Source: an uncultured Kordiimonas sp. (GTDB lineage Bacteria; Pseudomonadota; Alphaproteobacteria; Sphingomonadales; Kordiimonadaceae). Taken from it: 64,000 nt of DNA. The notes beneath the pieces are model-generated. The model searched no databases and had not been told where the DNA came from. It was given only the letters and a program-made list of their open reading frames with translations. Shown here in pieces: positions 1 through 64,000 of this stretch. Every line of letters starts with the position of its first letter. The first letter of the stretch is position 1. The position numbers were made by a program, and so were the translations under genes. Where the stretch lies: NCBI GenBank assembly GCA_947503575.1, contig CANNDZ010000001.1:1054001-1118000 (forward strand). Reading direction: 5' to 3'.

Positions 1-91
1 CTATGCATGTTGGCGTTTTGATGATTTGAAGTTCCTAGGCGCTATTGCCGCACGAAGTTCTGTTGGCGTTCTGAACGCCAATGCCGAGTGA
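1..91 (+). CDS. C-terminal tail of an unidentified protein, cut by the window edge
   Basis: An open frame enters from the left edge and stops at TGA 89-91, 21 bases before the first ParB-like gene. The 29 visible residues (ending GVLNANAE) carry no diagnostic motif. In similar alphaproteobacterial loci a recombinase often precedes a ParB pair, but nothing here proves that, so no function is given. Confidence 0.3.
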   Translation, partial: YACWRFDDLKFLGAIAARSSVGVLNANAE

Positions 92-112
92 CCGACAACT
101 GAAAGGAGAAAC

Positions 113-1021
113 ATGATGTTGGACGATACGCCAGAGACGGCTGAGATGATCCCGGTGGATCAGATCGAAGTCTTAAACTCTAGAGACCGAAACCTCAAAG
201 TATTTGAGGAGATTGTCGAAAACATTAAGGCTATTGGGCTTAAGAAACCCATCACGGTTTCCAGGCGAACCGAAGACGCAGAGGCATCAGCCCCCTACAT
301 ACTGGTGTGTGGTGAGGGACGCCTGAACGCATTCAAAGTTCTTGGAGAGGCCAAAATTCCAGCACTTGTGATTGACGTGACCGAAGAAGACGCTTTGATT
401 ATGAGCCTCGCCGAGAACATTGCGCGACGCGGGTACAGACCGCTTGAAGTTTTGGCTGATATTGAAGCGTTGAGAAAAAGGGGACATTCCGCAAAGGAGA
501 TCATCCGAAAGACCGGCCTCTCAAGCAAATATGTTTACGACGTTGTGTTTCTGATTGAGAAAGGTGAGGAGCGGCTTGTTGAGGGCGTCCAGCGTGGCCG
601 GATACCGCTGACGGCCGCTCTTGAGATAGCGCGGGCCAAAGATGGTAATGAGAATTTGGGTGATATGCTTGAGGAAGCTTATCAGACAGGGCAGCTCAAA
701 GGGAAACAACTAATAGAGGCCAAGCGACTGGTTGAGAAGCGAGCGACGCACGGACCAAGTAGGAGAGGGGCTGAACAGCGCAAACCGCCGACAACGAGTG
801 CTAACTTGGTTCGCACCTACCAGAGAGAAGTCGAGCGTCAACGAAAAATGGTTCTGAAAGCAGACCATACGCATCAGCAATTTCTACTCGTTGTAGAATG
901 TCTAAAGAGTCTGTTCAGCAACGACAGTTTTGTGGCGCTGCTAAGGGCACAGGATTTGACAACTTTGCCTCAGTGCTTGGGTGATAGGTTACAGATTCAA
1001 CAAGAGGAGAAAATAGCGTGA
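113..1021 (+). CDS. ParB/RepB-like nuclease-domain protein
   Basis: This 302-residue protein has a ParB/Srx-type N-terminal domain at about residues 13-110. It includes the conserved GEGRLNAF segment (ParB box region, near residue 67) and the LAENIARR segment. A helix-turn-helix follows (about 125-165, around GHSAKEIIRKTGLSSKYVY). The C-terminus is basic and probably a coiled linker. ParB-fold proteins bind DNA and, in this branch, are found as pairs on plasmids and mobile modules rather than as chromosomal ParB with ParA. No ParA is present here. A ribosome-binding site (GGAG, 103-106) precedes the ATG pair at 113/116. The gene overlaps the next by four bases (GTGA), so the two are probably translationally coupled. 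The molecular role is inferred from the fold only. Confidence 0.8.
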   Translation: MMLDDTPETAEMIPVDQIEVLNSRDRNLKVFEEIVENIKAIGLKKPITVSRRTEDAEASAPYILVCGEGRLNAFKVLGEAKIPALVIDVTEEDALIMSLAENIARRGYRPLEVLADIEALRKRGHSAKEIIRKTGLSSKYVYDVVFLIEKGEERLVEGVQRGRIPLTAALEIARAKDGNENLGDMLEEAYQTGQLKGKQLIEAKRLVEKRATHGPSRRGAEQRKPPTTSANLVRTYQREVERQRKMVLKADHTHQQFLLVVECLKSLFSNDSFVALLRAQDLTTLPQCLGDRLQIQQEEKIA

Positions 1022-1998
1022 GTAAAAAGGCCAAAGTGAATGAGATTTTTCCCGGTGTTAGAGGCGCAGCCAGCGGTGACGCGGATATCGTCAGTACTTA
1101 TAAAAAAGCACCGCTCAACCCACTCCTTGGATTTGAATTGGAAACCTATCAAATACCAATTGGTGACCTACAGCCCAGTAAAAGGGTAGCAGAAGGTATT
1201 ATCACAACACGCAAGTTTAAGCAGATCGTTTCATCTATCGAAGAGATCGGACTCATTGAGCCTCTCTCCATTGTTCGATTGGGCGAGGATGAGGATGGCT
1301 TCCTTTTGTTGGATGGTCACTTGAGAGCGCTGGCACTCAAACAATTGACGCGTAGTGTGGCTCCTTGCTTAATTGCGGTCGATGACGAGACTTATACATA
1401 CAACCACCGTATCAACAGGCTTTCGACCGTGCAGGAGCACTATATGATCCGTCGCGCTATCGACCGGGGCGTGAGTAAAGAGCGGCTCGCGAAAGCATTT
1501 GATGTAAACCTAAGTTCAATTAATCGCCGAGTGAGCCTTCTAGACGGGATTTGTCCTAAAGCAGTTGAACTCCTTAAAGACAGACAATTCACACCAGGGC
1601 TTTCAAGATTCCTAAGAAAGATGAAGGCTGTTCGACAGATAGAGGCGGTCGAGTTGATGATTGCTGGCGATAGCTTTACGGAAGCACATGCTGCTGCCTT
1701 GTTGAAGGCAACTAAACCTGAACAACGGTCAGACTATGTTGCCAAAAAGACGAAGAACGAACGGGTTCCTATCGAACGGATCGTGAAACTGGAAAAAGAG
1801 ATGGATAAAGTGCAAGGACAGTATCAATCGGCTGAAGAGAGCTATGGTAGCGACTTGCTACAGCTGACGGCCGCGCGCGGTTATATTCGGAAGTTATTGA
1901 GCAACCAAAAGGTCAACCAGTTTCTGGTCGATCATGAAGCCGAAATTTTGTCTCAACTTGGATTGGTTTTAGAGAATGAAGCATCAGCTAAAGTATGA
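1018..1998 (+). CDS. ParB/RepB-like protein with RepB C-terminal domain (copy A)
   Basis: This 326-residue protein has an N-terminal ParB-like domain (about residues 45-125; LDGHLRALAL corresponds to the ParB box) and a C-terminal region typical of plasmid partition RepB proteins (about 140-300; helix-turn-helix around KERLAKAFDVNLSSINRR, then ICPKAVELLKDRQFTPGL). It starts with GTG inside the stop of the preceding ParB gene. The last two thirds are repeated almost unchanged in protein sequence at 9921-10520, next to a second WecA gene. The pairing of ParB and WecA is therefore duplicated within 12 kb. The function could be DNA binding or partition of a mobile module; this is inferred from the family. 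Confidence 0.8.
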   Translation: MSKKAKVNEIFPGVRGAASGDADIVSTYKKAPLNPLLGFELETYQIPIGDLQPSKRVAEGIITTRKFKQIVSSIEEIGLIEPLSIVRLGEDEDGFLLLDGHLRALALKQLTRSVAPCLIAVDDETYTYNHRINRLSTVQEHYMIRRAIDRGVSKERLAKAFDVNLSSINRRVSLLDGICPKAVELLKDRQFTPGLSRFLRKMKAVRQIEAVELMIAGDSFTEAHAAALLKATKPEQRSDYVAKKTKNERVPIERIVKLEKEMDKVQGQYQSAEESYGSDLLQLTAARGYIRKLLSNQKVNQFLVDHEAEILSQLGLVLENEASAKV

Positions 1999-2081
1999 CA
2001 GAATGGTTTGCCGATAGTGGATATTGTTATCGACGAAAACACATTGAGTGTCAGTCCCGCGTATCACATGCCGAAGTTGAT

Positions 2082-3110
2082 TTACTCCGCGGGCTTTGCA
2101 TCAAGGCGATGACCAGCATATTTTGCTGCTGCCGCAAGGATGAAAACCTCCGTCAAGAAAAGAAGGTACGTTCCCGCATTGCTAACAAGTGAAAGTGCGC
2201 CAAAAAGACCTATGTTGCTCATGTAAAAAAGTAACGTGCGTTTTGTACCAGAGATACCGATTAGCAGGTGGTGTAAATGATCTCGTCCCGCATAGAAGGC
2301 ATTTTCTCTATTTGAGCGCCGCTTGATCACGACACGCAGACAATCTAGCGTCGGAATGGCAAGCCACAGAAAGATCGTATCAGCATAAATTGTGATGTTT
2401 GCGTCCACATTGTAAGTGAGGATCGCAACAGAACCTACGAGAATGCCAAGAGCATAGGCACCACCGTCGCCGAGGAAAAACTCGCCCTTCATATTGTAAA
2501 CAAACATGATGCCCAATGCTGAAGCCAAGAAGAGGCATATCGCTTGGCGGTGGGGGTTTGTTGCGACCAGCGCCATGATAATCATCAGTATCAGGCTAAT
2601 TCCAATAACGCCGCCATTGAAACCATCCATCATGTTGAATGAGATCACCAATGTCATCAAGCAAAGTATGGTAAACGCTCCTCCAATCCACGGCCCCAGT
2701 TCAGTGGTATAGCCAAAGGACCACATCAGCCCATCAAGTCGAAGCTCTGGAACCCATAGTACCAAGAGCGCAGAGGTCGCGCCTATGAGAGTTAGACGAA
2801 TCTGCCAACTGAGCCGTAGGCGATCATCGATGATCCCTAGAATGCCAACCAAGATGGTGCAAAAGGCGATTCCAACCATCCGTGTGCTGGCCTCGAATAC
2901 GTAATGGTTGATGATTATGAAAATCGCGAGACCACCTACCATGAGAGCTCCAACAAGAGGCGTCGGCAGAGCATGCTTCTTGTGAGCTTCGTTAGCCGGG
3001 TCGTCCATCACCCCGATCAACTCGCCAAAATATCGAGCATTCAGTGCGATAAGCAGCACCGACATGATACCCAAATACGCGATGATTAAACTCATTACTA
3101 TGAACCCCAA
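2082..3110 (-). CDS. WecA/MraY-family undecaprenyl-phosphate sugar-1-phosphate transferase (copy A)
   Basis: This 342-residue polytopic membrane protein of the MraY/WecA family transfers a sugar-1-phosphate (typically GlcNAc- or a related hexosamine phosphate) from UDP-sugar onto undecaprenyl phosphate, starting a surface polysaccharide repeat unit. Family signatures are visible: the acidic pair in IIDDRLRL (Mg site), NMMDGFNGGVIG, FLGDGGAYALG and the histidine loop DHLHHLL. Hydrophobic segments run the full length. The ATG at 3110 matches the conserved N-terminus of copy B (12525-13553), which is about 85% identical by eye. Its 3' end faces the ParB copy A stop 83 bases away. Sugar specificity cannot be read from the sequence. 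Confidence 0.88.
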   Translation of the reverse strand: MGFIVMSLIIAYLGIMSVLLIALNARYFGELIGVMDDPANEAHKKHALPTPLVGALMVGGLAIFIIINHYVFEASTRMVGIAFCTILVGILGIIDDRLRLSWQIRLTLIGATSALLVLWVPELRLDGLMWSFGYTTELGPWIGGAFTILCLMTLVISFNMMDGFNGGVIGISLILMIIMALVATNPHRQAICLFLASALGIMFVYNMKGEFFLGDGGAYALGILVGSVAILTYNVDANITIYADTIFLWLAIPTLDCLRVVIKRRSNRENAFYAGRDHLHHLLIGISGTKRTLLFYMSNIGLFGALSLVSNAGTYLLFLTEVFILAAAAKYAGHRLDAKPAE

Positions 3111-3294
3111 GAGTTGCTTGTCTAACGGATTATTGATCGCTCAAAACCACGATTCTATTAGACATCACTTATACTACGGTTAAACTTTATTGGAAATTTT
3201 TATTGGATACTGTGAAGTTGCAGCGTGCCTTGCTGATCACGACCTCGGTGGGGAGACTAAGACTCTACGGAAGTTGAGTACTTTTTTGAGTTGC

Positions 3295-3453
3295 TCAAAC
3301 AAGGTGGTTTTTGCTGTTTTCGTCAAACACTTGAGGCAAAAGCTGGACAACTGCGTCATCAGGTAGTTCGGCCATAGAATGCAGGACATTGGCGGCGTCA
3401 TATTGACCTTCACCGTTTTTACCCAGCCTTGAAACCACCCTTAGCGCTTTCAT
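3295..3453 (-). CDS. Small hypothetical protein, 52 aa
   Basis: A complete minus-strand frame, ATG at 3453 to TGA at 3295, encodes 52 residues (starting MKALRVVSRLGKNGEGQYD, ending ENSKNHLV) with protein-like composition and a helical acidic middle. It lies between the recombinase gene and WecA copy A. No clear ribosome-binding site precedes it. It may be a real small gene or the tail of a decayed one; no family is recognised. Confidence 0.3.
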   Translation of the reverse strand: MKALRVVSRLGKNGEGQYDAANVLHSMAELPDDAVVQLLPQVFDENSKNHLV

Positions 3454-3628
3454 CCAACTTCATGAACCAGCTGATAAGCCCATGGTTGCGAGACAACGAG
3501 GGCTTAACTTTTTTGCTTGTTACAGCTTTGAGCAGCTCCACGCGTCGTTTCGTTGATATGCAAACAACGCATCGTTTGATATGCGGAGTTTACTTTTGGC
3601 CGGAAGCTGTTGGCGGTTTTTGCTCCTC

Positions 3629-5299
3629 TTAAAACCTCAGTTTGTCTCGTTGCGCTTTCCAGTCTTGCGTATAGTTACCAGCTTTTAGCACTTCCAAACT
3701 AAGCGACCTCGGCTGCGTGCCCTCCAGTATCGCAGTTTGGATATCTGGCGCCAACAAAGCCAGCTTCAGATGCTTGTAGATATAGCTCTCCTGCAATCCG
3801 ACGAGCCCTGCAATGTCCCCAACTGTCCTGGCCCGGCCACTCCTCACCATGTCCAACCAGCCATGGGCTTGCGCCAGCATCTTTATAAGCGGCAGGTTTT
3901 TGTGCGTGCTATCCGCGGCGATCACCAGTGTGTCTTCGGAATGACGCCTTTTGAGGCGTGTTTTGATACCCACCTCGCGTATGGATGGGTTGGCATTTTT
4001 GATCCCAACTGCTGTTAGCAACACGCTCCGGTCATGGCTGATGCAGATGCCCTCCGTCGTCACAACAATCCTTTTCACCGTGGAGCGCAATAACTCACTA
4101 GACTTGCCTTTATTAGCCTGCGCTCCCAAGCTATTCGCTTTGTCGAGATAATCAGAAAGTTCAGCGGCACTGATCTCAGGCTTTGCCTCTATCATCCAAG
4201 TCTGAAGCATTACTTGATCGGTAAGAACTGATCCCAGCCAACCACTGACGATACCCTCAACCTTGCTGGCGCTGATGCGCTGCACGCTGCCGGCACTTCG
4301 CTCTTTGTTTTGAAGCACGGCCCGGTTGACATAATAGCGGTACCGTCTGCCTTTTTTGTTGGCGTGACTAGGCGTAAAACCATTGCCGTTTTCGTCAAAC
4401 AGCAGGCCCGTGAGCGGAGACTGAGTTACTCGGCGCTTTTGGCGACTTGCGGTATTTCGGGAGAGTTGCTGTTGCACCTGTGACCATAATGCATCATCAA
4501 TAATCTCTTCATGCTGGCCTTCATAGAGTTTGTCGCGGTGCCGGATGTGACCGATGTAGATGGGATTGTTGAGTATCTTGTATAGACTGCCTCGGCTGAT
4601 TGTCTTGCCTCCGAGCTGCTGGCCCTTTTTGGTCTGCCAACGTTTAGATTTGATCCCCCGTGTTTCCAGCTCAGCCTGAAGGCGTCGAACACAGCCAAGT
4701 TCATGATAAAGCTCGAAGAGGGTGCAAACTTGTTCTGCTTCTTTGGCCACGACTTTCAGGGTGCGCCCACTGGGTTCATAGCCAAGCGGAGGCACGCCGC
4801 CCATCCACATCCCTTTTTTCTTTGATGCGGCTATCTTGTCGCGTATGCGCTCTGCCGTGACCTCCCGCTCATATTGTGCGAAAGAGAGCAGCACATTGAG
4901 CGTCAGGCGCCCCATGGAGGAGGTGGTGTTGAACTGCTGGGTAACCGAGACGAAGGAGACACTGTGTTTGTCGAAGACCTCAACCAGTTTGGCAAAGTCT
5001 GCGAGGGACCTTGTGAGCCGGTCCACTTTATAAACCACAACGATCTGAACGTGACCCTCTTCAATATCTGCAATGAGTTGCTTTAGAGCCGGCCGCTCCA
5101 AATTACCACCCGATTTGCCACCATCCTCATAGCGCTTGTCCAATAGAGACCAACCCTCGAACCGCTGTGACCCGATGAAGGCTGCACAGGCTTCATATTG
5201 AGCGTCCAGGCTATTGAACTCTTGCTCCAGACCTTCTTCGGATGATTTACGACAATAAATGGCGCAGCGTTTAAGTTCCGCTTTGCTGGCGCCGTCCAT
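3629..5299 (-). CDS. Large serine site-specific recombinase
   Basis: This 556-residue member of the resolvase/invertase family has a long C-terminal recombinase domain. The N-terminal catalytic domain (about residues 10-155) shows the nucleophile serine in YCRKSSEEG and the arginine-rich active-site segment KVDRLTRSLADF. The LSFAQYEREVTAERIRDKI helix follows. The recombinase domain (about 165-300; GGVPPLGYEP, ILNNPIYIGHIRHRD) follows that, and the C-terminus ends in a helix-turn-helix (about 495-520). It probably integrates or excises the surrounding module. The start overlaps the stop of the DUF2924 gene (TGATG). No second recombinase of this type is seen in the window. Confidence 0.9.
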   Translation of the reverse strand: MDGASKAELKRCAIYCRKSSEEGLEQEFNSLDAQYEACAAFIGSQRFEGWSLLDKRYEDGGKSGGNLERPALKQLIADIEEGHVQIVVVYKVDRLTRSLADFAKLVEVFDKHSVSFVSVTQQFNTTSSMGRLTLNVLLSFAQYEREVTAERIRDKIAASKKKGMWMGGVPPLGYEPSGRTLKVVAKEAEQVCTLFELYHELGCVRRLQAELETRGIKSKRWQTKKGQQLGGKTISRGSLYKILNNPIYIGHIRHRDKLYEGQHEEIIDDALWSQVQQQLSRNTASRQKRRVTQSPLTGLLFDENGNGFTPSHANKKGRRYRYYVNRAVLQNKERSAGSVQRISASKVEGIVSGWLGSVLTDQVMLQTWMIEAKPEISAAELSDYLDKANSLGAQANKGKSSELLRSTVKRIVVTTEGICISHDRSVLLTAVGIKNANPSIREVGIKTRLKRRHSEDTLVIAADSTHKNLPLIKMLAQAHGWLDMVRSGRARTVGDIAGLVGLQESYIYKHLKLALLAPDIQTAILEGTQPRSLSLEVLKAGNYTQDWKAQRDKLRF

Positions 5300-5739
5300 C
5301 AGTTTTTGACCTTGAGGCCGAAGAAGGCGGGCCCGGACCAGCGGGTGCCGGTGATGAGCCGCGCAACTTCACTGAGGCTTTTGTAGAGTTCGCCTTCATA
5401 CTCGACACCGTTAAGGCGTTGGATCACGGTATAGCGTTTGCCCTGCCAGTCCCTGACATACTGGGTGCCAGGCGCGTAAATGGGGGTATCCTTGAGCCGG
5501 TAGGCTGGGTTGCGCTCAAAGCATTTGGCGAGATGCTTGAGCTGCGCTTTGGTGTGTTTGTCGAGGCCACCCTCTTGGACGGCCTGAATGTCCCAGGCGA
5601 GAATGTTGCGGGTGAGGCGGCACGGTGTGCCGGTCAGGTGATCGTCGCCATAGAGACTGTTCCACAAGTGTTTGACATCTGCGTTCTTGAGCCTGCTAAG
5701 CGCGTCCAGCGTTAGACCCTGAATGTCAGCCATTGTCAT
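5299..5739 (-). CDS. DUF2924 family protein
   Basis: This 146-residue protein resembles DUF2924, a family regularly encoded immediately upstream of serine recombinases in alphaproteobacterial prophage-like modules. Characteristic features are the N-terminal helical part with LTRNILAWDIQAVQEGGLD and the C-terminal GKRYTVIQRLNGVEYEGELY / SLSEVARLITGTRWSGPAFFGL segment. The latter resembles a small DNA-binding fold. I chose the ATG at 5739 because GGAGAGGTGAC lies directly upstream; the frame is open further up to 5787. The stop overlaps the recombinase start, indicating co-translation. It is possibly a recombinase accessory factor, but this is inferred from context. Confidence 0.75.
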   Translation of the reverse strand: MTMADIQGLTLDALSRLKNADVKHLWNSLYGDDHLTGTPCRLTRNILAWDIQAVQEGGLDKHTKAQLKHLAKCFERNPAYRLKDTPIYAPGTQYVRDWQGKRYTVIQRLNGVEYEGELYKSLSEVARLITGTRWSGPAFFGLKVKN

Positions 5740-5797
5740 GTCACCTCTCCATTTGGTTCGGTGACACTGACGCTCCGTTTGCCTCAACAGTCCAGTC

Positions 5798-6223
5798 TTA
5801 TCTCTGTGTGTTGTTTTCTCCGTACACGTCCCGCAGTACCTTCATAAAGGGTTTTGGCGGCTCCATGGGGTCGCCTGCATTATGGAGGTCAATAAACTCC
5901 TCTTCAGACATTCTCGGTGGAGCGACCAAAACACCATATCTTTGGCCTCCATTCTCAGTCGGCAAATCATAGGTTTCCAGTAGGCGTTGTAGCTCTTTGA
6001 GTGCTCTGCCTCCTTTCTGGATGGCGAGAAACTGCAGGCGCAACAATAATGCCTCAAGCGCCGTTACCCGCTGACGTTTTCCGTCTAACGTGACGTGATG
6101 GTGCTTGGACGCAATGTCGCGGACGATCGTTTTGCGGTTTATAGAGCCTTTCGGGCGGCCTCTTTTGTTTCTGACTTCACTTGGTTTGATTTGCCCAGAC
6201 ACAGGCGGATCTTTGTATCCCAT
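5798..6223 (-). CDS. DUF5681 domain protein (first of two)
   Basis: This 141-residue protein opens with a GYKDPP ... RNKRGRPKGSIN motif, the hallmark of DUF5681 proteins found in phage-like and mobile modules. The N-terminal basic stretch looks like an AT-hook (RGRPKG), suggesting DNA binding. The rest is helical with basic and aromatic residues. It lies 11 bases downstream of the second DUF5681 gene on the same strand and 58 bases before DUF2924, in one apparent operon. The exact role of the family is unknown. Confidence 0.7.
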   Translation of the reverse strand: MGYKDPPVSGQIKPSEVRNKRGRPKGSINRKTIVRDIASKHHHVTLDGKRQRVTALEALLLRLQFLAIQKGGRALKELQRLLETYDLPTENGGQRYGVLVAPPRMSEEEFIDLHNAGDPMEPPKPFMKVLRDVYGENNTQR

Positions 6224-6234
6224 TTTCGCCTCCT

Positions 6235-6729
6235 TTATTGCCGGTCACACCTAAAGATCACCGCATCATCTGGTGGCGGTTGATCTGGACCGCCGAGGGC
6301 CTCTGCCGGCAGGACTTCGCCTGTTTTTTCATAGTGATCACGCAGAAGTCGGTAATCTTCCAAAAGTGGGCTGCTTTTGACCTCGGCCACACCTGTCTTG
6401 ATCTGTGGTCGCAGACTATTGAGCATGCCGTGTTTTTCGAAAGTGTGTATCGCATCGATGATATCGCTGAGTTTACCCTCATTTAATGCCCGATTGACTT
6501 GCGCTTGAAGGCTGGCTTCAAAGGAAGACACTGTTCGCTTCTTACCATTTTCATGAATGGTCACTTCTCTATTCAATAGACCAGTAACACTGATTTCATC
6601 AGCCTTTTTGTCCTTGGGGCGGCCTTTGGGGTTGCCGGACCGACCCTTTTTGAACTGATGCTCTTTTGGTGGTTTGCTGTAGCCAATGCGATAAGGTCTG
6701 TGGGTCAATGGAAGGCCTCCGATATGCAA
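6235..6729 (-). CDS. DUF5681 domain protein (second of two)
   Basis: This 164-residue protein has the classical DUF5681 N-terminus (GYSKPPKEHQFKKGRSGNP followed by KGRPKDK). The middle part is IHENGKKRTVSSFEASLQAQVNRAL, a segment usual for the family. It is a paralogue of the preceding gene but longer, and overlaps the upstream 96-residue gene by 25 bases. Several ATG codons are near the 5' end; the one at 6729 is the longest. Possibly a DNA-binding accessory of the mobile module, by its AT-hook-like motif. Confidence 0.72.
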   Translation of the reverse strand: MHIGGLPLTHRPYRIGYSKPPKEHQFKKGRSGNPKGRPKDKKADEISVTGLLNREVTIHENGKKRTVSSFEASLQAQVNRALNEGKLSDIIDAIHTFEKHGMLNSLRPQIKTGVAEVKSSPLLEDYRLLRDHYEKTGEVLPAEALGGPDQPPPDDAVIFRCDRQ

Positions 6730-6995
6730 GGAAAGTCATAATAGGTAATGTCATTCGGGCAATTCCCATTGAGGATCTCAGCTATTTGCCAACGAGGAAT
6801 TCCTGGGATGGGCACGCATATCGCGTAAATGGGACCATCGCTCGGATCATAGGAGCCTGTTAGTTCACAGGCCTCCAGGAGTTTGTTCTTGCGGATATTG
6901 GACAACATGTTTTGCAGGCGCTCTTGAGAGCCCGGTTCTGCCAGAGAGCCGGTCCCGTTCAATACCTGAAACATGATTTTAGGCGGCGTTTGCAT
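6705..6995 (-). CDS. Hypothetical protein, 96 aa
   Basis: A 96-residue soluble protein with no family I recognise. It is translated from ATG at 6995, overlapping the methyltransferase stop by 17 bases and the DUF5681 start by 25 bases on the same strand. These tight overlaps argue that it is a genuine member of the operon. It is acidic in the centre with several cysteines; no membrane segment or signal peptide is seen. Confidence 0.55.
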   Translation of the reverse strand: MQTPPKIMFQVLNGTGSLAEPGSQERLQNMLSNIRKNKLLEACELTGSYDPSDGPIYAICVPIPGIPRWQIAEILNGNCPNDITYYDFPCISEAFH

Positions 6996-8313
6996 GTTCT
7001 AACCTCCGTTTGCATTCTGTGATCTCGGTGTGTTGATCGAAGGTCCAGCCGGTCGCTGGATTGACTGCCTGTTTGCCGGTCATTTCCTGCCAGCGCCGGA
7101 TAGTGACATCCACATACCTGGGGTCGATTTCAATGAGACGGGCCCGGCGTCCGGTCTGCTCGGCGGCAAGCAATGTGCTGCCGGAACCGCCGCAGGCATC
7201 AAGAACGATGTCGCCTTTGTTGGAACAATCCCGCAGGGCATCAGCGATTAGCGCGGTTGGCTTTACCGTAGGGTGCAGAGCCAGGTCTTCCCTGTGCTCA
7301 GAGTTTATAGAGTTGACGCCTGCATAGTCCCAGACATTGGTCCTATTACGGCCAAACTTGCCAAGTTGCACATTATTGATGTGTTTGGCTTTGCCCTTTT
7401 TGAAGGCAAGGATCAGCTCATGCTTGGATCTCCATAAACTACCCATGCCACCGTTTGACTTGTTCCAGACAATCAAGTTTAGGAGTTGGTCATAAACCGC
7501 GTCACCCGCTGTCATGATCTCGCGAATATGCCGCCAGTCCATGCACAGAAAGTGAACGCTGCCATTTGCACTGTAGAGTGCGAGGTTCTGTAAAATGAGT
7601 TTTAGGAACTCGGTAAATTCCTGCGGGCCCATCTCGCCAGCAGCACAGACAAAGTTTGGGTGACTAATGGCACCTTTGCCGACGGCGAACCCATTGATTG
7701 GCACATTATATGGTAGGTCACAAAAGATGACACAGGCTTTGTCGTCACCCATTATGGCTATAAAACAGCCAGCATTGCGAGCATCACCACAGATGATTTT
7801 ATGGTTTCCCAGTTGCCACACCATTCCTGTTTCCGTGACGATGTCTTCGCTGGTGGAAACTTTTAGGTCAGAGTCTAAAGATGCTGCCTTTTTGTCGCCG
7901 TCCATCAGGAGTTCAAATTCGGGCAGTTCGAAGCCGATTGCGTCAACCGTCAGATCTGGGAGTTCGAGCATAATCTCGGAGAGTTCGACGCGCAGGACGT
8001 CATTATCCCACTTTGCTCCTTCGGCGAGCTTGTTGTCTGCGATGCGGTAGGCCTTTATCTTGGCGGGCGAAAGGTGGTCGACCCTGATGGTGGGTATCTT
8101 CTTTAGGCCAAGGTCCTTTGCTGCCAGCCATCGAGCATGCCCAGCGACAATCCTATGATCTGCGTTGACAATGATTGCCCCAATAAATCCGAATTGCTTG
8201 ATTGCAGCCGCAAGTTTGCGCCGTTGTGCTCGGTTGGGCTTGCGTAATTTTTTATCATAGAGCTCAAGATCACTTGGCTCCAAATATTCTACTGACTGGG
8301 GAATAATAGACAT
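6979..8313 (-). CDS. ParB-domain DNA methyltransferase
   Basis: A fusion of an N-terminal ParB-like domain (about residues 10-95; IVAGHARWLAAKDLGLKKIP is the ParB box region) and a C-terminal site-specific DNA methyltransferase of the N6-adenine/N4-cytosine type. The catalytic motif is CDLPYNVP (a DPPY variant, near residue 205) and the SAM-binding motif DACGGSGST lies near residue 390, so the order is the beta class. Such proteins are common in alphaproteobacterial phages and mobile modules, where they methylate element DNA. I prefer ATG 8313 because GGAG precedes it (minus strand); an in-frame start at 8343 would add ten odd residues. No cognate restriction gene is adjacent. A truncated relative lies at 15907-16104. 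Confidence 0.85.
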   Translation of the reverse strand: MSIIPQSVEYLEPSDLELYDKKLRKPNRAQRRKLAAAIKQFGFIGAIIVNADHRIVAGHARWLAAKDLGLKKIPTIRVDHLSPAKIKAYRIADNKLAEGAKWDNDVLRVELSEIMLELPDLTVDAIGFELPEFELLMDGDKKAASLDSDLKVSTSEDIVTETGMVWQLGNHKIICGDARNAGCFIAIMGDDKACVIFCDLPYNVPINGFAVGKGAISHPNFVCAAGEMGPQEFTEFLKLILQNLALYSANGSVHFLCMDWRHIREIMTAGDAVYDQLLNLIVWNKSNGGMGSLWRSKHELILAFKKGKAKHINNVQLGKFGRNRTNVWDYAGVNSINSEHREDLALHPTVKPTALIADALRDCSNKGDIVLDACGGSGSTLLAAEQTGRRARLIEIDPRYVDVTIRRWQEMTGKQAVNPATGWTFDQHTEITECKRRLEHANAA

Positions 8314-8644
8314 TCCTAATCTCCAAAAAAGAGGTCGACACAAAAAATGTGTTCAACCGAGAAGTCAATTTTGAAGGCGCGACAGTGTCGCCCTTTTCGG
8401 AATATCTGACTGCGATAAGAATTCGCAGCTTTAGTGAGGATTTGGTCGACAGAGCCATACCGAACCCATGAGTAGAGTGTACCGCATGAAACAATCTAAT
8501 CAAGTCCTTAAACGCTATATTTTGTGATGTAGAATTTTTCCTGCCGTTTCGGTGTGCCGTTCATTGCTATCCAAGCAACCGGACGACGCAGTTTTAATAT
8601 AGAAAATTATCGGATTTTACTTCCGACCGCATGCGAGCTAATGT

Positions 8645-8850
8645 GTGGGGGCAGTTGTCAATGGGACAACTGTGAGGCGTTAGAACCTCAGCAAAAACAC
8701 CCAGTCCTCTATGGACCGGGTGGCGTGAAATGTCCAAGGCCGCTCGGATCCGTCCGGGTAGCCTAAACTAGCGCGCACGCATGTTTTTGCCGTGTTCTAA
8801 ACACCCGGTTCGCCAGGTCGCCTCAACACCAAGTTTGGGGGACCTCAATG
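8645..8850 (+). other. Possible structured RNA or leader; gene-free stretch 8314-8894
   Basis: The 580-base gap between the methyltransferase start and the PH-domain gene holds several compact hairpins in a row: CAGTTGTC/GACAACTG (8652-8672), TGAGG/CCTCA (8673-8690), CACCC-GTCC/GGAC-GGGTG (8698-8722) and GTGTT/AACAC (8792-8804). The density and GC content of the stems exceed those of neighbouring spacers. I do not recognise a known RNA family (not tmRNA, SRP, RNase P or a common riboswitch). It could be a leader of the PH-domain gene or an independent small RNA. The remaining part of the gap (8314-8640) shows nothing I can name. Confidence 0.25.
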
Positions 8851-8894
8851 CCCAGTAAGGTTACAGTTCAATTACGGCGGTTTGTCCAAAGGGC

Positions 8895-9311
8895 ATGCGG
8901 CTGATGGGGTACATCGAAAGCAGCTCCAGCGGGTCCGAACGGGTCACCTACAAGGCCAAGTTTCATTGGCTCTACACAGTAGCCATGCTGCTTTATCTCA
9001 TCCTCCTCGGGTGGCTTCTGATTGGTGTCTATATTTTCCTAAAAATGCTGATCACCAAGCTGACCACTGAGATTGGTGTCACCACCAATCGGCTGGTTTA
9101 TAAGACAGGGTGGATTTCTCGGAAAACCGAGGAGATTACGCTGGGACGTATCGAGGAGATGAATCTTGAGCAGTCGATCCTCGGGCGGATTCTTGGGTAT
9201 GGCAAGTTGCGTATCAATGGCACGGGCGGCAGTTTCATCCTGACCCCCACGATTGACGACCCTTTGGAACTCAGGAAAGCAATTGGTGAGGCGAAGGGGA
9301 GCTGGCATTGA
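8895..9311 (+). CDS. Membrane-anchored bacterial PH-domain protein
   Basis: This 138-residue protein has a hydrophobic hairpin at about residues 25-60 (LYTVAMLLYLILLGWLLIGV) followed by a bacterial pleckstrin-homology domain (about 62-135; VTTNRLVYKTGWISRKTEEI ... EMNLEQSILGRILGYGKLRI). Proteins of this type sit in the inner membrane and are of unknown biochemical role. Starts at 8895 or 8904 are both possible; a weak AAAGGG precedes the first. It stands alone between the recombinase module and polysaccharide gene debris. Confidence 0.75.
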   Translation: MRLMGYIESSSSGSERVTYKAKFHWLYTVAMLLYLILLGWLLIGVYIFLKMLITKLTTEIGVTTNRLVYKTGWISRKTEEITLGRIEEMNLEQSILGRILGYGKLRINGTGGSFILTPTIDDPLELRKAIGEAKGSWH

Positions 9312-9559
9312 TGGACTAGTCGGCCGCAACTTGTAGGGCGTAGTATGGTTTTTTGTGGCAAAGGAATTAAAGGGCCAATTTCATATTCTGAGTTACTTTC
9401 TTACTCTTTTCTCTACAGGTGTAGTGACATTTTGCGATATCAGCGATTTTTGCCCACTTCACTTCGGAGTTTTCCTATGGATCACTATTTTTGATTCTGC
9501 CGTCCAAGAAATCTAGCGCGCAATAGATCCTTTTTTCCGGTACTACAGGAACTTTGAGT

Positions 9560-9910
9560 TTACCTTTTGTCATAGATTGAATTTACAGAACAGCAGAGTT
9601 CAAATAAAATACTTAACATTTTATTGGCTAGGATTTCCCTTTCAAATGCTCGCGCCAATTTTACTCCACCTGCTTTAAAGTTTGCCATAAGCGCTTCATT
9701 ATTTCTCATTTTAAGTATTGCATCAATGAATGCCTCTTCATTCTCTGGTTCAAAATGTAAGCCGGCATTATATTTTTCAACAATTTCTCGAGCCTGTCCA
9801 TCAACTCCCAATAGAATCGGTTTTTGCATCGCAGCTGCCTCAAATATTTTTGACGGAATTACCGTTTTAAACGTTTCCGATTTACGCAGAGGCACAAGAA
9901 CAGCATCCAT
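9560..9910 (-). pseudogene. C-terminal fragment of a GT4-family glycosyltransferase
   Basis: A 116-codon minus-strand frame encodes the last part of a GT-B fold, family-4 glycosyltransferase: VIPSKIFEAAAMQKPILLGVDG is the nucleotide-sugar binding motif with the EX7E-type loop, followed by YNAGLHFEPENEEAF. About two thirds of a normal enzyme (the N-terminal domain) is missing. The break at about 9911-9922 joins directly to the truncated ParB copy on the opposite strand, so this is a recombination scar. Whole relatives make lipopolysaccharide or capsule linkages. Confidence 0.7.
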
Positions 9911-9920
9911 GATGCTCAGG

Positions 9921-10520
9921 TATACCTACAATCACAGAATAAATCGTCTCTCAACGGTTCAAGAGCACTATATGATCAGAAGAGCTATCGATCGAGGCGT
10001 GAGCAAAGAACGGTTGGCAAAAGCGTTCGATGTCAATTTAAGTTCAATCAATCGCCGGGTCAGTCTTTTAGATGGCATCTGCCCCAAGGCTGTTGAACTG
10101 TTGAAGGACAGGCAGTTTACGCCTGGACTATCTAGGTTTTTGAGAAAAATGAAAGCAGCTCGCCAGGTTGAGGCCGTTGAACTCATGATTGCGGGGGACA
10201 GCTTTACTGAGTCGCATGCGAGCGCCTTGCTGAAGGCGACAAAGCCCGAACAAAGGTCCGACTTTGCTCCCAAGAATACTACGAAACAACAAGTTCCTAT
10301 CGAGCGGATAGTGAAACTTGAAAAGGAAATGGACAAGGTTCAAGCACAATATCAGTCAGCGGAAGAGAGCTATGGTAGTGACTTGCTGCAGCTCACTGCT
10401 GCACGTGGCTACCTGCGGAAGTTGCTGCAAAATGAAAATGTTATGCAGTTTATGGTCGAGCATGAAGCAGAAACTCTGTCTCAGCTAAACCTGGTTCTAG
10501 AAAATGAAAATCCGACTTAG
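9921..10520 (+). pseudogene. 5'-truncated ParB/RepB-like gene (copy B)
   Basis: The sequence from the YTYNHR codons onward repeats codons about 125-326 of the ParB gene at 1018-1998, nearly unchanged at protein level but with many synonymous base changes. Identical stretches include VELLKDRQFTPGLSRFLRKM and the C-terminal coiled region. The N-terminal ParB nuclease domain is missing. The frame remains open upstream to 9624 only because it runs antisense through the glycosyltransferase fragment; that part is not real protein. Intact codons and silent divergence suggest the segment was under selection until a fairly recent break. Confidence 0.75.
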
Positions 10521-10686
10521 ACTATGGAGCAACGCCTAACGTTACTCATCCAGATTGAATTCAAACATTGAAATATCATGCAAAATAATGATTGCTGCGA
10601 ACTTGGATGATTGACTTTTTTTACATAGTTTGGGGGACTCTCCTTAAACCAGTTATTGAGTTTCGTGACAAAACCAAAGAACAGGA

Positions 10687-10995
10687 TTGCTATTGACGCC
10701 ATTTCTGCCTGAAGACCAATATTTTAGAGGTTTTTGCAAAGAAGAGCTGTTGATTGAAGTCGCTACCTCCTGTGCTCGACAGACTTATAATTTTGACAAG
10801 TATGGTGCTTCGGCTTCTATTGCAAAGATTTTGAAGCTAGGCATGGAGGCCTACCAAGAAATCCGGGACTGTAAGCTTAATCCGAATTTCTTTGAGCATG
10901 CCATCGGCATTAGTCATATGCACTTTTATAGTGGTTTACTGTGTTCGATTTCAATGAAAACAAAAGAGTTGAGCTATAAGTTGGTGCCGGTATGA
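10687..10995 (+). CDS. Hypothetical protein, 102 aa
   Basis: A 102-residue frame starting at TTG 10687, between the ParB fragment and the epimerase. No family is recognised. It contains three cysteines and a GFCKEELLIEVATS segment, and has no signal peptide. It lies 35 bases upstream of the epimerase on the same strand and could be the remnant of a longer polysaccharide gene. The upstream 10521-10686 shows nothing else. Confidence 0.35.
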   Translation: MLLTPFLPEDQYFRGFCKEELLIEVATSCARQTYNFDKYGASASIAKILKLGMEAYQEIRDCKLNPNFFEHAIGISHMHFYSGLLCSISMKTKELSYKLVPV

Positions 10996-11030
10996 GTACT
11001 GTACTTTTAAAGAAATGAAGGGTTATTGGC

Positions 11031-11996
11031 TTGAAAACAACACTCGTATGTGGCGCAGGCGGATTTATCGGGGCCCATTTGGTAAAACGTCTAAAGCAAG
11101 AAAATTTCTGGGTTCGCGGAGTAGATTTGAAGTTCCCGGAGTTTTCCTCCACTGAGGCTGATGATTTTGTGATTGCCGATTTGCGAGACCCGAGCATGTG
11201 TCGTGCCGTTATCGACCATCGATTCGATGAAGTCTATCAGCTTGCAGCCGATATGGGTGGCGCTGGGTATATTTTTACCGGCGAAAATGACGCTGCCATT
11301 ATGCACAATTCTGCAACCATCAACCTCAATATATTGGATATCTGCCATCAACGGAGCATCCAGCGTATTTTCTATAGTTCGAGTGCTTGCATATACCCGG
11401 AATACAACCAACTCGACCCAAGCAATCCGAACTGCGCAGAAGATAGCGCCTATCCTGCCGCACCGGACAGCGAGTATGGCTGGGAAAAGCTCTTCTCCGA
11501 GCGCCTTTTCTTAGCCTATAACCGCAACTATAACTTAGCAAACCGGGTGGCCCGCTACCACAATATTTTCGGACCTGAAGGCACCTGGACTGGCGGTAAG
11601 GAAAAAGCGCCTGCAGCTATCTGTCGCAAAGTTGCCGAGGTTAAGTCCGGCGACTCCATTGAGATTTGGGGTGACGGGACACAGACCCGATCATTCCTAT
11701 TTGTCAACGAGTGCCTGGAAGGCTCGACCCGCCTCTTGCGCTCAGAATTTGAAGGTCCAGTTAATATCGGGTCAGATGAGATGGTTTCGATTAATCAACT
11801 CGTGGACCTTGTGGCCGAAATTGCTGGCAAGACAATTGTCAAGAACCATGTTCCTGGTCCGCGTGGGGTGCGCGGTCGAAACTCCGATAACCGGCTTATT
11901 AGAGAGAAACTCGGCTGGCGACCGTCTAAATCGCTGCTCTCCGGTCTTGAAAAGACTTACGAATGGATCGAACAACGCGTAACGGCAAACCGTTAG
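11031..11996 (+). CDS. GDP-mannose 3,5-epimerase-like NAD-dependent sugar epimerase
   Basis: This 321-residue extended short-chain dehydrogenase/epimerase has an NAD-binding GAGGFIGAH at residues 8-16, SSSACIYPE, the catalytic YGWEK tyrosine-lysine pair near residue 150, and C-terminal RNSDNRLI. The run FGPEGTWTGGKEKAPAAICR and the following DGTQTRSFLFVNEC closely follow plant GDP-mannose 3,5-epimerase, which converts GDP-D-mannose to GDP-L-galactose/gulose. In a bacterium the product would feed a surface polysaccharide, consistent with WecA and O-antigen ligase neighbours. It starts at TTG 11031 with GAAGGG upstream. A fragment of a paralogue lies at 13673-13777. Confidence 0.8.
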   Translation: MKTTLVCGAGGFIGAHLVKRLKQENFWVRGVDLKFPEFSSTEADDFVIADLRDPSMCRAVIDHRFDEVYQLAADMGGAGYIFTGENDAAIMHNSATINLNILDICHQRSIQRIFYSSSACIYPEYNQLDPSNPNCAEDSAYPAAPDSEYGWEKLFSERLFLAYNRNYNLANRVARYHNIFGPEGTWTGGKEKAPAAICRKVAEVKSGDSIEIWGDGTQTRSFLFVNECLEGSTRLLRSEFEGPVNIGSDEMVSINQLVDLVAEIAGKTIVKNHVPGPRGVRGRNSDNRLIREKLGWRPSKSLLSGLEKTYEWIEQRVTANR

Positions 11997-12190
11997 TCTC
12001 ATTTGGTGCACATTACTCTGCCTTTCTTAGTTCTGCCTTCTTTGCTGCTTGCATCGTTTGGTTTTGATATTCATGTGTCCAAATGTGGGAGGCTGTCGAT
12101 GAAAGCACGCTAATTAAACTATAAAATAGTAGTGAGCACGTTACTTTAGCTGGCGACCCACTCTTCAGATGATTCCAATTTCACTGGCAC

Positions 12191-12424
12191 TCAAATTTCT
12201 ATGGCGTAATACGTCCCCATTAAAACAACTGAAGGCGCCCTCAGGCGGCTCGCCACGCAAATTGAAAGACATATTTCGCACGCGATATTGTTAGCAACCT
12301 TGAGGACAGTTTCGTCCGTGACCCTTTGCACCGATGCTATAAGATCTATCTCCCATTGAGTCAAAACGTACTCTGGCTGCCAGGCGGTGCCATCCAAAAG
12401 CGCCCCAAGCTTTTCGTTAACCAT
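12191..12424 (-). CDS. Hypothetical minus-strand frame downstream of WecA copy B
   Basis: A 77-codon frame (ATG 12424), open upstream without a stop as far as the end of the WecA gene. The translated upstream part (DRFFYLNIFCVGYC) also looks protein-like, so this may be the tail of a larger truncated protein. No family is recognised. The surrounding stretch 11997-12190 holds nothing I can name. Confidence 0.2.
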   Translation of the reverse strand: MVNEKLGALLDGTAWQPEYVLTQWEIDLIASVQRVTDETVLKVANNIACEICLSICVASRLRAPSVVLMGTYYAIEI

Positions 12425-12524
12425 TGTGAGCCCTTTGCAGTAACCGACACAAAATATGTTGAGATAGAAAAAGCGATCTTCTCTGATGTCGATCAGGTGA
12501 TCCGAACAATCTTCTTTTGCTCGC

Positions 12525-13553
12525 CTATTCAGCAGGCTCGGGGGCTAGGCGACGCTGTGCGTACTTTGCAGTCGTCACAAGAATTGCGGCTTCTGCAAAG
12601 AAGAATATATATGTTGCTGTATCGCTGGTGAGTGAAATAGCGCCAAAAACACCAACATTGATCATGTAAAAAAGGAGCGTTCGCTTTGGTCCGGAAATGC
12701 CGATCAGTAAGTGGTGCAAATGGTCACGGCCCGCATAAAATGGGTTTTCTTTTTTAGTGCGCCGTTTGATCACGACCCGCAAGCAATCAAGTGTAGGAAT
12801 TGCAAGCCAGAGGAAAATGGTGTCAGCATAAATTGTGATATTGGCCCCAACATTATAAGTCAGGATCGCTACCGATCCAACCAAAATGCCAAGTGCGTAT
12901 GCTCCACCATCACCCAGAAAAAATTCCCCTTTCATGTTGTAAACAAACATGATCCCGAGCGCCGAAGCGAGAAACAGGCAAATCGCCTGCCGGTGTGGAT
13001 TGGTGGCCACAATCGCCATCAAGATCACCAAGATAAGGCTAATGCCGATGACGCCACCATTGAAACCATCCATCATATTGAAGGAAATTACGAGTGTCAT
13101 CAGGCACAAAACCGTGAAGGCACCCCCAATCCAGGGGCCCAGTTCCGTTGTGTAGCCAAAAGACCACATTAGCCCATCCAATCGAAGTTCCGGTACCCAA
13201 AGCACCAGAATGGCTGAAATTCCTCCGATGAGGGTCAACCGAACCTGCCAATTCAAGCCCAGGCGATCATCGATCAGACCCAGAATACCAACCAAAATGG
13301 TGCATACCGCTATGCCTACCATTCTTGAACTGGCTTGAAATAGAACATGGTTCAGCAAGATAAATATAGCTAGCGCACCAACCATCAATGCTCCCACGAG
13401 CGGCGTGGGCAGTTTGTGTTTTTTGTGTGCTTCTTTCGCAGGGTCGTCCATAACACCTAGAAGCTCACCAAGATAGCGAGCGTTCAGTGCAATAAGCAGT
13501 ACCGACATGATACCCAGATAGGCGATAATCAAACTCATGACAGTATACCCCAA
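12525..13553 (-). CDS. WecA/MraY-family sugar-1-phosphate transferase (copy B)
   Basis: This 342-residue polytopic membrane enzyme is the same length as copy A at 2082-3110 and very similar to it: both have DDRL, NMMDGFNGGVIG, FLGDGGAYALG and DHLHHLL. Differences cluster in hydrophobic segments and at the extreme C-terminus. It would transfer a sugar-1-phosphate to undecaprenyl phosphate at the cytoplasmic membrane. Neighbouring O-antigen ligase and epimerase genes support a role in surface polysaccharide. Two full-length copies in one locus are unusual; they may differ in donor sugar, or one may be redundant. Confidence 0.88.
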   Translation of the reverse strand: MGYTVMSLIIAYLGIMSVLLIALNARYLGELLGVMDDPAKEAHKKHKLPTPLVGALMVGALAIFILLNHVLFQASSRMVGIAVCTILVGILGLIDDRLGLNWQVRLTLIGGISAILVLWVPELRLDGLMWSFGYTTELGPWIGGAFTVLCLMTLVISFNMMDGFNGGVIGISLILVILMAIVATNPHRQAICLFLASALGIMFVYNMKGEFFLGDGGAYALGILVGSVAILTYNVGANITIYADTIFLWLAIPTLDCLRVVIKRRTKKENPFYAGRDHLHHLLIGISGPKRTLLFYMINVGVFGAISLTSDTATYIFFFAEAAILVTTAKYAQRRLAPEPAE

Positions 13554-13672
13554 ATGTTAAATGCGCGTGATAGACAACATAATGTCGCCCGTAACTCGAC
13601 TCGTCAGTTATACGTTGATACTATAGTTTGAAGCAAATTCTGCAGATGCAATCGACAGCGGCTAACTTCTTG

Positions 13673-13777
13673 TTACGTCAGCACCTCTGAACCAAAACCT
13701 TCCTTTTTTAAACTATTTACTATGCGGCCACCAATAAATCCGCCTGCTCCACACACTAAAGCTGTTTTCGCTATAAA
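13673..13777 (-). pseudogene. N-terminal fragment of a second sugar epimerase
   Basis: Read on the minus strand, the stretch encodes KTALVCGAGGFIGGRIVNSL and stops soon after at TAA 13673-13675. This matches the NAD-binding N-terminus of the epimerase at 11031 (KTTLVCGAGGFIGAH). No start codon is in place, and the next 290 codons are missing. It is therefore a relic of a paralogue just upstream of WecA copy B, showing that the epimerase was also duplicated or moved. The rest of 13554-13995 shows nothing clear. Confidence 0.6.
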
Positions 13778-13995
13778 CCTTTATGTGGTCTCGGTTCATA
13801 ATTATGAACCGTAAATTTGTCCCTTCTAATCTATATGATCCTTTACAGAAAACAGAGATAGATAACCAGTTGTCCAAAAATGTAGCAAATATTGAAACAA
13901 GAATTGAATGAAAACCGCCGCTCATTAACACTAAACTATCTTGCTATTCTGTATGATTGTGAAAAACTGTTCGGCAGTATCTGAAGGGATGACCC

Positions 13996-15342
13996 ATGCG
14001 GACCATTATCTATGGATTGTTAGCTTTTGCGCCGCTTCCCTTTGCGAGCGCACGACCGACATGGCAATGGCTTTGGGTTGTGGTGGTTGGCGCACTAGTG
14101 CTGCTCTATCTTCTCAAAAACTGGAAACATACACCCCACAGAGTTCCCAAAAGCTTATCGCTGGCGTTTTGGATGGGCGGTTTGTTTGTTGCTTGGGGTT
14201 TTGCACAAGCTTCATCGCTGTTTGGTGGGGACCTCGGCGTATCAGTCGAAGCAGTTGATCAACTAATTGTGGATCTTGGGTCAATTTCCGTCGCTCCTCA
14301 TAAAACTATATCCAATGCCACGTTTTTCCTATCGCACGGTGCTTTTTTTTGGCTTGTGTTTGTTTACTGTGATCGCCGCATAAAGTCTGTACAGCTGATA
14401 CGTTTTTGCGGAATTGTTGTCGCGATATATGCGATTTACGGCTTTATCATTTTTGTCTCAGGTAATGAAACGATCTTATGGTACGAAAAATGGGCTAGCT
14501 TTGGTTCCTTAACTAGTACTTTTGTTAACCGTAATAGTTTTGCAGCCTTTGCTGGACTTGGTCTGCAATGCTTGATCGCCTACGCTTATTACTGGTCACA
14601 GGATGAGTTGACGGAGGGTCGCTCGGGCCGAGAGCTATACCGCCATGTTATTGAAACAGGGATTAACAAGGCGTGGTGGTTGCCATTGGGGATCGTACTG
14701 ACGGCCATAGCAATACTATTGACCAATTCGCGTGGCGGATTTGGTTCCGTTGCCGTCGCTGTTTTACTGTTAATACTATTGAGCCCCCATAGCTATCAAA
14801 GGACTGGCAATATTGTTCGCCGTTTTTTCGGCTTTGCAACCATTCTAGCCTTAGGTGTGGGATTGTTTGAACTCAGCGGCGAAATACTTGCAACACGCTT
14901 GCAGGTGGATGCAACTTTTGACCAGAGATTTAAAGTATACCCCCTAATTGTTGAAGCGATAATAGACCGCCCACTCACAGGTTTTGGTTTAGGCACATTT
15001 GATGACATATTTCGAATATATAGGGACGAAAATGTAACAATTTATTTCGACCGTGCACACAATGACTATTTAGAGCTTGCAGTGACAGCGGGAATCCCGG
15101 CAACAACTATACTAATTTTGGCATTTTTTATTTTTGTGGCCTTTCTATTTACTAGACTGGGAGTTGGTGCTCAATATCGTGCTCTCATAGCGCTAGGTAT
15201 CACGTCCAGTGTTCAGTTAGGTTTGCATTCTTTTGTAGATTTTTCGCTTCAAATGCCCGCTATTTCCTATATGTGGTGTGCGATTTTGGCGGCATCTTTA
15301 GCCATTGCTCGTCGCAGCGAACGGGCCAGAGCCAACTTGTAG
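13996..15342 (+). CDS. O-antigen ligase/polymerase family membrane protein
   Basis: This 448-residue protein has about ten to twelve hydrophobic segments and a long periplasmic loop containing the Wzy_C signature around TGFGLGTFDDIF and DRAHNDYLELAVTAGIPAT (about residues 328-365). The RxxxxP-like and HNDYLE motifs are typical of the RfaL/Wzy ligase-polymerase superfamily. That superfamily joins or polymerises undecaprenyl-linked glycans in the periplasm. The start codon ATG 13996 has GAAGGGATG nearby. It fits the WecA and epimerase genes as the export-side step. Confidence 0.85.
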   Translation: MRTIIYGLLAFAPLPFASARPTWQWLWVVVVGALVLLYLLKNWKHTPHRVPKSLSLAFWMGGLFVAWGFAQASSLFGGDLGVSVEAVDQLIVDLGSISVAPHKTISNATFFLSHGAFFWLVFVYCDRRIKSVQLIRFCGIVVAIYAIYGFIIFVSGNETILWYEKWASFGSLTSTFVNRNSFAAFAGLGLQCLIAYAYYWSQDELTEGRSGRELYRHVIETGINKAWWLPLGIVLTAIAILLTNSRGGFGSVAVAVLLLILLSPHSYQRTGNIVRRFFGFATILALGVGLFELSGEILATRLQVDATFDQRFKVYPLIVEAIIDRPLTGFGLGTFDDIFRIYRDENVTIYFDRAHNDYLELAVTAGIPATTILILAFFIFVAFLFTRLGVGAQYRALIALGITSSVQLGLHSFVDFSLQMPAISYMWCAILAASLAIARRSERARANL

Positions 15343-15511
15343 CAAGTTGTGTAAAATTTTGAGAAATTATTAGGCTGTCAAGCAAATCGCTATTCTTCGT
15401 CTGGTCTTCCCTGATTGAGTTAAATTATTCCCTGTTATTTTCTCGAGTTACGGGAGAAAACGGCAGTTTCCTCTAGTACAGCAAGCAACTAATCGCGATA
15501 ATCAATAATGT
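15343..15511 (+). other. Gene-free spacer with TTCCCTG-type repeats
   Basis: No gene is visible between the ligase stop and the 72-bp repeat. The spacer contains TTCCCTGTTA and further TTTTC/GAGAAAA runs. Similar TTCCCTG motifs recur inside the adjacent 72-bp repeat, so the area may be the outer part of an old attachment region. Confidence 0.3.
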
Positions 15512-15583
15512 TTCCCAGTATTTTCCCTGTTTAACAGCGAAAAATATGGAGACTGGTTTGTAGCGGACTGTGCCCACCGCCAT
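15512..15583 (+). repeat. 72-bp direct repeat, left copy
   Basis: A 72-base segment starting TTCCCAGTATTTTCCCTG and ending CCCACCGCCAT recurs at 63064-63135 in the same orientation with about four mismatches. Here it lies just upstream of the integrase remnant. Two directly repeated copies 47.5 kb apart, one beside an integrase gene relic, look like attL/attR of a large composite island. Confidence 0.75.
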
Positions 15584-15666
15584 CACCTTATAAAGCTTTG
15601 TTTCGGAAGATTTTTCTGTATTTTCAGAGGCTTATATTTCTATCTGCTACACATTTGTGCTACACA

Positions 15667-15888
15667 ATGGGTATGCAAGATATGCCAAAAGTCACCTATT
15701 TGGATCGCCCGAAAAGCGTGGTGGTGTTTATTATCTTCGGATGCGGGTGCCGAAGGAAGTATCCGCACATTATCACACCAAGACGGAATTCTTTGAAAGC
15801 CTGGGGACAAAAGACTTTTAGGAAGCTAAAGACAGGTTGGCCGCTCGTCTGTGTGAATTGCGGCTGGAATTCCAGCAGGTAAAAGCAC
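15667..15888 (+). pseudogene. Remnant of a tyrosine-recombinase (phage integrase) N-terminus
   Basis: After MPKVTYLDRPKS the reading frame must shift to continue as GGVYYLRMRVPKEVSAHY, then TEFFESLGTKDF, an in-frame TAG, and EAKDRLAARLCELRLEFQQ. This pattern (VYYxRxRVPKxV ... SLGTKDxxEA) is the N-terminal SAM-like/DUF6538-type region of alphaproteobacterial integrases. The catalytic domain is absent: the sequence breaks at about 15890-15906 into a truncated methylase gene on the other strand. It carries a frameshift, a stop and a deletion, so it is inactive. Confidence 0.7.
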
Positions 15889-15906
15889 TTTCCGCACCAG
15901 ATAATG

Positions 15907-16104
15907 GATCGGATTGGTCCAGCCAAATGCCTCAATTGACGCGGCGATCTGGCGCATTTGTCGTTCAGAATGCGTACGGGCATTGCTGGCATGAGGTTTG
16001 AGGGAATTGGTGGGTTTTGGGCTGACTTTTTGAGCCCAGATAGGCGGTGTAGCAGGGGTATTAGGTGTCATTGGAAACGCCTCCTTCAGGTGTGTGTTTT
16101 GCAA
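15907..16104 (-). pseudogene. Truncated ParB-domain protein/DNA methylase N-terminus
   Basis: The minus-strand frame encodes SLKPHASNARTHSERQMRQI followed by AASIEAFGWTNPI, the standard opening of ParB-domain DNA methyltransferases. After TNPI (position 15907) the frame enters the antisense of the integrase relic and is meaningless. More than 350 codons are missing. A full-length relative is the gene at 6979-8313. The N-terminal 30 residues are proline-rich. Confidence 0.65.
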
Positions 16105-16148
16105 CAGTCACATGACGAAGGGGCTCTAAAAATCGGATAGTTGGTACC

Positions 16149-16721
16149 TTATAAATTTCCCGAGGTTTCTTCTTTGAAACGCCTCACAGCGCCAGGCAAA
16201 TTGCTGGTGATCATGGTGGATAAAATGGGGGCGAGTGAAGCGTCGGTGAGCCAGCTGTTGATCATCTTAGTGACTTCTTCAGCGAATTTCCCTGCATGCG
16301 ATAGAGGTATACCGGTGTGGTCTCCGTCCTGCATATCAGAATGGGTCGGGGTCAGCCCAGTGGTATCGCAATATATGTTTAGCAGTTCATACAGTAGAAG
16401 TCCTAGGTTGGGTTTTTCCTTTGGTCCTCCTGACTTTTTTAAAGCGTTGATATAGGGTGGTAGGCTCTCTTTGATGAGCGCTCGACCTTTAGCGAGTATG
16501 GCAAGATCGGACGTTGTCGCCAGTTTTTGGAGAGCAAAGAAAATGGTTTTGCTATTGGTTAGCTTCAGCATCTCTCTGGCGCACTGCAGCGAGAGCGCAT
16601 CCATCAAATGAGTTTCCGCCGCATGGTTCAGGCGTTGAAGTTTGGCCTGAAAGCGATCTGCCTTCATAAGTCTTTCAAGAGCGTGGGTTATCTGGGCCCT
16701 GGTGGGGGCCATCCTCATCAA
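16149..16721 (-). CDS. Hypothetical protein, 190 aa
   Basis: A 190-residue, mostly helical, basic protein of no family I recognise. It starts MRMAPTRAQITHALERLMKA and includes a TGIPLSHAGKFAEEVTKM segment. It shares the strand with, and overlaps by 47 bases, the 76-residue gene upstream, and lies in front of the truncated methylase. Membership of a mobile-element operon is likely from context; no enzymatic motif is visible. Confidence 0.5.
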   Translation of the reverse strand: MMRMAPTRAQITHALERLMKADRFQAKLQRLNHAAETHLMDALSLQCAREMLKLTNSKTIFFALQKLATTSDLAILAKGRALIKESLPPYINALKKSGGPKEKPNLGLLLYELLNIYCDTTGLTPTHSDMQDGDHTGIPLSHAGKFAEEVTKMINSWLTDASLAPILSTMITSNLPGAVRRFKEETSGNL

Positions 16722-16905
16722 TCGCCCTCCGGTTCAGATATTGCTGGCACACATACTCCAAATTGGTGCCAAAATTATTAGGAGGTTTGGGTTGTTCGCT
16801 ATCGAGCCAAGACCAAAGGTGTTGAATTTCCTGGTGTGTTAGATGCATGCGTGGAAGCGTGTTTGGTATAATCTGCCCCCACAATGGATCGACTTTACGT
16901 GGCAT
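16675..16905 (-). CDS. Hypothetical protein, 76 aa
   Basis: A small soluble protein from ATG 16905 with GGAG about eleven bases upstream on the minus strand. The frame is open further up to a TTG at 16923. The sequence (MPRKVDPLWGQIIPNTLPRM, then EIQHLWSWLDSEQ) matches no family I know. It overlaps the following 190-residue gene, suggesting coupled translation. Probably a mobile-module gene. Confidence 0.45.
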   Translation of the reverse strand: MPRKVDPLWGQIIPNTLPRMHLTHQEIQHLWSWLDSEQPKPPNNFGTNLEYVCQQYLNRRAIDEDGPHQGPDNPRS

Positions 16906-17116
16906 ATGATTTTCGTCTCCCAAAAGGCCTAGTCGGGTACGGTATCAATAGCAGATATTGTAAGCTCAAGAGACGATTAATTTAAGACTGTTTTAAGAGA
17001 TGATACCCAATGATTTGATGGAGCTACAGGTGTCTTCGGCCAGTGCTCGTTGCCACGTTATCAACAGTGTTAGCTCGGGCGTCGCCAGTTATGGCCAAGC
17101 TAGCTATTTTCTGCAG

Positions 17117-18061
17117 TCAGCCTGCTTTTGTGAGTAGCCAATTGAAAAGGCCTGCATCTAGGACCTGGTTTGCAAGGGCTTTGGCCCCCATAAGTGTTAC
17201 AGTTGGGTCTACGCATGCAATGGGTTCGTCAGATGTATGGTAAGCATAAAAGAGGCGCGTTTCCGGGCGCGCTTTAAATTCGCGCAAATAGGCGTTGAAC
17301 TGCCCTTGGTCTGTTCTGGACTTAACCTGAGCAAACGCTCGCTCGCCGGTTAGTGGCATAAAAAGATCGATATCTGTGGTGTGTTTCGACCCGCCCGGCT
17401 GCCTGACCTGCCGCCAGCCGCTACCCTCAAACACGGCGCCCACCAAAAACTCGAAGTCTGCCCAGGTCAACATCGCCATCAGTGTGCAGGTGGACGCAAG
17501 CAATTGGTTTCGCGCCTGCTGGGCTTCGACGATCTCTGGAATAGGGGCGGCATTAATCTTGGCCAGTAGGTAGTCGAGGGGTTTTACAGTGCATATCGTA
17601 CCTTGGTAGCTAGCTGTTTTATTGAGTTGACCGCTGAGTTCGTTCTCCAGAAGCTCCTGACCATCTAGGCTACATCGGCTCCAGCCGGAACAAGTTTGCC
17701 GGAGCCAAGCTCCTTCCGCGTCGATAGCGGCCTCGTCGCCCGCATTTATCCTCTCTACATCAGACTGCGCAAAACACCAGTAGAGATACCCTTTGTGAAA
17801 GGTGATCCAGAGCACATTCGGGTCCTCGTCGAAGAAGTCTAAAACCTGTCGGGCGTGATTGGTTGCCGCTCTTGACGTAATTTCTTTGGCCTCAAAGTCA
17901 GACCTCAAGGCATCGAAATCGGGTGTTCGTGCCAGGCTCTCAGACACATGGCGGTAATCCAGCCTTAGTGTGCCATCCGCCAAGCATGTTTCGGTCCATG
18001 CGCCAGCTTTGCCAAGCTTGATAAAGCGCGCTTCGTTTGCCCATATTACGTCTTCTGTCAT
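17117..18061 (-). CDS. Mrr-like restriction endonuclease domain protein
   Basis: A 314-residue protein whose C-terminal third resembles the Mrr/PD-(D/E)xK nuclease fold: LTWADFEFLVGAVFEGSGW (helix), RQPGGSKHTTDIDLFMP (acidic residues) and FAQVKSRTDQGQF, where the QVK motif supplies the catalytic lysine. The N-terminal 200 residues look like a separate target-recognition or interaction domain (FHKGYLYWCFAQSDVERI). Such proteins cut methylated or foreign DNA. It is divergently arranged with an XRE regulator 120 bases away and has no methyltransferase partner, fitting either a type IV enzyme or a broken restriction-modification pair. Confidence 0.7.
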   Translation of the reverse strand: MTEDVIWANEARFIKLGKAGAWTETCLADGTLRLDYRHVSESLARTPDFDALRSDFEAKEITSRAATNHARQVLDFFDEDPNVLWITFHKGYLYWCFAQSDVERINAGDEAAIDAEGAWLRQTCSGWSRCSLDGQELLENELSGQLNKTASYQGTICTVKPLDYLLAKINAAPIPEIVEAQQARNQLLASTCTLMAMLTWADFEFLVGAVFEGSGWRQVRQPGGSKHTTDIDLFMPLTGERAFAQVKSRTDQGQFNAYLREFKARPETRLFYAYHTSDEPIACVDPTVTLMGAKALANQVLDAGLFNWLLTKAG

Positions 18062-18181
18062 GCCTAATCTACCAGCCGCATGCGATAAGTGACATTTGCT
18101 TGGGGCTGCTTTCCAGTCAAGTCATTATTGTCTCTGGTCGTCTGTAGACGGATTGTCGACATTGGGGCCTTGATCGGTCCC

Positions 18182-18406
18182 ATGAATATCCGTCAAAAAC
18201 TCGGTATCAATGTAAAACGGCTCAGGGAAGGATTAGGTCTTTCACAAGAGCAGTTTGCATTCGAGGCAGATATTCATCGCACGTATGTTAGCGACGTAGA
18301 GCGCGGCTCCCGCAATATCAGCATCGAAGTGCTTGAGAAGTTCGCCAGAGGCCTTAAGGTCACGCCCGGGTACTTGCTGGATGCGGATGTACCCAAAGCT
18401 GACTGA
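18182..18406 (+). CDS. XRE-family helix-turn-helix regulator
   Basis: A 74-residue protein with a complete Cro/CI-type helix-turn-helix: LREGLGLSQEQFAFEADIHR then YVSDVERGSRNISIEVLEKF. Size and sequence are those of the controller proteins that time restriction genes, and of small phage repressors. ATG 18182 is preferred over an upstream start at 18089 because homology begins there. It is divergent from the Mrr-like endonuclease, so it probably regulates that gene and itself. Confidence 0.82.
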   Translation: MNIRQKLGINVKRLREGLGLSQEQFAFEADIHRTYVSDVERGSRNISIEVLEKFARGLKVTPGYLLDADVPKAD

Positions 18407-18524
18407 ATTCTTCTTTTGGTTGACTGAAAATCACCTAGAGGCACAATGGTGCTGAACCCATTTCAGCAAATTTAAGTGATAACTAGAAATTATGTTGCTG
18501 AGCATTAAGGGCCCTGCAAGGCCC

Positions 18525-18629
18525 TCAGGCTCATAACCTGAAGGTTTTAGGTTCATATGAAGCAAGCGTAGCGACGCGGAATGACGAGGAACCCAAAGGT
18601 TGACAAGGCTAATCCTACTTCCAAGACCA
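18525..18629 (+). repeat. tRNA-fMet 3'-part remnant, copy 1 (degenerate attachment site)
   Basis: TCAGGCTCATAACCTGAAGG (18525-18544) is the anticodon arm of a bacterial initiator tRNA with a CAT anticodon. It is followed by TTTAGGTTCA, the start of a T arm, after which about 54 unrelated bases intervene before AATCCTACTTCCAAGACCA (18610-18628), the second half of the T arm and acceptor end. The 5' half of a tRNA is absent. A GGGCC/GGCCC-type hairpin precedes it. It marks the left border of the quorum-sensing island. Confidence 0.7.
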
Positions 18630-18636
18630 ATAAATA

Positions 18637-18664
18637 ACCTTAGTCCTCTGGACTGGTTTTTTTA
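18637..18664 (+). terminator. Rho-independent terminator after tRNA-fMet remnant
   Basis: AGTCC-TCT-GGACT hairpin (18642-18654) followed by GG and a run of seven T. It sits just downstream of the acceptor-end remnant, where a tRNA gene terminator would be. Confidence 0.65.
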
Positions 18665-18760
18665 TTGTCTGGCGATGTCGATTTTAACCTAGGTTCGCCC
18701 AAAGCAAAGCGAACGCAACGGACAAGCGAAGCGAATATCCAGTATATCCTACGACAGAAA

Positions 18761-18809
18761 CCAATTAAAGGGTCGGACCCCATAAGGGGACCGGGGCTCT
18801 TTTAATTGG
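18761..18809. other. Long inverted repeat in the spacer 18407-18988
   Basis: Arms CCAATTAAA (18761-18769) and TTTAATTGG (18801-18809) enclose a GC-rich inner stem (CCCC/GGGG). It could act as a bidirectional terminator or transcript-protecting hairpin. A second small hairpin, AAAAGCC/GGCTTTT, lies at about 18946-18972 just before the next gene. No gene is seen in this 580-base spacer. Confidence 0.45.
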
Positions 18810-18988
18810 TCCAGTGAGTAGTCGAATGAACATATTGGCTCATATTGACCTTTACCCTGGACTGAAGCACTGCCATTGTTGGAAGCTTAACGATTGAGCA
18901 TTAGGTCACCAAGATGTAAGATACTGCATAATTGGCTTTGCCCCCAAAAGCCGGTTTGAGCTAGGCTTTTTAAAGGAGTGTTATCCAA

Positions 18989-19522
18989 GTGGAGCAGGTA
19001 GTCGAGGATGTTTTATCAGAAATAGCACAGGTCGCTGATGCGCAATCAATTGAAGACATCATCCAAATAACAAGCTCCCTCGCACGCCGCCTGGGCGCGA
19101 CAGAAACCCTACTAGGACTAGTGGATTTGAAAACCGGAGATTTGATAGAATTTGATCAGCCCCCCAAACTAAAGGCCGCAATGGGACTGATGGTGGAGCA
19201 GTTGTTCATGGTAGGCGGCGTGGCCAGAACAATTTTACTCACGGGAGCAAGCCTTGAATGGGGTACGGCTATGAAGAAGCTACCTCCCGAACAGAAGAAA
19301 TTAGCGCGCCAATTGATGAATGTTGAAAAGGCTCCATATGGGATACTCGTGCCAGCACAGCCGCATGACGATCAGTTAGGTGTTGTCTCGTTCACTGCTG
19401 CAGAGAGAAACTGGTGCGATGATGAGAGGTCGAGATGCTTGCGAATATTGGCGATTTTTGCGATTGGATCATTGTCCAAATTGATCACAAGGATCAGCGG
19501 TGATCAAACAGGAACGCACTAG
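18989..19522 (+). CDS. LuxR-type ligand-binding-like protein lacking a DNA-binding domain
   Basis: A 177-residue protein starting at GTG 18989 (AAAGGAG upstream). Its fold pattern resembles the autoinducer-binding part of LuxR proteins: in the second half YGILVPAQPHDDQLGVVSF parallels the DGLFIPSPEYGNKRGMVSL of the LuxR gene at 21885, and both are followed by an acidic-aromatic helix and a long hydrophobic helix. No helix-turn-helix follows; the protein ends where one would start. It could sequester signal or form inactive dimers with the LuxR proteins, but this is inference. It could also be a GAF-like sensor. Confidence 0.5.
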   Translation: MEQVVEDVLSEIAQVADAQSIEDIIQITSSLARRLGATETLLGLVDLKTGDLIEFDQPPKLKAAMGLMVEQLFMVGGVARTILLTGASLEWGTAMKKLPPEQKKLARQLMNVEKAPYGILVPAQPHDDQLGVVSFTAAERNWCDDERSRCLRILAIFAIGSLSKLITRISGDQTGTH

Positions 19523-19657
19523 CCTCTATAAATGTTAAAGCGTCGATAGCCTAAGGCATTAGCTGATGATAGATAGAATATGGCTTTGTAGATACGAAGG
19601 ATTGTGGCCTGGATGTCGGTTAAGTTAGTTGGTATAGCAATGGACTAGGTAAGGCTT

Positions 19658-19972
19658 GTGACTAATGATCAAAGAAAACAATCCCGGCGTATCCCGAAAG
19701 AGCTTGTTAACGTGGTTGCGGAACGCGAAGCAAAAGGATTGCTGAGAAAAGCCACAGCGGTTGAAGACGACCTGTTCTTTCCAATTGAATATTTGGGGAT
19801 CACCGGTGCAGGTATGAGTTTTTTGGCGATACCGCTTGACAAAATACCAGATGAAGCAGAAGCGCCCATGGCAATACCGGCTGTATACCTAGTATTACCA
19901 TTTGACGCTCATGCCGCATACACTCGCTTTATGGAAGCGGAGCATCTCACCAGTACAACTGAAGAAGGTTAG
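19658..19972 (+). CDS. Hypothetical protein, 104 aa
   Basis: A 104-residue soluble protein starting at GTG 19658. It is basic at the N-terminus (DQRKQSRRIPKEL) and acidic later (DKIPDEAEAP). It converges with, and overlaps by four bases, the AHL synthase stop. No family is recognised. Its position between the receptor-like gene and luxI suggests a quorum-sensing accessory, without direct evidence. Confidence 0.45.
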   Translation: MTNDQRKQSRRIPKELVNVVAEREAKGLLRKATAVEDDLFFPIEYLGITGAGMSFLAIPLDKIPDEAEAPMAIPAVYLVLPFDAHAAYTRFMEAEHLTSTTEEG

Positions 19973-20847
19973 CTACTGCCAAATTGTGCACCAACTGGCT
20001 GCAGGTCTGGAGTGAATAGCGATCGGGAACTGCTTGCCTCGGTGATACTCTCTAACAACAGACACTCAATGTTCGATAGAGCGGACGATACCTTGTTAGG
20101 GTCCATCGAGCCAGCGTCTGCAATATACCGCGTGAGAGGTTGAACCAGCTCAGGTTTATTTTGTATAATCTTGGCAAGCAATCGTGTTTCTTCCGCAACA
20201 AAATTGTGCTGCTTGTGGGTAAGGTCATCCTCGCCCGGCAGCACAACAGAGTGTGACCAGAAATTGACCATATGCCTGTGTCGTTCTACCATCTCGGTGG
20301 TGAGGTTGATAGACACAGCGACACATTCACCATTTTCGTACCTTTGTGGCAAGCCCATGGGCGTGTAATCCCATTTAAAGGCTTCCATCATACGCAGAAA
20401 CCCAGTGTCCATTACAACAAACAAGCCCTTGACCCCACTCATTTGAGCATAGTCCAGCATACCCAGAATAAGGTGTCGCTTCACGTCATGCCCATCCGGG
20501 GCAATTGCCTTGTTATCCATCATATAGTATCGCGTGATCTCCCAAATGTTGGGATCGTTTGGAATATCCATATTGCTTGCCAAAAAAGAGAAATGATCAA
20601 ACAAAAGTGTGCTGCAGTCTGAAGGAACAAGCCTGACGCCGCCCTGCAGTTCACCTGTGTCAGATATGGCAAGTAACCAGGTAGCAAGGGAATTGTCATA
20701 TTCATCAATTTCCAGCTTAAGGGGGCTTTCAAGCTCGGACCATTGTCTTTGCTCGACATATATTTGGTATCTTTGGCGATGCATCTCCTCTAGGTACGCT
20801 GCGAACTTCAGACGATTGGTCTGATTTACTACATATATTTTGCACAT
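19969..20847 (-). CDS. Acyl-homoserine-lactone synthase (LuxI family)
   Basis: A 292-residue LuxI-type autoinducer synthase. The residues required in the family are present: R26 and W36 in the RQRYQIYVEQRQW segment, D48 and D51 in EIDEYD, R in GGVRLVPS (near 71), phenylalanine in LFDHFSF, and E/R in IWEITR. It would make an N-acyl-homoserine lactone from SAM and an acyl carrier. The position after W36 usually filled by phenylalanine is shifted to tyrosine. The C-terminus (about residues 205-292) is an extra helical segment not found in ordinary 200-220-residue LuxI proteins. ATG 20847 has AGGAGG upstream. A lux-box-like palindrome lies 56 bases further up, suggesting autoinduction. Confidence 0.88.
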   Translation of the reverse strand: MCKIYVVNQTNRLKFAAYLEEMHRQRYQIYVEQRQWSELESPLKLEIDEYDNSLATWLLAISDTGELQGGVRLVPSDCSTLLFDHFSFLASNMDIPNDPNIWEITRYYMMDNKAIAPDGHDVKRHLILGMLDYAQMSGVKGLFVVMDTGFLRMMEAFKWDYTPMGLPQRYENGECVAVSINLTTEMVERHRHMVNFWSHSVVLPGEDDLTHKQHNFVAEETRLLAKIIQNKPELVQPLTRYIADAGSMDPNKVSSALSNIECLLLESITEASSSRSLFTPDLQPVGAQFGSS

Positions 20848-20903
20848 AGAATCCTCCTGGTGCTGATGAGAAGCCAAGCTTAACGGAGACACGGCGAATT
20901 AAA

Positions 20904-20923
20904 AACTAGCCGGGCGGCTAGTT
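20904..20923. promoter_or_regulatory. lux-box-like operator upstream of the AHL synthase gene
   Basis: AACTAGCC-GGGC-GGCTAGTT is a perfect inverted repeat of two 8-base arms around a 4-base spacer, 20 bases in total, the length and symmetry of LuxR-type binding sites. It lies between the luxR stop (20991) and the luxI start (20847), 56 bases before the latter. The arm sequence differs from the Vibrio consensus, as is usual between species. Confidence 0.65.
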
Positions 20924-20990
20924 GGTACAGCCCATAGGGGTATTCAGTGGCAAAGTAATATATGTCTGGTTGTGATGGATAGTTGCAGCG

Positions 20991-21737
20991 TTAGAAAGGT
21001 AGTAAGCCCCTATCTTTTGCGGCCTTGACAACTTCATGACGGTTGGGGACGTCAAAATACTCGATTAGGTTGCCAATATGATATTTGACACCACCCAATG
21101 ATAGGCCGGTTATTGTCGCTATTTCGTGATTTGTTTTACCCCTGTTAACCCACGTAAGAATGGTTCGTTCTTGGGGTTTAAGAGGGCGACCAACATGGCG
21201 AAATTCGTCATGGCCATAAATTTCGGTTGCGCGCTGATAGGCTCTATTAGCCATAAGCTGAATGGCCCCCTTGACTTGATCTTGCGCTCTGCGGGAGGCC
21301 TGATGAAAGTCTCCGAAATGCTCGCCAGCAACGGTAACTGTTGCAAATTCGTTCATAGGTCCATGGAGAGGAATGACAAGTCCTTCGCGAAGCCCAAAGT
21401 TTTTTGGTTCCTCCATAACCATCCGCTCTGCATCCGATAACTCAAGCTGATCGATGATATCTTTCCAAAAGAAGGGATAGCGTGTCCCGTTTGCGTGCCG
21501 GGGCGCTATATCCTCTATGAAAAGGTGATGCTTCATGTAAAAGTCGAACCACCTGTGTTCGCTCACAAACAACTCAGTTGGATTTGTCGGTCCACCGGGC
21601 TCTCGTAAGCGGCCACACATTACAAAATCGGCTCCAACGCTCTCAAGGTGAGATAAAAACAGCGCCTTAAGCTCTTCTATCGAGCGAGCCTCTTGGGATG
21701 CCTCCAGAAAGTTGAATGCAGTCTTCTCAATTGACAT
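20991..21737 (-). CDS. LuxR-family AHL-responsive transcription regulator
   Basis: A 248-residue protein with an N-terminal autoinducer-binding domain (about 1-165; WFDFYMKHHLFIEDIAPRHA contains the aromatic/aspartate ligand residues, and GLREGLVIPLHGP follows) and a C-terminal LuxR helix-turn-helix (about 180-245; PQERTILTWVNRGKTNHEIA, GGVKYHIGNLIEYF). Start at ATG 21737, with AGAGGTAAC upstream, rather than 21800. It is encoded directly upstream of the synthase on the same strand, the standard luxR-luxI pair, and probably acts at the palindrome at 20904. Confidence 0.88.
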   Translation of the reverse strand: MSIEKTAFNFLEASQEARSIEELKALFLSHLESVGADFVMCGRLREPGGPTNPTELFVSEHRWFDFYMKHHLFIEDIAPRHANGTRYPFFWKDIIDQLELSDAERMVMEEPKNFGLREGLVIPLHGPMNEFATVTVAGEHFGDFHQASRRAQDQVKGAIQLMANRAYQRATEIYGHDEFRHVGRPLKPQERTILTWVNRGKTNHEIATITGLSLGGVKYHIGNLIEYFDVPNRHEVVKAAKDRGLLPF

Positions 21738-21884
21738 GTTACCTCTAACAGTGAACCCGGAACAGAAATACCTATTCTGCACCCTTAGTATTAAGCACAT
21801 AATTTGTTGATTTTACCAAATCGTGGGACACAAAAATAATACATTTTACTCGTTTTTTAAACACGAAGTTGCATTATACTAGCT

Positions 21885-22700
21885 TTGAGAGCAAATCATG
21901 GTGCAGTGAACGTGAAACAAATCGAAGTTGATAAGGGTTATGCTGGCAGCAGTTTTTTGAGCAGCGTAGTCACGGAGCAAACCGACAAGATTTATGATAG
22001 CCAAAACAGGCAGGATTTAGTTGATATCGTTGAAACTGTCATGGATCACTCGGGGATCATAACGGTTCTTGGGGGAGCAATAGGAGCTGCCGGTCCGCAG
22101 TATATGCGCGGCAGCATTATTATCGATAGGTCTGGCCAGCAGCGAGAGGATGGAGCGCTGTGGTTGATGCACTTGCGTGCCAACGCCATGCTCAATCAGG
22201 ACGCTACCGTTGATTTCGCAACAAAAACCGAAGAACCCTACACATGGGCCGAGGTCATTGGTTCTTTATCGAGAAAACACCCCGGCAGAATTATATTCAA
22301 TGAAGCTAAACATTGGGGCCTTGGTGATGGACTATTTATACCATCCCCTGAGTACGGAAATAAAAGAGGCATGGTTTCGTTGCTCGGGCCGAAGGGCATG
22401 CTCAAAGGTTGGAGCGTAACAGAATACAGACGCATCCTGACGTTTTTCCGAACGATTCTATGGAAAGCTGAGCGTTTATACAAAAGGCAAGACATTAATC
22501 CTAAACCAATGTTGACCGCGCGGGAGAGCGTTGTGATACGGTTTCTGATGGAAGCCAGAGATATAAGCTACATCGCCGAAAAAACTGGCGTAACACCGGA
22601 TACCGTTCAAAAACGCATTAGCCGCATTATGGAAAAAGTCGGCGTCACCAGTCGTTTGGCAATTGTTGTAAAATGTTTCAACAAAGGCTGGCATTTTTAG
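21885..22700 (+). CDS. Second LuxR-family regulator
   Basis: A 271-residue (from TTG 21885; GTG 21906 or 21912 also possible) LuxR-like protein, divergent from the first. The N-terminal part (about 20-195) resembles an autoinducer-binding domain with DGLFIPSPEYGNKRGMVSL. The C-terminal part (about 205-270; TARESVVIRFLMEARDISYI, VTPDTVQKRISRIMEKVGV) is a clear LuxR helix-turn-helix. It stands before the peptide-export genes and may be their regulator. Ligand is unknown; an AHL is plausible because of the adjacent synthase. Confidence 0.78.
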   Translation: MRANHGAVNVKQIEVDKGYAGSSFLSSVVTEQTDKIYDSQNRQDLVDIVETVMDHSGIITVLGGAIGAAGPQYMRGSIIIDRSGQQREDGALWLMHLRANAMLNQDATVDFATKTEEPYTWAEVIGSLSRKHPGRIIFNEAKHWGLGDGLFIPSPEYGNKRGMVSLLGPKGMLKGWSVTEYRRILTFFRTILWKAERLYKRQDINPKPMLTARESVVIRFLMEARDISYIAEKTGVTPDTVQKRISRIMEKVGVTSRLAIVVKCFNKGWHF

Positions 22701-22813
22701 CTATCAAAGAGCGAGAACTGTTGGAACGGCTTATTTATGCTTGTACCGGAAGCCGCGATCGTCCTCAGATGAAATCAAAAAAAACCGATAAAAATCAATT
22801 TTATGTCGATTTT

Positions 22814-22827
22814 TCCTGAGTTCAGGA
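22814..22827. promoter_or_regulatory. Small inverted repeat upstream of the export genes
   Basis: TCCTGA-GT-TCAGGA, 6-base arms with a 2-base centre, lies 96 bases before the ATG at 22924. It could be an operator for the export/peptide operon. It does not match the 20-base palindrome at 20904, so regulation by the same LuxR is not shown. Confidence 0.3.
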
Positions 22828-22923
22828 ATTGCTAAATCATCATTATCCACTGACTATTGGCTACGCAGAAGAGGGTCACGAACCATCTGCTACTAAACAG
22901 CACGTGTATGACCGGGGGGTAGT

Positions 22924-23192
22924 ATGAATTTCGATCTGTTGGCGCTGGATAAAGAAATAGACGCGCAACCTGAACGTAAGGGGGCTGGTTTGCTAACACA
23001 GCTCGAGAACTTAGGCGTCTTTGCCTCAACAGGGACGCTACAGAGTGTTTGGCCAAGTATCTTCACGCCACTGAGCCTCTCCCAGAAGATATTGGCTGTT
23101 TTATCATCAAGAATGATAATGCCTGCTGGCATGGCTGCATCTTGAAATACCTTCCAGAGGGTCCTCGTGGAAAAATGAACAGCAAAAATTAG
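22924..23192 (+). pseudogene. Small gene with apparent frameshift at a G run, before the export adaptor
   Basis: The first frame begins MNFDLLALDKEIDAQPERK at ATG 22924 with GGGGGGT upstream. Directly after, at a run of five G (about 22979-22984), the protein-like signal moves to another frame: WFANTARELRRLCLNRDAT, then ECLAKYLHATEPLPEDIGCF and ILKYLPEGPRGKMNSKN, ending at TAG 23190-23192. The original frame continues to 23145 with less natural composition. Explanations are a real mutation, programmed slippage or a base-count error in the G run. No family is recognised. It ends 17 bases before the adaptor gene and may be an accessory of the export system. Confidence 0.45.
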
Positions 23193-23209
23193 TTACAAGA
23201 GTACTTTCA

Positions 23210-24448
23210 ATGTTTCGAATTGAAGCGGTCAAAGCACAGCAAAAAAAACTACATGGTGACGTGTTTCTCACACAGCCGGTTTCGTCTACCATCATTACGT
23301 TTGTTATCGCAGCAATGGTAGGCCTTGCGGCCATTCTGCTCACAACTGGTTCCTATGCTCGAAGCGAACATGTAGCAGGGTACATCGTGCCATCAAAAGG
23401 CCTGATTAAAATACAGGCAAGCCAGTTTGGGACGCTCGACACATTGCATGTTCGAGAAGGAGACAAGGTGATCTCTGGGCAGGTGCTCGCTGACATAACC
23501 ATTGCTCACGGTACGTTTGATGGACGGTCATTTGTTGAGAAAAGTCTGGATGCGCTCACGCGCCAAAGGAATGTTATAGAAACGCAAATTACACTGGAAA
23601 AGAACCAACTCGAAACAGAACTTGCGAAGCTATCCTCGGAACAGGCAGAAGCAGCTCTGCGTGCAACATCTCTAGAAAACAGAATTGTCCTGCAAAAACA
23701 GATAACTGCATCTGCAGAAGCTGCTTACAAAGATGTTCAAGGCATACTAGAACAAGGCTATATCAGCAAAGCCGAGTCTGAGCGCCGTCTTCAAACTTGG
23801 CTTTCGCAGCAAGCAAATGAGCAGCTCAGGCGACACGAACTTGTTGAGGCGCAAGCCCTCCTAGAGCAATTGGCCATTCGATTGAGCCAACTACCTAACG
23901 AGAGTAAGCAGCGCGTAGCACGTCTTGAAACCCAGTTGTCAGAACTGGATAGTCGGACGGCAGATCAGGAAGGCAGACAAGCTTACTCTATTATTGCGCC
24001 AGTGAGCGGCTATGTGGCTTCGATCAATGTCGGTGGTGAGGGTAGAACGGTACAAGCCGGACAGCCTTTACTGGCTATTTTGCCTGAAGGCAGCGATTTG
24101 GAAGCAGAATTATATGTACCTAGCCGTGCTGCGGGATTCATCAAATCAGGACAGGAGGTTCGCCTTCTTTACGATGCGTTTCCCTATCAGCGGTTTGGGT
24201 CTTATCCGGCAAAAATCACATATGTTACAGAAACCATTCTTACGCCCAACGAAGCGTTAGCACCGTTCGAGATCAAAGAACCTGTATACCGGGTCACGGC
24301 AGCCATTGATGAAACAGAAATTACAGCGAGAGGAGCAAAAGTAACTCTGCAAAGCGGTATGACGCTGAAGGCTAATATTGTGCTGGAGCGCCGCAGTTTC
24401 CTTGATTGGTTGTTGGAGCCCTTAAGGGCCATTGGAGGCAGAGCATAG
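23210..24448 (+). CDS. HlyD/CvaA-family periplasmic adaptor for peptide export
   Basis: A 412-residue membrane-fusion protein: one transmembrane helix near residues 25-45 (STIITFVIAAMVGLAAILL), then a biotinyl-lipoyl-like half domain, a long coiled-coil hairpin (about 110-245), and the second half (SIIAPVSGYVASINVGGEGR) with a C-terminal barrel. It resembles the adaptors that pair with peptidase-containing ABC exporters of colicin V and other double-glycine peptides. ATG 23210. The stop overlaps the exporter's ribosome-binding region, so the two are co-translated. It would span the periplasm to an outer-membrane channel; none is encoded here. Confidence 0.88.
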   Translation: MFRIEAVKAQQKKLHGDVFLTQPVSSTIITFVIAAMVGLAAILLTTGSYARSEHVAGYIVPSKGLIKIQASQFGTLDTLHVREGDKVISGQVLADITIAHGTFDGRSFVEKSLDALTRQRNVIETQITLEKNQLETELAKLSSEQAEAALRATSLENRIVLQKQITASAEAAYKDVQGILEQGYISKAESERRLQTWLSQQANEQLRRHELVEAQALLEQLAIRLSQLPNESKQRVARLETQLSELDSRTADQEGRQAYSIIAPVSGYVASINVGGEGRTVQAGQPLLAILPEGSDLEAELYVPSRAAGFIKSGQEVRLLYDAFPYQRFGSYPAKITYVTETILTPNEALAPFEIKEPVYRVTAAIDETEITARGAKVTLQSGMTLKANIVLERRSFLDWLLEPLRAIGGRA

Positions 24449-24449
24449 T

Positions 24450-26696
24450 ATGAGCTTGTCTGCCCTCAACCTTTCTGGCGGTTACCGCCTACCCATGATC
24501 CGCCAAAACGAAGCTGCTGAGTGCGGTCTTGCCTCGCTAGCGATGGTTGCTGGCTATTTTGGCCTTAAAACTGATCTTACTACCCTTCGTCGTAAATATG
24601 CGACTAGTCTGCAAGGCATGTCACTGAAGCATGTCATTGCTGTTGCAACCAAGATGCAATTTGGCACTCGCCCTATCAAAGTACCGCTCAATTTGATCGG
24701 ACAAGTAAAGTTACCCGCAATTCTGCATTGGGATATGAACCACTTTGTTGTCTTGAAGGATTGCAGCAAGAACAAGTTCACGATCCACGACCCAGCCCTC
24801 GGCGAACGCACGTACAGCGAAGATGAATTCTCAAAACATTTTACTGGGGTTGCACTTGAGCTAACACCAACAGAAACATTTGAGAAGCGCAGCGAAAAAG
24901 TATCACTAAAACTATCCGAGCTATGGGGACGAATGTTCGGTTTAAAGCGCAATCTTGTTCAAGTGTTAGTTCTTTCTCTTGTGCTCCAATTGTTTGTGCT
25001 AGCTAGCCCCTTCTATTTGCAAATAGCAGTCGATGAGGTTCTTACCAAGTTCGACACAGACCTGCTGCTGGTGCTGGCGCTTGGTTTTACAGGTTTCACA
25101 CTGATCAACTTCATTTCACAAACCATCCGTGGATACGTACTCTTGTATTTCGGGAGCATGATGTCATACCAGATGGTTGGTAATTTATTCCGTCATTTGA
25201 TCAGGCTACCCATCGGCTTTTTTGAGAAACGTCATATCGGTGACATTGTTTCTCGCTTTGGCTCAATGGAACCAATCAAACAGATGCTTACCGAAGGTCT
25301 GATTGCTAGCTTGATTGATGGCATTATGGCCATAACGACACTTGTGTTGATGTTTGTCTACAGCCCCAATCTTACAGCGATAGCATTAGGTGCTTGGCTT
25401 TTGTATTTTGCCGTACGCATGGCATTTTACCGTCCGTTCAGAGCAGCACAAGAAGACGCTATCGTTAGCCATGCTAAAGAACAAACCACCTTCATTGAAA
25501 CAGTCCGGGGCATTACCAGTCTCAAATTATTTGGGGGTGAAGGAGAGCGCGAAAACCTGTGGAAAAACAAATATGCCGACGTAATCAACACCAACGCCCG
25601 AACAGAGAAACTCGGTATTTGGTTCCAAAGTGCAAACGCAGGTATCTTCGGCTTAGAGCATGTTATCCTGATCTACATTGCCGTAAAAATGGTGCTGGCA
25701 GGCAGCTTCTCTATCGGCATGATTTTCGCCTTCATGGCGTATAAACGGAACTTTACTGAAAAAGCATCCGCTCTCGTCGAGAAAGCCATCGAGTTTCGCA
25801 TGTTAAGCTTGCACCTTGAGCGTATCGCCGACATCGCCCATACCGAGCAGGAAGAGCAAAGCGCTGATCAACACAGTATGATTGAGGCAGAGCCAATAAC
25901 AGGTGCGATAACACTGAAAGATATTCGTTACCGCTACTCAGACAATACACCGGAAGTGCTGGCAGGTATCGATCTTGAAATTCAGCCGGGACAATCGGTT
26001 GCCATAGTGGGGCAATCTGGATGTGGCAAAACCACGCTACTCAAGATTATGACAGGGTTGTTTAAGCCCACCGCTGGTCAGGTATTGATAGGCGGTACGC
26101 CTCTTTCTCAATACGGCCTCACACAATTTCGCAAGCAAATCGGTGTTGTCATGCAGGAAGATGACCTGTTTGCCGGGTCTATTGCTGAAAACATATCCTT
26201 CTTCGATCCTGATGCAGATATGCAAAGAGTAATCTCCGCATCAAATGCTGCCATGATCCACAATGAAATTATGGTCATGCCAATGAAATACGAAAGCCTA
26301 GTTGGTGACATGGGGTCAGCACTGTCGGGCGGCCAGAAGCAGCGCATCATGCTGGCGCGGGCTCTATATCGTCAACCCAAAATTCTGTTCATGGACGAAG
26401 GCACCGCGCACCTTGATGTTGCCACCGAACGCATGGTGAACCAGTCAATAGCATTGCTTGGTATAACGCGGATCATTATTGCTCATCGGCCTGAAACCAT
26501 AAAGGTGACTGACATTGTCTTGAATATGCGAGTTGGTAAATTGTCGGCGATCAACTCGATTGAGTCTCCCAGTTCTGCGGAAGGAAATACGCAAAGGCAC
26601 TCTTTAAACGATAGAGCCCAGAAGGATCATATTGGTGAATTGCGGATAGCCGAAAATGAACTCAAAACCGCCGGAATCAATGCGCCAACATTTTAG
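24450..26696 (+). CDS. Peptidase-containing ABC transporter (C39 domain) for double-glycine peptides
   Basis: A 748-residue bifunctional exporter. The N-terminal C39 cysteine peptidase has Q19, C25 (AECGLASLAM), a histidine in HWDMNHFVVL and aspartate in IHDPA. The transmembrane domain has about six helices (about 160-440). The ATPase has Walker A GQSGCGKTT, signature LSGGQKQR and Walker B ILFMDEGTAHLD. It cleaves leaders after a GG pair and exports the peptide core, which fits the three precursors downstream. ATG 24450 with GGAGG at 24434-24438 is preferred to TTG 24432. The last 60 residues after the ATPase are a non-conserved tail. Confidence 0.93.
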   Translation: MSLSALNLSGGYRLPMIRQNEAAECGLASLAMVAGYFGLKTDLTTLRRKYATSLQGMSLKHVIAVATKMQFGTRPIKVPLNLIGQVKLPAILHWDMNHFVVLKDCSKNKFTIHDPALGERTYSEDEFSKHFTGVALELTPTETFEKRSEKVSLKLSELWGRMFGLKRNLVQVLVLSLVLQLFVLASPFYLQIAVDEVLTKFDTDLLLVLALGFTGFTLINFISQTIRGYVLLYFGSMMSYQMVGNLFRHLIRLPIGFFEKRHIGDIVSRFGSMEPIKQMLTEGLIASLIDGIMAITTLVLMFVYSPNLTAIALGAWLLYFAVRMAFYRPFRAAQEDAIVSHAKEQTTFIETVRGITSLKLFGGEGERENLWKNKYADVINTNARTEKLGIWFQSANAGIFGLEHVILIYIAVKMVLAGSFSIGMIFAFMAYKRNFTEKASALVEKAIEFRMLSLHLERIADIAHTEQEEQSADQHSMIEAEPITGAITLKDIRYRYSDNTPEVLAGIDLEIQPGQSVAIVGQSGCGKTTLLKIMTGLFKPTAGQVLIGGTPLSQYGLTQFRKQIGVVMQEDDLFAGSIAENISFFDPDADMQRVISASNAAMIHNEIMVMPMKYESLVGDMGSALSGGQKQRIMLARALYRQPKILFMDEGTAHLDVATERMVNQSIALLGITRIIIAHRPETIKVTDIVLNMRVGKLSAINSIESPSSAEGNTQRHSLNDRAQKDHIGELRIAENELKTAGINAPTF

Positions 26697-26720
26697 CAGT
26701 GTAACCTAAAGGTATATAAA

Positions 26721-27167
26721 ATGAATTTGACAACTCAGGGATTGGAGAACCAGAAACTTGAAAATAGTCATGAAAAAGCCATCACTGATCTATTTGCTTT
26801 CACTAAAATCAACACAGTCATTGATCAACTGGTTTTAGCCTTCCTTCAAAGAAGTAAGTCTTCAATTAAATCTAGTTCATCCGATGCGGACCCTTCTGTT
26901 TTGACCGAAACATTGGAATATTTTGAGAACGAATTCCCGAAAGAGGCGCCTCTGCTAAAAGAAGCAATAGTTGATCTCTATAAGCAAGTTTTTTCAGAAA
27001 GTGATTTGGAGCAAATAAACGCCTTTTATCGCTCTGAAATTGGGGAAAGGTTTTTGACAGGATCCAGCGTCATCGAGAAAAATATACAGCAAATTGCGGA
27101 TGGTTGGGCCAGTGAGGCAAGTAAATCGGCATTCGAGCGTGCCATTGAATATGCAAATAGTAATTAA
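26721..27167 (+). CDS. DUF2059-like helical protein
   Basis: A 148-residue helical protein resembling DUF2059: LKEAIVDLYKQVFSESDLEQ followed by INAFYRSEIGERFLTGSSVI, the family's FYxSxxGxxL pattern. No signal peptide is evident, whereas most DUF2059 proteins are exported. It lies 24 bases after the exporter and 200 bases before the peptide genes. Possible roles are an immunity or a maturation helper, by position only. Confidence 0.6.
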   Translation: MNLTTQGLENQKLENSHEKAITDLFAFTKINTVIDQLVLAFLQRSKSSIKSSSSDADPSVLTETLEYFENEFPKEAPLLKEAIVDLYKQVFSESDLEQINAFYRSEIGERFLTGSSVIEKNIQQIADGWASEASKSAFERAIEYANSN

Positions 27168-27297
27168 AGTTGGAGGCTACAAAATTATACGTTTGGGCAT
27201 GTGCGATCAAAGCTCCAACAAAGAGCTCAGTCTATGAAGAGGTAACCTCTGATTAGTGTGAGGGATGACAACAAACATTTTTGTCATCAAGAAAGTT

Positions 27298-27335
27298 GGA
27301 ATCAGTAGATGACGCCAATCAATTCCACTGATTCC
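27298..27335. promoter_or_regulatory. Inverted repeats in the leader of the peptide genes
   Basis: GGAATCAG (27298-27305) and CTGATTCC (27328-27335) form 8-base arms around a 22-base loop, 35 bases before the first precursor ATG. Another compact palindrome, AGAGGT-A-ACCTCT, lies upstream at about 27237. They may be an operator or an RNA stem controlling translation; the sequence does not show which. Confidence 0.35.
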
Positions 27336-27369
27336 TATTCCACAACACGAAAGAAATGGAGAACTAGAT

Positions 27370-27552
27370 ATGAATACAAAAATGCTGAATTTCAATGAAA
27401 ATCAAATTCTAGAGCTTAATGAATATGATTTTGACGCCGTACATGGTGGCTTTATTTGTGCAGGCGTTTGCGTAGCTGCCCTTGCAGGAGCAGCTTTTTT
27501 TGGCGGGGCTGGTATTGGTTTTATGGTAGCTCGCGGAATTTTCCAAGCATAA
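27370..27552 (+). CDS. Double-glycine leader peptide precursor 1 (putative bacteriocin/signal peptide)
   Basis: A 60-residue precursor. The leader ends ELNEYDFDAVHGG, the classical double-glycine leader with the L-x-x-x-(x)-V-x-GG pattern, cut by C39 peptidases. The predicted 33-residue core starts FICAGVC and is rich in glycine and alanine, with a hydrophobic middle (AALAGAAFFGGAGIGF) and ends ARGIFQA. The CxGxC-type cysteine pair is shared with precursors 2 and 3. It is preceded by GGAG and encoded downstream of the matching exporter. Membrane-active bacteriocin is the likeliest role; a signalling peptide is possible. Confidence 0.85.
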   Translation: MNTKMLNFNENQILELNEYDFDAVHGGFICAGVCVAALAGAAFFGGAGIGFMVARGIFQA

Positions 27553-27565
27553 GGGAGGGTTGAAA

Positions 27566-27742
27566 ATGACTGATCAAAAGAAAATTGAAACTTTGAATGT
27601 GTATGAAATTGACGCTGTAAACGGCGGGTTTGTGTGCGGTGGTCTTTGTATCGTAGGCATCGCGTTTGGTGCGGGTCTCATATTCGGTGCAGGAATGGGG
27701 CTTGGCTACGCTGCTGAATCAAAAACATTCCAGGCTAATTAA
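27566..27742 (+). CDS. Double-glycine leader peptide precursor 2
   Basis: A 58-residue precursor from ATG 27566 (GGGAGG upstream at 27553). The leader ends LNVYEIDAVNGG. The 37-residue core starts FVCGGLC, continues with a glycine-rich hydrophobic stretch (IAFGAGLIFGAGMGLG) and ends KTFQAN. It shares the core's CxGxC opening and the FQA ending with precursor 1, 13 bases upstream. No separate function can be assigned to the three forms; two-peptide action is possible. Confidence 0.85.
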   Translation: MTDQKKIETLNVYEIDAVNGGFVCGGLCIVGIAFGAGLIFGAGMGLGYAAESKTFQAN

Positions 27743-27755
27743 AGGGGTATATCTT

Positions 27756-27914
27756 ATGAGTAAAATTGTAGAACTTGAGTACCATGAACTTGAAGAGGTC
27801 AATGGTGGTTTTATCTGCGGAGGGCTATGTATTCTAGGTGGGATAGTTGCTGGTGCAGGCTTGTTTGCTGGTGGCGTTAGTGTTGGCAGGGCAATATTCC
27901 AAGCTTCCTACTAG
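27756..27914 (+). CDS. Double-glycine leader peptide precursor 3
   Basis: A 52-residue precursor from ATG 27756 with AAGGGG upstream. The leader is short (18 residues, ending ELEEVNGG). The 34-residue core starts FICGGLC, has a glycine-alanine hydrophobic centre and ends GVSVGRAIFQASY. The ending is nearly the same as that of the leaderless peptide at 27979 (GISLGRTLFQ), linking the two. All three precursors have the same order: leader, GGF, CxGxC, hydrophobic glycine-rich helix, xxFQ. Confidence 0.85.
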   Translation: MSKIVELEYHELEEVNGGFICGGLCILGGIVAGAGLFAGGVSVGRAIFQASY

Positions 27915-27933
27915 TAGTTTTACAGGGCTAATA

Positions 27934-27958
27934 TACCGAGGCTTTTAAAGCCTCGGTA
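27934..27958. terminator. Strong hairpin between precursor 3 and the leaderless peptide gene
   Basis: TACCGAGGCTT-TTA-AAGCCTCGGTA forms an 11-base-pair stem with a 3-base loop. It is not followed by a T run on the plus strand, so it may be a weak terminator, an RNA-processing or stabilising structure for the upstream peptide mRNA, thereby setting a different level for the downstream gene. Confidence 0.6.
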
Positions 27959-27978
27959 GTAAAAATAGGAGAAAAACT

Positions 27979-28095
27979 GTGGAAATACACATCGATAAAA
28001 CAGGGCTCTACATCCTAGCTGGCATTTTAGCTGCCGTATTTCTATTTACAATTGGAATAAGTTTAGGAAGAACGCTTTTCCAACTACTAAATTAA
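27979..28095 (+). CDS. Leaderless 38-residue membrane peptide related to the precursors
   Basis: A GTG start at 27979 preceded by AGGAG opens a 38-residue frame: a short polar N-terminus (MEIHIDKT), one transmembrane helix (LYILAGILAAVFLFTIGI) and the ending SLGRTLFQLLN. The GxSxGRxxFQ ending matches precursor 3. There is no double-glycine leader and no CxGxC. Being kept inside the cell and mimicking the toxin tail, it could be the immunity peptide; other options are a leaderless bacteriocin or a chaperone. It is too short for usual gene callers. Confidence 0.6.
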   Translation: MEIHIDKTGLYILAGILAAVFLFTIGISLGRTLFQLLN

Positions 28096-28186
28096 TTATC
28101 GATTTTCCTCGTCAGAGTTTGGCCTTCTAATGGCTCGAGACCGGATCAACCCCGGTTTATGAACCCAATCAGTCGGGGGATTAAAA

Positions 28187-28207
28187 GGGGGGGCGTGACG
28201 CCCCCCT
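28187..28207. terminator. GC-rich hairpin after the peptide cluster
   Basis: GGGGGGCG-TGA-CGCCCCCC, an eight-base-pair stem, lies 92 bases after the leaderless peptide stop. No T run follows on the plus strand, though AAAA precedes it, giving a T run on the minus strand. It probably ends transcription converging on this point. Confidence 0.45.
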
Positions 28208-28301
28208 AGAATGAGCGGTAGCGACTGAACAAGAGAGCGTATGTAATACGCACATAGCTTGCGTAAGTCCTCAAATCAAAAAACCACTATTCTTCTATTA
28301 A

Positions 28302-28679
28302 GAAAACGGGCTGTATAGGTGTGCGGTGTCTGTCAATGGCGTTACCAATTTGGTGAAAATGAAGGCCCGGGACAAATATCAACTTGGATGGCGGAACTGG
28401 ACTGTAAATATGGGTTTGGCCGAGGCTTCTGACAAGGCAGTGTCACCATTTCATCGAGCTGATGATATAGAAGTGCCGATACTTTTAATGTCGTCAGTGG
28501 ACGATGCACGAGTACCATACAAAATGTCTCGTGACCTGCATCGAAAGCTCGGTAAGTTAAATAAGCACAGCGAGTATGTGAAAATATCAGACGGTACTCA
28601 CTACATGCTTTCTACAGCCTCAAGGTTAAGCATGTTAGCAGAAACAGAACGATTTTTAGCGGAACATATTGGCAAATGA
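28302..28679 (+). pseudogene. C-terminal fragment of an S9 prolyl-oligopeptidase-family peptidase
   Basis: From LYRCAVSVNGVTNL (codons from 28311) the frame follows the end of an S9 peptidase catalytic domain: VPILLMSSVDDARVPYKMS contains the catalytic aspartate region and ISDGTHYMLSTASR carries the catalytic histidine. The serine nucleophile and everything before it are missing; a stop at 28299-28301 precedes. A GTG at 28326 could start a 117-residue protein, but without the serine it would be inactive. It marks the right end of the quorum-sensing island. Confidence 0.7.
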
Positions 28680-28826
28680 AGATTACTCTTGTGTGTTCGC
28701 CTTTGGCGGCGGTTTGACGTTTTTAGTTCTATATCAAACCAACGGCATGATCTTTCCAAGTGAATATTCGCAATCTCGAGCTTGATATGTTTGAAGGCTT
28801 CAATTGTACAAACGAAGCCTCATCGG

Positions 28827-29130
28827 GCTTTAAAATGAGTTTTCTGAAACTCGAGACTCACACAAAAATGCACACAAAATTTTTCTATTAATTTAATTAT
28901 CTATATATTTTAGTAGCTTAACTACCTATCAATCAGGCTCATAACCTGAAGGTCGTAGGTTCAAATCCTACTCCCGCAACCAAACGTAGAGACCAGCCAC
29001 AAGGGCGGGTCTTTTGCGTTTTGATTACTAGAGTAGTTGTGTTGAAACCTACTGTTCGGACCAAGGGCGACAGCCCGCAGGTCAACACGAGGAGGCGTAA
29101 GCCCCGCAGTGGTAAATCCTACTCCCAAGA
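28827..29130 (+). repeat. Attachment-site repeat, copy 2: CACACAAAA flank, tRNA-fMet 3' part and hybrid tail
   Basis: The left part (28831-28880) reads TTAAAATGAGTTTT ... CTCACACAAAA ... GCACACAAAA, tandem motifs like integrase arm sites; similar flanks precede copies 3 and 4. Then comes a perfect 50-base 3' part of initiator tRNA (28933-28982): anticodon arm TCAGGCTCATAACCTGA, T arm GTAGGTTCAAATCCTAC and acceptor end TCCCGCAACCA. A terminator follows. At 29035-29128 a further hybrid segment (GTAGTTGTGTTGAAACCTAC ... AATCCTACTCCCAAGACCA) repeats the T-arm pieces with an insert, as in copy 3. The remainder of the gene-free region 28680-29482 shows nothing else certain. Confidence 0.75.
28990..29015 (+). 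terminator. Rho-independent terminator of the tRNA-fMet 3' part
   Basis: AGACC-A-GCC / GGC-G-GGTCT stem with a five-base loop, then TTT. It directly follows the CCA end at 28982, so it was probably carried with the original tRNA gene end. Confidence 0.6.
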
Positions 29131-29482
29131 CCAACAAGAAAACCCAGCCCTTGTGGGGCGCCTATTGCTGTTATGGGCTGCTCGAGCATATAAATGAACA
29201 CAAGGGTTTAGGTCAAGGACGATAGTCCGCGGGGCCAAGGGGTGCAACAAACCTGAATTTATCAGATATCCAAGGCCATAAACACCTATTGGATGAAGAG
29301 TTGAGTAAACAAGGCTTGAATTGTCAAAATTTCAACCGCCTGTTCCAGCATACGCGAACATGCCGAAATAGCGCCAAGGAGCATCGAAGATATTTCCTCG
29401 GGCGGATTTAAATAAACATCTAGACCGCCATGCGTGTCAGAATTTATCATACGGATCGTCGTTATAAAATTGGAAGTAGTAC

Positions 29483-31315
29483 TTGAGGAATAATCATAAA
29501 AACTCGAGCGTTTTAACAGACGTAACCCAGTCTCTGCAACAAGGGAACGCATTTCATGCCGAGGAACTGCTCACACCTCTTTTGTCCGCTGACGGCAACA
29601 ACCCTACACTGTTATACTTAATGGCAGCAGCTAAAAAAGGACAAGGAGATCAGACTGTTGCAGTCAAATTGTATCGTCAGTCAATTGATACAGATGATCA
29701 AAAGCCAGAAGTTCATAATAGTTTTGCTAACTTGTTGAAAGACATGAAAAACTATGATGAAGCCGTTTTGCATTATAAGACAGCCATTCAATTGCGAGCT
29801 AATTTTGTGCAAGCACACATGAATCTTGGTCTTACTGAACAAGCTCGCGGCAATCATGTGCGCGCACTTGCAAGCTTCGATGAAGCACATAAAATCCAGC
29901 ACGGTAATCCTGCCGTGTATACAGCAATGGGTATTTCATATGGAGCGCTGGGTCAGCAGGATGCTGCTATACAGTGGTATATGCAGGCTCTTTCAATTAA
30001 TGCGAACTATATCAATGCCTTGCATAACTTGGCGATTGTTTACCGTGAGAAAAGTCAATTTGATAAAGCGCTTTTATGTCTGGAAAGAGTAATAAAGCAG
30101 GCCCCTAGTATGGTAGAGCCGCGTTATATCAAGGCCAATATCCACTACGAAATAGGTCAGATTGACGAGGCAGATACAGAATATAGGACTGTTATTGGCT
30201 TACAGCCAGATTATGTTGATGCTCATATATCACTCAATAATTTGTACTGGGAACATGATCGTAACGATTTGTACGCCAAATCTTATGTTGTGGGCATTCG
30301 CTCTGCGCCTAATTCGGCGGTGTTATGTGAGCACCACATAAGCGCGCTTGAACAAGCCGGGCGCATTGATGAAGCCACTGATACTATTGGCAGTTATCTT
30401 GATATATTCCCTGATCATGCCGGGTTGTGGCGTCGTCGTGCCCGTTTGCTTGAAATTGAGGGTAATTATGAAAAAGCCGAAGTAGCATTTTATCGTGCCG
30501 TTGATGCTGAACCAGATAATAACCAGATACAGCTTGATTTGGCGCGTTACTGTGTTCAGCGTGAGCGTTACGACGAAGCTTTGAAGCACTTGGGCAATGT
30601 TGAAGCGCGCACACCGTTTGATCAGGAAATGCTGGCTTACAAGGGATTATGTTGGCGCTTAACCGGTGACGAACGTCATGAATGGTTGAATGATTACACA
30701 TCCTTTGTGAAGCCCATGATGATTGAAGCACCAAAAGGGTATGCTTCAGTATCTGATTTTCTTGATGAATTAACCACAACATTAAAAGGTTTACATACAG
30801 CCAAGCGTCATCCGATTGATCAGACATTGCGAGGAGGTTCGCAAACACACGGATTGCTGCTTGAGCGACCAGAACCTGTAATTCAAGCCCTAAAGGCTAG
30901 TTTGAAAGCGTGTATACAAGAATATATCGCAGCATTGCCAACGGATACAAGACATCCACTTTTGATGCGCAATTCCGGTCAGTTTAAGTTTTCAGCTTCA
31001 TGGTCTATATGGTTAAGGAAAGACGGTTTTCATATTAATCATGTTCACTCGCTAGGCTGGTTGAGTTCGGCCTTTTATGTCACTGTTCCAGGTAACACCG
31101 AACAAGAGGACGCAAGACACGAGGGGTGGTTAAAGTTTGGCGAAAGCGGCCTCAACCTTGAGCGGCGTGAAGAAATAGGCAAATTAATAAAGCCTGAAGC
31201 AGGATTACTTGCGCTCTTTCCCTCGTATGTCTGGCATGGCACGGTGCCTTACTCAAGCGACCAAGACCGCATAACAGCACCCTTTGATGTCATTCCAGTC
31301 GCAAACAATACATAA
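29483..31315 (+). CDS. TPR-repeat protein with C-terminal 2OG-Fe(II) oxygenase domain
   Basis: A 610-residue protein from TTG 29483 with GGAAG upstream. Residues about 10-370 are tetratricopeptide repeats in tandem (for example ALGQQDAAIQWYMQALSINA and the DEADTEYRTVIGLQPDYVDA repeat). The last 190 residues match the putative 2OG-Fe(II) oxygenase 5 family: metal ligands HINHVHSLGW (H-x-H), the distal histidine in YVWHGTVPY, and the 2-oxoglutarate arginine in QDRITAPFD. Relatives hydroxylate proteins or small molecules. The TonB receptor downstream on the other strand is a common neighbour. Substrate unknown. Confidence 0.85.
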   Translation: MRNNHKNSSVLTDVTQSLQQGNAFHAEELLTPLLSADGNNPTLLYLMAAAKKGQGDQTVAVKLYRQSIDTDDQKPEVHNSFANLLKDMKNYDEAVLHYKTAIQLRANFVQAHMNLGLTEQARGNHVRALASFDEAHKIQHGNPAVYTAMGISYGALGQQDAAIQWYMQALSINANYINALHNLAIVYREKSQFDKALLCLERVIKQAPSMVEPRYIKANIHYEIGQIDEADTEYRTVIGLQPDYVDAHISLNNLYWEHDRNDLYAKSYVVGIRSAPNSAVLCEHHISALEQAGRIDEATDTIGSYLDIFPDHAGLWRRRARLLEIEGNYEKAEVAFYRAVDAEPDNNQIQLDLARYCVQRERYDEALKHLGNVEARTPFDQEMLAYKGLCWRLTGDERHEWLNDYTSFVKPMMIEAPKGYASVSDFLDELTTTLKGLHTAKRHPIDQTLRGGSQTHGLLLERPEPVIQALKASLKACIQEYIAALPTDTRHPLLMRNSGQFKFSASWSIWLRKDGFHINHVHSLGWLSSAFYVTVPGNTEQEDARHEGWLKFGESGLNLERREEIGKLIKPEAGLLALFPSYVWHGTVPYSSDQDRITAPFDVIPVANNT

Positions 31316-31329
31316 AACTGAGGATTTCA

Positions 31330-31827
31330 ATGAAAAAAAAGCCATCCATCAATAAAACAGCTTTCATCATCGCAGCAATATTTCTTACGTCACTGTCGGC
31401 GTTTGCCCTGCAATCCGAAGGCGTTGATAAAGTCTATAACACTGTCGAAGAATGCCGCGCGATTGAACGTGATAGCACGCGTGTTGCTTGTTACGACACA
31501 ATTGTTGATGGGTCAGTATTTACCATTGCTGCAAAAAAGAAGGCTGAACGAGAAGCTTTCGGTCGCTTTGATATCAAAAACGAAAAAGGAGCCCCTAGTG
31601 AAGAGCCAGAGGCTGTAATCGTTGAAATTGTCTCAGTGAAACGTCTGGCATCCGGTCGGCGTCAATTCACAACAAAGGATGGACAGATTTGGCGCCAGCT
31701 ATCATCTGGACATATGGCGCCGGAGAGAACACCCTTTAAGGCAGAACTAAAAAAAGGCAGCCTTGGATCATACAGTATTGTATCTTTGAAATGGCCAAAA
31801 CTCATCAAGGTCAAACGCATCAAGTAA
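31330..31827 (+). CDS. Exported hypothetical protein, 165 aa
   Basis: A 165-residue protein with a signal peptide (KTAFIIAAIFLTSLSAFA, cut near residue 27) and the VEECRAIERDSTRVACYD pattern (two cysteines with RVACYD) common in alphaproteobacterial periplasmic proteins of unknown role. The C-terminal half (QFTTKDGQIWRQLSSG) looks like a small beta barrel. It begins 14 bases after the oxygenase gene, with GAGG upstream, and probably shares its operon. Confidence 0.65.
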   Translation: MKKKPSINKTAFIIAAIFLTSLSAFALQSEGVDKVYNTVEECRAIERDSTRVACYDTIVDGSVFTIAAKKKAEREAFGRFDIKNEKGAPSEEPEAVIVEIVSVKRLASGRRQFTTKDGQIWRQLSSGHMAPERTPFKAELKKGSLGSYSIVSLKWPKLIKVKRIK

Positions 31828-31985
31828 AGCCTATACAAATGTGCCGTTTGTGCCTTCTTCTGGAAACAGAAGAGGGCTTTTCATTGCCTAAATCGCCAGC
31901 ATAATATATATCAAGCCGCCCAAAAAGAAAATGGCGGGCCAAAGCCCACCATTTCCAGCCATAGTTATTTTCTAAGCGTTAACTA

Positions 31986-34850
31986 TTAAAAGTTTACGCG
32001 CGCACCCATGAAGTATGAACGACCGAGGACGTTATACAAAGATGGGTCAGTGTTAGCGGCAACGTTGTTGAAGAAACCAAGCACTGGAGGCTGGTTGTCA
32101 GAGATATTCTCGACACCACCTGTCAGTTGTACATTCTCAGTTACTTGGTATGTGAAGCTCATATCGAAGTATGCGTTTACTTTCACTTCACCTTGCGCGA
32201 ACTCACCAGTTGGGTTCGCCTGACGACCAGCGTTCTCGATTGGAGAAATCACACGGCCTTGAGCACGGATGAACCAGTCACCGAATGCGTAAGATACAGT
32301 TTGGTTAATCCGCCACTCAGGAGCGATGAAATTACCAAGGCCTGTACATGCACCACCAAATACACCGTTACAGTCGATAATCGCTGAAATCGGAGTAGCC
32401 TGGCTTTCGTTGGTGAATGTGTAGTTACCAACGTTGTTGAGGGTCATCTGACCTTCACCAAGCTCAAACGAGTATGCAACAGACCAGTCAATACCTTGAC
32501 GTGACTGGAATGCCACGTTGTCGTTTGGTGCAAAGATTTGCTCAACATCACCGATCGCGTTCCGCTGTGCAGCCTGACAGAAACTATTGTTTACGTCGCG
32601 GCTGTTTACGCAGAGATCAAGAACAGTTGTTGAGTTCAGCGTTGTAATCGCATCATCCACAGTGATGTCATAGTAATCGACAGTGATCTCAAGACCTGGA
32701 ATTTCTTCAGGTGTGATAACCATACCAATTGTGAATGTTTCAGCAGTTTCTTCAAACAGGTTCGGGTTTGAACCAGATGTTGTGAAGATTTGTGGGTTTG
32801 GTGGAAGGTAAGTGGTTGGATCAGCAACACCAAGTGCCTGACAGAAAGCAATCTCGTCAGCTTGAACTTGGAGTGAAGAACAAGGATCAACCGTACTTGC
32901 CGCACCAGACGCCTGGCCGCCAAACAGCTCATTCACGTTAGGTGCGCGGATTGCGCGGTGGAAACCACCACGAATACGGTAACCAGGAATTGGTTCCCAT
33001 TGTGCACCAGCACTCCAAGTGAATACGCCGCCAGCTGTTGAGTAATCAGAGACACGACCAGCAAGTTCAAGGTCAACACTACCGATGACTGAATCTTTAC
33101 CAAGGACAGGCATCAATGCTTCTGCGTAGATCTCCCAAACATCAAATCCACCTTCTGTTGGCAGTGCAGAGTTACCAGCACCAAGTTCACCAGACTGGAT
33201 GATTGTGTCCGGACGGTCAGCAGCACGCTCTTCGCGGTACTCGCCGCCGATTGCAAGACCAAGTGGTCCAGCACCGAAATCAACATCTTCAACACTACCA
33301 GTTACAGTACCAGAAATGATGTTTTGCTCAGTGAAACGCGAACGAATGGCTGTTGGTGATACGAAGACCGCAGCCTCAGGGCTCAATGCACCGATACCAA
33401 AGATAGAGAGAGGTACACAGCCGTTGATTGGGTCGATACATACAGCGTTGCCGTTTGCATCAGTTGTTGAGTTCAGACCTTGTTGGATACGAGCGTTAGA
33501 TACGCGATTCGTCAGAATTTCATTGAAGTTCGTACGAGCGAATGAGTAATACAGATCGTAATCCCAATCGTCAGTTAAACCGCCACGGATACCAGCAACC
33601 AACCGATACTGGTTCAACTCACGGATATCTTCACGGTTACCACCTTCAGTGAAACGACGGTTCACAGTTGGTAGAGATGCAATGCCGTCACCCGCAACCG
33701 CATCACCAGCTTGGCCGTTGTCAAAGTTCAACAACAGTGTTTGCAGAGTTACAGGGTTGATAACCGGGTTTGTTGAAGGCACGAACAAAGCACCTACGGG
33801 TGGAATACCACCAGCGTTCGGCGCCAATTCTTGGTCAACGCGGTTGCTTGCGTATGAACCTTCGAAGTAAGCAGTCATGTTGTCAGTGATATCATAGTGG
33901 CCAAGAGTACTGATAACAGTCCGCTCTTGCGGTACTTGCAAGAACTGGAATGGTGCGAAGTTGAATCGGAAACCACCGTTGGAACGTGGCAGGCCATTTT
34001 CGTCGAATGCAAGGCCGTCTACCGCAAATGAACCGTCTGGAAGAACGATTTCGCCGTTAGGGCCAGCACCAAGGCCGGTAACGCGGCTGCCAGGTACGTT
34101 TGACGAACCAAACGCTGTGAACTCACCACCACCAAAGTCAGCAAGAGGCGAGCCAGCGAAGCGCGGACGCGCTGCTTGCGTCAGTGCCTGGCGGTCGGTA
34201 AAGTTGGCATGTACAACAACGTTACCACGGCCATCAGCAAAGTTGCCGCCCATAGTCATATTGATTGTACGGTTGTCGGCATCGCCGCGCTCAGTCATGT
34301 TATACTGACCACCAATTTCAAGACCTTCAAAGTCATCTTTAAGGATGAAGTTTACAACACCTGCGATCGCATCGGAACCATATACAGCAGATGCACCGCC
34401 AGTAAGAACTTCAACACGCTCGATCAATGGACCAGGAATTGCGTTGATATCAACACGGCCTTGATCATCTGCACCGATTAGACGGCGACCATTTTGTAGC
34501 ACTAACGTGCGAACAGCGCCAAGATCGCGAAGGTCAATACTTGCGATACCTGTACCACCATTGTTGGTAGTCGATGTTGTATTTGGTGTCAGCGCTGGAA
34601 GTTCATTCAACGTTTGCTCAACGTTGATGTTACCAGCCAGGTTGATATCAGCGTTTGACACTACTGATACTGGGCTTGCCGCAGACAGGTCAGTACGCTT
34701 AATGCGCGAACCCGTAACAACAACTTCTTCAATACGCTCGTCAGCATCTTGTGCGATTGCACCAGAACTGCTGACGGTGACAGCAAGTGTTGCTGCCAAA
34801 GCAGTACTGCCAATTAAGTAGCTTTTTAGACTATTTTTACTGTGAAACAT
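31986..34850 (-). CDS. TonB-dependent outer-membrane receptor
   Basis: A 954-residue receptor. A signal peptide ends near SSSGAIAQDADE; the plug domain follows (VVVTGSRIKRTDLSAASPVS is TonB-box-like, then DLRDLGAVRTLVLQNGRRL and GGASAVYGSDAIAGVVNFIL), then a 22-strand beta barrel ending in an aromatic residue (YFMGARVNF). The long, cysteine-containing loops (CSSLQVQADEIAFCQ) suggest a large or organic substrate rather than a simple siderophore. It converges with the oxygenase operon. Base composition of the gene is less AT-rich than its surroundings, with codon choices of a highly expressed gene. Confidence 0.9.
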   Translation of the reverse strand: MFHSKNSLKSYLIGSTALAATLAVTVSSSGAIAQDADERIEEVVVTGSRIKRTDLSAASPVSVVSNADINLAGNINVEQTLNELPALTPNTTSTTNNGGTGIASIDLRDLGAVRTLVLQNGRRLIGADDQGRVDINAIPGPLIERVEVLTGGASAVYGSDAIAGVVNFILKDDFEGLEIGGQYNMTERGDADNRTINMTMGGNFADGRGNVVVHANFTDRQALTQAARPRFAGSPLADFGGGEFTAFGSSNVPGSRVTGLGAGPNGEIVLPDGSFAVDGLAFDENGLPRSNGGFRFNFAPFQFLQVPQERTVISTLGHYDITDNMTAYFEGSYASNRVDQELAPNAGGIPPVGALFVPSTNPVINPVTLQTLLLNFDNGQAGDAVAGDGIASLPTVNRRFTEGGNREDIRELNQYRLVAGIRGGLTDDWDYDLYYSFARTNFNEILTNRVSNARIQQGLNSTTDANGNAVCIDPINGCVPLSIFGIGALSPEAAVFVSPTAIRSRFTEQNIISGTVTGSVEDVDFGAGPLGLAIGGEYREERAADRPDTIIQSGELGAGNSALPTEGGFDVWEIYAEALMPVLGKDSVIGSVDLELAGRVSDYSTAGGVFTWSAGAQWEPIPGYRIRGGFHRAIRAPNVNELFGGQASGAASTVDPCSSLQVQADEIAFCQALGVADPTTYLPPNPQIFTTSGSNPNLFEETAETFTIGMVITPEEIPGLEITVDYYDITVDDAITTLNSTTVLDLCVNSRDVNNSFCQAAQRNAIGDVEQIFAPNDNVAFQSRQGIDWSVAYSFELGEGQMTLNNVGNYTFTNESQATPISAIIDCNGVFGGACTGLGNFIAPEWRINQTVSYAFGDWFIRAQGRVISPIENAGRQANPTGEFAQGEVKVNAYFDMSFTYQVTENVQLTGGVENISDNQPPVLGFFNNVAANTDPSLYNVLGRSYFMGARVNF

Positions 34851-35933
34851 TAATTTCCCTCCAAGTATGGAATGAATACATGCAGTTGAAACTTTCGGGT
34901 GAAAGTATGCAAACTGCTTGTGTCATAGAATGGAGATAATACTAAAGGTTACAGTTATATGTCTTTAGGTGTGTGTTACAAAATTAGCTAATATGTTGCA
35001 ATAAATACACACATAGGCTGCTTAAGGTATCAATATGGTTGAATCTTGTAGCTAGTAGTACTTTTTAGTTGAACCGCAAATAGGTAAACTCAGCACATGG
35101 AAATTCCTGTACTTAGAAGATATAGCTTAACAAGGCCGAAAACCTGAGAATAGTTGCTTTGCGGGCATTTTTAATAGATGGCATTTACCATGGTGCCGAG
35201 AAGTTCAACTGCTAGGTATGGTAGTTGTCGTTAACTATGCTTAGGTCGTCATGTTGTTCATCGATGCGCTTGCGGTAAACACGGGCTCCGTTCGGGTTTA
35301 TGATGGCTAATTGCTATTAAGTCCCGCCGATTCTTTTTCGACGTTCTGTTCCAGCGTACCGCATGTCCCACCAAGTTTGTAATTGATGCAAAAGGTTCCT
35401 TAATGCCAGTGTCGTTTGATATTGGCAGGCCCCATGCACACTGTCCTTGTGCCCAAACATGACGGACATGTCGGTCATTCCAAATTCATAATGGATGTTC
35501 GGTTAACCTATTGTTATTTATGAAAAAAAATATTGGTATATAACTTGCTGTTACCTCCATCAGGACCGCGGTTTCCCCTTGGCGGGTAGACGGGTGGTGG
35601 TCCAGATTACATCAGGGTGCGCTACTGGGCACTTGAAGACAATGGGGGCTGAAGACCATGGAAGAAATGTTCCGCGGATTGCCAAATCCGGCTGATCCAT
35701 CGTTCACAGAAATTGTTAAGTTTAGCGAAGATAACGCAGATAAAATAATCCCGCACCTTCCTGTGTTCACGTCAATGATCGCGACAGCGCGTTTATCGTC
35801 GGTATTGATATTGCTGATCTAACCGAAAGTAACGTGAATTTTTAGGAAACGAAGAAACCTGTTCACCCAAGAATTGAGATTAGGGTTGGTTTGGGGAGAC
35901 GCAGTCAAAACATAATAAAATGTGCTTAATGGG
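34851..35933 (+). other. Gene-poor stretch upstream of the TonB receptor
   Basis: Over a kilobase without a convincing gene. One short frame, 35658-35822 (54 codons, starting MEEMFRGLPNPADPSF), looks protein-like but probably continues in another frame (GIDIADLTESNVNF), so it may be a relic of a larger gene. The TonB receptor promoter should lie near 34860-34990. The rest shows only fragments of open frames. Confidence 0.4.
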
Positions 35934-36165
35934 CCTTAAAATGAGTTTTTTGGAGCGCAAAACTCACACAAAATTTGCACACAAAAAATTTGGTGATTAA
36001 AATAATATAATAAAATTATATAGTTATAAGGTTATTAATCAGGCTCATAACCTGAAGGTCGTAGTTGTATTGAAACCTACCGTTCGGACCGACGAGCAGA
36101 GCGAGGAGCGTCAACACGAGGAGGCGAAGCCCCAGCAGTGGTAAATCCTACTCCCAAATCCAATA
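35934..36165 (+). repeat. Attachment-site repeat, copy 3: CACACAAAA flank and tRNA-fMet remnant with hybrid T arm
   Basis: TTAAAATGAGTTTT, GCAAAACTCACACAAAA and GCACACAAAA lead through an AT-rich stretch to TCAGGCTCATAACCTGAAGG (36039-36058). The tRNA then breaks off and continues with GTAGTTGTATTGAAACCTAC CGTTCGGACC and, 90 bases later, AATCCTACTCCCAA. The same hybrid tail occurs at 29035-29128 in copy 2, showing they share an ancestor. It is a border between island 2 and island 3. Confidence 0.7.
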
Positions 36166-36497
36166 CTATTATACCAAGACAGTACATAATGAGCACAGAC
36201 GTCCCTGGCCATACCGGTTGGGGGTGTATTTCTTGTTTACAAATAAGGCAATAAGGTGATTAGCCTTGATTGGCTTTGATGCCTTGGCGGTATTCATATC
36301 AGGGTTTAAGATGCTGTTGTTGGCTGTTTGGATAATGCCCCGCACCTTTGACTTCCCTATACTTGGCAAAATTCTCCATAAGCAAAACTGTACGGCCTAT
36401 AATAATATGCTAACAGGTGAATTGCAGCGTGTTAAATAACTTCCTGATCAAGTAAAGTTGAAGCAGTTCCCTGACAAAATCGAGAATAGGATCATCG

Positions 36498-37109
36498 TTG
36501 AAGACTAAAGTTAAATACCAACAGAAAAGGGGGATCGAGCGCCGAGAAGACCTGAGGGCTCTGGCGCTAGGCATCATTGGTCAATTGGGGGTTGCTGAAT
36601 TCTCCATGGGTATGTTGGCCAAAAAGGCCAATATTTCTAATGGGTCTTTGTACCGTTTCTGGCCAAGCAAGACAGAGCTTATTGCATCGGTGGCAGAAGT
36701 GGAATTTGCACCTTTGAAAGCAAAATACCTAAGCGCTATGTCTGGGTGTGAAAGCGTAGAAGATGTAAGGTTGGCAGTCCGTAACCATTTTATATATTTT
36801 CATGACACTATAAGAGAAAGGCCTGAATTAATTGATCTATGGAATGGATTGAGAGCAGACAAAGTACTTCAGGATTTAGACGAAAAAGATGCAATTGAGA
36901 ATGCGAGAATTATGTGCGAAAAAATTGCACCCTTTTGTTCGAACATCTCTTTTGATGATTTGTGGGAAGTATGTATCATGTTGATTTACATTGGCAGTGC
37001 AACTGCCCGCAGAGCCGCATCTCTTCCTGTTGTTAAAGCAAATAAAATGATAGATCAAATGTTTGAGAGTGCTTGGGAAGTTATAGAAAAGGAAATAGAT
37101 AAATCTTGA
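36498..37109 (+). CDS. TetR-family transcription regulator (A)
   Basis: A 203-residue regulator from TTG 36498. The N-terminal helix-turn-helix (about 20-65) reads FSMGMLAKKANISNGSLYRF and WPSKTELIASV. The ligand-binding part carries ELIDLWNGLRADKVLQDLDE, nearly shared with TetR B (ALIDLWNGFKADKKLQQVDK). The two therefore are paralogues, facing each other 46 bases apart. Together they probably control the redox operon starting at 37932. The inducer is unknown. Confidence 0.82.
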   Translation: MKTKVKYQQKRGIERREDLRALALGIIGQLGVAEFSMGMLAKKANISNGSLYRFWPSKTELIASVAEVEFAPLKAKYLSAMSGCESVEDVRLAVRNHFIYFHDTIRERPELIDLWNGLRADKVLQDLDEKDAIENARIMCEKIAPFCSNISFDDLWEVCIMLIYIGSATARRAASLPVVKANKMIDQMFESAWEVIEKEIDKS

Positions 37110-37154
37110 GCATTAGCGACAAGGGGTCGTCAAAAAGATATTGCGCTATTTTCC

Positions 37155-37784
37155 TTAAAGAGACTTTTCCATATTTTTCCAAGCCATTTCAAACATTGTT
37201 TTAAGCAGCTTTTTGATGTTTTTAGATTTACTACGCGTTGCTCTTTTCGCCACAGTGCTTGCTAAGTCCATCAATAAAATACAAGCATTAATCAACTGAC
37301 CTTGATCTGGCGGTGATCTATACTTCAAGATTGCCGAAGCAAGAAGTTGTGCGTTATGCTGCGTGTCTTCTTTGTCCACTTGCTGAAGTTTTTTGTCAGC
37401 TTTAAAACCATTCCAAAGGTCTATCAACGCTGGCGTGGCCTTAATGGTTTCGTAAAATGCGATAAAATTTTCGTACGCAGCAATTTTTATTTCTTCATAA
37501 TTTTGGCAGCGATCATACTTTTCTGCGGCTTTAATGTTTGTGCTGATGAAGCTGTTTGAAACAAGTGCAAGCAGAATATCTGATTTAGATGAGTAATACT
37601 GATAAAGAGTTCCAGCTGGAACATTTGAACGCCTAGATAGCTCGCTCATGCTAAAATTTGTCAGGCCTTTCTCCCCAATTATTACTAGGCAATGTTCGAG
37701 AATCAGTTTCCGACGAAAGTCACCGCGTTTTTGGTGATACCCTGTATTTTTTCTTTTTTGCATACCGTCATTATAGATAGTCAC
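37155..37784 (-). CDS. TetR-family transcription regulator (B)
   Basis: A 209-residue paralogue of TetR A with the helix-turn-helix FSMSELSRRSNVPAGTLYQY and YSSKSDILLALVSN. The frame starts at ATG 37784 or at ATG 37763 (MQKRKN). It is divergent from DUF1622 and the rest of the Rieske operon, with a perfect 24-base palindrome in the 147-base gap. It is the likeliest direct repressor of that operon and of itself. Confidence 0.85.
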   Translation of the reverse strand: MTIYNDGMQKRKNTGYHQKRGDFRRKLILEHCLVIIGEKGLTNFSMSELSRRSNVPAGTLYQYYSSKSDILLALVSNSFISTNIKAAEKYDRCQNYEEIKIAAYENFIAFYETIKATPALIDLWNGFKADKKLQQVDKEDTQHNAQLLASAILKYRSPPDQGQLINACILLMDLASTVAKRATRSKSKNIKKLLKTMFEMAWKNMEKSL

Positions 37785-37825
37785 TTGAATGATGTAAAAA
37801 AGTACTTGTTTTATTTAAGCGACAT

Positions 37826-37849
37826 ATTATCGTATTTAAATACGATAAT
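37826..37849. promoter_or_regulatory. 24-base perfect palindrome, probable TetR operator
   Basis: ATTATCGTATTT followed by AAATACGATAAT is a perfect inverted repeat. It lies 41 bases from the TetR B start and 82 bases before the DUF1622 start, between the two divergent genes. A related half-site (TATCGTAAT) occurs at about 37902. Size and symmetry are those of a TetR dimer or double-dimer site. Confidence 0.75.
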
Positions 37850-37931
37850 TATCTTTTAAAAATAGTACTATAAATAGAATGTCATTTATTAAGAGATTAA
37901 ATATCGTAATATATATGCGAAGGTAGATGAA

Positions 37932-38297
37932 ATGCATGAATTGGTCGAAGCTTTAGAGACCTTGGCAGAAGCAATCGATGTTATTGGTGTTATTATCGTT
38001 TTATACGGTTTTGTCCTTGGGCTTGTGGGGCTAATCAAGGTTGAATTTCGTAGCTGGATAGGCGCTGATTTGATCGCGGAGGGTCATCAGAAAATCCGCT
38101 TAAAACTAGGTACTTATATCCTTCTTGGTATCGAGTTCATGATTGCGTCCGACATTATTGCCACTGTTTTATCTAAGTCGATTGATAGCCTTATTTTCGT
38201 TGCCAGTTTGGTGCTTATCAGAACCGCCATTAGCTTTTTTCTCGGCAAAGAGCTTGGTGAGTTGGCTACTGAGCCTCAAGCCGCTCAAAAAACGTGA
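37932..38297 (+). CDS. DUF1622 family small membrane protein
   Basis: A 121-residue protein with three predicted membrane helices (about 18-40, 62-82, 86-106) and the DUF1622 pattern (GLIKVEFRSWIGADLI ... RLKLGTYILLGIEFMIASDI). The family has no proven function. First gene of the Rieske operon, 32 bases before the next; ATG 37932 with GAAGGT upstream. It may anchor or scaffold the redox proteins. Confidence 0.75.
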   Translation: MHELVEALETLAEAIDVIGVIIVLYGFVLGLVGLIKVEFRSWIGADLIAEGHQKIRLKLGTYILLGIEFMIASDIIATVLSKSIDSLIFVASLVLIRTAISFFLGKELGELATEPQAAQKT

Positions 38298-38329
38298 TTT
38301 TACCAAAGTTTGATTAGAGAGTTTCCGTC

Positions 38330-39937
38330 ATGAATAAATTTAAAATTGCTGCCTCAAGTGAGTTGGTGGACCGCAAGCCACTGGCAAAGTTGGTTGCCAA
38401 TGTAGACTTGGTAGTTACCAAATTTGATAACCAAATATCAGCTTTATACGGTCGATGTCTTCATCGCGGTGCCTTGATGGCGGACGGTCATGTAGAGGGC
38501 GACAACTTGATATGCGGCCTGCATAACTGGGATTACCGTTTAGACACGGGAATATCAGAATATAACAACAAGGAAGCCTTACATAAATTTAACTGTTGGG
38601 TGGAGGGTGATGATGTATATGTTGATGAAGACGAAGTAGCCGCATGGCACGCCAATAACCCTCAGCCATTTCAGCGAGAAAATTACCAAGGGCAATATGC
38701 GGATACGCACCCACAACCTGAAGAGCCACATGTTGGAATTATCCAACAATATGCAAGGGACGGATTGTCCAAGGTTGGGCATCACGGTGTAAGTGTTGCA
38801 ATGGGGGTTTCGAGGGAGAAGCTACCTGTTTGGGAGGATATCCAGTTTGTAACAGCCCAACTGGCTAAGCTTCCGCTGCTTGATGATGAAGAGGTTGAAA
38901 CCTCTGTTGTCATTGGTCCCAAAGCTAAGAAGCCACTTTCGCTTGATATTCCCCTTTTTGTTTCCGATATGAGTTTTGGCGCGCTCTCGCAAGAGGCTAA
39001 AATATCATTGGCAAGAGGGGCTGATCTCGCTGGAACAGGCATTTGTTCTGGTGAAGGGGGCATGCTGCCAGAAGAACAGGGCGCTAATGATCGGTACTTC
39101 TATGAACTTGCGTCTGGACGATTTGGCTATTCAGATGAAAAAGTGAAAAAGTGCCAAGCGTTTCACTTTAAAGGTGGGCAAGGTGCCAAAACAGGAACTG
39201 GTGGTCATTTGCCGGGTGAGAAGGTTGTTGGAAAAATTGCTGAAGTGCGCGAGCTGGAAGAGGGCCAGGCCGCTATTTCGCCGCCGCGCTTTCCGGACTG
39301 GACCAGCCTTTCCCAAATTAGGGATTTCGGGGCCCATATAAGAGAAGTGACGGGCGGAATACCCATTGGATACAAATTATCTGCTCAGCACATTGAGAAG
39401 GATATAGATGCTGCTCTAGAGGTTGGGGTAGATTACATTATTCTTGATGGCAGAGGTGGGGGTACGGGTTCTGCACCTGAAATTTTTAGAGATAATATTT
39501 CTGTGCCTACCATTCCTGCATTGGCTAGAGCTCGTCGGCACTTGGATGCTTCGGGAAGTGGCGGCGTTACCTTAGTTATAACCGGTGGTCTAAGGTTGCC
39601 GGGCGACTTTGCCAAAGCAATGGCGCTCGGTGCAGATGCCATAGCGGTTTCAAATGCGGCATTACAAGCAATTGGTTGCTTGGGAATGAGGGCTTGTCAA
39701 ACAAATAACTGCCCCGTTGGAATTGCCACGCAAAGAGATGACCTTAGGCGGCGCCTTGTAGTTGAAAAGTCAGCCAAACAACTCGCAAATTACTTTCAAG
39801 CCTCAACAGACTTAATGAAAGTTTTGGCTAGAGCGTGCGGACATAAGAGGTTGAGCGACTTCTCAATTGAAGATCTAACGACTTGGAAGCGTGATATGGC
39901 TGATTTAACAGGCGTTAATTTCGGTGGTTTAGGCTAA
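38330..39937 (+). CDS. Rieske ferredoxin-glutamate synthase-like FMN protein fusion
   Basis: A 535-residue fusion. Residues 1-105 are a Rieske domain with ligands C43-x-H45 and C62-x2-H65 (RCLHRG, CGLHNWDY). From about 150 on it is the FMN-binding glutamate synthase domain: FVSDMSFGALSQEAKISLAR, FKGGQGAKTGTGGHLPGEKV, LDGRGGGTGSAPE, and the three cysteines CLGMRACQTNNC (C-x5-C-x4-C) that hold a 3Fe-4S cluster in GltS. The glutaminase domain of true glutamate synthase is absent. It could pass electrons between a ferredoxin-type centre, a 3Fe-4S cluster and FMN; the substrate is unknown and need not be glutamate. Soluble. Confidence 0.88.
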   Translation: MNKFKIAASSELVDRKPLAKLVANVDLVVTKFDNQISALYGRCLHRGALMADGHVEGDNLICGLHNWDYRLDTGISEYNNKEALHKFNCWVEGDDVYVDEDEVAAWHANNPQPFQRENYQGQYADTHPQPEEPHVGIIQQYARDGLSKVGHHGVSVAMGVSREKLPVWEDIQFVTAQLAKLPLLDDEEVETSVVIGPKAKKPLSLDIPLFVSDMSFGALSQEAKISLARGADLAGTGICSGEGGMLPEEQGANDRYFYELASGRFGYSDEKVKKCQAFHFKGGQGAKTGTGGHLPGEKVVGKIAEVRELEEGQAAISPPRFPDWTSLSQIRDFGAHIREVTGGIPIGYKLSAQHIEKDIDAALEVGVDYIILDGRGGGTGSAPEIFRDNISVPTIPALARARRHLDASGSGGVTLVITGGLRLPGDFAKAMALGADAIAVSNAALQAIGCLGMRACQTNNCPVGIATQRDDLRRRLVVEKSAKQLANYFQASTDLMKVLARACGHKRLSDFSIEDLTTWKRDMADLTGVNFGGLG

Positions 39938-39942
39938 CTTTA

Positions 39943-40152
39943 ATGATCTCACTTCTCATATATTTGGGCTTAATTTACCTACTAATCGGTATAGTTTTCG
40001 CGGCATACTTTGTCTCTAAAGGCTGTGTGGTTATTGACCATGCAGCGGAAAACTCGGGCATGGTTTTTAGAGGGCTGCTTTTCCCCGCTAGTGTCCTGCT
40101 TTGGCCGCTTCTGTTAAGTAAGGTAAGAAGCGCGATGCGGGGCAAAAAATGA
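39943..40152 (+). CDS. Small membrane protein, 69 aa
   Basis: A 69-residue protein with two membrane helices (LIYLGLIYLLIGIVFAAYFV and LLFPASVLLWPLLL) and a basic tail. It starts five bases after the Rieske-FMN gene and overlaps the next start (ATGA). Similar tiny proteins accompany ferric-reductase-like or cytochrome subunits, suggesting an accessory subunit of the membrane protein at 40298. Confidence 0.7.
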   Translation: MISLLIYLGLIYLLIGIVFAAYFVSKGCVVIDHAAENSGMVFRGLLFPASVLLWPLLLSKVRSAMRGKK

Positions 40153-40301
40153 AACGATCACACCGAAAAACACATCTACTTGTATGGCTGCTGCTAGCTC
40201 CGGGGCTATTTTTTTTGCTTTGGTTGGCAGTCACAGAAAGACAAGACACGCCTGTTCAGAATGAGTGGCCCAATATCTCTGATGAGGAGGTGTTGCCATG
40301 A
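40149..40301 (+). CDS. Small membrane protein, 50 aa
   Basis: A 50-residue frame from ATG 40149 to TGA 40301, overlapping the previous stop and the next start (both ATGA). It begins MKRSHRKTHL, has one membrane helix (LLLAPGLFFLLWLAV) and an acidic, cytoplasmic or periplasmic tail (NEWPNISDEEVLP). The double overlap makes it a convincing gene despite its length; it is likely translationally coupled to the ferric-reductase-like gene. Confidence 0.7.
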   Translation: MKRSHRKTHLLVWLLLAPGLFFLLWLAVTERQDTPVQNEWPNISDEEVLP

Positions 40302-41353
40302 GCCATGGTTATGTTCCCGTACAATGGAATTCAGACAAAAAGAAATACGATGTCGTATTGTGGATAGGCATAGTATTTTACATTGCGTGTTATACACTAT
40401 TCAACACCCTGCTAGTTGCTTCTGACGAGGTCATATCGCTGCCGATAGTATTGATACGCGCTTTGGGAACGTGCGCATTTATTATGCTGAATATCATTAT
40501 ATCCATTGGCCCACTGGCTAGGATAAATTCGAAATTTTTACCTCTGGTTTACAACCGACGACATTTTGGCGTTTCAATGTTTGTAATAGCCTTTTTCCAC
40601 GGAGTAATTGTAGTCTTTTGGTACCACGGTTTTGGTGTGATATCGCCGGCTGAATCTTTGTTTTTCTCAAACAGTAATTATACATCTCTGTCCCAATTCC
40701 CATTCGAGACGCTTGGTATTTTTGCTTTATGTATTTTCCTGTTTATGGCGGCCACAAGTCATGATTACTGGAATGCAAATTTGGGAGGCCCACTTTGGAA
40801 AGCAATCCATATGGGGGTATATTTTGCATACGCTTTAATAGTCAGTCATATCGCACTGGGTGCTATGCAGTCGCCGTCAACCGGGATATTGCCCGAGATG
40901 GCGCTCATGAGTGTAGTTTGGGTTTCAAGCCTACATTTATTTACTGCCTACAAAGAAATCTACAATCAGCGGAACCATAAGCATTCTAGTTGGGTAAAGG
41001 TTGGGCGTTGGCAAGATATCGAAAACAATCGTGCTATCGTTGTATCGGTCAGTCATGACGAGCGCGTAGCGATTTTCAGGTATGAAGGAAATAAATTAGC
41101 AGCAGTTTCAAATGTTTGTCAGCACCAAAATGGCCCTCTTGGTGAGGGGAAAGTAATTGATGGCTGTATTACTTGCCCGTGGCATGGTTTTCAATATCTT
41201 CCTGAAAACGGGGCTTCCCCTGCACCGTTTACCGAGAAAATATCAACTTACAAACTAAAGTTGGTTGGAGATGAAGTTTACCTGGACCCTTACCCGCATC
41301 CGCCGGGTACTAAAAGACCCATTACAATTATAGAGCAGGTGTCCAATGGATAA
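40298..41353 (+). CDS. Ferric-reductase-like heme membrane protein fused to a Rieske domain
   Basis: A 351-residue protein. Residues about 15-225 contain six to seven membrane helices of the ferric-reductase/MsrQ-like type, with paired histidines (RRHFGVSMFVIAFFHG, KAIHMGVYFAYALIVSHIAL) that would ligate b-type hemes. Residues about 232-340 are a cytosolic Rieske domain with C274-x-H276 and C293-x2-H296 (CQHQNGPLGEG, CPWHGF). It starts inside the previous stop, with GAGGAGG upstream. It could move electrons between the quinone pool or heme and the soluble Rieske partners. Fusion of these two domains is rare. Confidence 0.87.
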   Translation: MSHGYVPVQWNSDKKKYDVVLWIGIVFYIACYTLFNTLLVASDEVISLPIVLIRALGTCAFIMLNIIISIGPLARINSKFLPLVYNRRHFGVSMFVIAFFHGVIVVFWYHGFGVISPAESLFFSNSNYTSLSQFPFETLGIFALCIFLFMAATSHDYWNANLGGPLWKAIHMGVYFAYALIVSHIALGAMQSPSTGILPEMALMSVVWVSSLHLFTAYKEIYNQRNHKHSSWVKVGRWQDIENNRAIVVSVSHDERVAIFRYEGNKLAAVSNVCQHQNGPLGEGKVIDGCITCPWHGFQYLPENGASPAPFTEKISTYKLKLVGDEVYLDPYPHPPGTKRPITIIEQVSNG

Positions 41354-42182
41354 AAAGTCAGATGATTTTTATGTTGGGTACATTGGAAAATCGCAACAAC
41401 TGCGAAACTTTTATCAAACGCTTGTGCCATTAATTGTTTTGTTAGTTCTTGGTGCTTTATTCTGGATATTATCTAGTCAAGAAAATTCAGCAGGTGGCTT
41501 TTGGGACGTTGACAGGCCAATTAAGCTAACAGGCAAACTTGTTACCAAGCCTTACCCTACACTTATAACGCAACACCAAAGCGAACATGGGTTTCGTTCA
41601 GTTATGATTGTAGGTGAAGGGAAAGATGCTGCTAGTGCCTGGGCAAAGCCTTTTGATGCAATGCACGTTTCTATTACCGGAAATTTAATTCATGCAGGCG
41701 GCTGGGAATTATTGGAGATATCCTCTCCTGATTCAATTGAAGTAACTCAATCAAGTTCAACAAGTGTATTACCGGTAAAACAACCTCTCTCACAGGTTTC
41801 AATTAAAGGTGAGATTGTTGACTCTAAGTGTTTTCTTGGCGTCATGCGACCGGGAGAAGGAAAGGTCCATAAGGCATGTGCTGGTCTTTGTTTGATGGGC
41901 GGCATGCCACCTATTCTTGTTGTTAAAAACGACAGTGGTCAACGGGCTGGCTATTTACTTACAACACATGAAAACACAAGCGCTTCCCGCATCGTAGTGC
42001 CCTATGTTGCCGAACCTGTGGAGGTCATGGGTAATGTCGAGAGATACGGTGACCTTTTACGATTGAAGATACTGCCAAACAGTATTCGTCGGCTCTCATC
42101 TGAAGAGAAAAATAATTATGGTGAATTGTTAACGTACGACGCTGATGTGCCGTTTATATGCCAAGCACCGTTGCCTGGTTAG
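41346..42182 (+). CDS. Membrane-anchored protein with a Cys/His cluster, function unknown
   Basis: A 278-residue protein with one N-terminal membrane helix (about 25-45, LIVLLVLGALFWILSS) and a large external part. Its central motif DSKCFLGVMRPGEGKVHKAC then AGLCLMGG (three cysteines and a histidine, C-x-GK-x-HK-x-C-x3-C) could bind a metal, heme or Fe-S cluster. The two flanking regions look like OB-fold/beta units (IKLTGKLVTKPYPTL and VVPYVAEPVEVMGNVERYG). It overlaps the upstream Rieske protein by eight bases, so it belongs to the same complex or pathway. I do not recognise the family. Confidence 0.7.
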   Translation: MDKKSDDFYVGYIGKSQQLRNFYQTLVPLIVLLVLGALFWILSSQENSAGGFWDVDRPIKLTGKLVTKPYPTLITQHQSEHGFRSVMIVGEGKDAASAWAKPFDAMHVSITGNLIHAGGWELLEISSPDSIEVTQSSSTSVLPVKQPLSQVSIKGEIVDSKCFLGVMRPGEGKVHKACAGLCLMGGMPPILVVKNDSGQRAGYLLTTHENTSASRIVVPYVAEPVEVMGNVERYGDLLRLKILPNSIRRLSSEEKNNYGELLTYDADVPFICQAPLPG

Positions 42183-42223
42183 ATTTGCAACGTACCAATA
42201 TGAATTGGTTGAAGGAGGCCAAA

Positions 42224-44215
42224 TTGACAAAAGAAATAAAACTAGAATGGATCAAAGTTGGCCATAAGTCTGATTTGCAGGAAGGACGAGTAAAAACAGT
42301 TACTGCGGGCGTGCGGTCAATCGCACTCGTTCATTTCGATGGCCAGTTTACGGCAATGAATAATCATTGTCCTCATCAAGGTGGGCCGCTTGGTGAAGGG
42401 TCGATTGAAAAAGGGGAGGGCGGTAAATGCTGGATACGCTGTCCTTGGCATGGCTGGGACTTTGACCCATTAACAGGAAAGCCCCCAGGCGGGCATCAAG
42501 ACTCTGGTCAAGAGATGTTCCCGGTCGATGTGCGAGATGACGGCGGCATTTATATTGGTGTTGAACCTGAGCCTGAACATGACCCCACTATTTCCGATAT
42601 AATGGTGGAAACTATGGTAAACTGGGGCGTTACACATGTCTTCGGAATGGTGGGCCATTCTAACTTAGGGCTGGCGGATGCCTTACGAAAGGCACAGGTT
42701 GCCGGGAAACTAGAATTTATTGGTGTACGGCATGAAGGCGCTGCGGCATTTGCTGCTTCAGGTTATGCAAAGTTGACAGGAAAGCCGGCGGCATGCTTTG
42801 CGATAGCTGGCCCTGGCTCTACAAATCTTTTGACGGGTCTTTGGGATGCGAAGATGGATCGCGCGCCAATCCTTGCCCTCAATGGCCAAGTTGATACTCA
42901 AGTTTTAGGCCCTGGTGCCTTTCAGGAGATAAATTTAATAGCAGCGTTTGATGCAGTTTCTGACTTCGCCCAAATTGTTTTACCTACATCCAAACCGGCT
43001 GAATTGATGAATTTAGCATTGAAAAACGCTATTGTAAAAAGAGGCGTTTCGCAATTGGTGTTCCCCGATGAAGTGCAGTCGTTGAAAGCAAAAGAAAACC
43101 AACTTGTCTCTTCGCCTGATGGCCGGTTGTCAGACACAAAAATATCCCCGCCTCCTGAAGAAATTGCCAAAGCTATTATTAAGCTTTGTAGAGCGGAGAG
43201 GCCTATGATCATAGTAGGGTATGGGGCGCGCCAAGATATGGCCCAAATCGTTGCTTTTGCCGAGAAAATGGGGTGCCCTGTTGCCATGACATTTAAGGCA
43301 AAAGGCCAATTGCATGATGACCACCCTAACTGTGCAGGTGTTTTGGGGCGCTCGGGCACACCAATTGCCAGTTGGTTTATGAATGAATGCGATTTGTTGA
43401 TTGTATTAGGTGCGTCATTTTCAAATCATACCGGTATTGAAAAATCCAAACAAATCATACAGGTAGACTCTGACAGAATGACACTTGGCAAGACGCACCC
43501 TGTAGACCTTGCTATCTGGGGCGACATCGACTCGACCATGACCCTAATAAATACAGGGTTACCCAAATCAGTTTCTCAAGAAAGCCAAGTTCCAGAAATC
43601 AAAGCCCGTCGCGATATATGGATAAATGAAAAAACTCGGCGCGCTAATGATGACAACGGCAAAGGTATTAACTCTGCTTTTGTATTCAAAACCTTGTCCG
43701 AGCTGGTGCCGAGTAAAACGGCGATTGCTGTCGATGTAGGTAACAATACATACAGCTTTGGCAGGTACTTTGAAACAAAGCCTAATCAAAGAATAATGAT
43801 GTCTGGTTACCTCGGCTCAATTGGTTTTTCGTTTCCCGCGGCTATCGGCGCCTGGAGCGCAACGCAAGTTGACCCTAACTTTAAAGACTGGAGCGTTGTT
43901 TCTATCTCAGGTGATGGAGGCTTCGGTCAATATCTTGCAGATTTTACGACTGCGGTTAAGTACGGCATTAATATTACTCACATATTATTAAATAATTCCG
44001 AGCTTGGAAAGATTTCGAAGGAACAAATCTCGGGCGAATGGAATGTTTGGCAAACGACATTACATAATCCAAGTTTTGCTGCTTACGCAAAAATATGTGG
44101 CGGAAAAGGCTGGAAAGTGACGAAGCCTGAACAACTGGAAGAGGCAGTCAGGGCAGCTCTTAAATATGAAGGCCCGTCGATCGTAGAAATAATAACAGAC
44201 GCCACGCTTATATAG
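42224..44215 (+). CDS. Rieske ferredoxin-ThDP (acetolactate synthase/pyruvate oxidase-like) fusion enzyme
   Basis: A 663-residue fusion. Residues 1-110 are Rieske with C49-x-H51 and C73-x2-H76 (CPHQGGPLGEG, CPWHGWD). The rest is a thiamine-diphosphate enzyme of the acetolactate synthase/oxalyl-CoA decarboxylase superfamily: catalytic glutamate E171 in RHEGAAAF, central domain (about 300-440), and the cofactor motif GDGGFGQYL (G563) ... LLNN. I prefer TTG 42224 because GGAGG (42214-42218) lies five bases before it; in-frame ATGs at 42158 and 42200 are worse placed. It may decarboxylate a 2-oxo acid and send electrons through its own Fe-S centre. Substrate unknown. Confidence 0.87.
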   Translation: MTKEIKLEWIKVGHKSDLQEGRVKTVTAGVRSIALVHFDGQFTAMNNHCPHQGGPLGEGSIEKGEGGKCWIRCPWHGWDFDPLTGKPPGGHQDSGQEMFPVDVRDDGGIYIGVEPEPEHDPTISDIMVETMVNWGVTHVFGMVGHSNLGLADALRKAQVAGKLEFIGVRHEGAAAFAASGYAKLTGKPAACFAIAGPGSTNLLTGLWDAKMDRAPILALNGQVDTQVLGPGAFQEINLIAAFDAVSDFAQIVLPTSKPAELMNLALKNAIVKRGVSQLVFPDEVQSLKAKENQLVSSPDGRLSDTKISPPPEEIAKAIIKLCRAERPMIIVGYGARQDMAQIVAFAEKMGCPVAMTFKAKGQLHDDHPNCAGVLGRSGTPIASWFMNECDLLIVLGASFSNHTGIEKSKQIIQVDSDRMTLGKTHPVDLAIWGDIDSTMTLINTGLPKSVSQESQVPEIKARRDIWINEKTRRANDDNGKGINSAFVFKTLSELVPSKTAIAVDVGNNTYSFGRYFETKPNQRIMMSGYLGSIGFSFPAAIGAWSATQVDPNFKDWSVVSISGDGGFGQYLADFTTAVKYGINITHILLNNSELGKISKEQISGEWNVWQTTLHNPSFAAYAKICGGKGWKVTKPEQLEEAVRAALKYEGPSIVEIITDATLI

Positions 44216-44257
44216 CCTGTCCAGCGATAATAGTGATCCCATCATGGCTGGTTCGAA

Positions 44258-44512
44258 ATGAAGACATTATACCTTTTGACGACTGCTCTTCTGGTAGTTG
44301 GCTTCTACGTTAAGTCGGATTTTTTCCTATTTATAGGACTTTTAGGACTGTTTTTTTCCCTGTCGTTGAGAAACGTTAAAGTCCGTTGTGACCGATGCGG
44401 GCACTACTTTCAAGAAAGATACTATCAATATTTTTTAGGGAAAAAGAGAAGCCGTAAATGTTCAAGCTGTGTGCCGCCTAAAGCAAATAAGTACCCCTTT
44501 ATGGGGAATTAG
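44258..44512 (+). CDS. Small membrane protein with zinc-ribbon
   Basis: An 84-residue protein with two hydrophobic segments (TTALLVVGFYV, FLFIGLLGLFFSL) and a C-terminal CDRCGHYF ... CSSC pair typical of a zinc ribbon. It begins 42 bases after the Rieske-ThDP gene. Whether it belongs to that operon is uncertain. No family is recognised. Confidence 0.6.
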   Translation: MKTLYLLTTALLVVGFYVKSDFFLFIGLLGLFFSLSLRNVKVRCDRCGHYFQERYYQYFLGKKRSRKCSSCVPPKANKYPFMGN

Positions 44513-44536
44513 CGGTTCAGCTAATAAGGAAAGTCT

Positions 44537-45016
44537 ATGGATATGAACAGTAGCTACAGGGTCTTTTTGCCTATGCTTTTGTCTTTGATGTCGTCTAACG
44601 CTAGTGCCGAGGACAACACTGTATCCTTTCATGAAGACAAGCGACATCATGTTTCCATACTTAGTGGTGGCACCAGTATATTGAGCCAGCCTGAAACAGC
44701 CCTAACATTGGGTATTGATTATGAATATAGAGTGAATCGTCTCTTAGGTTTGGGCTTTGTCTTGGAGCAAGCTTTCGGCGAAATTGATGCAACAACTTTG
44801 TTGTTGGTCTCTGATCTTCATATTTGGAAAGGGCTCGTGGCCCAGGTTGGCCCTGGTATAGAAATTATTGATGATAAAACGGCATTTGCGGCTCGGTTTG
44901 GGCTTCTTTATGAGTTTGAACTTGATGATAGCTTCACTCTTTCGCCTCAACTTCACTACGATATTTCACGAGAAGATAGCATCGTTTTTGGCCTAGCCAT
45001 TGGTATGGCATTTTAA
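44537..45016 (+). CDS. Small outer-membrane beta-barrel-like protein
   Basis: A 159-residue protein with a signal peptide (cut after NASA) and alternating beta strands ending in an aromatic residue (LAIGMAF). Segments such as ETALTLGIDYEYRVNRLLGL and FTLSPQLHYDIS look like strands of an eight-stranded barrel of the OmpA/OmpW size class. It starts with GGAAAG upstream of ATG 44537. Likely outer-membrane; no specific function. Confidence 0.6.
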   Translation: MDMNSSYRVFLPMLLSLMSSNASAEDNTVSFHEDKRHHVSILSGGTSILSQPETALTLGIDYEYRVNRLLGLGFVLEQAFGEIDATTLLLVSDLHIWKGLVAQVGPGIEIIDDKTAFAARFGLLYEFELDDSFTLSPQLHYDISREDSIVFGLAIGMAF

Positions 45017-45092
45017 TCTTATAACAGGCTCAATACTCTCAGCCAAATGTCTCAATGGTTCCAAGGCTATTGTACAAGGGCACCTTATCTTG

Positions 45093-45641
45093 ATGAGCAA
45101 GTTAACAATAAGCATCACAGTTGGATGTATTATCCTTCTATCTATTGTTGCACCGAGCATTTTGCGCGAGCCTAGCGCAAACTCTTATAACCAAAATCAA
45201 TATCAGCACGAATATTATCCTGACGGAAATCATTATTTTGGGCAAATGAGAGAAGGGCTGAGGCATGGCCAAGGTACATTCACGCTATATGATGGTGCTA
45301 CCTATTCTGGTGCCTTCGAAAATGATGAAGCTGATGGGTTTGGTATACTAATCTGGTCCGAAAAAGATTATTATGAAGGCTCTTTTACTAACTCCCAATT
45401 CCATGGTTACGGAAAAAGCGTATCGTCAGATGGAGAGGTTTATGAGGGGTTTTGGCAGGAAGGCCAAAAATCGGGGCATGGAAAGATGAAGTGGTCGACC
45501 GGGCTGATCTACGAGGGGTTTTGGTTGGCCGGCCGACCGCATGGATTTGGTATTATGACAGATGTTTCTGGGGAAGAGCTGAAAGGGTCGTGGGTTGATG
45601 GTTGTCTCGCCCATATTGGAGGCAAAATCTGTACACCTTAA
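45093..45641 (+). CDS. Exported MORN-repeat protein
   Basis: A 182-residue protein from ATG 45093 (a start at 45000 would overlap the previous gene). An N-terminal signal or anchor (ITVGCIILLSIVAPSIL) is followed by at least five MORN repeats of about 23 residues (GQMREGLRHGQGTFTLYDGA, EGSFTNSQFHGYGKSVSS, EGFWQEGQKSGHGKMKW and others). In bacteria such repeats mediate membrane or protein contacts. Function unknown. Confidence 0.8.
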   Translation: MSKLTISITVGCIILLSIVAPSILREPSANSYNQNQYQHEYYPDGNHYFGQMREGLRHGQGTFTLYDGATYSGAFENDEADGFGILIWSEKDYYEGSFTNSQFHGYGKSVSSDGEVYEGFWQEGQKSGHGKMKWSTGLIYEGFWLAGRPHGFGIMTDVSGEELKGSWVDGCLAHIGGKICTP

Positions 45642-45709
45642 TTCTGCGGAAATAATTAAACGCTTGCACCAGATCGCAAATGCGGTGTGCTGAAGGGTCA
45701 TTGATGTGT

Positions 45710-47653
45710 TTATTCAGAATTCGCCAAATAGGCCTCTTTCAACTCTTTGATATATATAATAAAATCTCTAGGGTAGTCACTGGTTAATTCGATAGCCTGC
45801 TGTATTTTGGACAAAGCTTCTTTGTGCCTTCTGGAGGCTGCAAGTGCGCGTGCATGGTGAAGAAACACCAAGCCCGAGGACGGTGTTAGAGTCTCAAGAT
45901 TTCGCAGATAAATGATGGCTGTTTCATATTCACCGAGTTCGATCATGGTCTGGGCATACATGAGTTGTACGTCAGTATCGTTGGGGTTAAGCGCTAAGCC
46001 GCTTTCTAAGTCTGAAACTGCTCTATTAAAGGCTTGCTGTTTGATGTAAACTGAAGCGCGGTTTTTTAATGCTGAAGCGTATTTGTTGTCAATAAGAATG
46101 GCCGCACTAAATGCGGTTGCAGCCGCCTCAAGTTCGCCTTTTTTGAAAAGCACGGTGCCAAGTGCATTCGGGCCAATAGGCGATTCTGGGTGTTTGATTA
46201 CAAGTTTCTCTGCGGTTTTATGAGCAGCCTCGATTTTACCCTCACCTATGTATAAGTTCACCAACATCAACAGATTTTTAGGTTCGGTGGTATCGTCTTT
46301 CAATAACTCCTTTAGCTCGGCCTCTGCCAGATCAAAATCCCCGGTTTCTCTGAATAGGGTTACGAGTCTTCGACGCAGATGCGCAATTGAGGTTTTGAAG
46401 TCGCTTTGATCTGGACTGGTTGTGGCTGCCTCTAACGCGAGGCCGATTGCAGTCTGAGTGTATTGTATTGCTTTCAATCTGTCTTCTATTTGCTGCGCAG
46501 CCAAGCCTGCCATCGCGAAAACTACATAGCTACGAGGGTCGTCAGGTGACAGAATGGGCTCAAGAACTGTTAGGGCAGAATCAGGTGAATCTTGCAGTAA
46601 GTGTATTTCGGCAAGAATAATTCGAGATGCTCTATCAAATGGCGCTGAATCAATAACCCTCTTGAGCCGCTTCTCGGCAACATAATAGTCACGCAGACGA
46701 TAAGAGACATGTCCTAAAAGTCTAGAAATCTGAACGTTGTCGACGTTACTAATGATTAATTGTTCCAAGTGTCTACGCGCCTCAATGTCATCACCATTCA
46801 AAGCTGCTAACATGGCGCTGTAGAAACGTGCAGTATTGTTACTCGGCTGTAGACTGTAAACCTTATCCAAATATTGTTCTGCAGTGTCGATTTCGTTTTC
46901 ATGCAAAAAAATACTCACTAGTTCCAGCAAAGCCGGAACGTTTTCGGAATATAGATTGAGGGCTGTATGAAGGTGCTTCTTAGCTAACTCGATTTCGCCG
47001 TTCTGTTTAAGTGCCACAGCTAGGGTATATTGAGCGATCGTATTTTTCTGATCCAAAGCAGCCGCGTTTCTTGCGGCCTGCAAGGCTTCAAATTGATGAC
47101 CATCAATTTTTAAGTAAACTTGAGCTCTACCCAAATGGGGTTTGAAAGATTGCTTATCCGCCTCAGCAGCCTTCAAATATTCCCTTAAGGCAGTTGTAAA
47201 ATCCTTTGTTAAAAACGCAATATCTGCTCTCAACATGGCAGCTTGATGAACATGCTTCTCCGGAAAATCTCTTCCCATAAGCGTGACCTGTGCCTCAGAG
47301 AGTTCCCCTTCCAAAAGAAGTGTTTTAGCTTTAAGCAATACCACCTCGTCTTGGTGTTGTAGAGTAGGTGTAATTTTGTCTAGCTGAACAGATGCGCCAA
47401 CAGCGTCGCCAAACTCATGATAAGACCTAGTTGCCAAGATGTGATCACGGAAATTGGCAAGCTCTAATTTCTCTTTTACTCGCACTGCTCTAATGACACC
47501 CTCGAAATCGCTTCCCGCGAACATGTCCTGAATATGCGCGGTACCTAAGACTTGGTCCTCATTATATGTGGGCTCATTTTGCTCTGGCTCAGCACAAGAG
47601 GTCGTCACCAAGGGTATTAGTATCAACCCGAGCGATTTAAATGAAAAATACAT
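45710..47653 (-). CDS. TPR-repeat lipoprotein of PEP-CTERM/exopolysaccharide type (PrsT-like)
   Basis: A 647-residue protein with a lipoprotein signal (LGLILIPLVTTSC, lipobox ending at the cysteine) and about fifteen tetratricopeptide repeats (for example TEPKNLLMLVNLYIGEGKIE, FKKGELEAAATAFSAAILID). Architecture and length match the TPR lipoproteins found beside PEP-CTERM/exosortase loci. A PEP-CTERM protein gene lies immediately upstream (47736-48509). It is probably periplasmic, membrane-tethered, and involved in export or assembly of surface polymer. No exosortase gene is visible in the window. Confidence 0.75.
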   Translation of the reverse strand: MYFSFKSLGLILIPLVTTSCAEPEQNEPTYNEDQVLGTAHIQDMFAGSDFEGVIRAVRVKEKLELANFRDHILATRSYHEFGDAVGASVQLDKITPTLQHQDEVVLLKAKTLLLEGELSEAQVTLMGRDFPEKHVHQAAMLRADIAFLTKDFTTALREYLKAAEADKQSFKPHLGRAQVYLKIDGHQFEALQAARNAAALDQKNTIAQYTLAVALKQNGEIELAKKHLHTALNLYSENVPALLELVSIFLHENEIDTAEQYLDKVYSLQPSNNTARFYSAMLAALNGDDIEARRHLEQLIISNVDNVQISRLLGHVSYRLRDYYVAEKRLKRVIDSAPFDRASRIILAEIHLLQDSPDSALTVLEPILSPDDPRSYVVFAMAGLAAQQIEDRLKAIQYTQTAIGLALEAATTSPDQSDFKTSIAHLRRRLVTLFRETGDFDLAEAELKELLKDDTTEPKNLLMLVNLYIGEGKIEAAHKTAEKLVIKHPESPIGPNALGTVLFKKGELEAAATAFSAAILIDNKYASALKNRASVYIKQQAFNRAVSDLESGLALNPNDTDVQLMYAQTMIELGEYETAIIYLRNLETLTPSSGLVFLHHARALAASRRHKEALSKIQQAIELTSDYPRDFIIYIKELKEAYLANSE

Positions 47654-47735
47654 AGGGTTACTAATGGCCTTCCCGATGCGTAAGCTGTGAACTCAGAGAA
47701 TGTCTGATCAGTATACCCACACTGGGGTATCGGAT

Positions 47736-48509
47736 TTAGAAACGCTCAGACCGCCTTCGCTGCCGGGTATAAAAGTGCGTAAAAAGCAATATGAGGCTGG
47801 AGGTGATAACCATAATTATGCTTTCAGGCTCAGGGACTCTCACAACCAGCCTTGCCTGAGAAAATGCAACGTTTCTTACGCCGTTTCCGTCAATCGGGTT
47901 GTGCGAACTAAGCGCACCGATTGTACCGATATCTGTCCCATCAAAGTTTCCGACGGTAAACCCATTTATCTGGAAACCGCTACCCGCGATTCGCAAACCC
48001 CCGTCAGTGCCCGGTGTGCCGTTCACAGACGTTAAGGTAGCCGTGTCGTCAAACGCAGTGATCAAGCTGATAACGTAAGAGCCAGCAGTACTGAAAAGTG
48101 ACCCTTCACCGGTTGCAAGCGATATTGTTCGTAAGCCGTCGCTGGCGGCACCCAACCGCTCGAAAGTACCTCCGCTTTCATCGACCAGATTCCGAATACT
48201 TGCAGATACTCCTGTTCCTCCGTCTCCAAACACTAGAGCGGATGTCGTTCCCTCGTGAGAAATCAGGTAATTTATACTAAAAGCATCTGGCACCGCTGTG
48301 TCACAGATTCCAAGAAGAGGGCGGCCTACCGCACGATTAATTAGACTAGCGCACGGTGATAACTGGAAGTTGCGGTCTAATATTGCGGGCGAAAACTGAC
48401 CAATATCTGATGTTATATCGACAAATTGCTGCCTCGCTGAGACCATAGAGCTGGTAGTTGCGTGGCTTATGAATATTGCTAGCAGACCGAAAAGGCATTT
48501 TTTAAACAT
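47736..48509 (-). CDS. PEP-CTERM sorting-domain protein
   Basis: A 257-residue exported protein: N-terminal signal (CLFGLLAIFISHATTSSMVSA), a beta-rich glycine-rich middle, and a C-terminal PEP-CTERM signal (VPEPESIIMVITSSLILLF followed by basic residues, RQRRRSERF). The PEP motif marks substrates of exosortase for cell-surface display. It shares the strand with the TPR lipoprotein, 82 bases apart. Adhesive or matrix function is likely, not shown. Confidence 0.85.
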   Translation of the reverse strand: MFKKCLFGLLAIFISHATTSSMVSARQQFVDITSDIGQFSPAILDRNFQLSPCASLINRAVGRPLLGICDTAVPDAFSINYLISHEGTTSALVFGDGGTGVSASIRNLVDESGGTFERLGAASDGLRTISLATGEGSLFSTAGSYVISLITAFDDTATLTSVNGTPGTDGGLRIAGSGFQINGFTVGNFDGTDIGTIGALSSHNPIDGNGVRNVAFSQARLVVRVPEPESIIMVITSSLILLFTHFYTRQRRRSERF

Positions 48510-48549
48510 TTCGATATAGCTCCGCTTAACTAAATATGACCCTTACTTG

Positions 48550-48671
48550 GTCGCACATTCATAAATAATACAATAAATTGTCGCATATTGTCAAATATTC
48601 ATAATTATATATATTAAATAATTACTTAAATTCGCTATACTGTCGCATATTTTTATTCGCAAGATTTTGCG
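48550..48671. promoter_or_regulatory. Three GTCGCAYATT direct repeats and a TCGCAA palindrome
   Basis: GTCGCACATT (48550), GTCGCATATT (48580) and GTCGCATATT (48642) are directly repeated in an AT-rich gap. TCGCAA-GATT-TTGCGA (48656-48671) is an inverted repeat with a related core. They lie upstream of the PEP-CTERM gene (start 48509) and may bind a regulator of it. Confidence 0.45.
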
Positions 48672-48713
48672 ATGCAGAAAATATCAATCAAAACTGTTGG
48701 ATAAGGAACTTAT

Positions 48714-49064
48714 ATGAGTTGCAATTTGCATCTATTAAAGCAGCATCTCGAGATGTTGAAGCATGGTCAATTTGTCGAAGTTATGGAAAAATTCTTTCAC
48801 GACGGCATCAGTTTGTGGGAGCGAGACAATGAGCCAAACCGTGGGAAGGCGGATGTGATGGCCATTGAGAAAAAGTTGCTCAATGGCGTTTCAAAATTCG
48901 TATAGTACACCGTCCACTCAATTGCGCATGGTGGCGCTAAAACGTTTTATTAAGCCACAATGGAATTCGTCACGGTAGATAGCGAACGCGTCGTCCAAAA
49001 CCAAGCGGTCGTTACCACATGGGAAAACAGACACATTGTTATAGAGCGCTATTTCCACCGGTAA
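48714..49064 (+). pseudogene. Decayed NTF2/SnoaL-like gene with two in-frame stops
   Basis: The frame begins MSCNLHLLKQHLEMLKHGQF, continues VEVMEKFFHDGISLWERDNE, then hits TAG (48903-48905) and TAA (at about 48954), yet remains protein-like in the same frame (TVHSIAHGGAKTFY, FVTVDSERVVQNQAVVTTWE, ERYFHR) to TAA 49062-49064. Length and pattern suit a SnoaL/NTF2-like domain. Two stops in one frame show that it is dead. A good ribosome-binding site (AAGGAAC) still precedes the ATG. Confidence 0.6.
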
Positions 49065-49232
49065 TGGCTAGTCTAATGGGCCACAAGTGAGTGGTTGAAT
49101 GATGGTCAGTAGCATTTCGGTTGAGTTACTTGTGATCTACAAGCGGTAAGGCTCGCAGTGGCTAGCGTCACCAGAGACGTAGCTCAATTCAGATCAATAA
49201 AAAGTGACCATTTTAAAAAAGGAGAGGGTGTG

Positions 49233-50705
49233 ATGAAAAGCGCCAGACTTGCTTATATTGTTTTTGTATTGGTTTGTATAACTGGTTGCTCAAAAAGTAT
49301 GAAGGAGCCTGATATCGAGCTCACATATAATCGTGTTGCAGCCGCAGCTTCTCCATTTAGAAACCCCGTGATTGTAGTTCCCGGTATTTTGGGGTCCAAT
49401 CTCAAAGATATACGGACAGACCAACCGGTGTGGGGGGCTTTTGTGGCCGGAGCAGCAGATCCACAAACAGATGAGGGTCTGAAGTTGATAACTGCACCCT
49501 ATATCTTCCCCGACGGCTCAAGCACCAATTGGAGTCACGTAGTCCCAGACGGAGCTTTAAAGGAGGTGAAAGTAGAACTTTTAGGAATTCCGTTGAAGGT
49601 AGCAGCATATGCGCAACTTGTTAACGCCTTGGGAGCAGGCGGTTTTCGCGAAGAGCAACTTGGGGAGACAAACTCTACGCTCTATGAAGATAACAAATAT
49701 ACAGCTTTTCAGTTCGATTACGACTGGCGGTTGTCGAATGCTGAAAACGCGAAAAGACTTTTTAGTTTTGTTCAAGACGTTAGAGACCGAGTAGCGGAGG
49801 ACTATGAAGGAAAGTTTGGCGTGGAAAAATCTGAAGTAAACGTGGATATAGTGGCTCATTCGATGGGTGGCTTACTGACACGTTACATGCTTCGGTATGG
49901 TGACCAGGGGCTTCCCAATGACGGTAGCGCTCCTATTTTGGATTGGTCCGGTACGCTTGGTGTTGAGCGGGTAATCCTGATTGGTTCGCCTAATGCAGGA
50001 TCTACCGATGCTTTAAGGGAATTAGTCGAAGGCAAGAACTACGGGTGGCCTTTTTTACCATATTACAATCAGGCAATACTTGGCTCATTCGCTTCTTTAT
50101 ACCAGTTGCTCCCAAGAGATCGTCACAACGCGATTACCTTGAAGAGCGGCAATAAGTTAGGCTCGTTGTTCGATATTGAAACGTGGGAAAAAAATGAATG
50201 GGGCCTCATGAGTCCCAAGATGAAAGATACATACCAGCGCCTTTTTCCGGATATTGAGGACCCCGATACCCTTCAATTAGTAGTGAAGCATACGCTGAAA
50301 ACTCATCTTGAGACTGCCCGCCGTTTCCATGAAGCTTTAGATATCCCGCGGGCACCGCCAGCCCGTCTAATCTACAATCTTGTTTTGGGTGATGCAGATT
50401 TAACACCACGGACAATCGAGTATGATGCAAAAAAAAGTAAGTTCAGGGTATCTTTGAAGGCGCCGGGAGACGGTGTGGTACCTCGTTATTCGGCCTTAAT
50501 GGACGAGCGAGCCGATGGGAATGATGCCACTTGGACACCAAGATTGCGTTCGCCGATTGATTTTGATAGCGTTGTTATACTTCCATATGAACATATTGAA
50601 CTGACCCAATCCAAAGTGTTTATAGACAACCTCTTGTATTGGCTTCTGGTAGAGCCGCGGAAGTCTGAAAATGCGCTTGGGTATACCAAGGAAGCAACTG
50701 ATTAA
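49233..50705 (+). CDS. LCAT-like lipoprotein lipase/acyltransferase
   Basis: A 490-residue alpha/beta hydrolase with a lipoprotein signal (FVLVCITGCSKS), so it is anchored in a membrane. Catalytic features follow lecithin:cholesterol acyltransferase-type enzymes: VVPGILGSNL, the serine in IVAHSMGGLLTRYM (near residue 210), an aspartate region around PGDGVVPRYSAL, and a histidine in PYEHIELTQ. It probably hydrolyses or transfers acyl chains on lipids or triglyceride-like esters. The start at ATG 49233 has GGAGAGG upstream; the longer frame from 49158 lacks a signal. Confidence 0.82.
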   Translation: MKSARLAYIVFVLVCITGCSKSMKEPDIELTYNRVAAAASPFRNPVIVVPGILGSNLKDIRTDQPVWGAFVAGAADPQTDEGLKLITAPYIFPDGSSTNWSHVVPDGALKEVKVELLGIPLKVAAYAQLVNALGAGGFREEQLGETNSTLYEDNKYTAFQFDYDWRLSNAENAKRLFSFVQDVRDRVAEDYEGKFGVEKSEVNVDIVAHSMGGLLTRYMLRYGDQGLPNDGSAPILDWSGTLGVERVILIGSPNAGSTDALRELVEGKNYGWPFLPYYNQAILGSFASLYQLLPRDRHNAITLKSGNKLGSLFDIETWEKNEWGLMSPKMKDTYQRLFPDIEDPDTLQLVVKHTLKTHLETARRFHEALDIPRAPPARLIYNLVLGDADLTPRTIEYDAKKSKFRVSLKAPGDGVVPRYSALMDERADGNDATWTPRLRSPIDFDSVVILPYEHIELTQSKVFIDNLLYWLLVEPRKSENALGYTKEATD

Positions 50706-51026
50706 CTAAAATTGATATTTAGGTAAGTGGCTGCTAGCTTTTTGCTATGACTACAAATTTTTGGTATTTTCAATTCGCCATCTGGGGTGATCCGTGTCGT
50801 GGTGATGATATATGTTCATTTGGTACCGTAATCACAATATCGAAGAGTTGCTGTTCGAATACCGCAACTATTCTGTGCCATAATGCCTAGCGTGAAACAG
50901 ATATACTTAATGTGTTAACATGCTGTTTAAATCACGTAACTACTCACCTTGTTCCTCTTCAGCGCCTATGAGACAGATTTGAGATATTGTTAAGGGAGGA
51001 TTTTCGTCTCATCGTAATGACGTAAG
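50706..51026 (+). other. Gene-free spacer before the IS3 remnant
   Basis: About 320 bases with no frame that looks coding on either strand and no clear repeats. The left end of the decayed IS element should lie near 51000 but I see no convincing inverted repeat. Confidence 0.4.
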
Positions 51027-51829
51027 GAATGAAGATGAGAGCAAAATCAACAAGTTCAAAAAGCGGCGCCGAGAAGGCGGTCAAGTATATTCGCCGTGCG
51101 AGCCGGTGCAAGTTCAGTGCTGAAGAGAAAATCCGCATTGTGATCGAAGGCATGCGTGGCGAGAGCAGCATCGCGGATCTGTGCCGTCGGGAAGGCATCG
51201 CCTAAAGCCTCTATTATAGCTGGTCGAAAGAGTTCCTTGAGGCTGGCAAGAAGCGGCTTGCGGGCGATACGGAACGCGCCGCCACTACCGACGAAGTCAA
51301 AACTCGGAAGCGCGAGACACGCGACCTCAAGGAAGCGCTGGCTGAGAAGCTGCTTGAGAACCGTCTGCTCAAAAAAAGCATGATCGGGGATGGGGAAGAC
51401 CCCGCACGAGGTATGCAGGCGCTGAGAAGCGTGAGATCATTCGGCTGGTGGACGAAAGCCACCTGCCAGTCAAGCAGACACTGAAGATGTTGGGCGTATC
51501 GCGCCCGACATTCTATCGCTGGATGGACAGGCTGAAGACGGACGGCTCGGACGCACTGGATGACAAGCCATCAGCGCTAGGCCGGGTCTGGAACCGTATA
51601 CCAGAGAAGGTTCGACAGCAAGTCATCGACATGGCCCTTGAGCAGCCTGATCTGTCACCTCGCGAACTGGCGGTGCGCTTTACAGATACTTAGAGATATT
51701 TTGTCTCTGAGGCTAGTGTGTACCGCATGCTCAAGGAATAGGATCTGATCGCGAGCCCGAATTGGGTGGTGATCAGGGCTGCTGATGAGTTCCGGAACAA
51801 GACAACGGCACCCAACCAGATGTGGTAGC
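51027..51829 (+). pseudogene. Decayed IS3-family insertion sequence (OrfA/OrfB)
   Basis: The first frame (KFSAEEKIRIVIEGMRGES, then IADLCRREGIA) is an OrfA helix-turn-helix, broken by a TAA in place of the next codon (51203-51205). It continues as SLYYSWSKEFLEAGKKRLAG. After a frame change, OrfB follows (EIIRLVDESHLPVKQTLKML, VSRPTFYRWMDRLKT, VWNRIPEKVRQQVIDMALEQ) with stops at 51691-51693 and 51738-51740, ending at TAPNQMW before the DDE catalytic residues. The element is truncated and inactive. Confidence 0.8.
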
Positions 51830-51906
51830 TTATGGCCGCTTGAAGACATATGTGTCTTTCGGCCTCACACTTATTCACTAGTTTTACGGACAGACTAACT
51901 GCGTCT

Positions 51907-52230
51907 CTAATTCGAGATGCGCACTTCTCGTATCATCGTTCTGCGTATGACTTTTCCGTCTTTGATATAGTAAGTTGCCCACATACGTTTGTTGGGATCA
52001 TTGGGACTGCGGCTGATAATCCCAGAGACAACGAAGCCTGATCCATCGCGGAATTTAGTGGTGAAGACTGAAGTCAATCCGCTATCATCGATATCTAGGT
52101 CTTTGGACCAGCCTTCCAGTCGGTCAATAAAAAAATGAAGCCGGTCGATACCCCACTTGCCGAAACTTTCAATCGTGCGCTCGTCCGGCGTCCCAGGCCT
52201 AAAAATGTTAATCTGGTGAAAGCCATATTA
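51907..52230 (-). pseudogene. Fragment of an unidentified protein (about 107 codons)
   Basis: A minus-strand frame without a start codon (stop just upstream) reads GFHQINIFRPGTPDERTIES, WGIDRLHFFIDRLEGW, then TTKFRDGSGFVVSGIISRSP and YYIKDGKVIRRTMIREVRIS to TAG 51907-51909. Composition is protein-like and the C-terminal strands resemble an NTF2-like fold. The family is not certain. It follows the CpcT-like relic on the same strand. Confidence 0.4.
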
Positions 52231-52231
52231 G

Positions 52232-53058
52232 TTACATCCGGCAGATGGACGCCACTATTTTTGTTGGAAATTTTTCAAGGATTGTTCCTTCCGTGTCAAC
52301 GCGAGTGAATTCGCCCAACCATGTGCCCTCCATACTGCCGCTGATTGGCATGCTGCGCATAAGCTCCTCTCTGGAGTTTCGATCACCGTTCGCAAGCACT
52401 GGTTCTTTAGAAAGCCGATCAAATATCAGCCAGGAAAAGCCGTCAATCTCGCCCCTAATTGCACCGTCAAGTTGTTTGATAGAACGGTCCCGGTACTTCA
52501 TGCGATGCTTGTCAAGGATCATATCAAACTCTGCATAGACAGGGCTGCTTACTTCATGTTCGTACGTGCATTCATGTTTGCGCATACCGCCCTCGAATCG
52601 CTCGAGGTTCTCGTTCCATGTGAAAAATAGGTTACAGCGAGCTATGTGCTCGAATTGATCAGCACTCATAGCAGCGACCGCGTATAGGTCCAGTAAAGCT
52701 CTGTTATACGCCGGGCCACTTTTGAAAAACTGTTGATTGACGTGGGTTTCCTGAGAAGCCTCAACCCATTCGAGCGTCATCACGCGCTGTCTGTGCGCGA
52801 CATCGGGTGCTGAGTGTTTCGACTCTTCAAGGAACAGAACTTCTTGCCCCAGTGGCGAACCCGCCAGACAGATACACTCTGTGATCCCTCTCTGATCGCA
52901 CCATTTCGGGATAACCCGGCATCAAGCGACCACTGTTCAAATGCACTTAGCATTCGTTCGAAAACAGGCCTGTCCAATAGTCAGCAAACTTTTCTACTGT
53001 GCGGTTGCCATCATCAGCGGAAGCTGGCTGGCCATGCAGATAAAGCACCACCGGAAGC
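52232..53058 (-). pseudogene. Frameshifted CpcT/CpeT-like gene
   Basis: Protein-like sequence jumps between frames. VVLYLHGQPASADDG and VEKFADYWTGLFSNE (52950-53058) come first, then AFEQWSLDAGLSRNGAI, then QEVLFLEESKHSAPDVAHRQ and an intact frame from 52783 to 52232 (YNRALLDLYAVAAMSADQFE, FEGGMRKHECTYEHEVSSP). The order FADYWTG, RQRV, GGMRxxEC, DGAIRGEIDGFSW is like the CpcT/CpeT (DUF1001) family, which includes phycobilin lyases and relatives of unknown role. The 183-residue last part could still be translated. Family assignment is tentative. Confidence 0.45.
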
Positions 53059-53184
53059 CACTATGCCAATCAAGCTGCACGTTTTTGGTGTGATATGCTA
53101 TGCTGGGTATTCCTCATTTAGTTGGCTGGTTTCGCATGCGAAAGTCCTCAGGATGCAAGCGAGTTTGACCGCAGCGCCTAAGGT

Positions 53185-53919
53185 TCAAAGTGCATTCAGT
53201 TCAGACACAAGCATGTTGCCGAATTTCTCGAAATTGGGACGCATCCTTTCACTTGGGCCGGTTATGGATATGACCAGAGGGCGCGCGCTGATGGATGAGC
53301 TCACGGGAGCAGATATAGCAGTTGCGTCCGGGAATACTGCACCTACGGCAATATAGTAACCCCGGTCACGGCACTGCGAAGCATGCGCCAAAACAGTTTC
53401 AATCGGCTGGATTGTAGGGTCCACTAACTTTCTGTTTTCGGCTCTTCTATAGAGCGCGCGGATTTGCAAGGTGTTCAGGGTCGAAAGATACGCGGTTCCC
53501 ACACCAGTTCCCCACACTGAAAACCTCTGGCCAACTTCGGCCGTGAAAGAGATGGCTTGGTCGCTCTTTTCCACCTGTACCAGTTCGATCATTAAATCTT
53601 GGTAAGATACCAGTGTGACAGTCTCCCCTGTCACGTCTCGTAGCGTCTCGAGAAGCTCAAGCACGCTTGCTGGAAACAAGGACCCGTCAGCAATCCATGA
53701 TCCCAGTTCGGCGAATCGCGCAGTTGGGAAATAGCTGTTTGTGCGACGGTCCATCCCGAGCATGCCAAGGTCAGCGAGCGCTTTGAGGAGTGCAGCGCAG
53801 CTTGATCGCGGCGCGCCTATGCCATTGGCAAGCTCAATGGCTGTCATGGGTTTCCGATGTTTTTCAAACATTTCAAAAAGTTTGAAGGTGCGGAGAACAG
53901 AGCTGCTGATTGACGGCAT
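53185..53919 (-). CDS. IclR-family transcription regulator
   Basis: A 244-residue regulator with an N-terminal winged helix (about 5-65; VLRTFKLFEMFEKHRKPMTA, LANGIGAPRSSCAALLKALA) and an IclR effector domain (about 85-240; VSYQDLMIELVQVEKSDQAI, GVGTAYLSTLNTLQIRALY). It is divergent from the fused E1 gene, 99 bases away, the usual position of the specific regulator of a catabolic operon. The effector may be an intermediate of the pathway encoded by the genes at 54019-62532. Confidence 0.88.
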   Translation of the reverse strand: MPSISSSVLRTFKLFEMFEKHRKPMTAIELANGIGAPRSSCAALLKALADLGMLGMDRRTNSYFPTARFAELGSWIADGSLFPASVLELLETLRDVTGETVTLVSYQDLMIELVQVEKSDQAISFTAEVGQRFSVWGTGVGTAYLSTLNTLQIRALYRRAENRKLVDPTIQPIETVLAHASQCRDRGYYIAVGAVFPDATAISAPVSSSISARPLVISITGPSERMRPNFEKFGNMLVSELNAL

Positions 53920-54018
53920 GATTAAAATCCATAAATATAGTAATTATTCTGATATCATAGATTTCTTTGACTATTCAACAATTATTGTGGTTTGGTCAAG
54001 CCACTGGGGAGGACACGA

Positions 54019-56037
54019 ATGACACAGTTAGCTTCAATTGGCAGAAGCGCCGCGATTGGCATTTACGAGACGATGGTTCGTATCGCGGCTTGTGATCAGG
54101 GAATTCAAAAAGGTCTGGCTGCCGGCGAATTACAGTTTCAATATTATCCCGCAGGTGGGCAGGAGGCGATTGCCGCTACCATCGGGGCGTTGCTGGATGA
54201 AGGTGATCGGTCGGTAACGACCTATCGCGTCATTCATGACATTGTCGCCAAGGGCACACCGGTTTCTGAAATTTTTGCTGAAATGTATGGCAAGGCCACC
54301 GGTTGTTCAAAGGGTAAGGGTGGCCCTATGCACCTCTCGGACCCAAAGTCTGGCCTAATGGTGACAACTGGAATTGTTGGCGCTGGCGCACCAATTGCAA
54401 ACGGCTTAGGTCTCGCTGCTCAGCTCAAGGGCACAGGTAAAGTAACTGTATGTAGTTTTGGCGATGGAGCTGCAAACATTGGCGCCGTTCATGAAGCACT
54501 CAACATGGCGGCCCTATGGAAACTGCCTGTCGTCTTTGTTTGCCAGAACAATCTGTATGCCGAATATACGTCATTTAAAGAGTCAACCTCGTCTTCTTCA
54601 ATTGCCGACCGGGCACAAGGATACGGCATGGCTGGTGAAGAGTGTGATGGCTGTGATCCGGTCAGTGTTTATGAAGCAGCAGGCCGCGCGATTGATCGGG
54701 CGAGGACGGGCCACGGCCCTACACTCCTCGAATGCATAGCGCCGCGACTGCAAGGGCATGCGTTTGGATCAGAGCAAACACATATGGATCAGGCGCAGCT
54801 GGAGCGTGACATCGAGAACGCGCCACTTGTTACGGTGCGTAAACGGTTGTTAGAGGAAGGTCTTGCATCTGAAGAACAGTTAGCTGTGATCGAGAAAACT
54901 GCAGCAGAAGAGGTGGCAGCCGCCCAGGCTTTTGCGGCCAAGAGCGTTGATCTTGACTCTTCGGAACTCTACACAGAAATTTTTGCGGACGACTCATTGT
55001 TGCCTGAAGGTCCCGGGTCAGGCGGTGTACGGATCGAAGACCCTAAGCCGTCCAATACGACCAAAATGATGTTTGGCGAAGCCGTAAACAATGCGTTGGA
55101 TACCGCACTGGCATCCGACCCGAGTGTCTTTCTGTTGGGTGAGGACATTATGGACCCCGCCGGGGGCATTGTTAAGGCGACTTACGGCTTATCGACCAAG
55201 CATGGACTTGACCGTGTCCGAGGCACGCCAATTTCTGAGCAGGCAATAGTTGGCGCTGCAATTGGCGCCTCGCTCGAAGGCATGAAGCCTGTGGCGGAAA
55301 TCATGGTCTGTGATTTTGCGATGGTCTGCATGGATCAGATTGCCAACCACGCAGCGAAACTAAGATATATGTCCGGCGGGCGCACTAGCGTACCCATCAC
55401 AATTCGTATGATGAGCGCCGGAAATGTTGGAAGTTTTGGTGCACAGCACTCCCAAAGTCTGGAGAGCTGGTTTGCCCACACGCCTGGCCTGAAAGTGGTG
55501 GCTCCGTCGACGGCGTTTGACGCCAAGGGTCTTCTCCTATCCTGCATCCAAGACCCCGACCCCTGCATCTCCCTGGAAGCCATGCGTTGCTTTTTTGTGC
55601 CGGGCGATGTTGGCGAAGGCGACTATCGGGTTCCAATTGGCAAGGCTGCCGTTCGACAGTCAGGAACTGACGTTACTTTGATTTCTTACAGTTGGGGCAT
55701 GCAGGAGATTCAGGCTGCGGCTCAAACTCTGGCCGGGGAAGGCGTATCTGCGGAGGTTATCGACCTGCGAACAATTGTCCCCCTGGACCTCGAGGCAGTT
55801 CTGTCCTCAGTGCGGAAAACGGGTAGGGCAATTGTTGTGCACCCGGCAGTCGAATTTTGTGGCTTCGGCGCGGAACTTTCTTCCAAAATTCACGAAAACC
55901 TCTTTGCAGAGTTGAAGGCGCCAGTTGCACGCCTCGGTGCACGCTATACCCCTATCCCTTTTAATCAGACCCTGGAAAACCTGCACTTCCCCAATGCGGC
56001 TGGCGTATTGGAAAAAGCCCGGTCGATGCTGGCTTGA
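54019..56037 (+). CDS. Fused E1 alpha-beta 2-oxo acid (pyruvate/acetoin-type) dehydrogenase
   Basis: A 672-residue ThDP enzyme combining both E1 subunits. The alpha part (about 1-330) has the ThDP motif FGDGAANIGAVHEALNMAAL ... CQNN and GKATGCSKGKGGPMH. The beta part (about 345-672) has FGEAVNNALDTAL, LLGEDIMDPAGGIVKATYGL, GTPISEQAIVGAAIGAS and the C-terminal transketolase domain. It would oxidatively decarboxylate a 2-oxo acid or split an acyloin, passing the acyl group to a lipoyl protein encoded 24 bases downstream. ATG 54019 has GGGAGGA upstream; a longer frame at 53992 is not needed. E2 and E3 genes are absent. Confidence 0.9.
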   Translation: MTQLASIGRSAAIGIYETMVRIAACDQGIQKGLAAGELQFQYYPAGGQEAIAATIGALLDEGDRSVTTYRVIHDIVAKGTPVSEIFAEMYGKATGCSKGKGGPMHLSDPKSGLMVTTGIVGAGAPIANGLGLAAQLKGTGKVTVCSFGDGAANIGAVHEALNMAALWKLPVVFVCQNNLYAEYTSFKESTSSSSIADRAQGYGMAGEECDGCDPVSVYEAAGRAIDRARTGHGPTLLECIAPRLQGHAFGSEQTHMDQAQLERDIENAPLVTVRKRLLEEGLASEEQLAVIEKTAAEEVAAAQAFAAKSVDLDSSELYTEIFADDSLLPEGPGSGGVRIEDPKPSNTTKMMFGEAVNNALDTALASDPSVFLLGEDIMDPAGGIVKATYGLSTKHGLDRVRGTPISEQAIVGAAIGASLEGMKPVAEIMVCDFAMVCMDQIANHAAKLRYMSGGRTSVPITIRMMSAGNVGSFGAQHSQSLESWFAHTPGLKVVAPSTAFDAKGLLLSCIQDPDPCISLEAMRCFFVPGDVGEGDYRVPIGKAAVRQSGTDVTLISYSWGMQEIQAAAQTLAGEGVSAEVIDLRTIVPLDLEAVLSSVRKTGRAIVVHPAVEFCGFGAELSSKIHENLFAELKAPVARLGARYTPIPFNQTLENLHFPNAAGVLEKARSMLA

Positions 56038-56061
56038 GATGAGTAGATCAGAGGAATCCCC

Positions 56062-56298
56062 GTGGCAAAAATGACGCTGAAGATACCTAAGGGCGCTGTC
56101 TCAATGCAGGAGGGTACCATTGTTGAGTGGCTGGTTGCTGACGGAGACAAGGTTAGTGTTGGTCAGCATATCTACGATATCGAGACCGAGAAAAGCACCA
56201 TAGAAATTGAATCGCCTTTTGAAGGCACCATCAAAATTTTGGTACCAGCGGGAGAGACGTTGGCTGTCGGTCATCCGGTTGCTGAAATCTATACGTGA
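56062..56298 (+). CDS. Stand-alone lipoyl-domain protein
   Basis: A 78-residue biotin/lipoyl attachment domain: MTLKIPKGAVSMQEGTIVEW, DIETEKSTIEIESPFEG with the modified lysine K44, and AGETLAVGHPVAEIY. It lacks the acyltransferase core of a normal E2. It starts at GTG 56062 with AGGAA upstream. It probably carries the acyl group or electrons from the preceding E1 to an acyltransferase elsewhere in the genome, or works as in glycine cleavage H-type systems. Confidence 0.9.
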   Translation: MAKMTLKIPKGAVSMQEGTIVEWLVADGDKVSVGQHIYDIETEKSTIEIESPFEGTIKILVPAGETLAVGHPVAEIYT

Positions 56299-56342
56299 GC
56301 ACCGCACGCGGGTCTCGCGCCACTAAACGGAGGGAATTAAAA

Positions 56343-58601
56343 ATGGCCAAGAAATCTTCAAAAAGAGCACTTACATCTGTGTTGCTTGCATTAACGGCGA
56401 TCACGGGCTCGGCGGTTGGGCAAGAGCAATCTGACGAAGAATTTGCTCTAGAAACGATTGTCGTAACGGCCGAACGCCGAGAATCTACCCTTCAGGATAC
56501 GCCTATTGCAATCTCCGCTATTGGCGGCGATCAGTTAAGAAATTCGGTTATTTTTGACACAGAGACTATTGCAGCCTCGATCCCAGGATTGATCGTGCAG
56601 CGCGATGTGGTCGGCAAAGCCGTTATTCGCGGTATTGGCAACGAGAATTTCACCGTTGGCGGTGACCCTGGCGTTGCTATCTATGCGGATGGGTCTTATG
56701 TCGCCCGGTCCAACGCGGCAATTTTCGACTTCTTTGATGTTGAGAGAATTGAAGTGCTGCGGGGCCCCCAGGCAACACTTTACGGGCGTAATGCCATTGG
56801 TGGCGTGATCAATCTGGTTTCAAAGGCGCCGACTGAAGAATTCGAAGGTTATGTCAACGCAACTTACGGAAACTTTGACGCCATCCGCCTTGAAGGGGCG
56901 GTATCTGGTGCCGTAGCTGACAACGTGCGCGTACGATTGGCCGGCCTATATTCCAAACGCGATGGCTTCACAGAAAATATCCAGCCGGGCGTAGAAAGCC
57001 GCGGCCTCGATGAGCTTGACGACAAAGACTTGTTCGCCATCCGTGGTCGTATTGACATTGATTTGTCAGACAATTTGACCCTTGAGCTAATTGGGGACAT
57101 TTACCGCGACGATTCAAACCCTCCCCCATTCTTTTATCCTGAAGGGTCTCCGTTCGTGGGTCCAGGCAGTGTGCTGCCGTCAAACATCAGAACTGTTTCA
57201 CAGGGCCTGGAAACTGAGGTGCCGGGCATTACCGATATACCCGGAGTAGAAGAGCCGGAACTGGAGCAGTCCAGCATTACCGGTCGTTTGACCTGGGAAA
57301 CCGATGTAGCCACAGTTGTTGCCACAAGCTCTTACCGCGATACGGGATTTGAATGGGTTAACGATGGCGACGGCTTTTCTGATTTCCTGGTGGTCTATTT
57401 CCAGCGAGACGCGTCTGAGTCTTTCACTCAGGACATTCAAATCACATCGAATAATGATGGGCCTTTCCAGTGGATCGTTGGCGGGACCTATTTCACTGAA
57501 GACTCAGATGGCTTATACGCCATTCCACTGGGCCCGGCATTCGGAGCAACCACCATTGTTTATCAAGGCACCAATGAAACGGATGCCTACGGTGTGTTTG
57601 TCGAAGGCAAGTATACCTTTGGTGACTTAGCCTTCACTGCAGGTATTCGATACTCAGATGAAACCAAAGATTCGACGTTGAACTTTGGCCAATCAGCACC
57701 TTTTGGGGCTGCTGTGCCCTTCGATCAAGTTGGCACAGTGCCAGGAGGATTATTGATTTCCACCGTTCCACCGCGCTTTGAGAATGATGCGATTACGCCA
57801 AGGTTTGTGCTGGACTATAACCTAAATGAAACAACCCTTTTTTACGCATCAGCAACGCGAGGCTTCAAGTCAGGCGGGTTCAGCTTGCTTGACTTTCCGG
57901 TAAATTCCTTTGAGCCCGAATTCGTTTGGGCATTTGAGGTCGGATCTAAATCCCGTCTGTTCGACAATCGTTTGGAGTTGAATACAGCGGCCTTCTACTA
58001 CGACTATACAGACCAACAGCTTAGCCAAGTAACGAACCTTGCGACGCAAACCACCAACGCTGGTTCCTCAACCATTTGGGGGTTTGAACTTGAGTTTCGT
58101 GCACTGGTAACCGCCAACTTTCAAATTGACGGTAACTTTGCTTACCTGGATACAGAGTTCGACCTGTTCTGTACGTTAGATTCCCGCGATACGTCTCGCC
58201 CAATCAATACGCAAAACTGTCCCAACACACCAAACCTGGCAGGGAACAGGTTGCCACGGTCTCCCGACGTGACAGCTAACCTTGCAGCCAGCTACTTCCA
58301 TGACTTTGGAAATGGCACCGAAGGCGTGTTGCGAACAGAGTGGCAATACACTGGGCACCAGTTCTTCTCGGTGTTTAATAGAGACAATATTGCTCAAGAT
58401 GGATACAGTGTCCTTAACGTGAGTGGTGGCGTCACATTCGACAGTGGGCGTTGGGGCATCCGTGCTTGGGCCCGGAACCTTACAAACACCGACTATTTCA
58501 CCAATCTATTCGAGTCAGGTGTAATTACTGGTTTTGCCTTGCCGCAGGGGTTTGTTGCGCCGCCAAGAACATATGGCCTGACCGTCAGTACCAACTTTTA
58601 A
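56343..58601 (+). CDS. TonB-dependent receptor of the catabolic operon
   Basis: A 752-residue receptor from ATG 56343 (GGAGGGAA upstream). A signal peptide ends near SAVGQEQS; the TonB-box-like stretch ETIVVTAERRESTLQDTPIA and the plug follow, with VERIEVLRGPQATLYGRNAI in the plug. The beta barrel ends RTYGLTVSTNF. The ETIVVTAERR form is frequent in receptors of sphingomonad-like catabolic clusters. It lies between the lipoyl gene and the hydrolase, so it likely imports the substrate of this pathway. Confidence 0.9.
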   Translation: MAKKSSKRALTSVLLALTAITGSAVGQEQSDEEFALETIVVTAERRESTLQDTPIAISAIGGDQLRNSVIFDTETIAASIPGLIVQRDVVGKAVIRGIGNENFTVGGDPGVAIYADGSYVARSNAAIFDFFDVERIEVLRGPQATLYGRNAIGGVINLVSKAPTEEFEGYVNATYGNFDAIRLEGAVSGAVADNVRVRLAGLYSKRDGFTENIQPGVESRGLDELDDKDLFAIRGRIDIDLSDNLTLELIGDIYRDDSNPPPFFYPEGSPFVGPGSVLPSNIRTVSQGLETEVPGITDIPGVEEPELEQSSITGRLTWETDVATVVATSSYRDTGFEWVNDGDGFSDFLVVYFQRDASESFTQDIQITSNNDGPFQWIVGGTYFTEDSDGLYAIPLGPAFGATTIVYQGTNETDAYGVFVEGKYTFGDLAFTAGIRYSDETKDSTLNFGQSAPFGAAVPFDQVGTVPGGLLISTVPPRFENDAITPRFVLDYNLNETTLFYASATRGFKSGGFSLLDFPVNSFEPEFVWAFEVGSKSRLFDNRLELNTAAFYYDYTDQQLSQVTNLATQTTNAGSSTIWGFELEFRALVTANFQIDGNFAYLDTEFDLFCTLDSRDTSRPINTQNCPNTPNLAGNRLPRSPDVTANLAASYFHDFGNGTEGVLRTEWQYTGHQFFSVFNRDNIAQDGYSVLNVSGGVTFDSGRWGIRAWARNLTNTDYFTNLFESGVITGFALPQGFVAPPRTYGLTVSTNF

Positions 58602-58611
58602 GGTGGCGATA

Positions 58612-59421
58612 ATGGCTTATGTGGAACTTAGCGATGGCACGCCGATTTACTATTGGCGAAGGGGGTCTGGACCAATCCTCGTTTTGCTGCACGGATTGAT
58701 GTTGAATGTCGATGATTTCTGGACGAAAAACCTAGGCCCGTTGTCGGGATCTTGCGAGGTGATCGCCATTGATCATCGAAGCCATGGCATGTCGGGTAAG
58801 CCGCGAGGAGAGCATTCAATTAGCCAGTGTGCACGGGACCTGAAAGAGGTTATGGACGCGCTGGGTGTTCAAGACGCGACTCTGGCCGGTGTTGCGTTTG
58901 GGGCCATGGTTGCATTCGAGTACAGAAGGCAGTTTGGTAATCAACATCTGTCAAAGCTTGCGATCATTGAGGCTCAGGTTCGACTGACCAATGATGACGG
59001 GTGGGCCCATCCAACTTTTGGCGATTTCCCTGCTGAAGCCGGCCAGGGATTTATTGAGGGGTGCAAACACAGTCGAGAGCCGCTTACAAGTTTCTTAGCC
59101 GGGGCGTTTGGGTCGCCCATTCCAGATCAAGACATGGCCCGAATGCAAGCCGCCGCGTGGCTGACCCCAACTGACGCAGCGACTTCATACGTGCAGGATA
59201 TGATCAACGCTGACTATAGAGCTGATCTGGAAAGCATCGATTTGCCGACATTGCTGATGTACGGGCGCAAAAATAATGTGCCCATTCCTTCCGAGCTTGG
59301 GGCTTGGATAGCTGAACAAATCCAGGGGAGTCGCTTGGAGCTGTTTATGGACAGTGGCCATTCACCCTTCTGGGAGGAACCAGATAAGTTCAATAAAATA
59401 TTGCTGGATTTTGTTGGATAG
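58612..59421 (+). CDS. Alpha/beta-fold hydrolase
   Basis: A 269-residue hydrolase from ATG 58612, ten bases after the receptor's stop. Motifs: LVLLHGLMLN (oxyanion loop) and IDHRSHGMSGKPRG. The nucleophile position reads GVAFGAMVAF: alanine replaces the usual serine in the G-x-S-x-G elbow (GVAFG). A histidine is in MDSGHSPFWEEP near the C-terminus. Whether it is catalytic by another residue or a non-canonical enzyme (such as cofactor-free dioxygenase-like hydrolases) is unclear. It is expected to act on a carbon-carbon or ester bond in the pathway. Confidence 0.82.
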   Translation: MAYVELSDGTPIYYWRRGSGPILVLLHGLMLNVDDFWTKNLGPLSGSCEVIAIDHRSHGMSGKPRGEHSISQCARDLKEVMDALGVQDATLAGVAFGAMVAFEYRRQFGNQHLSKLAIIEAQVRLTNDDGWAHPTFGDFPAEAGQGFIEGCKHSREPLTSFLAGAFGSPIPDQDMARMQAAAWLTPTDAATSYVQDMINADYRADLESIDLPTLLMYGRKNNVPIPSELGAWIAEQIQGSRLELFMDSGHSPFWEEPDKFNKILLDFVG

Positions 59422-59433
59422 CGAGAACTGAAC

Positions 59434-60075
59434 ATGTTGGAAAAAGCGTATTTGATCATCCGCGCAACGGCCCCTGCCGATGTCTTTTGGGAGTTCTGTA
59501 AAAGTGTTGAGACCAAGTGTGTGCACCTCGTCGCTTCGCAGCCCGTGCATAAAGTGTCTGTTTTGGAACCGGGGTCTGTCCCGAAGCATACCTGGATAGG
59601 ACTTTTCGATAGTCGTGCGGACGCAAGAAAATTCTGGAGCGAGCTGGAAACTGCGCAAATTGCAAAAGCAGATGCATCATTAGTGATGATAGCCAGTGCG
59701 GTGCCAGAAACAGGTTTGGGTAACGATTTTATCCCCACCAAGGCCAATGTGGATGCAGGTACAGCCCAGCCGCCAACATTGATGATTATTGAGGGTTCAG
59801 CCAAAAACCAAGATGCAATGGATCAGTACCGCGACATCATTCTGCCGATGATGAAAAAGTTACAAGCCTATTACATCGTTTTTGAGCTTGGCGGCAGTAT
59901 TGAAGTCCTGAGTGGTGAATGGGATGAAGCCATTTTTGCCATCAGCCGTTGGCCTACCGCGGATGCAGCCAGGCGATTCTGGCTAGACGAGACATACCAG
60001 AAAAAAGCTATCCCTCTCAGACTGGGTCACAGTACGTTCCAAGTTGTAACGCTGCAAGGCGAGCCGGATGACTGA
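59434..60075 (+). CDS. Protein with two DUF1330/EthD-like alpha-beta barrel domains
   Basis: A 213-residue protein whose two halves look alike: each contains a beta-rich ferredoxin-like unit ending in an aromatic-rich helix (IGLFDSRADARKFWSELETA and FAISRWPTADAARRFWLDET). This pattern is usual in DUF1330/EthD-type dimeric alpha-beta barrel proteins. Such domains act as small-molecule binding or isomerase-like accessories. ATG 59434, 12 bases after the hydrolase. Confidence 0.65.
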   Translation: MLEKAYLIIRATAPADVFWEFCKSVETKCVHLVASQPVHKVSVLEPGSVPKHTWIGLFDSRADARKFWSELETAQIAKADASLVMIASAVPETGLGNDFIPTKANVDAGTAQPPTLMIIEGSAKNQDAMDQYRDIILPMMKKLQAYYIVFELGGSIEVLSGEWDEAIFAISRWPTADAARRFWLDETYQKKAIPLRLGHSTFQVVTLQGEPDD

Positions 60076-60116
60076 TAGTGCCCAGTTGCAATTCATAGCC
60101 GGGGTTGAGGTGTGTA

Positions 60117-60998
60117 ATGGTTAAAGCCATCGACATTGTCTGCAATCCATTTACGGCCCAGGAAATTGCCAAGAAACAGTCTGGTTTCGACAGTAATTTC
60201 ATGGATCAAGTGCGCATGCCCGACTATATGCGTGGCGGCGTTTCCATTGAGGACTATGCGTCAATTATGGATGAAGCGGATGTCGAGCACTCGCTTCTGA
60301 TTGCTGTTCGCGCAGGTGACCAACGCATGCGTGGATCGATCGAAATCCCCTACGAGCAGGTGGCAGAATACTGTCGTCAAATGCCACAGCGGTATTCAGG
60401 GTTAGCAGGCGTAGACCCTTTTCGCGGCATGTCCCAGCTAAGGGACCTGGAATACGCAGTGAATGAATTGGGATTTGTTGGCGCGCACAGCTATCCACAC
60501 TGGTTTCGACTACCGCCAGATGCGTCGCAGTGGTACCCCATTTACGCAAAATGCTGCGAGCTCGACATTCCGATTATGATGCAAGTGGGACAGAATCTCA
60601 TCTATCAGAAGGATGTCCGCTTACCTTCTGTCGCTAAACCAATTCTACTCGATCAGATTGCCATTGATTTCCCGGAGTTGAAAATCGTTGGCATTCATGT
60701 CGGCACACCCTGGGCAGATGAGATGATCGCAATGGCATGGAAGCATGAAAATGTATTCATTGGCATTGATGCTTATGCCCCGCGTCATCTTCCATCGGCA
60801 CTCGTTCATTATATGAATAGTTATGGCCGTGACAAAGTGTTGTTCGGCACTGATTGGCCTGTCATTGACCCCAGACGGGGCGTTGATGAGGTCCGGGCCC
60901 ATGGATTGAGGCCAGAGAGTTATCAGCGTGTTATGCGCGGCAATGCTCTCAGCGTTTTCCCCAGCCTGAATGCTCGATTAGAGACAGCTGATGGCTGA
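60117..60998 (+). CDS. Amidohydrolase-family (amidohydrolase 2) protein
   Basis: A 293-residue TIM-barrel protein of the amidohydrolase 2/decarboxylase type: MGFxGAHSYPHWF-like loop (GFVGAHSYPHWF), GIHVGTPWADEMI, FGTDWPVIDP near the C-terminus. The usual N-terminal metal-binding H-x-H is replaced by VCNPF, so metal binding is altered as in the subgroup lacking it. It may be a decarboxylase or hydrolase of an aromatic or carboxylated intermediate. ATG 60117; the stop overlaps the ligase start by eight bases. Confidence 0.82.
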   Translation: MVKAIDIVCNPFTAQEIAKKQSGFDSNFMDQVRMPDYMRGGVSIEDYASIMDEADVEHSLLIAVRAGDQRMRGSIEIPYEQVAEYCRQMPQRYSGLAGVDPFRGMSQLRDLEYAVNELGFVGAHSYPHWFRLPPDASQWYPIYAKCCELDIPIMMQVGQNLIYQKDVRLPSVAKPILLDQIAIDFPELKIVGIHVGTPWADEMIAMAWKHENVFIGIDAYAPRHLPSALVHYMNSYGRDKVLFGTDWPVIDPRRGVDEVRAHGLRPESYQRVMRGNALSVFPSLNARLETADG

Positions 60999-62532
60999 CA
61001 CGAGAGCGCATATCGGTGATGGGTTTACTCATCTTACACTCAGCAGGGGAATTCGATGCTCGGCCAGAAGGGTGCCTGAGAAGGTAGCCATTGAATTCGA
61101 CGGGCATACCGTAAACTACGGGCAACTCGCTCATAGGATGGATAAGCTCGCTTCTGCCGCTCAATACGAATGGGGTTTGCTACCCGGCGATGTCGTGGCA
61201 CTAATTGCACCCAATTGCGCCGAATACTTGGAGATTGTCTGCGCCCTGTCAGATGTGGGCGTTACAGTGGCAACGCTGAATCCATACCTTACGCCAACTG
61301 AGCTTTTCGCAATTCTTGCTGATTGCAAACCGAAACGCGCAATCATCGCTCGGCAACTCAAAACACTAATTGCAGGTGTTAAAGAGCCCGGCATCCCGGT
61401 CACCCTTCTGGGGAAAGAGTATGAAGCAAAGCTGGAACAGGCAACAGCATCTTTTGTCGTCCCCGACGTTGCTGAGTGGTCCAGTTTTTCAATCTCCTAC
61501 ACCTCAGGCACGACTGGCAGGCCTAAGGGGGTGCAACTGCCGCATCGCAGCCGCGCACTCATGTTCATGGCCATGGACGTGGAATATGGCTGCTTTGGTA
61601 TGGAAGACCGGTTTCTGGCATTGGCCCCCTTGTATCATGGTGCCGGGTTTGCCTTTGCTGCAGCGGCTATCTCATTTGGTGGAACATGTATTCTGTTCGA
61701 TAGTTCGAGGGCGGAAGATATTGTTTCGCGTCTCGCTGAAGGCGATATAACCGGTGTTTTTATGGTGCCAACACATTTCAGCCGATTATTTGAACTCGCA
61801 GATGATCATTTTGGTGGGTTTGCTCAGAAGCATAGATTGAAAACCATCATTTCTAATGCGGCCGCGCTTCCACAGGTATTCAAAGAAAAAACCGTCGCCT
61901 TGTTTGGTGACGGCCTATTGCACGAGACTTATGGTTCAACAGAGGGTGGCATTGTCACCAATATCCGACCAAACAGCCTGATAAAAAAACCAGGGAGTGT
62001 GGGCACGGCATTCGTTCATATGGAAGTTGAGGTTCGTAACGCCGCCGGGGGCCTATGCAAGCCCGGTGAAATAGGTGAGTTGTTTTGCCGGGGCCCATAC
62101 ACCTTCAATGGATACTTGAACAAACCTCAAGAAACCGCCGAAACCATTCAAGACGGATGGGTGACTGTTCAGGACCTTGCTTCCGTCGATGAAGACGGCT
62201 TCATTACCATATGCGGCCGCAAAAAGGACATGATCGTTTCCGGGGGCATCAACATTTACCCTGCAGAGGTTGAAGCAGTTATCTCTGCTATATCAGCTGT
62301 CGAGGAAGTTGCTGTTGTGGGGCTTCCGGACGATGAATGGGGTGAGCGTGTCCATGCATTTATTGTCCGTGGTGGGGACCAGGCACTCTCTGAAAAAGAC
62401 GTATTGTCCACTTGCCGAGACAAATTATCGCGTTTCAAAGTGCCAAGAGGCATCAGTTTCATCGAACAATTGCCCAAAAACGCTACCGGCAAGTTGCTCA
62501 AGCGTGAGTTGCGCGAGATGGAAGTCAAATGA
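60991..62532 (+). CDS. AMP-forming acyl-CoA ligase
   Basis: A 513-residue adenylate-forming enzyme: A3 motif SYTSGTTGRPKGVQL, A5 ETYGSTEGG, A8 GRKKDMIVSGGINIYP, and the catalytic lysine in NATGKLLKRE. It activates an organic acid (fatty, aryl or short-chain) with ATP and CoA. It starts with ATG 60991, overlapping the amidohydrolase. It may activate the product of the hydrolase or the substrate for the pathway. It is the last gene of the operon; no terminator is obvious. Confidence 0.92.
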   Translation: MADTRAHIGDGFTHLTLSRGIRCSARRVPEKVAIEFDGHTVNYGQLAHRMDKLASAAQYEWGLLPGDVVALIAPNCAEYLEIVCALSDVGVTVATLNPYLTPTELFAILADCKPKRAIIARQLKTLIAGVKEPGIPVTLLGKEYEAKLEQATASFVVPDVAEWSSFSISYTSGTTGRPKGVQLPHRSRALMFMAMDVEYGCFGMEDRFLALAPLYHGAGFAFAAAAISFGGTCILFDSSRAEDIVSRLAEGDITGVFMVPTHFSRLFELADDHFGGFAQKHRLKTIISNAAALPQVFKEKTVALFGDGLLHETYGSTEGGIVTNIRPNSLIKKPGSVGTAFVHMEVEVRNAAGGLCKPGEIGELFCRGPYTFNGYLNKPQETAETIQDGWVTVQDLASVDEDGFITICGRKKDMIVSGGINIYPAEVEAVISAISAVEEVAVVGLPDDEWGERVHAFIVRGGDQALSEKDVLSTCRDKLSRFKVPRGISFIEQLPKNATGKLLKRELREMEVK

Positions 62533-62666
62533 CCGCTTTTGGCTGACGGCAGACGCTACCGTGGTTCTATGAGATATTATTAAAGTGTCGTTCAAAGTAG
62601 ATTTTGGCAAACTTGAATTTTGATACGGTTGAAGGTCCAAATAGGTGAGGTGGCTGTCTAGAGCAG

Positions 62667-62850
62667 TTGAAAATGAGTTTTGTGGATCGCAAGATTCACA
62701 CAAAAATTTTCTAGAAAATTTATTGTTCTTATATTCCAATATTTTAACAACCTATCAATCAGGCTCATAACCTGAAGGTCGTAGGTTCATACGAAGCGTA
62801 GCGAATTGACGAAGAAACGGAGGAAACGAAGAGATCAAAGTGAACGATGG
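62667..62850 (+). repeat. Attachment-site repeat, copy 4: flank and tRNA-fMet remnant
   Basis: TTGAAAATGAGTTTT and AAGATTCACACAAAA resemble the left flanks of copies 2 and 3. An AT-rich run leads to TCAGGCTCATAACCTGAAGG (62759-62778) and TCGTAGGTTCA, after which the tRNA sequence is replaced by TACGAAGCGTAGCG-type sequence, as in copy 1. A weak AATCTTGCAC trace of the acceptor side is at about 62853. It is the right border of island 3. Confidence 0.68.
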
Positions 62851-63470
62851 TAAATCTTGCACAGGAATGGCTATAACAGAGAATGTTACTCTGCCGGTAT
62901 TTGTTCTACAACCAGCGAATGAACTTGCCAGCTATTGAAGCATTGTTCGGTGATGTTAACGCACCAATTCCCTGTTTAAGTATAATGAAAGATAGCTTGC
63001 TGGCGCGATACCCCTCGGTAGACAAAGGCTCTTCGCCACAGCTGCATGAAAAGGACAAAAAAATTCCCAGTATTTTCCCTATTTAGCAGCGAAAAATATG
63101 GAGACTGGTTCGTAGCGGACTGCGCCCACCGCCATTATTTTTTTGTTAATGGCTTATTACGCGCCTCTTCTTCCTACCCATGAATTAACTTATCAAACAA
63201 GATCAATGATACTTAAGCAGATACCTGCTTGAAGCGCCGTTAGTATCAAGGTGCAATGCGTATTCATAATAGTCACTCTTTACTCTTTGGCCTCGCGGGT
63301 GCTGTCATACTACTGTGAAACCCTCCGCTTCCGACCTATTCCGTTGAAAAATTCTCTGGAGATGGCTATTTACGGACAGTTGGCGCCCAATCAGTACATT
63401 GAACGAGCTTGTTTTCCCGCCCATGCTGCAGGTTTGGCGGTTATGGGTGGGTGAGAGAGGTGTTTTGGTG
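62851..63470 (+). other. Gene-poor right border with a truncated frame running into the 72-bp repeat
   Basis: A frame from 62883 to 63086 (67 codons, including FYNQRMNLPAIEALFGDVNA) runs into the 72-bp repeat and ends with codons contributed by it, so it looks like a gene cut by insertion. No other coding signal is seen between 63140 and 63470. Confidence 0.35.
63064..63135 (+). repeat. 72-bp direct repeat, right copy
   Basis: TTCCCAGTATTTTCCCTATT ... GCGCCCACCGCCAT repeats 15512-15583 in the same orientation with about four mismatches. It lies 300 bases to the right of the fourth tRNA-fMet remnant. It is the probable right end of the composite island, with the IS1182 gene beyond. Confidence 0.75.
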
Positions 63471-64000
63471 TCACGCAGGTACACCTCTCCCTTCAGTTCT
63501 TGGTGGTTTCCAGATCATTTTAGCCATCTTTCTGAGGTTCAGCGCCGTGGCCACTAGAAGGGAGCTCGTCGTTGGTACCCAAGAGGCCTTGGAGCCGTAG
63601 GCGGTCTAGCTTGAGAATGCGCTTGAGGTGGGCGAAGGCCATTTCTACCTTTTTCCTGTCCTTGCGGGATTGAAGGTAACCGGGTGTGTCTCTGAGTGAG
63701 CGGGCATAGTCACGGTCTTCTTCATGCACCGATCGGGCGACCTTGCGACCCGGCGTGTTGGGACAGCACCTTGGCTTGAGCGCACAACCCGCGCAGTGAT
63801 GATTGCGCGAACGATAAAGGACCGTATTGTCTGTCGTGATCCGCCCTGTTGTGTGGAGTGCATGCCCTGAGGGACAGATATATTCATTCCTGCCTTTATC
63901 GAAGGTTAAGGCTGACCGCGGGAACAGACCTTCCTTACCGGCCGACTTATCCCACACAGGGATATGTGGCTCGATCTCTTTCTTGTCGACAAGCCACGCG
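63471..64000 (-). pseudogene. IS1182-family transposase, C-terminal part with frameshift
   Basis: The minus-strand frame enters from the right edge (WLVDKKEIEPHIPVWDKSAG) and runs through PSGHALHTTGRITTDNT, a cysteine-rich CAGCALKPRCCPN segment, EEDRDYARSLRDTPGYLQSR and FAHLKRILKLDRLRL, the conserved C-terminal parts of IS1182-type DDE transposases. Near 63556 the frame shifts; the true ending (LLVATALNLRKMAKM) is in the next frame to TGA at 63471-63473. The shift makes it probably inactive unless a natural slippage occurs. The 5' part lies outside the window. Confidence 0.8.

Follow-up and report, generated by a model that had tools for sequence, protein, structure and literature searches.

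Organization of the gene cluster

Seven genes, all on the forward strand and with confirmed open reading frames, occupy positions 37932..44215 of the window, the 64,000-nucleotide stretch of DNA from an uncultured Kordiimonas species that was analysed here. Genes 3 and 4 overlap by 4 bases, genes 4 and 5 by 4 bases, and genes 5 and 6 by 8 bases. As a first-pass annotation had claimed, three different proteins are each fused to a Rieske domain, with Pfam matches in genes 2, 5 and 7 that, like the one in gene 1, lie above curated cut-offs, and the domain order is also as it described, N-terminal in genes 2 and 7 and C-terminal in gene 5. Because the whole 3.6-Mb alphaproteobacterial genome holds only five Rieske domains (PF00355), three of them inside the cluster, chance clustering can be rejected. 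Together with the Pfam matches and the conserved ligands described below, this count rules out chance or an annotation artefact as the origin of the triple fusion, and recurrence of the set in other genomes rules out a local oddity.

The arrangement on a single strand is not universal. The first-pass annotation proposed a seven-gene operon, which stands for the seven same-strand genes of this locus but not for five relatives with the set, where the genes form two divergent units, 7-1 and 2-3-4-5-6; gene 1 adjoins gene 7 in four of these five, and in the fifth, where the contig stops a short distance away, it was not seen. Divergent from the cluster is a TetR-family gene (37155..37784, reverse strand; PF00440 and PF17928) that is likely its local regulator, and a second, paralogous TetR-family regulator (36498..37109, forward strand) is 34.5% identical to the first. 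A promoter and terminator scan found no excess over shuffled sequences.

The three Rieske fusion proteins

Gene 7 (42158..44215, forward strand) encodes an N-terminal Rieske domain (65.2 bits) followed by a pyruvate-oxidase-type (POX) ThDP enzyme (TPP_enzyme_N, M and C, 113-118 bits) that lacks the C-terminal tail of POX, an assignment that draws on Pfam, NCBIfam, PDB and alignments. The start might instead be the ATG at 42200, because the N-terminal stretch is missing in annotated haloarchaeal homologues. The top NCBIfam model is pyruvate oxidase PRK08611 at 409.9 bits, short of the equivalog cut-off of 742, and relatives in the PDB are likewise pyruvate oxidases (3eya, E 4.2e-65); acetolactate synthase and sulfoacetaldehyde acetyltransferase, at 286.7 and 224.5 bits against 409.9, were rejected. 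The POX family is marked by a catalytic Glu and a GDG...NN motif, and in gene 7 E193 is invariant (n=14) while GDGG and NN align with POX. The middle domain also aligns well with POX, and FAD is a probable cofactor from family resemblance. Counted from the DGG motif onward, gene 7 has 100 residues left, compared to 133 and 142 in POX, where the C-terminal tail is a lipid/lid segment.

To collect related loci, contigs were scanned with two patterns, one of them the Rieske motif CPWHGWD, and the best 80 of 564 were kept as gene 7 loci, one of which (L125) is left out of the gene 7 table. Because the motif served as a scan pattern, the presence of Rieske in gene 7 of the 80 loci is partly selected; a ThDP-only search returned four other matches, all with Rieske. 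Among 121 gene 7 entries (104 distinct, some genes being counted as two loci), the Rieske motif is missing in five, namely one contig-edge gene counted twice (L037 and L051) and three distant ThDP paralogues (L021, L055 and L056). Once entries cut by a contig edge are excluded, all 117 of 117 lack the POX tail, ending at most 101 residues past DGG.

Gene 2 (38330..39937, forward strand) joins an N-terminal Rieske domain (PF00355, 47.6 bits) to a stand-alone glutamate-synthase FMN/3Fe-4S core (PF01645, 300.5 bits). The Rieske ligands C43, H45, C62 and H65 are kept in 60 of 60 aligned rows (55 distinct) that were picked for a match reaching the Rieske part, and the CX5CX4C 3Fe-4S cysteines C450, C456 and C461 occur in all 58 rows covering them. 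In an unselected sample of 77 close homologues, CDGSH [2Fe-2S] motifs replace Rieske in 13, with a core that is 64-69% identical to gene 2 and forms the group nearest to it in a quick tree. Since Rieske and CDGSH are alternatives on one core, the N-terminal slot of gene 2 looks like an electron port. PMC3174974 names the CDGSH version as 'type 5 CISD', a CISD fused to a glutamate synthase FMN domain. A search with gene 2 found no copy among viral contigs.

Gene 5 (40298..41353, forward strand) encodes a six-TM ferric-reductase-domain heme protein (PF01794, 49.1 bits) with a C-terminal Rieske domain (PF00355, 57.7 bits) predicted to be cytosolic. Six TM segments by hydropathy and four heme histidines, H89/H101 in TM3 and H171/H184 in TM5, place it in the ferric-reductase-domain superfamily; these residues and the Rieske residues C274, H276, C293 and H296 are invariant in 39 sequences. 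The charge pattern predicts an N-in/C-in topology with Rieske on the positive-inside side. Gene 5 entries number 53 (46 distinct), and a further fusion, Rieske-FMN_red, can adjoin the gene. Rieske is listed among the modules of the superfamily in PMC3591440.

Accessory genes

Gene 1 (37932..38297, forward strand) encodes an accessory DUF1622 membrane protein (PF07784, 70.5 bits) with about three TM segments by hydropathy. Its inclusion in the set by the first-pass annotation applies to this cluster but is not constant, as it occurs in four of 80 loci (best 80 of 564). Similarly, the two tiny membrane proteins of that annotation exist here as gene 3 (39943..40152, forward strand, two predicted TM) and gene 4 (40149..40301, forward strand, one TM), but in three other loci compared they align to the first and second halves of a single membrane protein of 121-124 amino acids. 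Gene 6 (41346..42182, forward strand) has an N-terminal TM segment after four K/R residues, a main domain predicted to be periplasmic, and three Cys and one His that are invariant in a 38-row alignment (C162, H175, C178 and C182). None of genes 3, 4 and 6 matched a Pfam family above cut-off, and gene 6 matched nothing in Pfam at E 0.1 or in NCBIfam at 0.01.

Recurrence and co-occurrence

The first-pass annotation had made its reading depend on two points, that the three fusions be found together elsewhere and that the Rieske ligands be conserved in homologues. The fusions do occur together, in many Alphaproteobacteria, and the ligands are conserved in genes 2, 5 and 7, except that some gene 2 homologues carry CDGSH. 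Of the 80 loci (best 80 of 564), 51 are well covered, gene 7 being flanked by 6 kb or more in each direction; gene 2 is present in 39 of these (two in the CDGSH form), gene 5 in 31, and genes 2, 5 and 6 all in 26, while neither gene 5 nor gene 2 lies near gene 7 in nine. The presence of gene 6 goes with that of gene 5: of the 31 well-covered loci that contain gene 5, 29 also have gene 6, and the 20 lacking gene 5 all lack gene 6. Over all 80 loci gene 2 was found in 49, a count that includes the CDGSH forms of L086 and L102, both still beside the Rieske-ThDP gene, and a distant protein at L099 (36%); the simple ORF caller misses genes in G+C-rich loci.

The association extends beyond linkage. 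Across 385 genomes of the class, gene 7 is present in 15 and Rieske gene 2 in nine, a count that leaves out G400, whose match starts at residue 95; both are present in seven versus 0.35 expected (Fisher 9.5e-10, Fisher values here ignoring kinship). Gene 5 occurs in 18 of the 385 and in eight of the nine with Rieske gene 2, and in one genome (G180) genes 2, 5 and 7 lie on three different contigs. In a draw of 388 genomes from the phylum, the ThDP core was found in five, all of which also have Rieske gene 2. Genomes of the same genus show a patchy distribution, with Rieske gene 2 in four of 18 and the CDGSH form in one. Hosts include relatives of Roseobacter and Stappia, Woeseia and haloarchaea, and Labrenzia sp. 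THAF82 and Roseibium denhamense JCM 10543 possess genes 2, 5, 6 and 7. Genes 2 and 7 are found together on haloarchaeal plasmids; gene 5 was not found on these plasmids, the five records that matched all being Rhizobium.

These distributions bear on whether the proteins cooperate at all. Conceivably, each Rieske domain serves as a separate input for ferredoxin reductases that have nothing to do with one another, and shared regulation is the only reason for the clustering. Each of genes 2, 5 and 7 is indeed also found without the others: eight of the 15 class genomes with gene 7 have no Rieske gene 2 match (one of the eight has a partial match), and gene 5 lacks genes 2 and 7 in 10 of 18. When 43 short Rieske rows were placed in a quick tree, which gave long-branch warnings, the domain of each gene formed its own group, one of them weakly supported (SH-aLRT 71), so that no swapping among genes 2, 5 and 7 was seen and the three lineages look like separate old fusions. 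This explanation nevertheless seems very doubtful, given pairwise co-occurrence also without linkage, adjacency that is conserved across many families, and pairing that persists at loci with the CDGSH form.

A proposed outward electron chain and its alternatives

The reading that we prefer, with a probability of roughly 45%, is that oxidases bearing Rieske domains supply electrons to a heme protein in the membrane, which would export them from cytosol to periplasm, with a putative direction, putative substrates and a putative final acceptor. A shared electron chain had been proposed in the first-pass annotation, which left its direction open, and it gains support from the co-occurrence without linkage, the port swap in gene 2 and the four-histidine membrane protein. 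Also in favour of export are the joint conservation of the genes in well-covered loci, the kinship of gene 7 to pyruvate oxidase and its missing tail, the predicted inside position of the gene 5 Rieske domain, the additional Rieske-FMN_red fusion, and the antiporter, ECF sigma and anti-sigma genes described below. By family resemblance, the Rieske-ThDP protein would oxidatively decarboxylate a 2-oxo acid, and its own Rieske cluster, in place of quinone or oxygen, would receive the electrons through a probable FAD. The gene 2 protein, whose substrate is likewise suggested by its family, would use its FMN to oxidise either an amino acid or an imino compound, with electrons passing to the 3Fe-4S cluster and then to Rieske; the two reactions may be consecutive, an amino acid being turned into a 2-oxo acid and this into a carboxylic acid. 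The docking site for both proteins would be the Rieske domain of gene 5, predicted to face the cytosol, from which electrons would enter two stacked b-hemes. The membrane domain around these hemes resembles that of NOX and FRE but has Rieske in place of the NADPH/FAD module. Electrons would finally reach the predicted periplasmic gene 6 protein, or quinone. Genes 3 and 4 would supply small subunits. Counting against such a chain are gene 7 copies that often have no gene 2 or gene 5 nearby, gene 5 copies without both, the patchy distribution within the genus, and the failure to find gene 5 on haloarchaeal plasmids with genes 2 and 7.

A more general form of the export chain, which we hold tentatively, is modular: a membrane heme hub would accept electrons by Rieske-to-Rieske contacts from interchangeable Rieske-tagged enzymes, with Rieske as a standard plug that is exchangeable for CDGSH in the flavin enzyme. 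Included in this proposal is a ThDP oxidase with a Rieske cluster as its electron acceptor, which to our knowledge would be the first of its kind.

Neighbouring genes offer further clues. A cation:proton antiporter is encoded in 26 of the 80 loci (best 80 of 564), in 23 of them on the same strand and less than 300 bp from a core gene, and it could remove protons and rebalance the charge left by electron export. It is not a single orthologous antiporter everywhere, as each of the three that were scanned had a different NCBIfam exchanger as its top match (K+/H+ type, a_cpa1 or CPA2), below cut-off in every case. In well-covered antiporter loci gene 2 is present in 20 of 20 and gene 5 in 14 of 20 (Fisher 0.22), and the antiporter lies directly upstream of gene 2 in 21 of the 26, or 21 of the 80; because it tracks gene 2 and not gene 5, the charge-balance role fits loosely.

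The same pattern would also fit if electrons ran the other way, with 2-oxo acid oxidation by the Rieske-ThDP protein (gene 5 serving as a valve or not) powering, by transfer from Rieske to Rieske, reductive amination of 2-oxoglutarate or a similar acid by gene 2. Known glutamate synthases run in the reductive direction, and glutamate as a compatible solute would explain both the antiporter and the marine and halophile bias, the hosts including haloarchaea and marine genera. Residues K281, Q284, K287 and R307 of gene 2, at the positions of 2-oxoglutarate ligands in Azospirillum GltS, are moreover identical in 60 of 60 rows. We nevertheless consider this direction unlikely: the position of Gln978 of GltS is His293 in all 60 rows, Pfam detects no glutaminase or GXGXG domain or subunit in gene 2 or the six other cluster genes and no GltD-like gene among the seven, and genes 5 and 6 are left unexplained.

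The export chain is also to be weighed against repair of the envelope, whereby gene 5, as an MsrQ-like protein, would feed gene 6 as a periplasmic reductase of oxidised targets, with electrons from genes 2 and 7 under stress control. The invariant Cys and His of gene 6, ECF sigma and zf-HC2 anti-sigma genes that are both present in eight of 85 loci, and merA, DsrE and rhodanese genes near haloarchaeal copies are all consistent with such a role, as is a weak match of gene 5 to the MsrQ model (39.6 bits, cut-off 130). However, these neighbours vary between lineages, Pfam and NCBIfam reveal no MsrP-type molybdoenzyme among the seven genes, and gene 5 keeps all four heme histidines whereas, according to PMC3591440, the inner one is missing from the majority of short MsrQ-type forms; repair appears improbable.

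Significance and relation to known systems

The first-pass annotation knew of no described system with this layout, and in the open-access literature we found no description of a combined Rieske-ThDP, Rieske-glutamate-synthase and ferric-reductase-Rieske system, but two of its building blocks are in print, in PMC3174974 and PMC3591440. If true, the export chain would be a new means by which haloarchaea and widespread bacteria link the membrane to 2-oxo acid decarboxylation and to the chemistry of amino acids. CDGSH/Rieske glutamate-synthase proteins would acquire a partner and thereby a function open to testing, and Rieske domains would be exchangeable ports, not solely parts of bc1 complexes or oxygenases. 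Named strains that hold genes 2, 5, 6 and 7 open the system to direct testing.

Each of the three fusion proteins has familiar relatives. Gene 7 resembles the family of E. coli PoxB and Lactiplantibacillus POX in its best NCBIfam and PDB matches, has RHE, FQE, GDGG..NN and EQ motifs in common with two plasmid-borne POX, and differs in its N-terminal Rieske domain, its missing C-terminal tail and a score below the equivalog cut-off. Gene 2 possesses the FMN core and 3Fe-4S cysteines of NADPH- or ferredoxin-dependent GltS (6s6s, 7mfm), with Rieske added and one presumed substrate residue changed; the type 5 CDGSH proteins of PMC3174974 have this core in common but carry CDGSH where gene 2 has Rieske. 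In gene 5 the TM5 histidines are 13 residues apart, as in NOX2, and the TM3 pair 12 apart instead of 14. Where NOX and FRE enzymes carry C-terminal FAD and NADPH domains, gene 5 has Rieske in their place, and unlike MsrQ/YedZ, NOX and FRE its partners are Rieske-tagged enzymes, with gene 6 and the small subunits alongside.

The cluster and its Rieske domains

The seven tightly packed plus-strand genes at 37932..44215 that the first-pass annotation described were all recovered as ORFs, and its claim of three Rieske proteins holds in Pfam searches, in which genes 2, 5 and 7 score above the curated cut-offs. By the same measure gene 1 is a DUF1622 protein, gene 2 joins Rieske to Glu_synthase, gene 5 Ferric_reduct to Rieske, and gene 7 Rieske to TPP_enzyme_N/M/C; genes 3, 4 and 6 match no Pfam family above cut-off. 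A PF00355 search of the source genome (3.6 Mb, 10 contigs) finds five Rieske domains, three of them in the cluster and the others in a 203-aa frame, which we take to resemble a bc1 Rieske protein, and a 141-aa frame.

The Rieske ligands proved to be conserved in the alignments of all three genes: C71, H73, C95 and H98 are invariant in 14 aligned gene 7 sequences and C274, H276, C293 and H296 in 39 of gene 5, and C43, H45, C62 and H65 of gene 2 occur in 60 of 60 full-length rows. The motif is present in 116 of 121 gene 7 locus entries and in 53 of 53 for gene 5. Clusters of the bc1 type have extra cysteines, which are absent from all three window domains. Because the Rieske lineages group by gene in a tree (a short domain, with weak inner support), the three fusions look like old, separate events.

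Upstream of the cluster lie two adjacent paralogous TetR regulators (36498-37784, 34.5% identical, opposite strands). Elsewhere in the window, two 342-aa ORFs that closely resemble each other and look like membrane transferases (2082-3110 and 12525-13553), presumably akin to MraY/WecA, flank recombinase-, methylase- and ParB-like ORFs; the pair and the enclosed stretch may mark a mobile insertion whose flanks were duplicated. ORFs grouped at 19969-26696 presumably resemble an acyl-homoserine-lactone synthase and two regulators of the LuxR type, along with a peptidase-ABC/HlyD exporter pair.

Distribution among relatives

The three fusions also co-occur in further genomes of the genus, order and class. 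Among 59 genomes searched, the Rieske form of gene 2 occurs in five besides the window's, four of the genus (G003, G010, G014, G015) and one of the order (G040), and the same-genus G004 carries a form with CDGSH [2Fe-2S] motifs instead; of the 18 same-genus genomes, the remaining 13 gave no close gene 2 match, and the cluster is therefore patchy. All five relatives with Rieske gene 2 have genes 3 to 7, arranged as two divergent units, and four of the five have gene 1. Gene 2 of G014 is split over two frames (locus L019, 6613-8222), through sequencing error or decay. The cluster is also found in two further families (G307 and G153), where genes 1 and 4 were not seen.

In a draw of 385 class genomes, gene 7 is present in 15 (whole-protein search), gene 5 in 18 and gene 2 in 14, nine of these with the Rieske part, four matching only from about residue 125 and one from residue 95. 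Gene 7 and Rieske gene 2 occur together in seven class genomes against 0.35 expected (Fisher 9.5e-10), or in six with the window genome removed (Fisher 1.9e-8), values that ignore kinship; gene 5 is in eight of the nine with Rieske gene 2. Gene 7/gene 2 pairs outside the window's family come from four families. Since genes 2, 5 and 7 lie on three contigs in G180 and 17 to 64 kb apart in G200, joint presence does not reflect tight linkage only. In phylum draws, the ThDP part alone matches 5 of 388 genomes, all with Rieske gene 2, and gene 2 matches in full from its first residues in 10 of 378; the converse, that Rieske gene 2 implies ThDP gene 7, looks untrue across the phylum, with the proviso that the draws may differ in genomes.

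The best 80 of 564 confirmed gene 7 relatives (contig scan) are mostly from Alphaproteobacteria (NCBI families Roseobacteraceae 14, Paracoccaceae 9, Stappiaceae 7, Parvularculaceae 5), and include Gammaproteobacteria, with three Woeseiaceae, and one bin titled Thermoleophilia. Among the 51 of these loci with at least 6 kb on each side of gene 7, gene 2 is found in 39, gene 5 in 31, gene 6 in 29 and all three in 26; gene 6 accompanies gene 5 in 29 of 31 and occurs in 0 of 20 without it. Three haloarchaeal plasmids carry homologues of gene 2 (59-61%) and gene 7 (56-57%) approximately 1.4, 4 and 17 kb apart, and a fourth, of Haloferax larsenii, gene 7 only; gene 5 was not found on the haloarchaeal plasmids. 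A Mycobacteroides plasmid encodes a Rieske-ThDP protein (49%). A weakly DUF5996-like protein of about 280 aa is present in 13 of 85 loci (L077, 2553-3401, and 12 others), in several adjoining gene 7.

Variation at the N-terminus of gene 2

Among 77 gene 2 core homologues of at least 55% identity in the loci compared, 61 have Rieske, 13 CDGSH and three neither: a frameshifted gene, a gene interrupted by an in-frame stop, and L013, which lacks an Fe-S domain. L013 (7887-10028, Pseudoalteromonas plasmid) has a glutamate-synthase core with a C-terminal FGE-sulfatase (formylglycine-enzyme-like) domain. All four CDGSH forms scanned in Pfam (L012, L086, L102, L007) have two zf-CDGSH stretches; proteins of this build are called type 5 CISD in passages of PMC3174974 (see also PMC5859297). 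A quick tree requires one change between the Rieske and CDGSH states, its direction depending on the root. The CDGSH form adjoins Rieske-ThDP in L086 and L102, and L014, a 44% relative of gene 2, has a rubredoxin-like N-terminus (Pfam 23.0, cut-off 26.5). Varied small redox domains in one slot suggest that the slot serves as an electron port.

The source genome also has a second glutamate-synthase-like gene (L021, G000:C2:685000-697000, near 690665) adjoining an acetolactate-synthase-type ThDP gene (PRK08322, 844 bits), both without Rieske; pairing of ThDP and glutamate-synthase-core genes may extend beyond the Rieske system.

Genes 7 and 5 as proposed entry and exit

Pyruvate oxidase (POX) and pyruvate dehydrogenase types are the top curated models for gene 7, above acetolactate synthase, and its closest solved structure is E. 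coli PoxB. Aligned with two plasmid-borne POX, gene 7 shares RHE, FQE, GDGG..NN and an EQ pair, and much of its middle domain matches theirs; FAD is a putative cofactor. The POX C-terminal tail is missing: from DGG motif to stop there are 100 residues in the window protein, at most 101 in 117 gene 7 entries (at least 45% identity), and 133 and 142 in the two POX. PoxB uses this tail to dock on the membrane and so to reach quinone; a protein that lacks the tail and has a Rieske domain would need a different electron exit.

Gene 5 has six transmembrane segments by hydropathy, and its K+R counts (3/0/4/0/1/0, N-terminus and loops 1-5) predict that both termini, and hence the Rieske domain, are cytosolic. 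Four invariant histidines, paired 12 apart in TM3 and 13 apart in TM5, occupy the four heme ligand places of the ferric-reductase-domain superfamily (14 and 13 apart in NOX2); according to PMC3591440, MsrQ-like short forms mostly retain two or three, and Rieske is among the superfamily's modules, so this domain pairing is already known. A fourth fusion, of Rieske with an NADPH-dependent FMN reductase of the FMN_red family, adjoins a gene 5 homologue in two genomes of one genus (L168, 6257-7381; L172, 3362-4474; Pfam on one) and in none of the other loci compared. In G200, and likewise on two plasmids of Rhizobium, the surroundings of gene 5 include a ThDP gene resembling acetolactate synthase, a CoA transferase and a TPR protein.

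Ion transport and the direction of electron flow

A Na_H_Exchanger antiporter homologue is present in 26 of the best 80 of 564 loci (Pfam on one); in 23 of these it shares the strand of a core gene and lies no more than 300 bp away, and in 21 it is directly upstream of gene 2. A different antiporter subfamily follows gene 7 in Halorarius, and a CPA2-type antiporter lies about 3 kb from gene 7, on the opposite strand, in Mycobacteroides. We read the antiporter as serving proton/cation balance. Of the 51 well-covered loci, 20 have the antiporter; gene 2 is in all 20 (Fisher 8.9e-4, ignoring kinship) and gene 5 in 14 (not significant). This tie to gene 2 rather than to gene 5 leaves some weight with a less likely alternative, in which the system would run reductively, gene 2 making glutamate as a compatible solute with electrons from gene 7.

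The likeliest account, at a probability of about 0.45, is that the cluster exports electrons along a chain supplied by two enzymes, a 2-oxo-acid oxidase and an oxidoreductase of amino-acid type. What the sequences themselves show is the make-up of the domains, the conservation of the ligands, the topology signals, the co-conservation of the genes and the port swap. With putative cofactors and substrates assigned to the proteins, electrons in this export chain would pass from Rieske to Rieske, gene 6 presumably taking part, and would flow outward by analogy with NOX, FRE and MsrQ.

Comparison with known systems

Neither the combination nor a Rieske-ThDP enzyme was found in the open-access literature searched. 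Each part that could be recognised comes from a known family, and the combination is therefore filed as a form of transmembrane electron-transfer system rather than as a category of its own.
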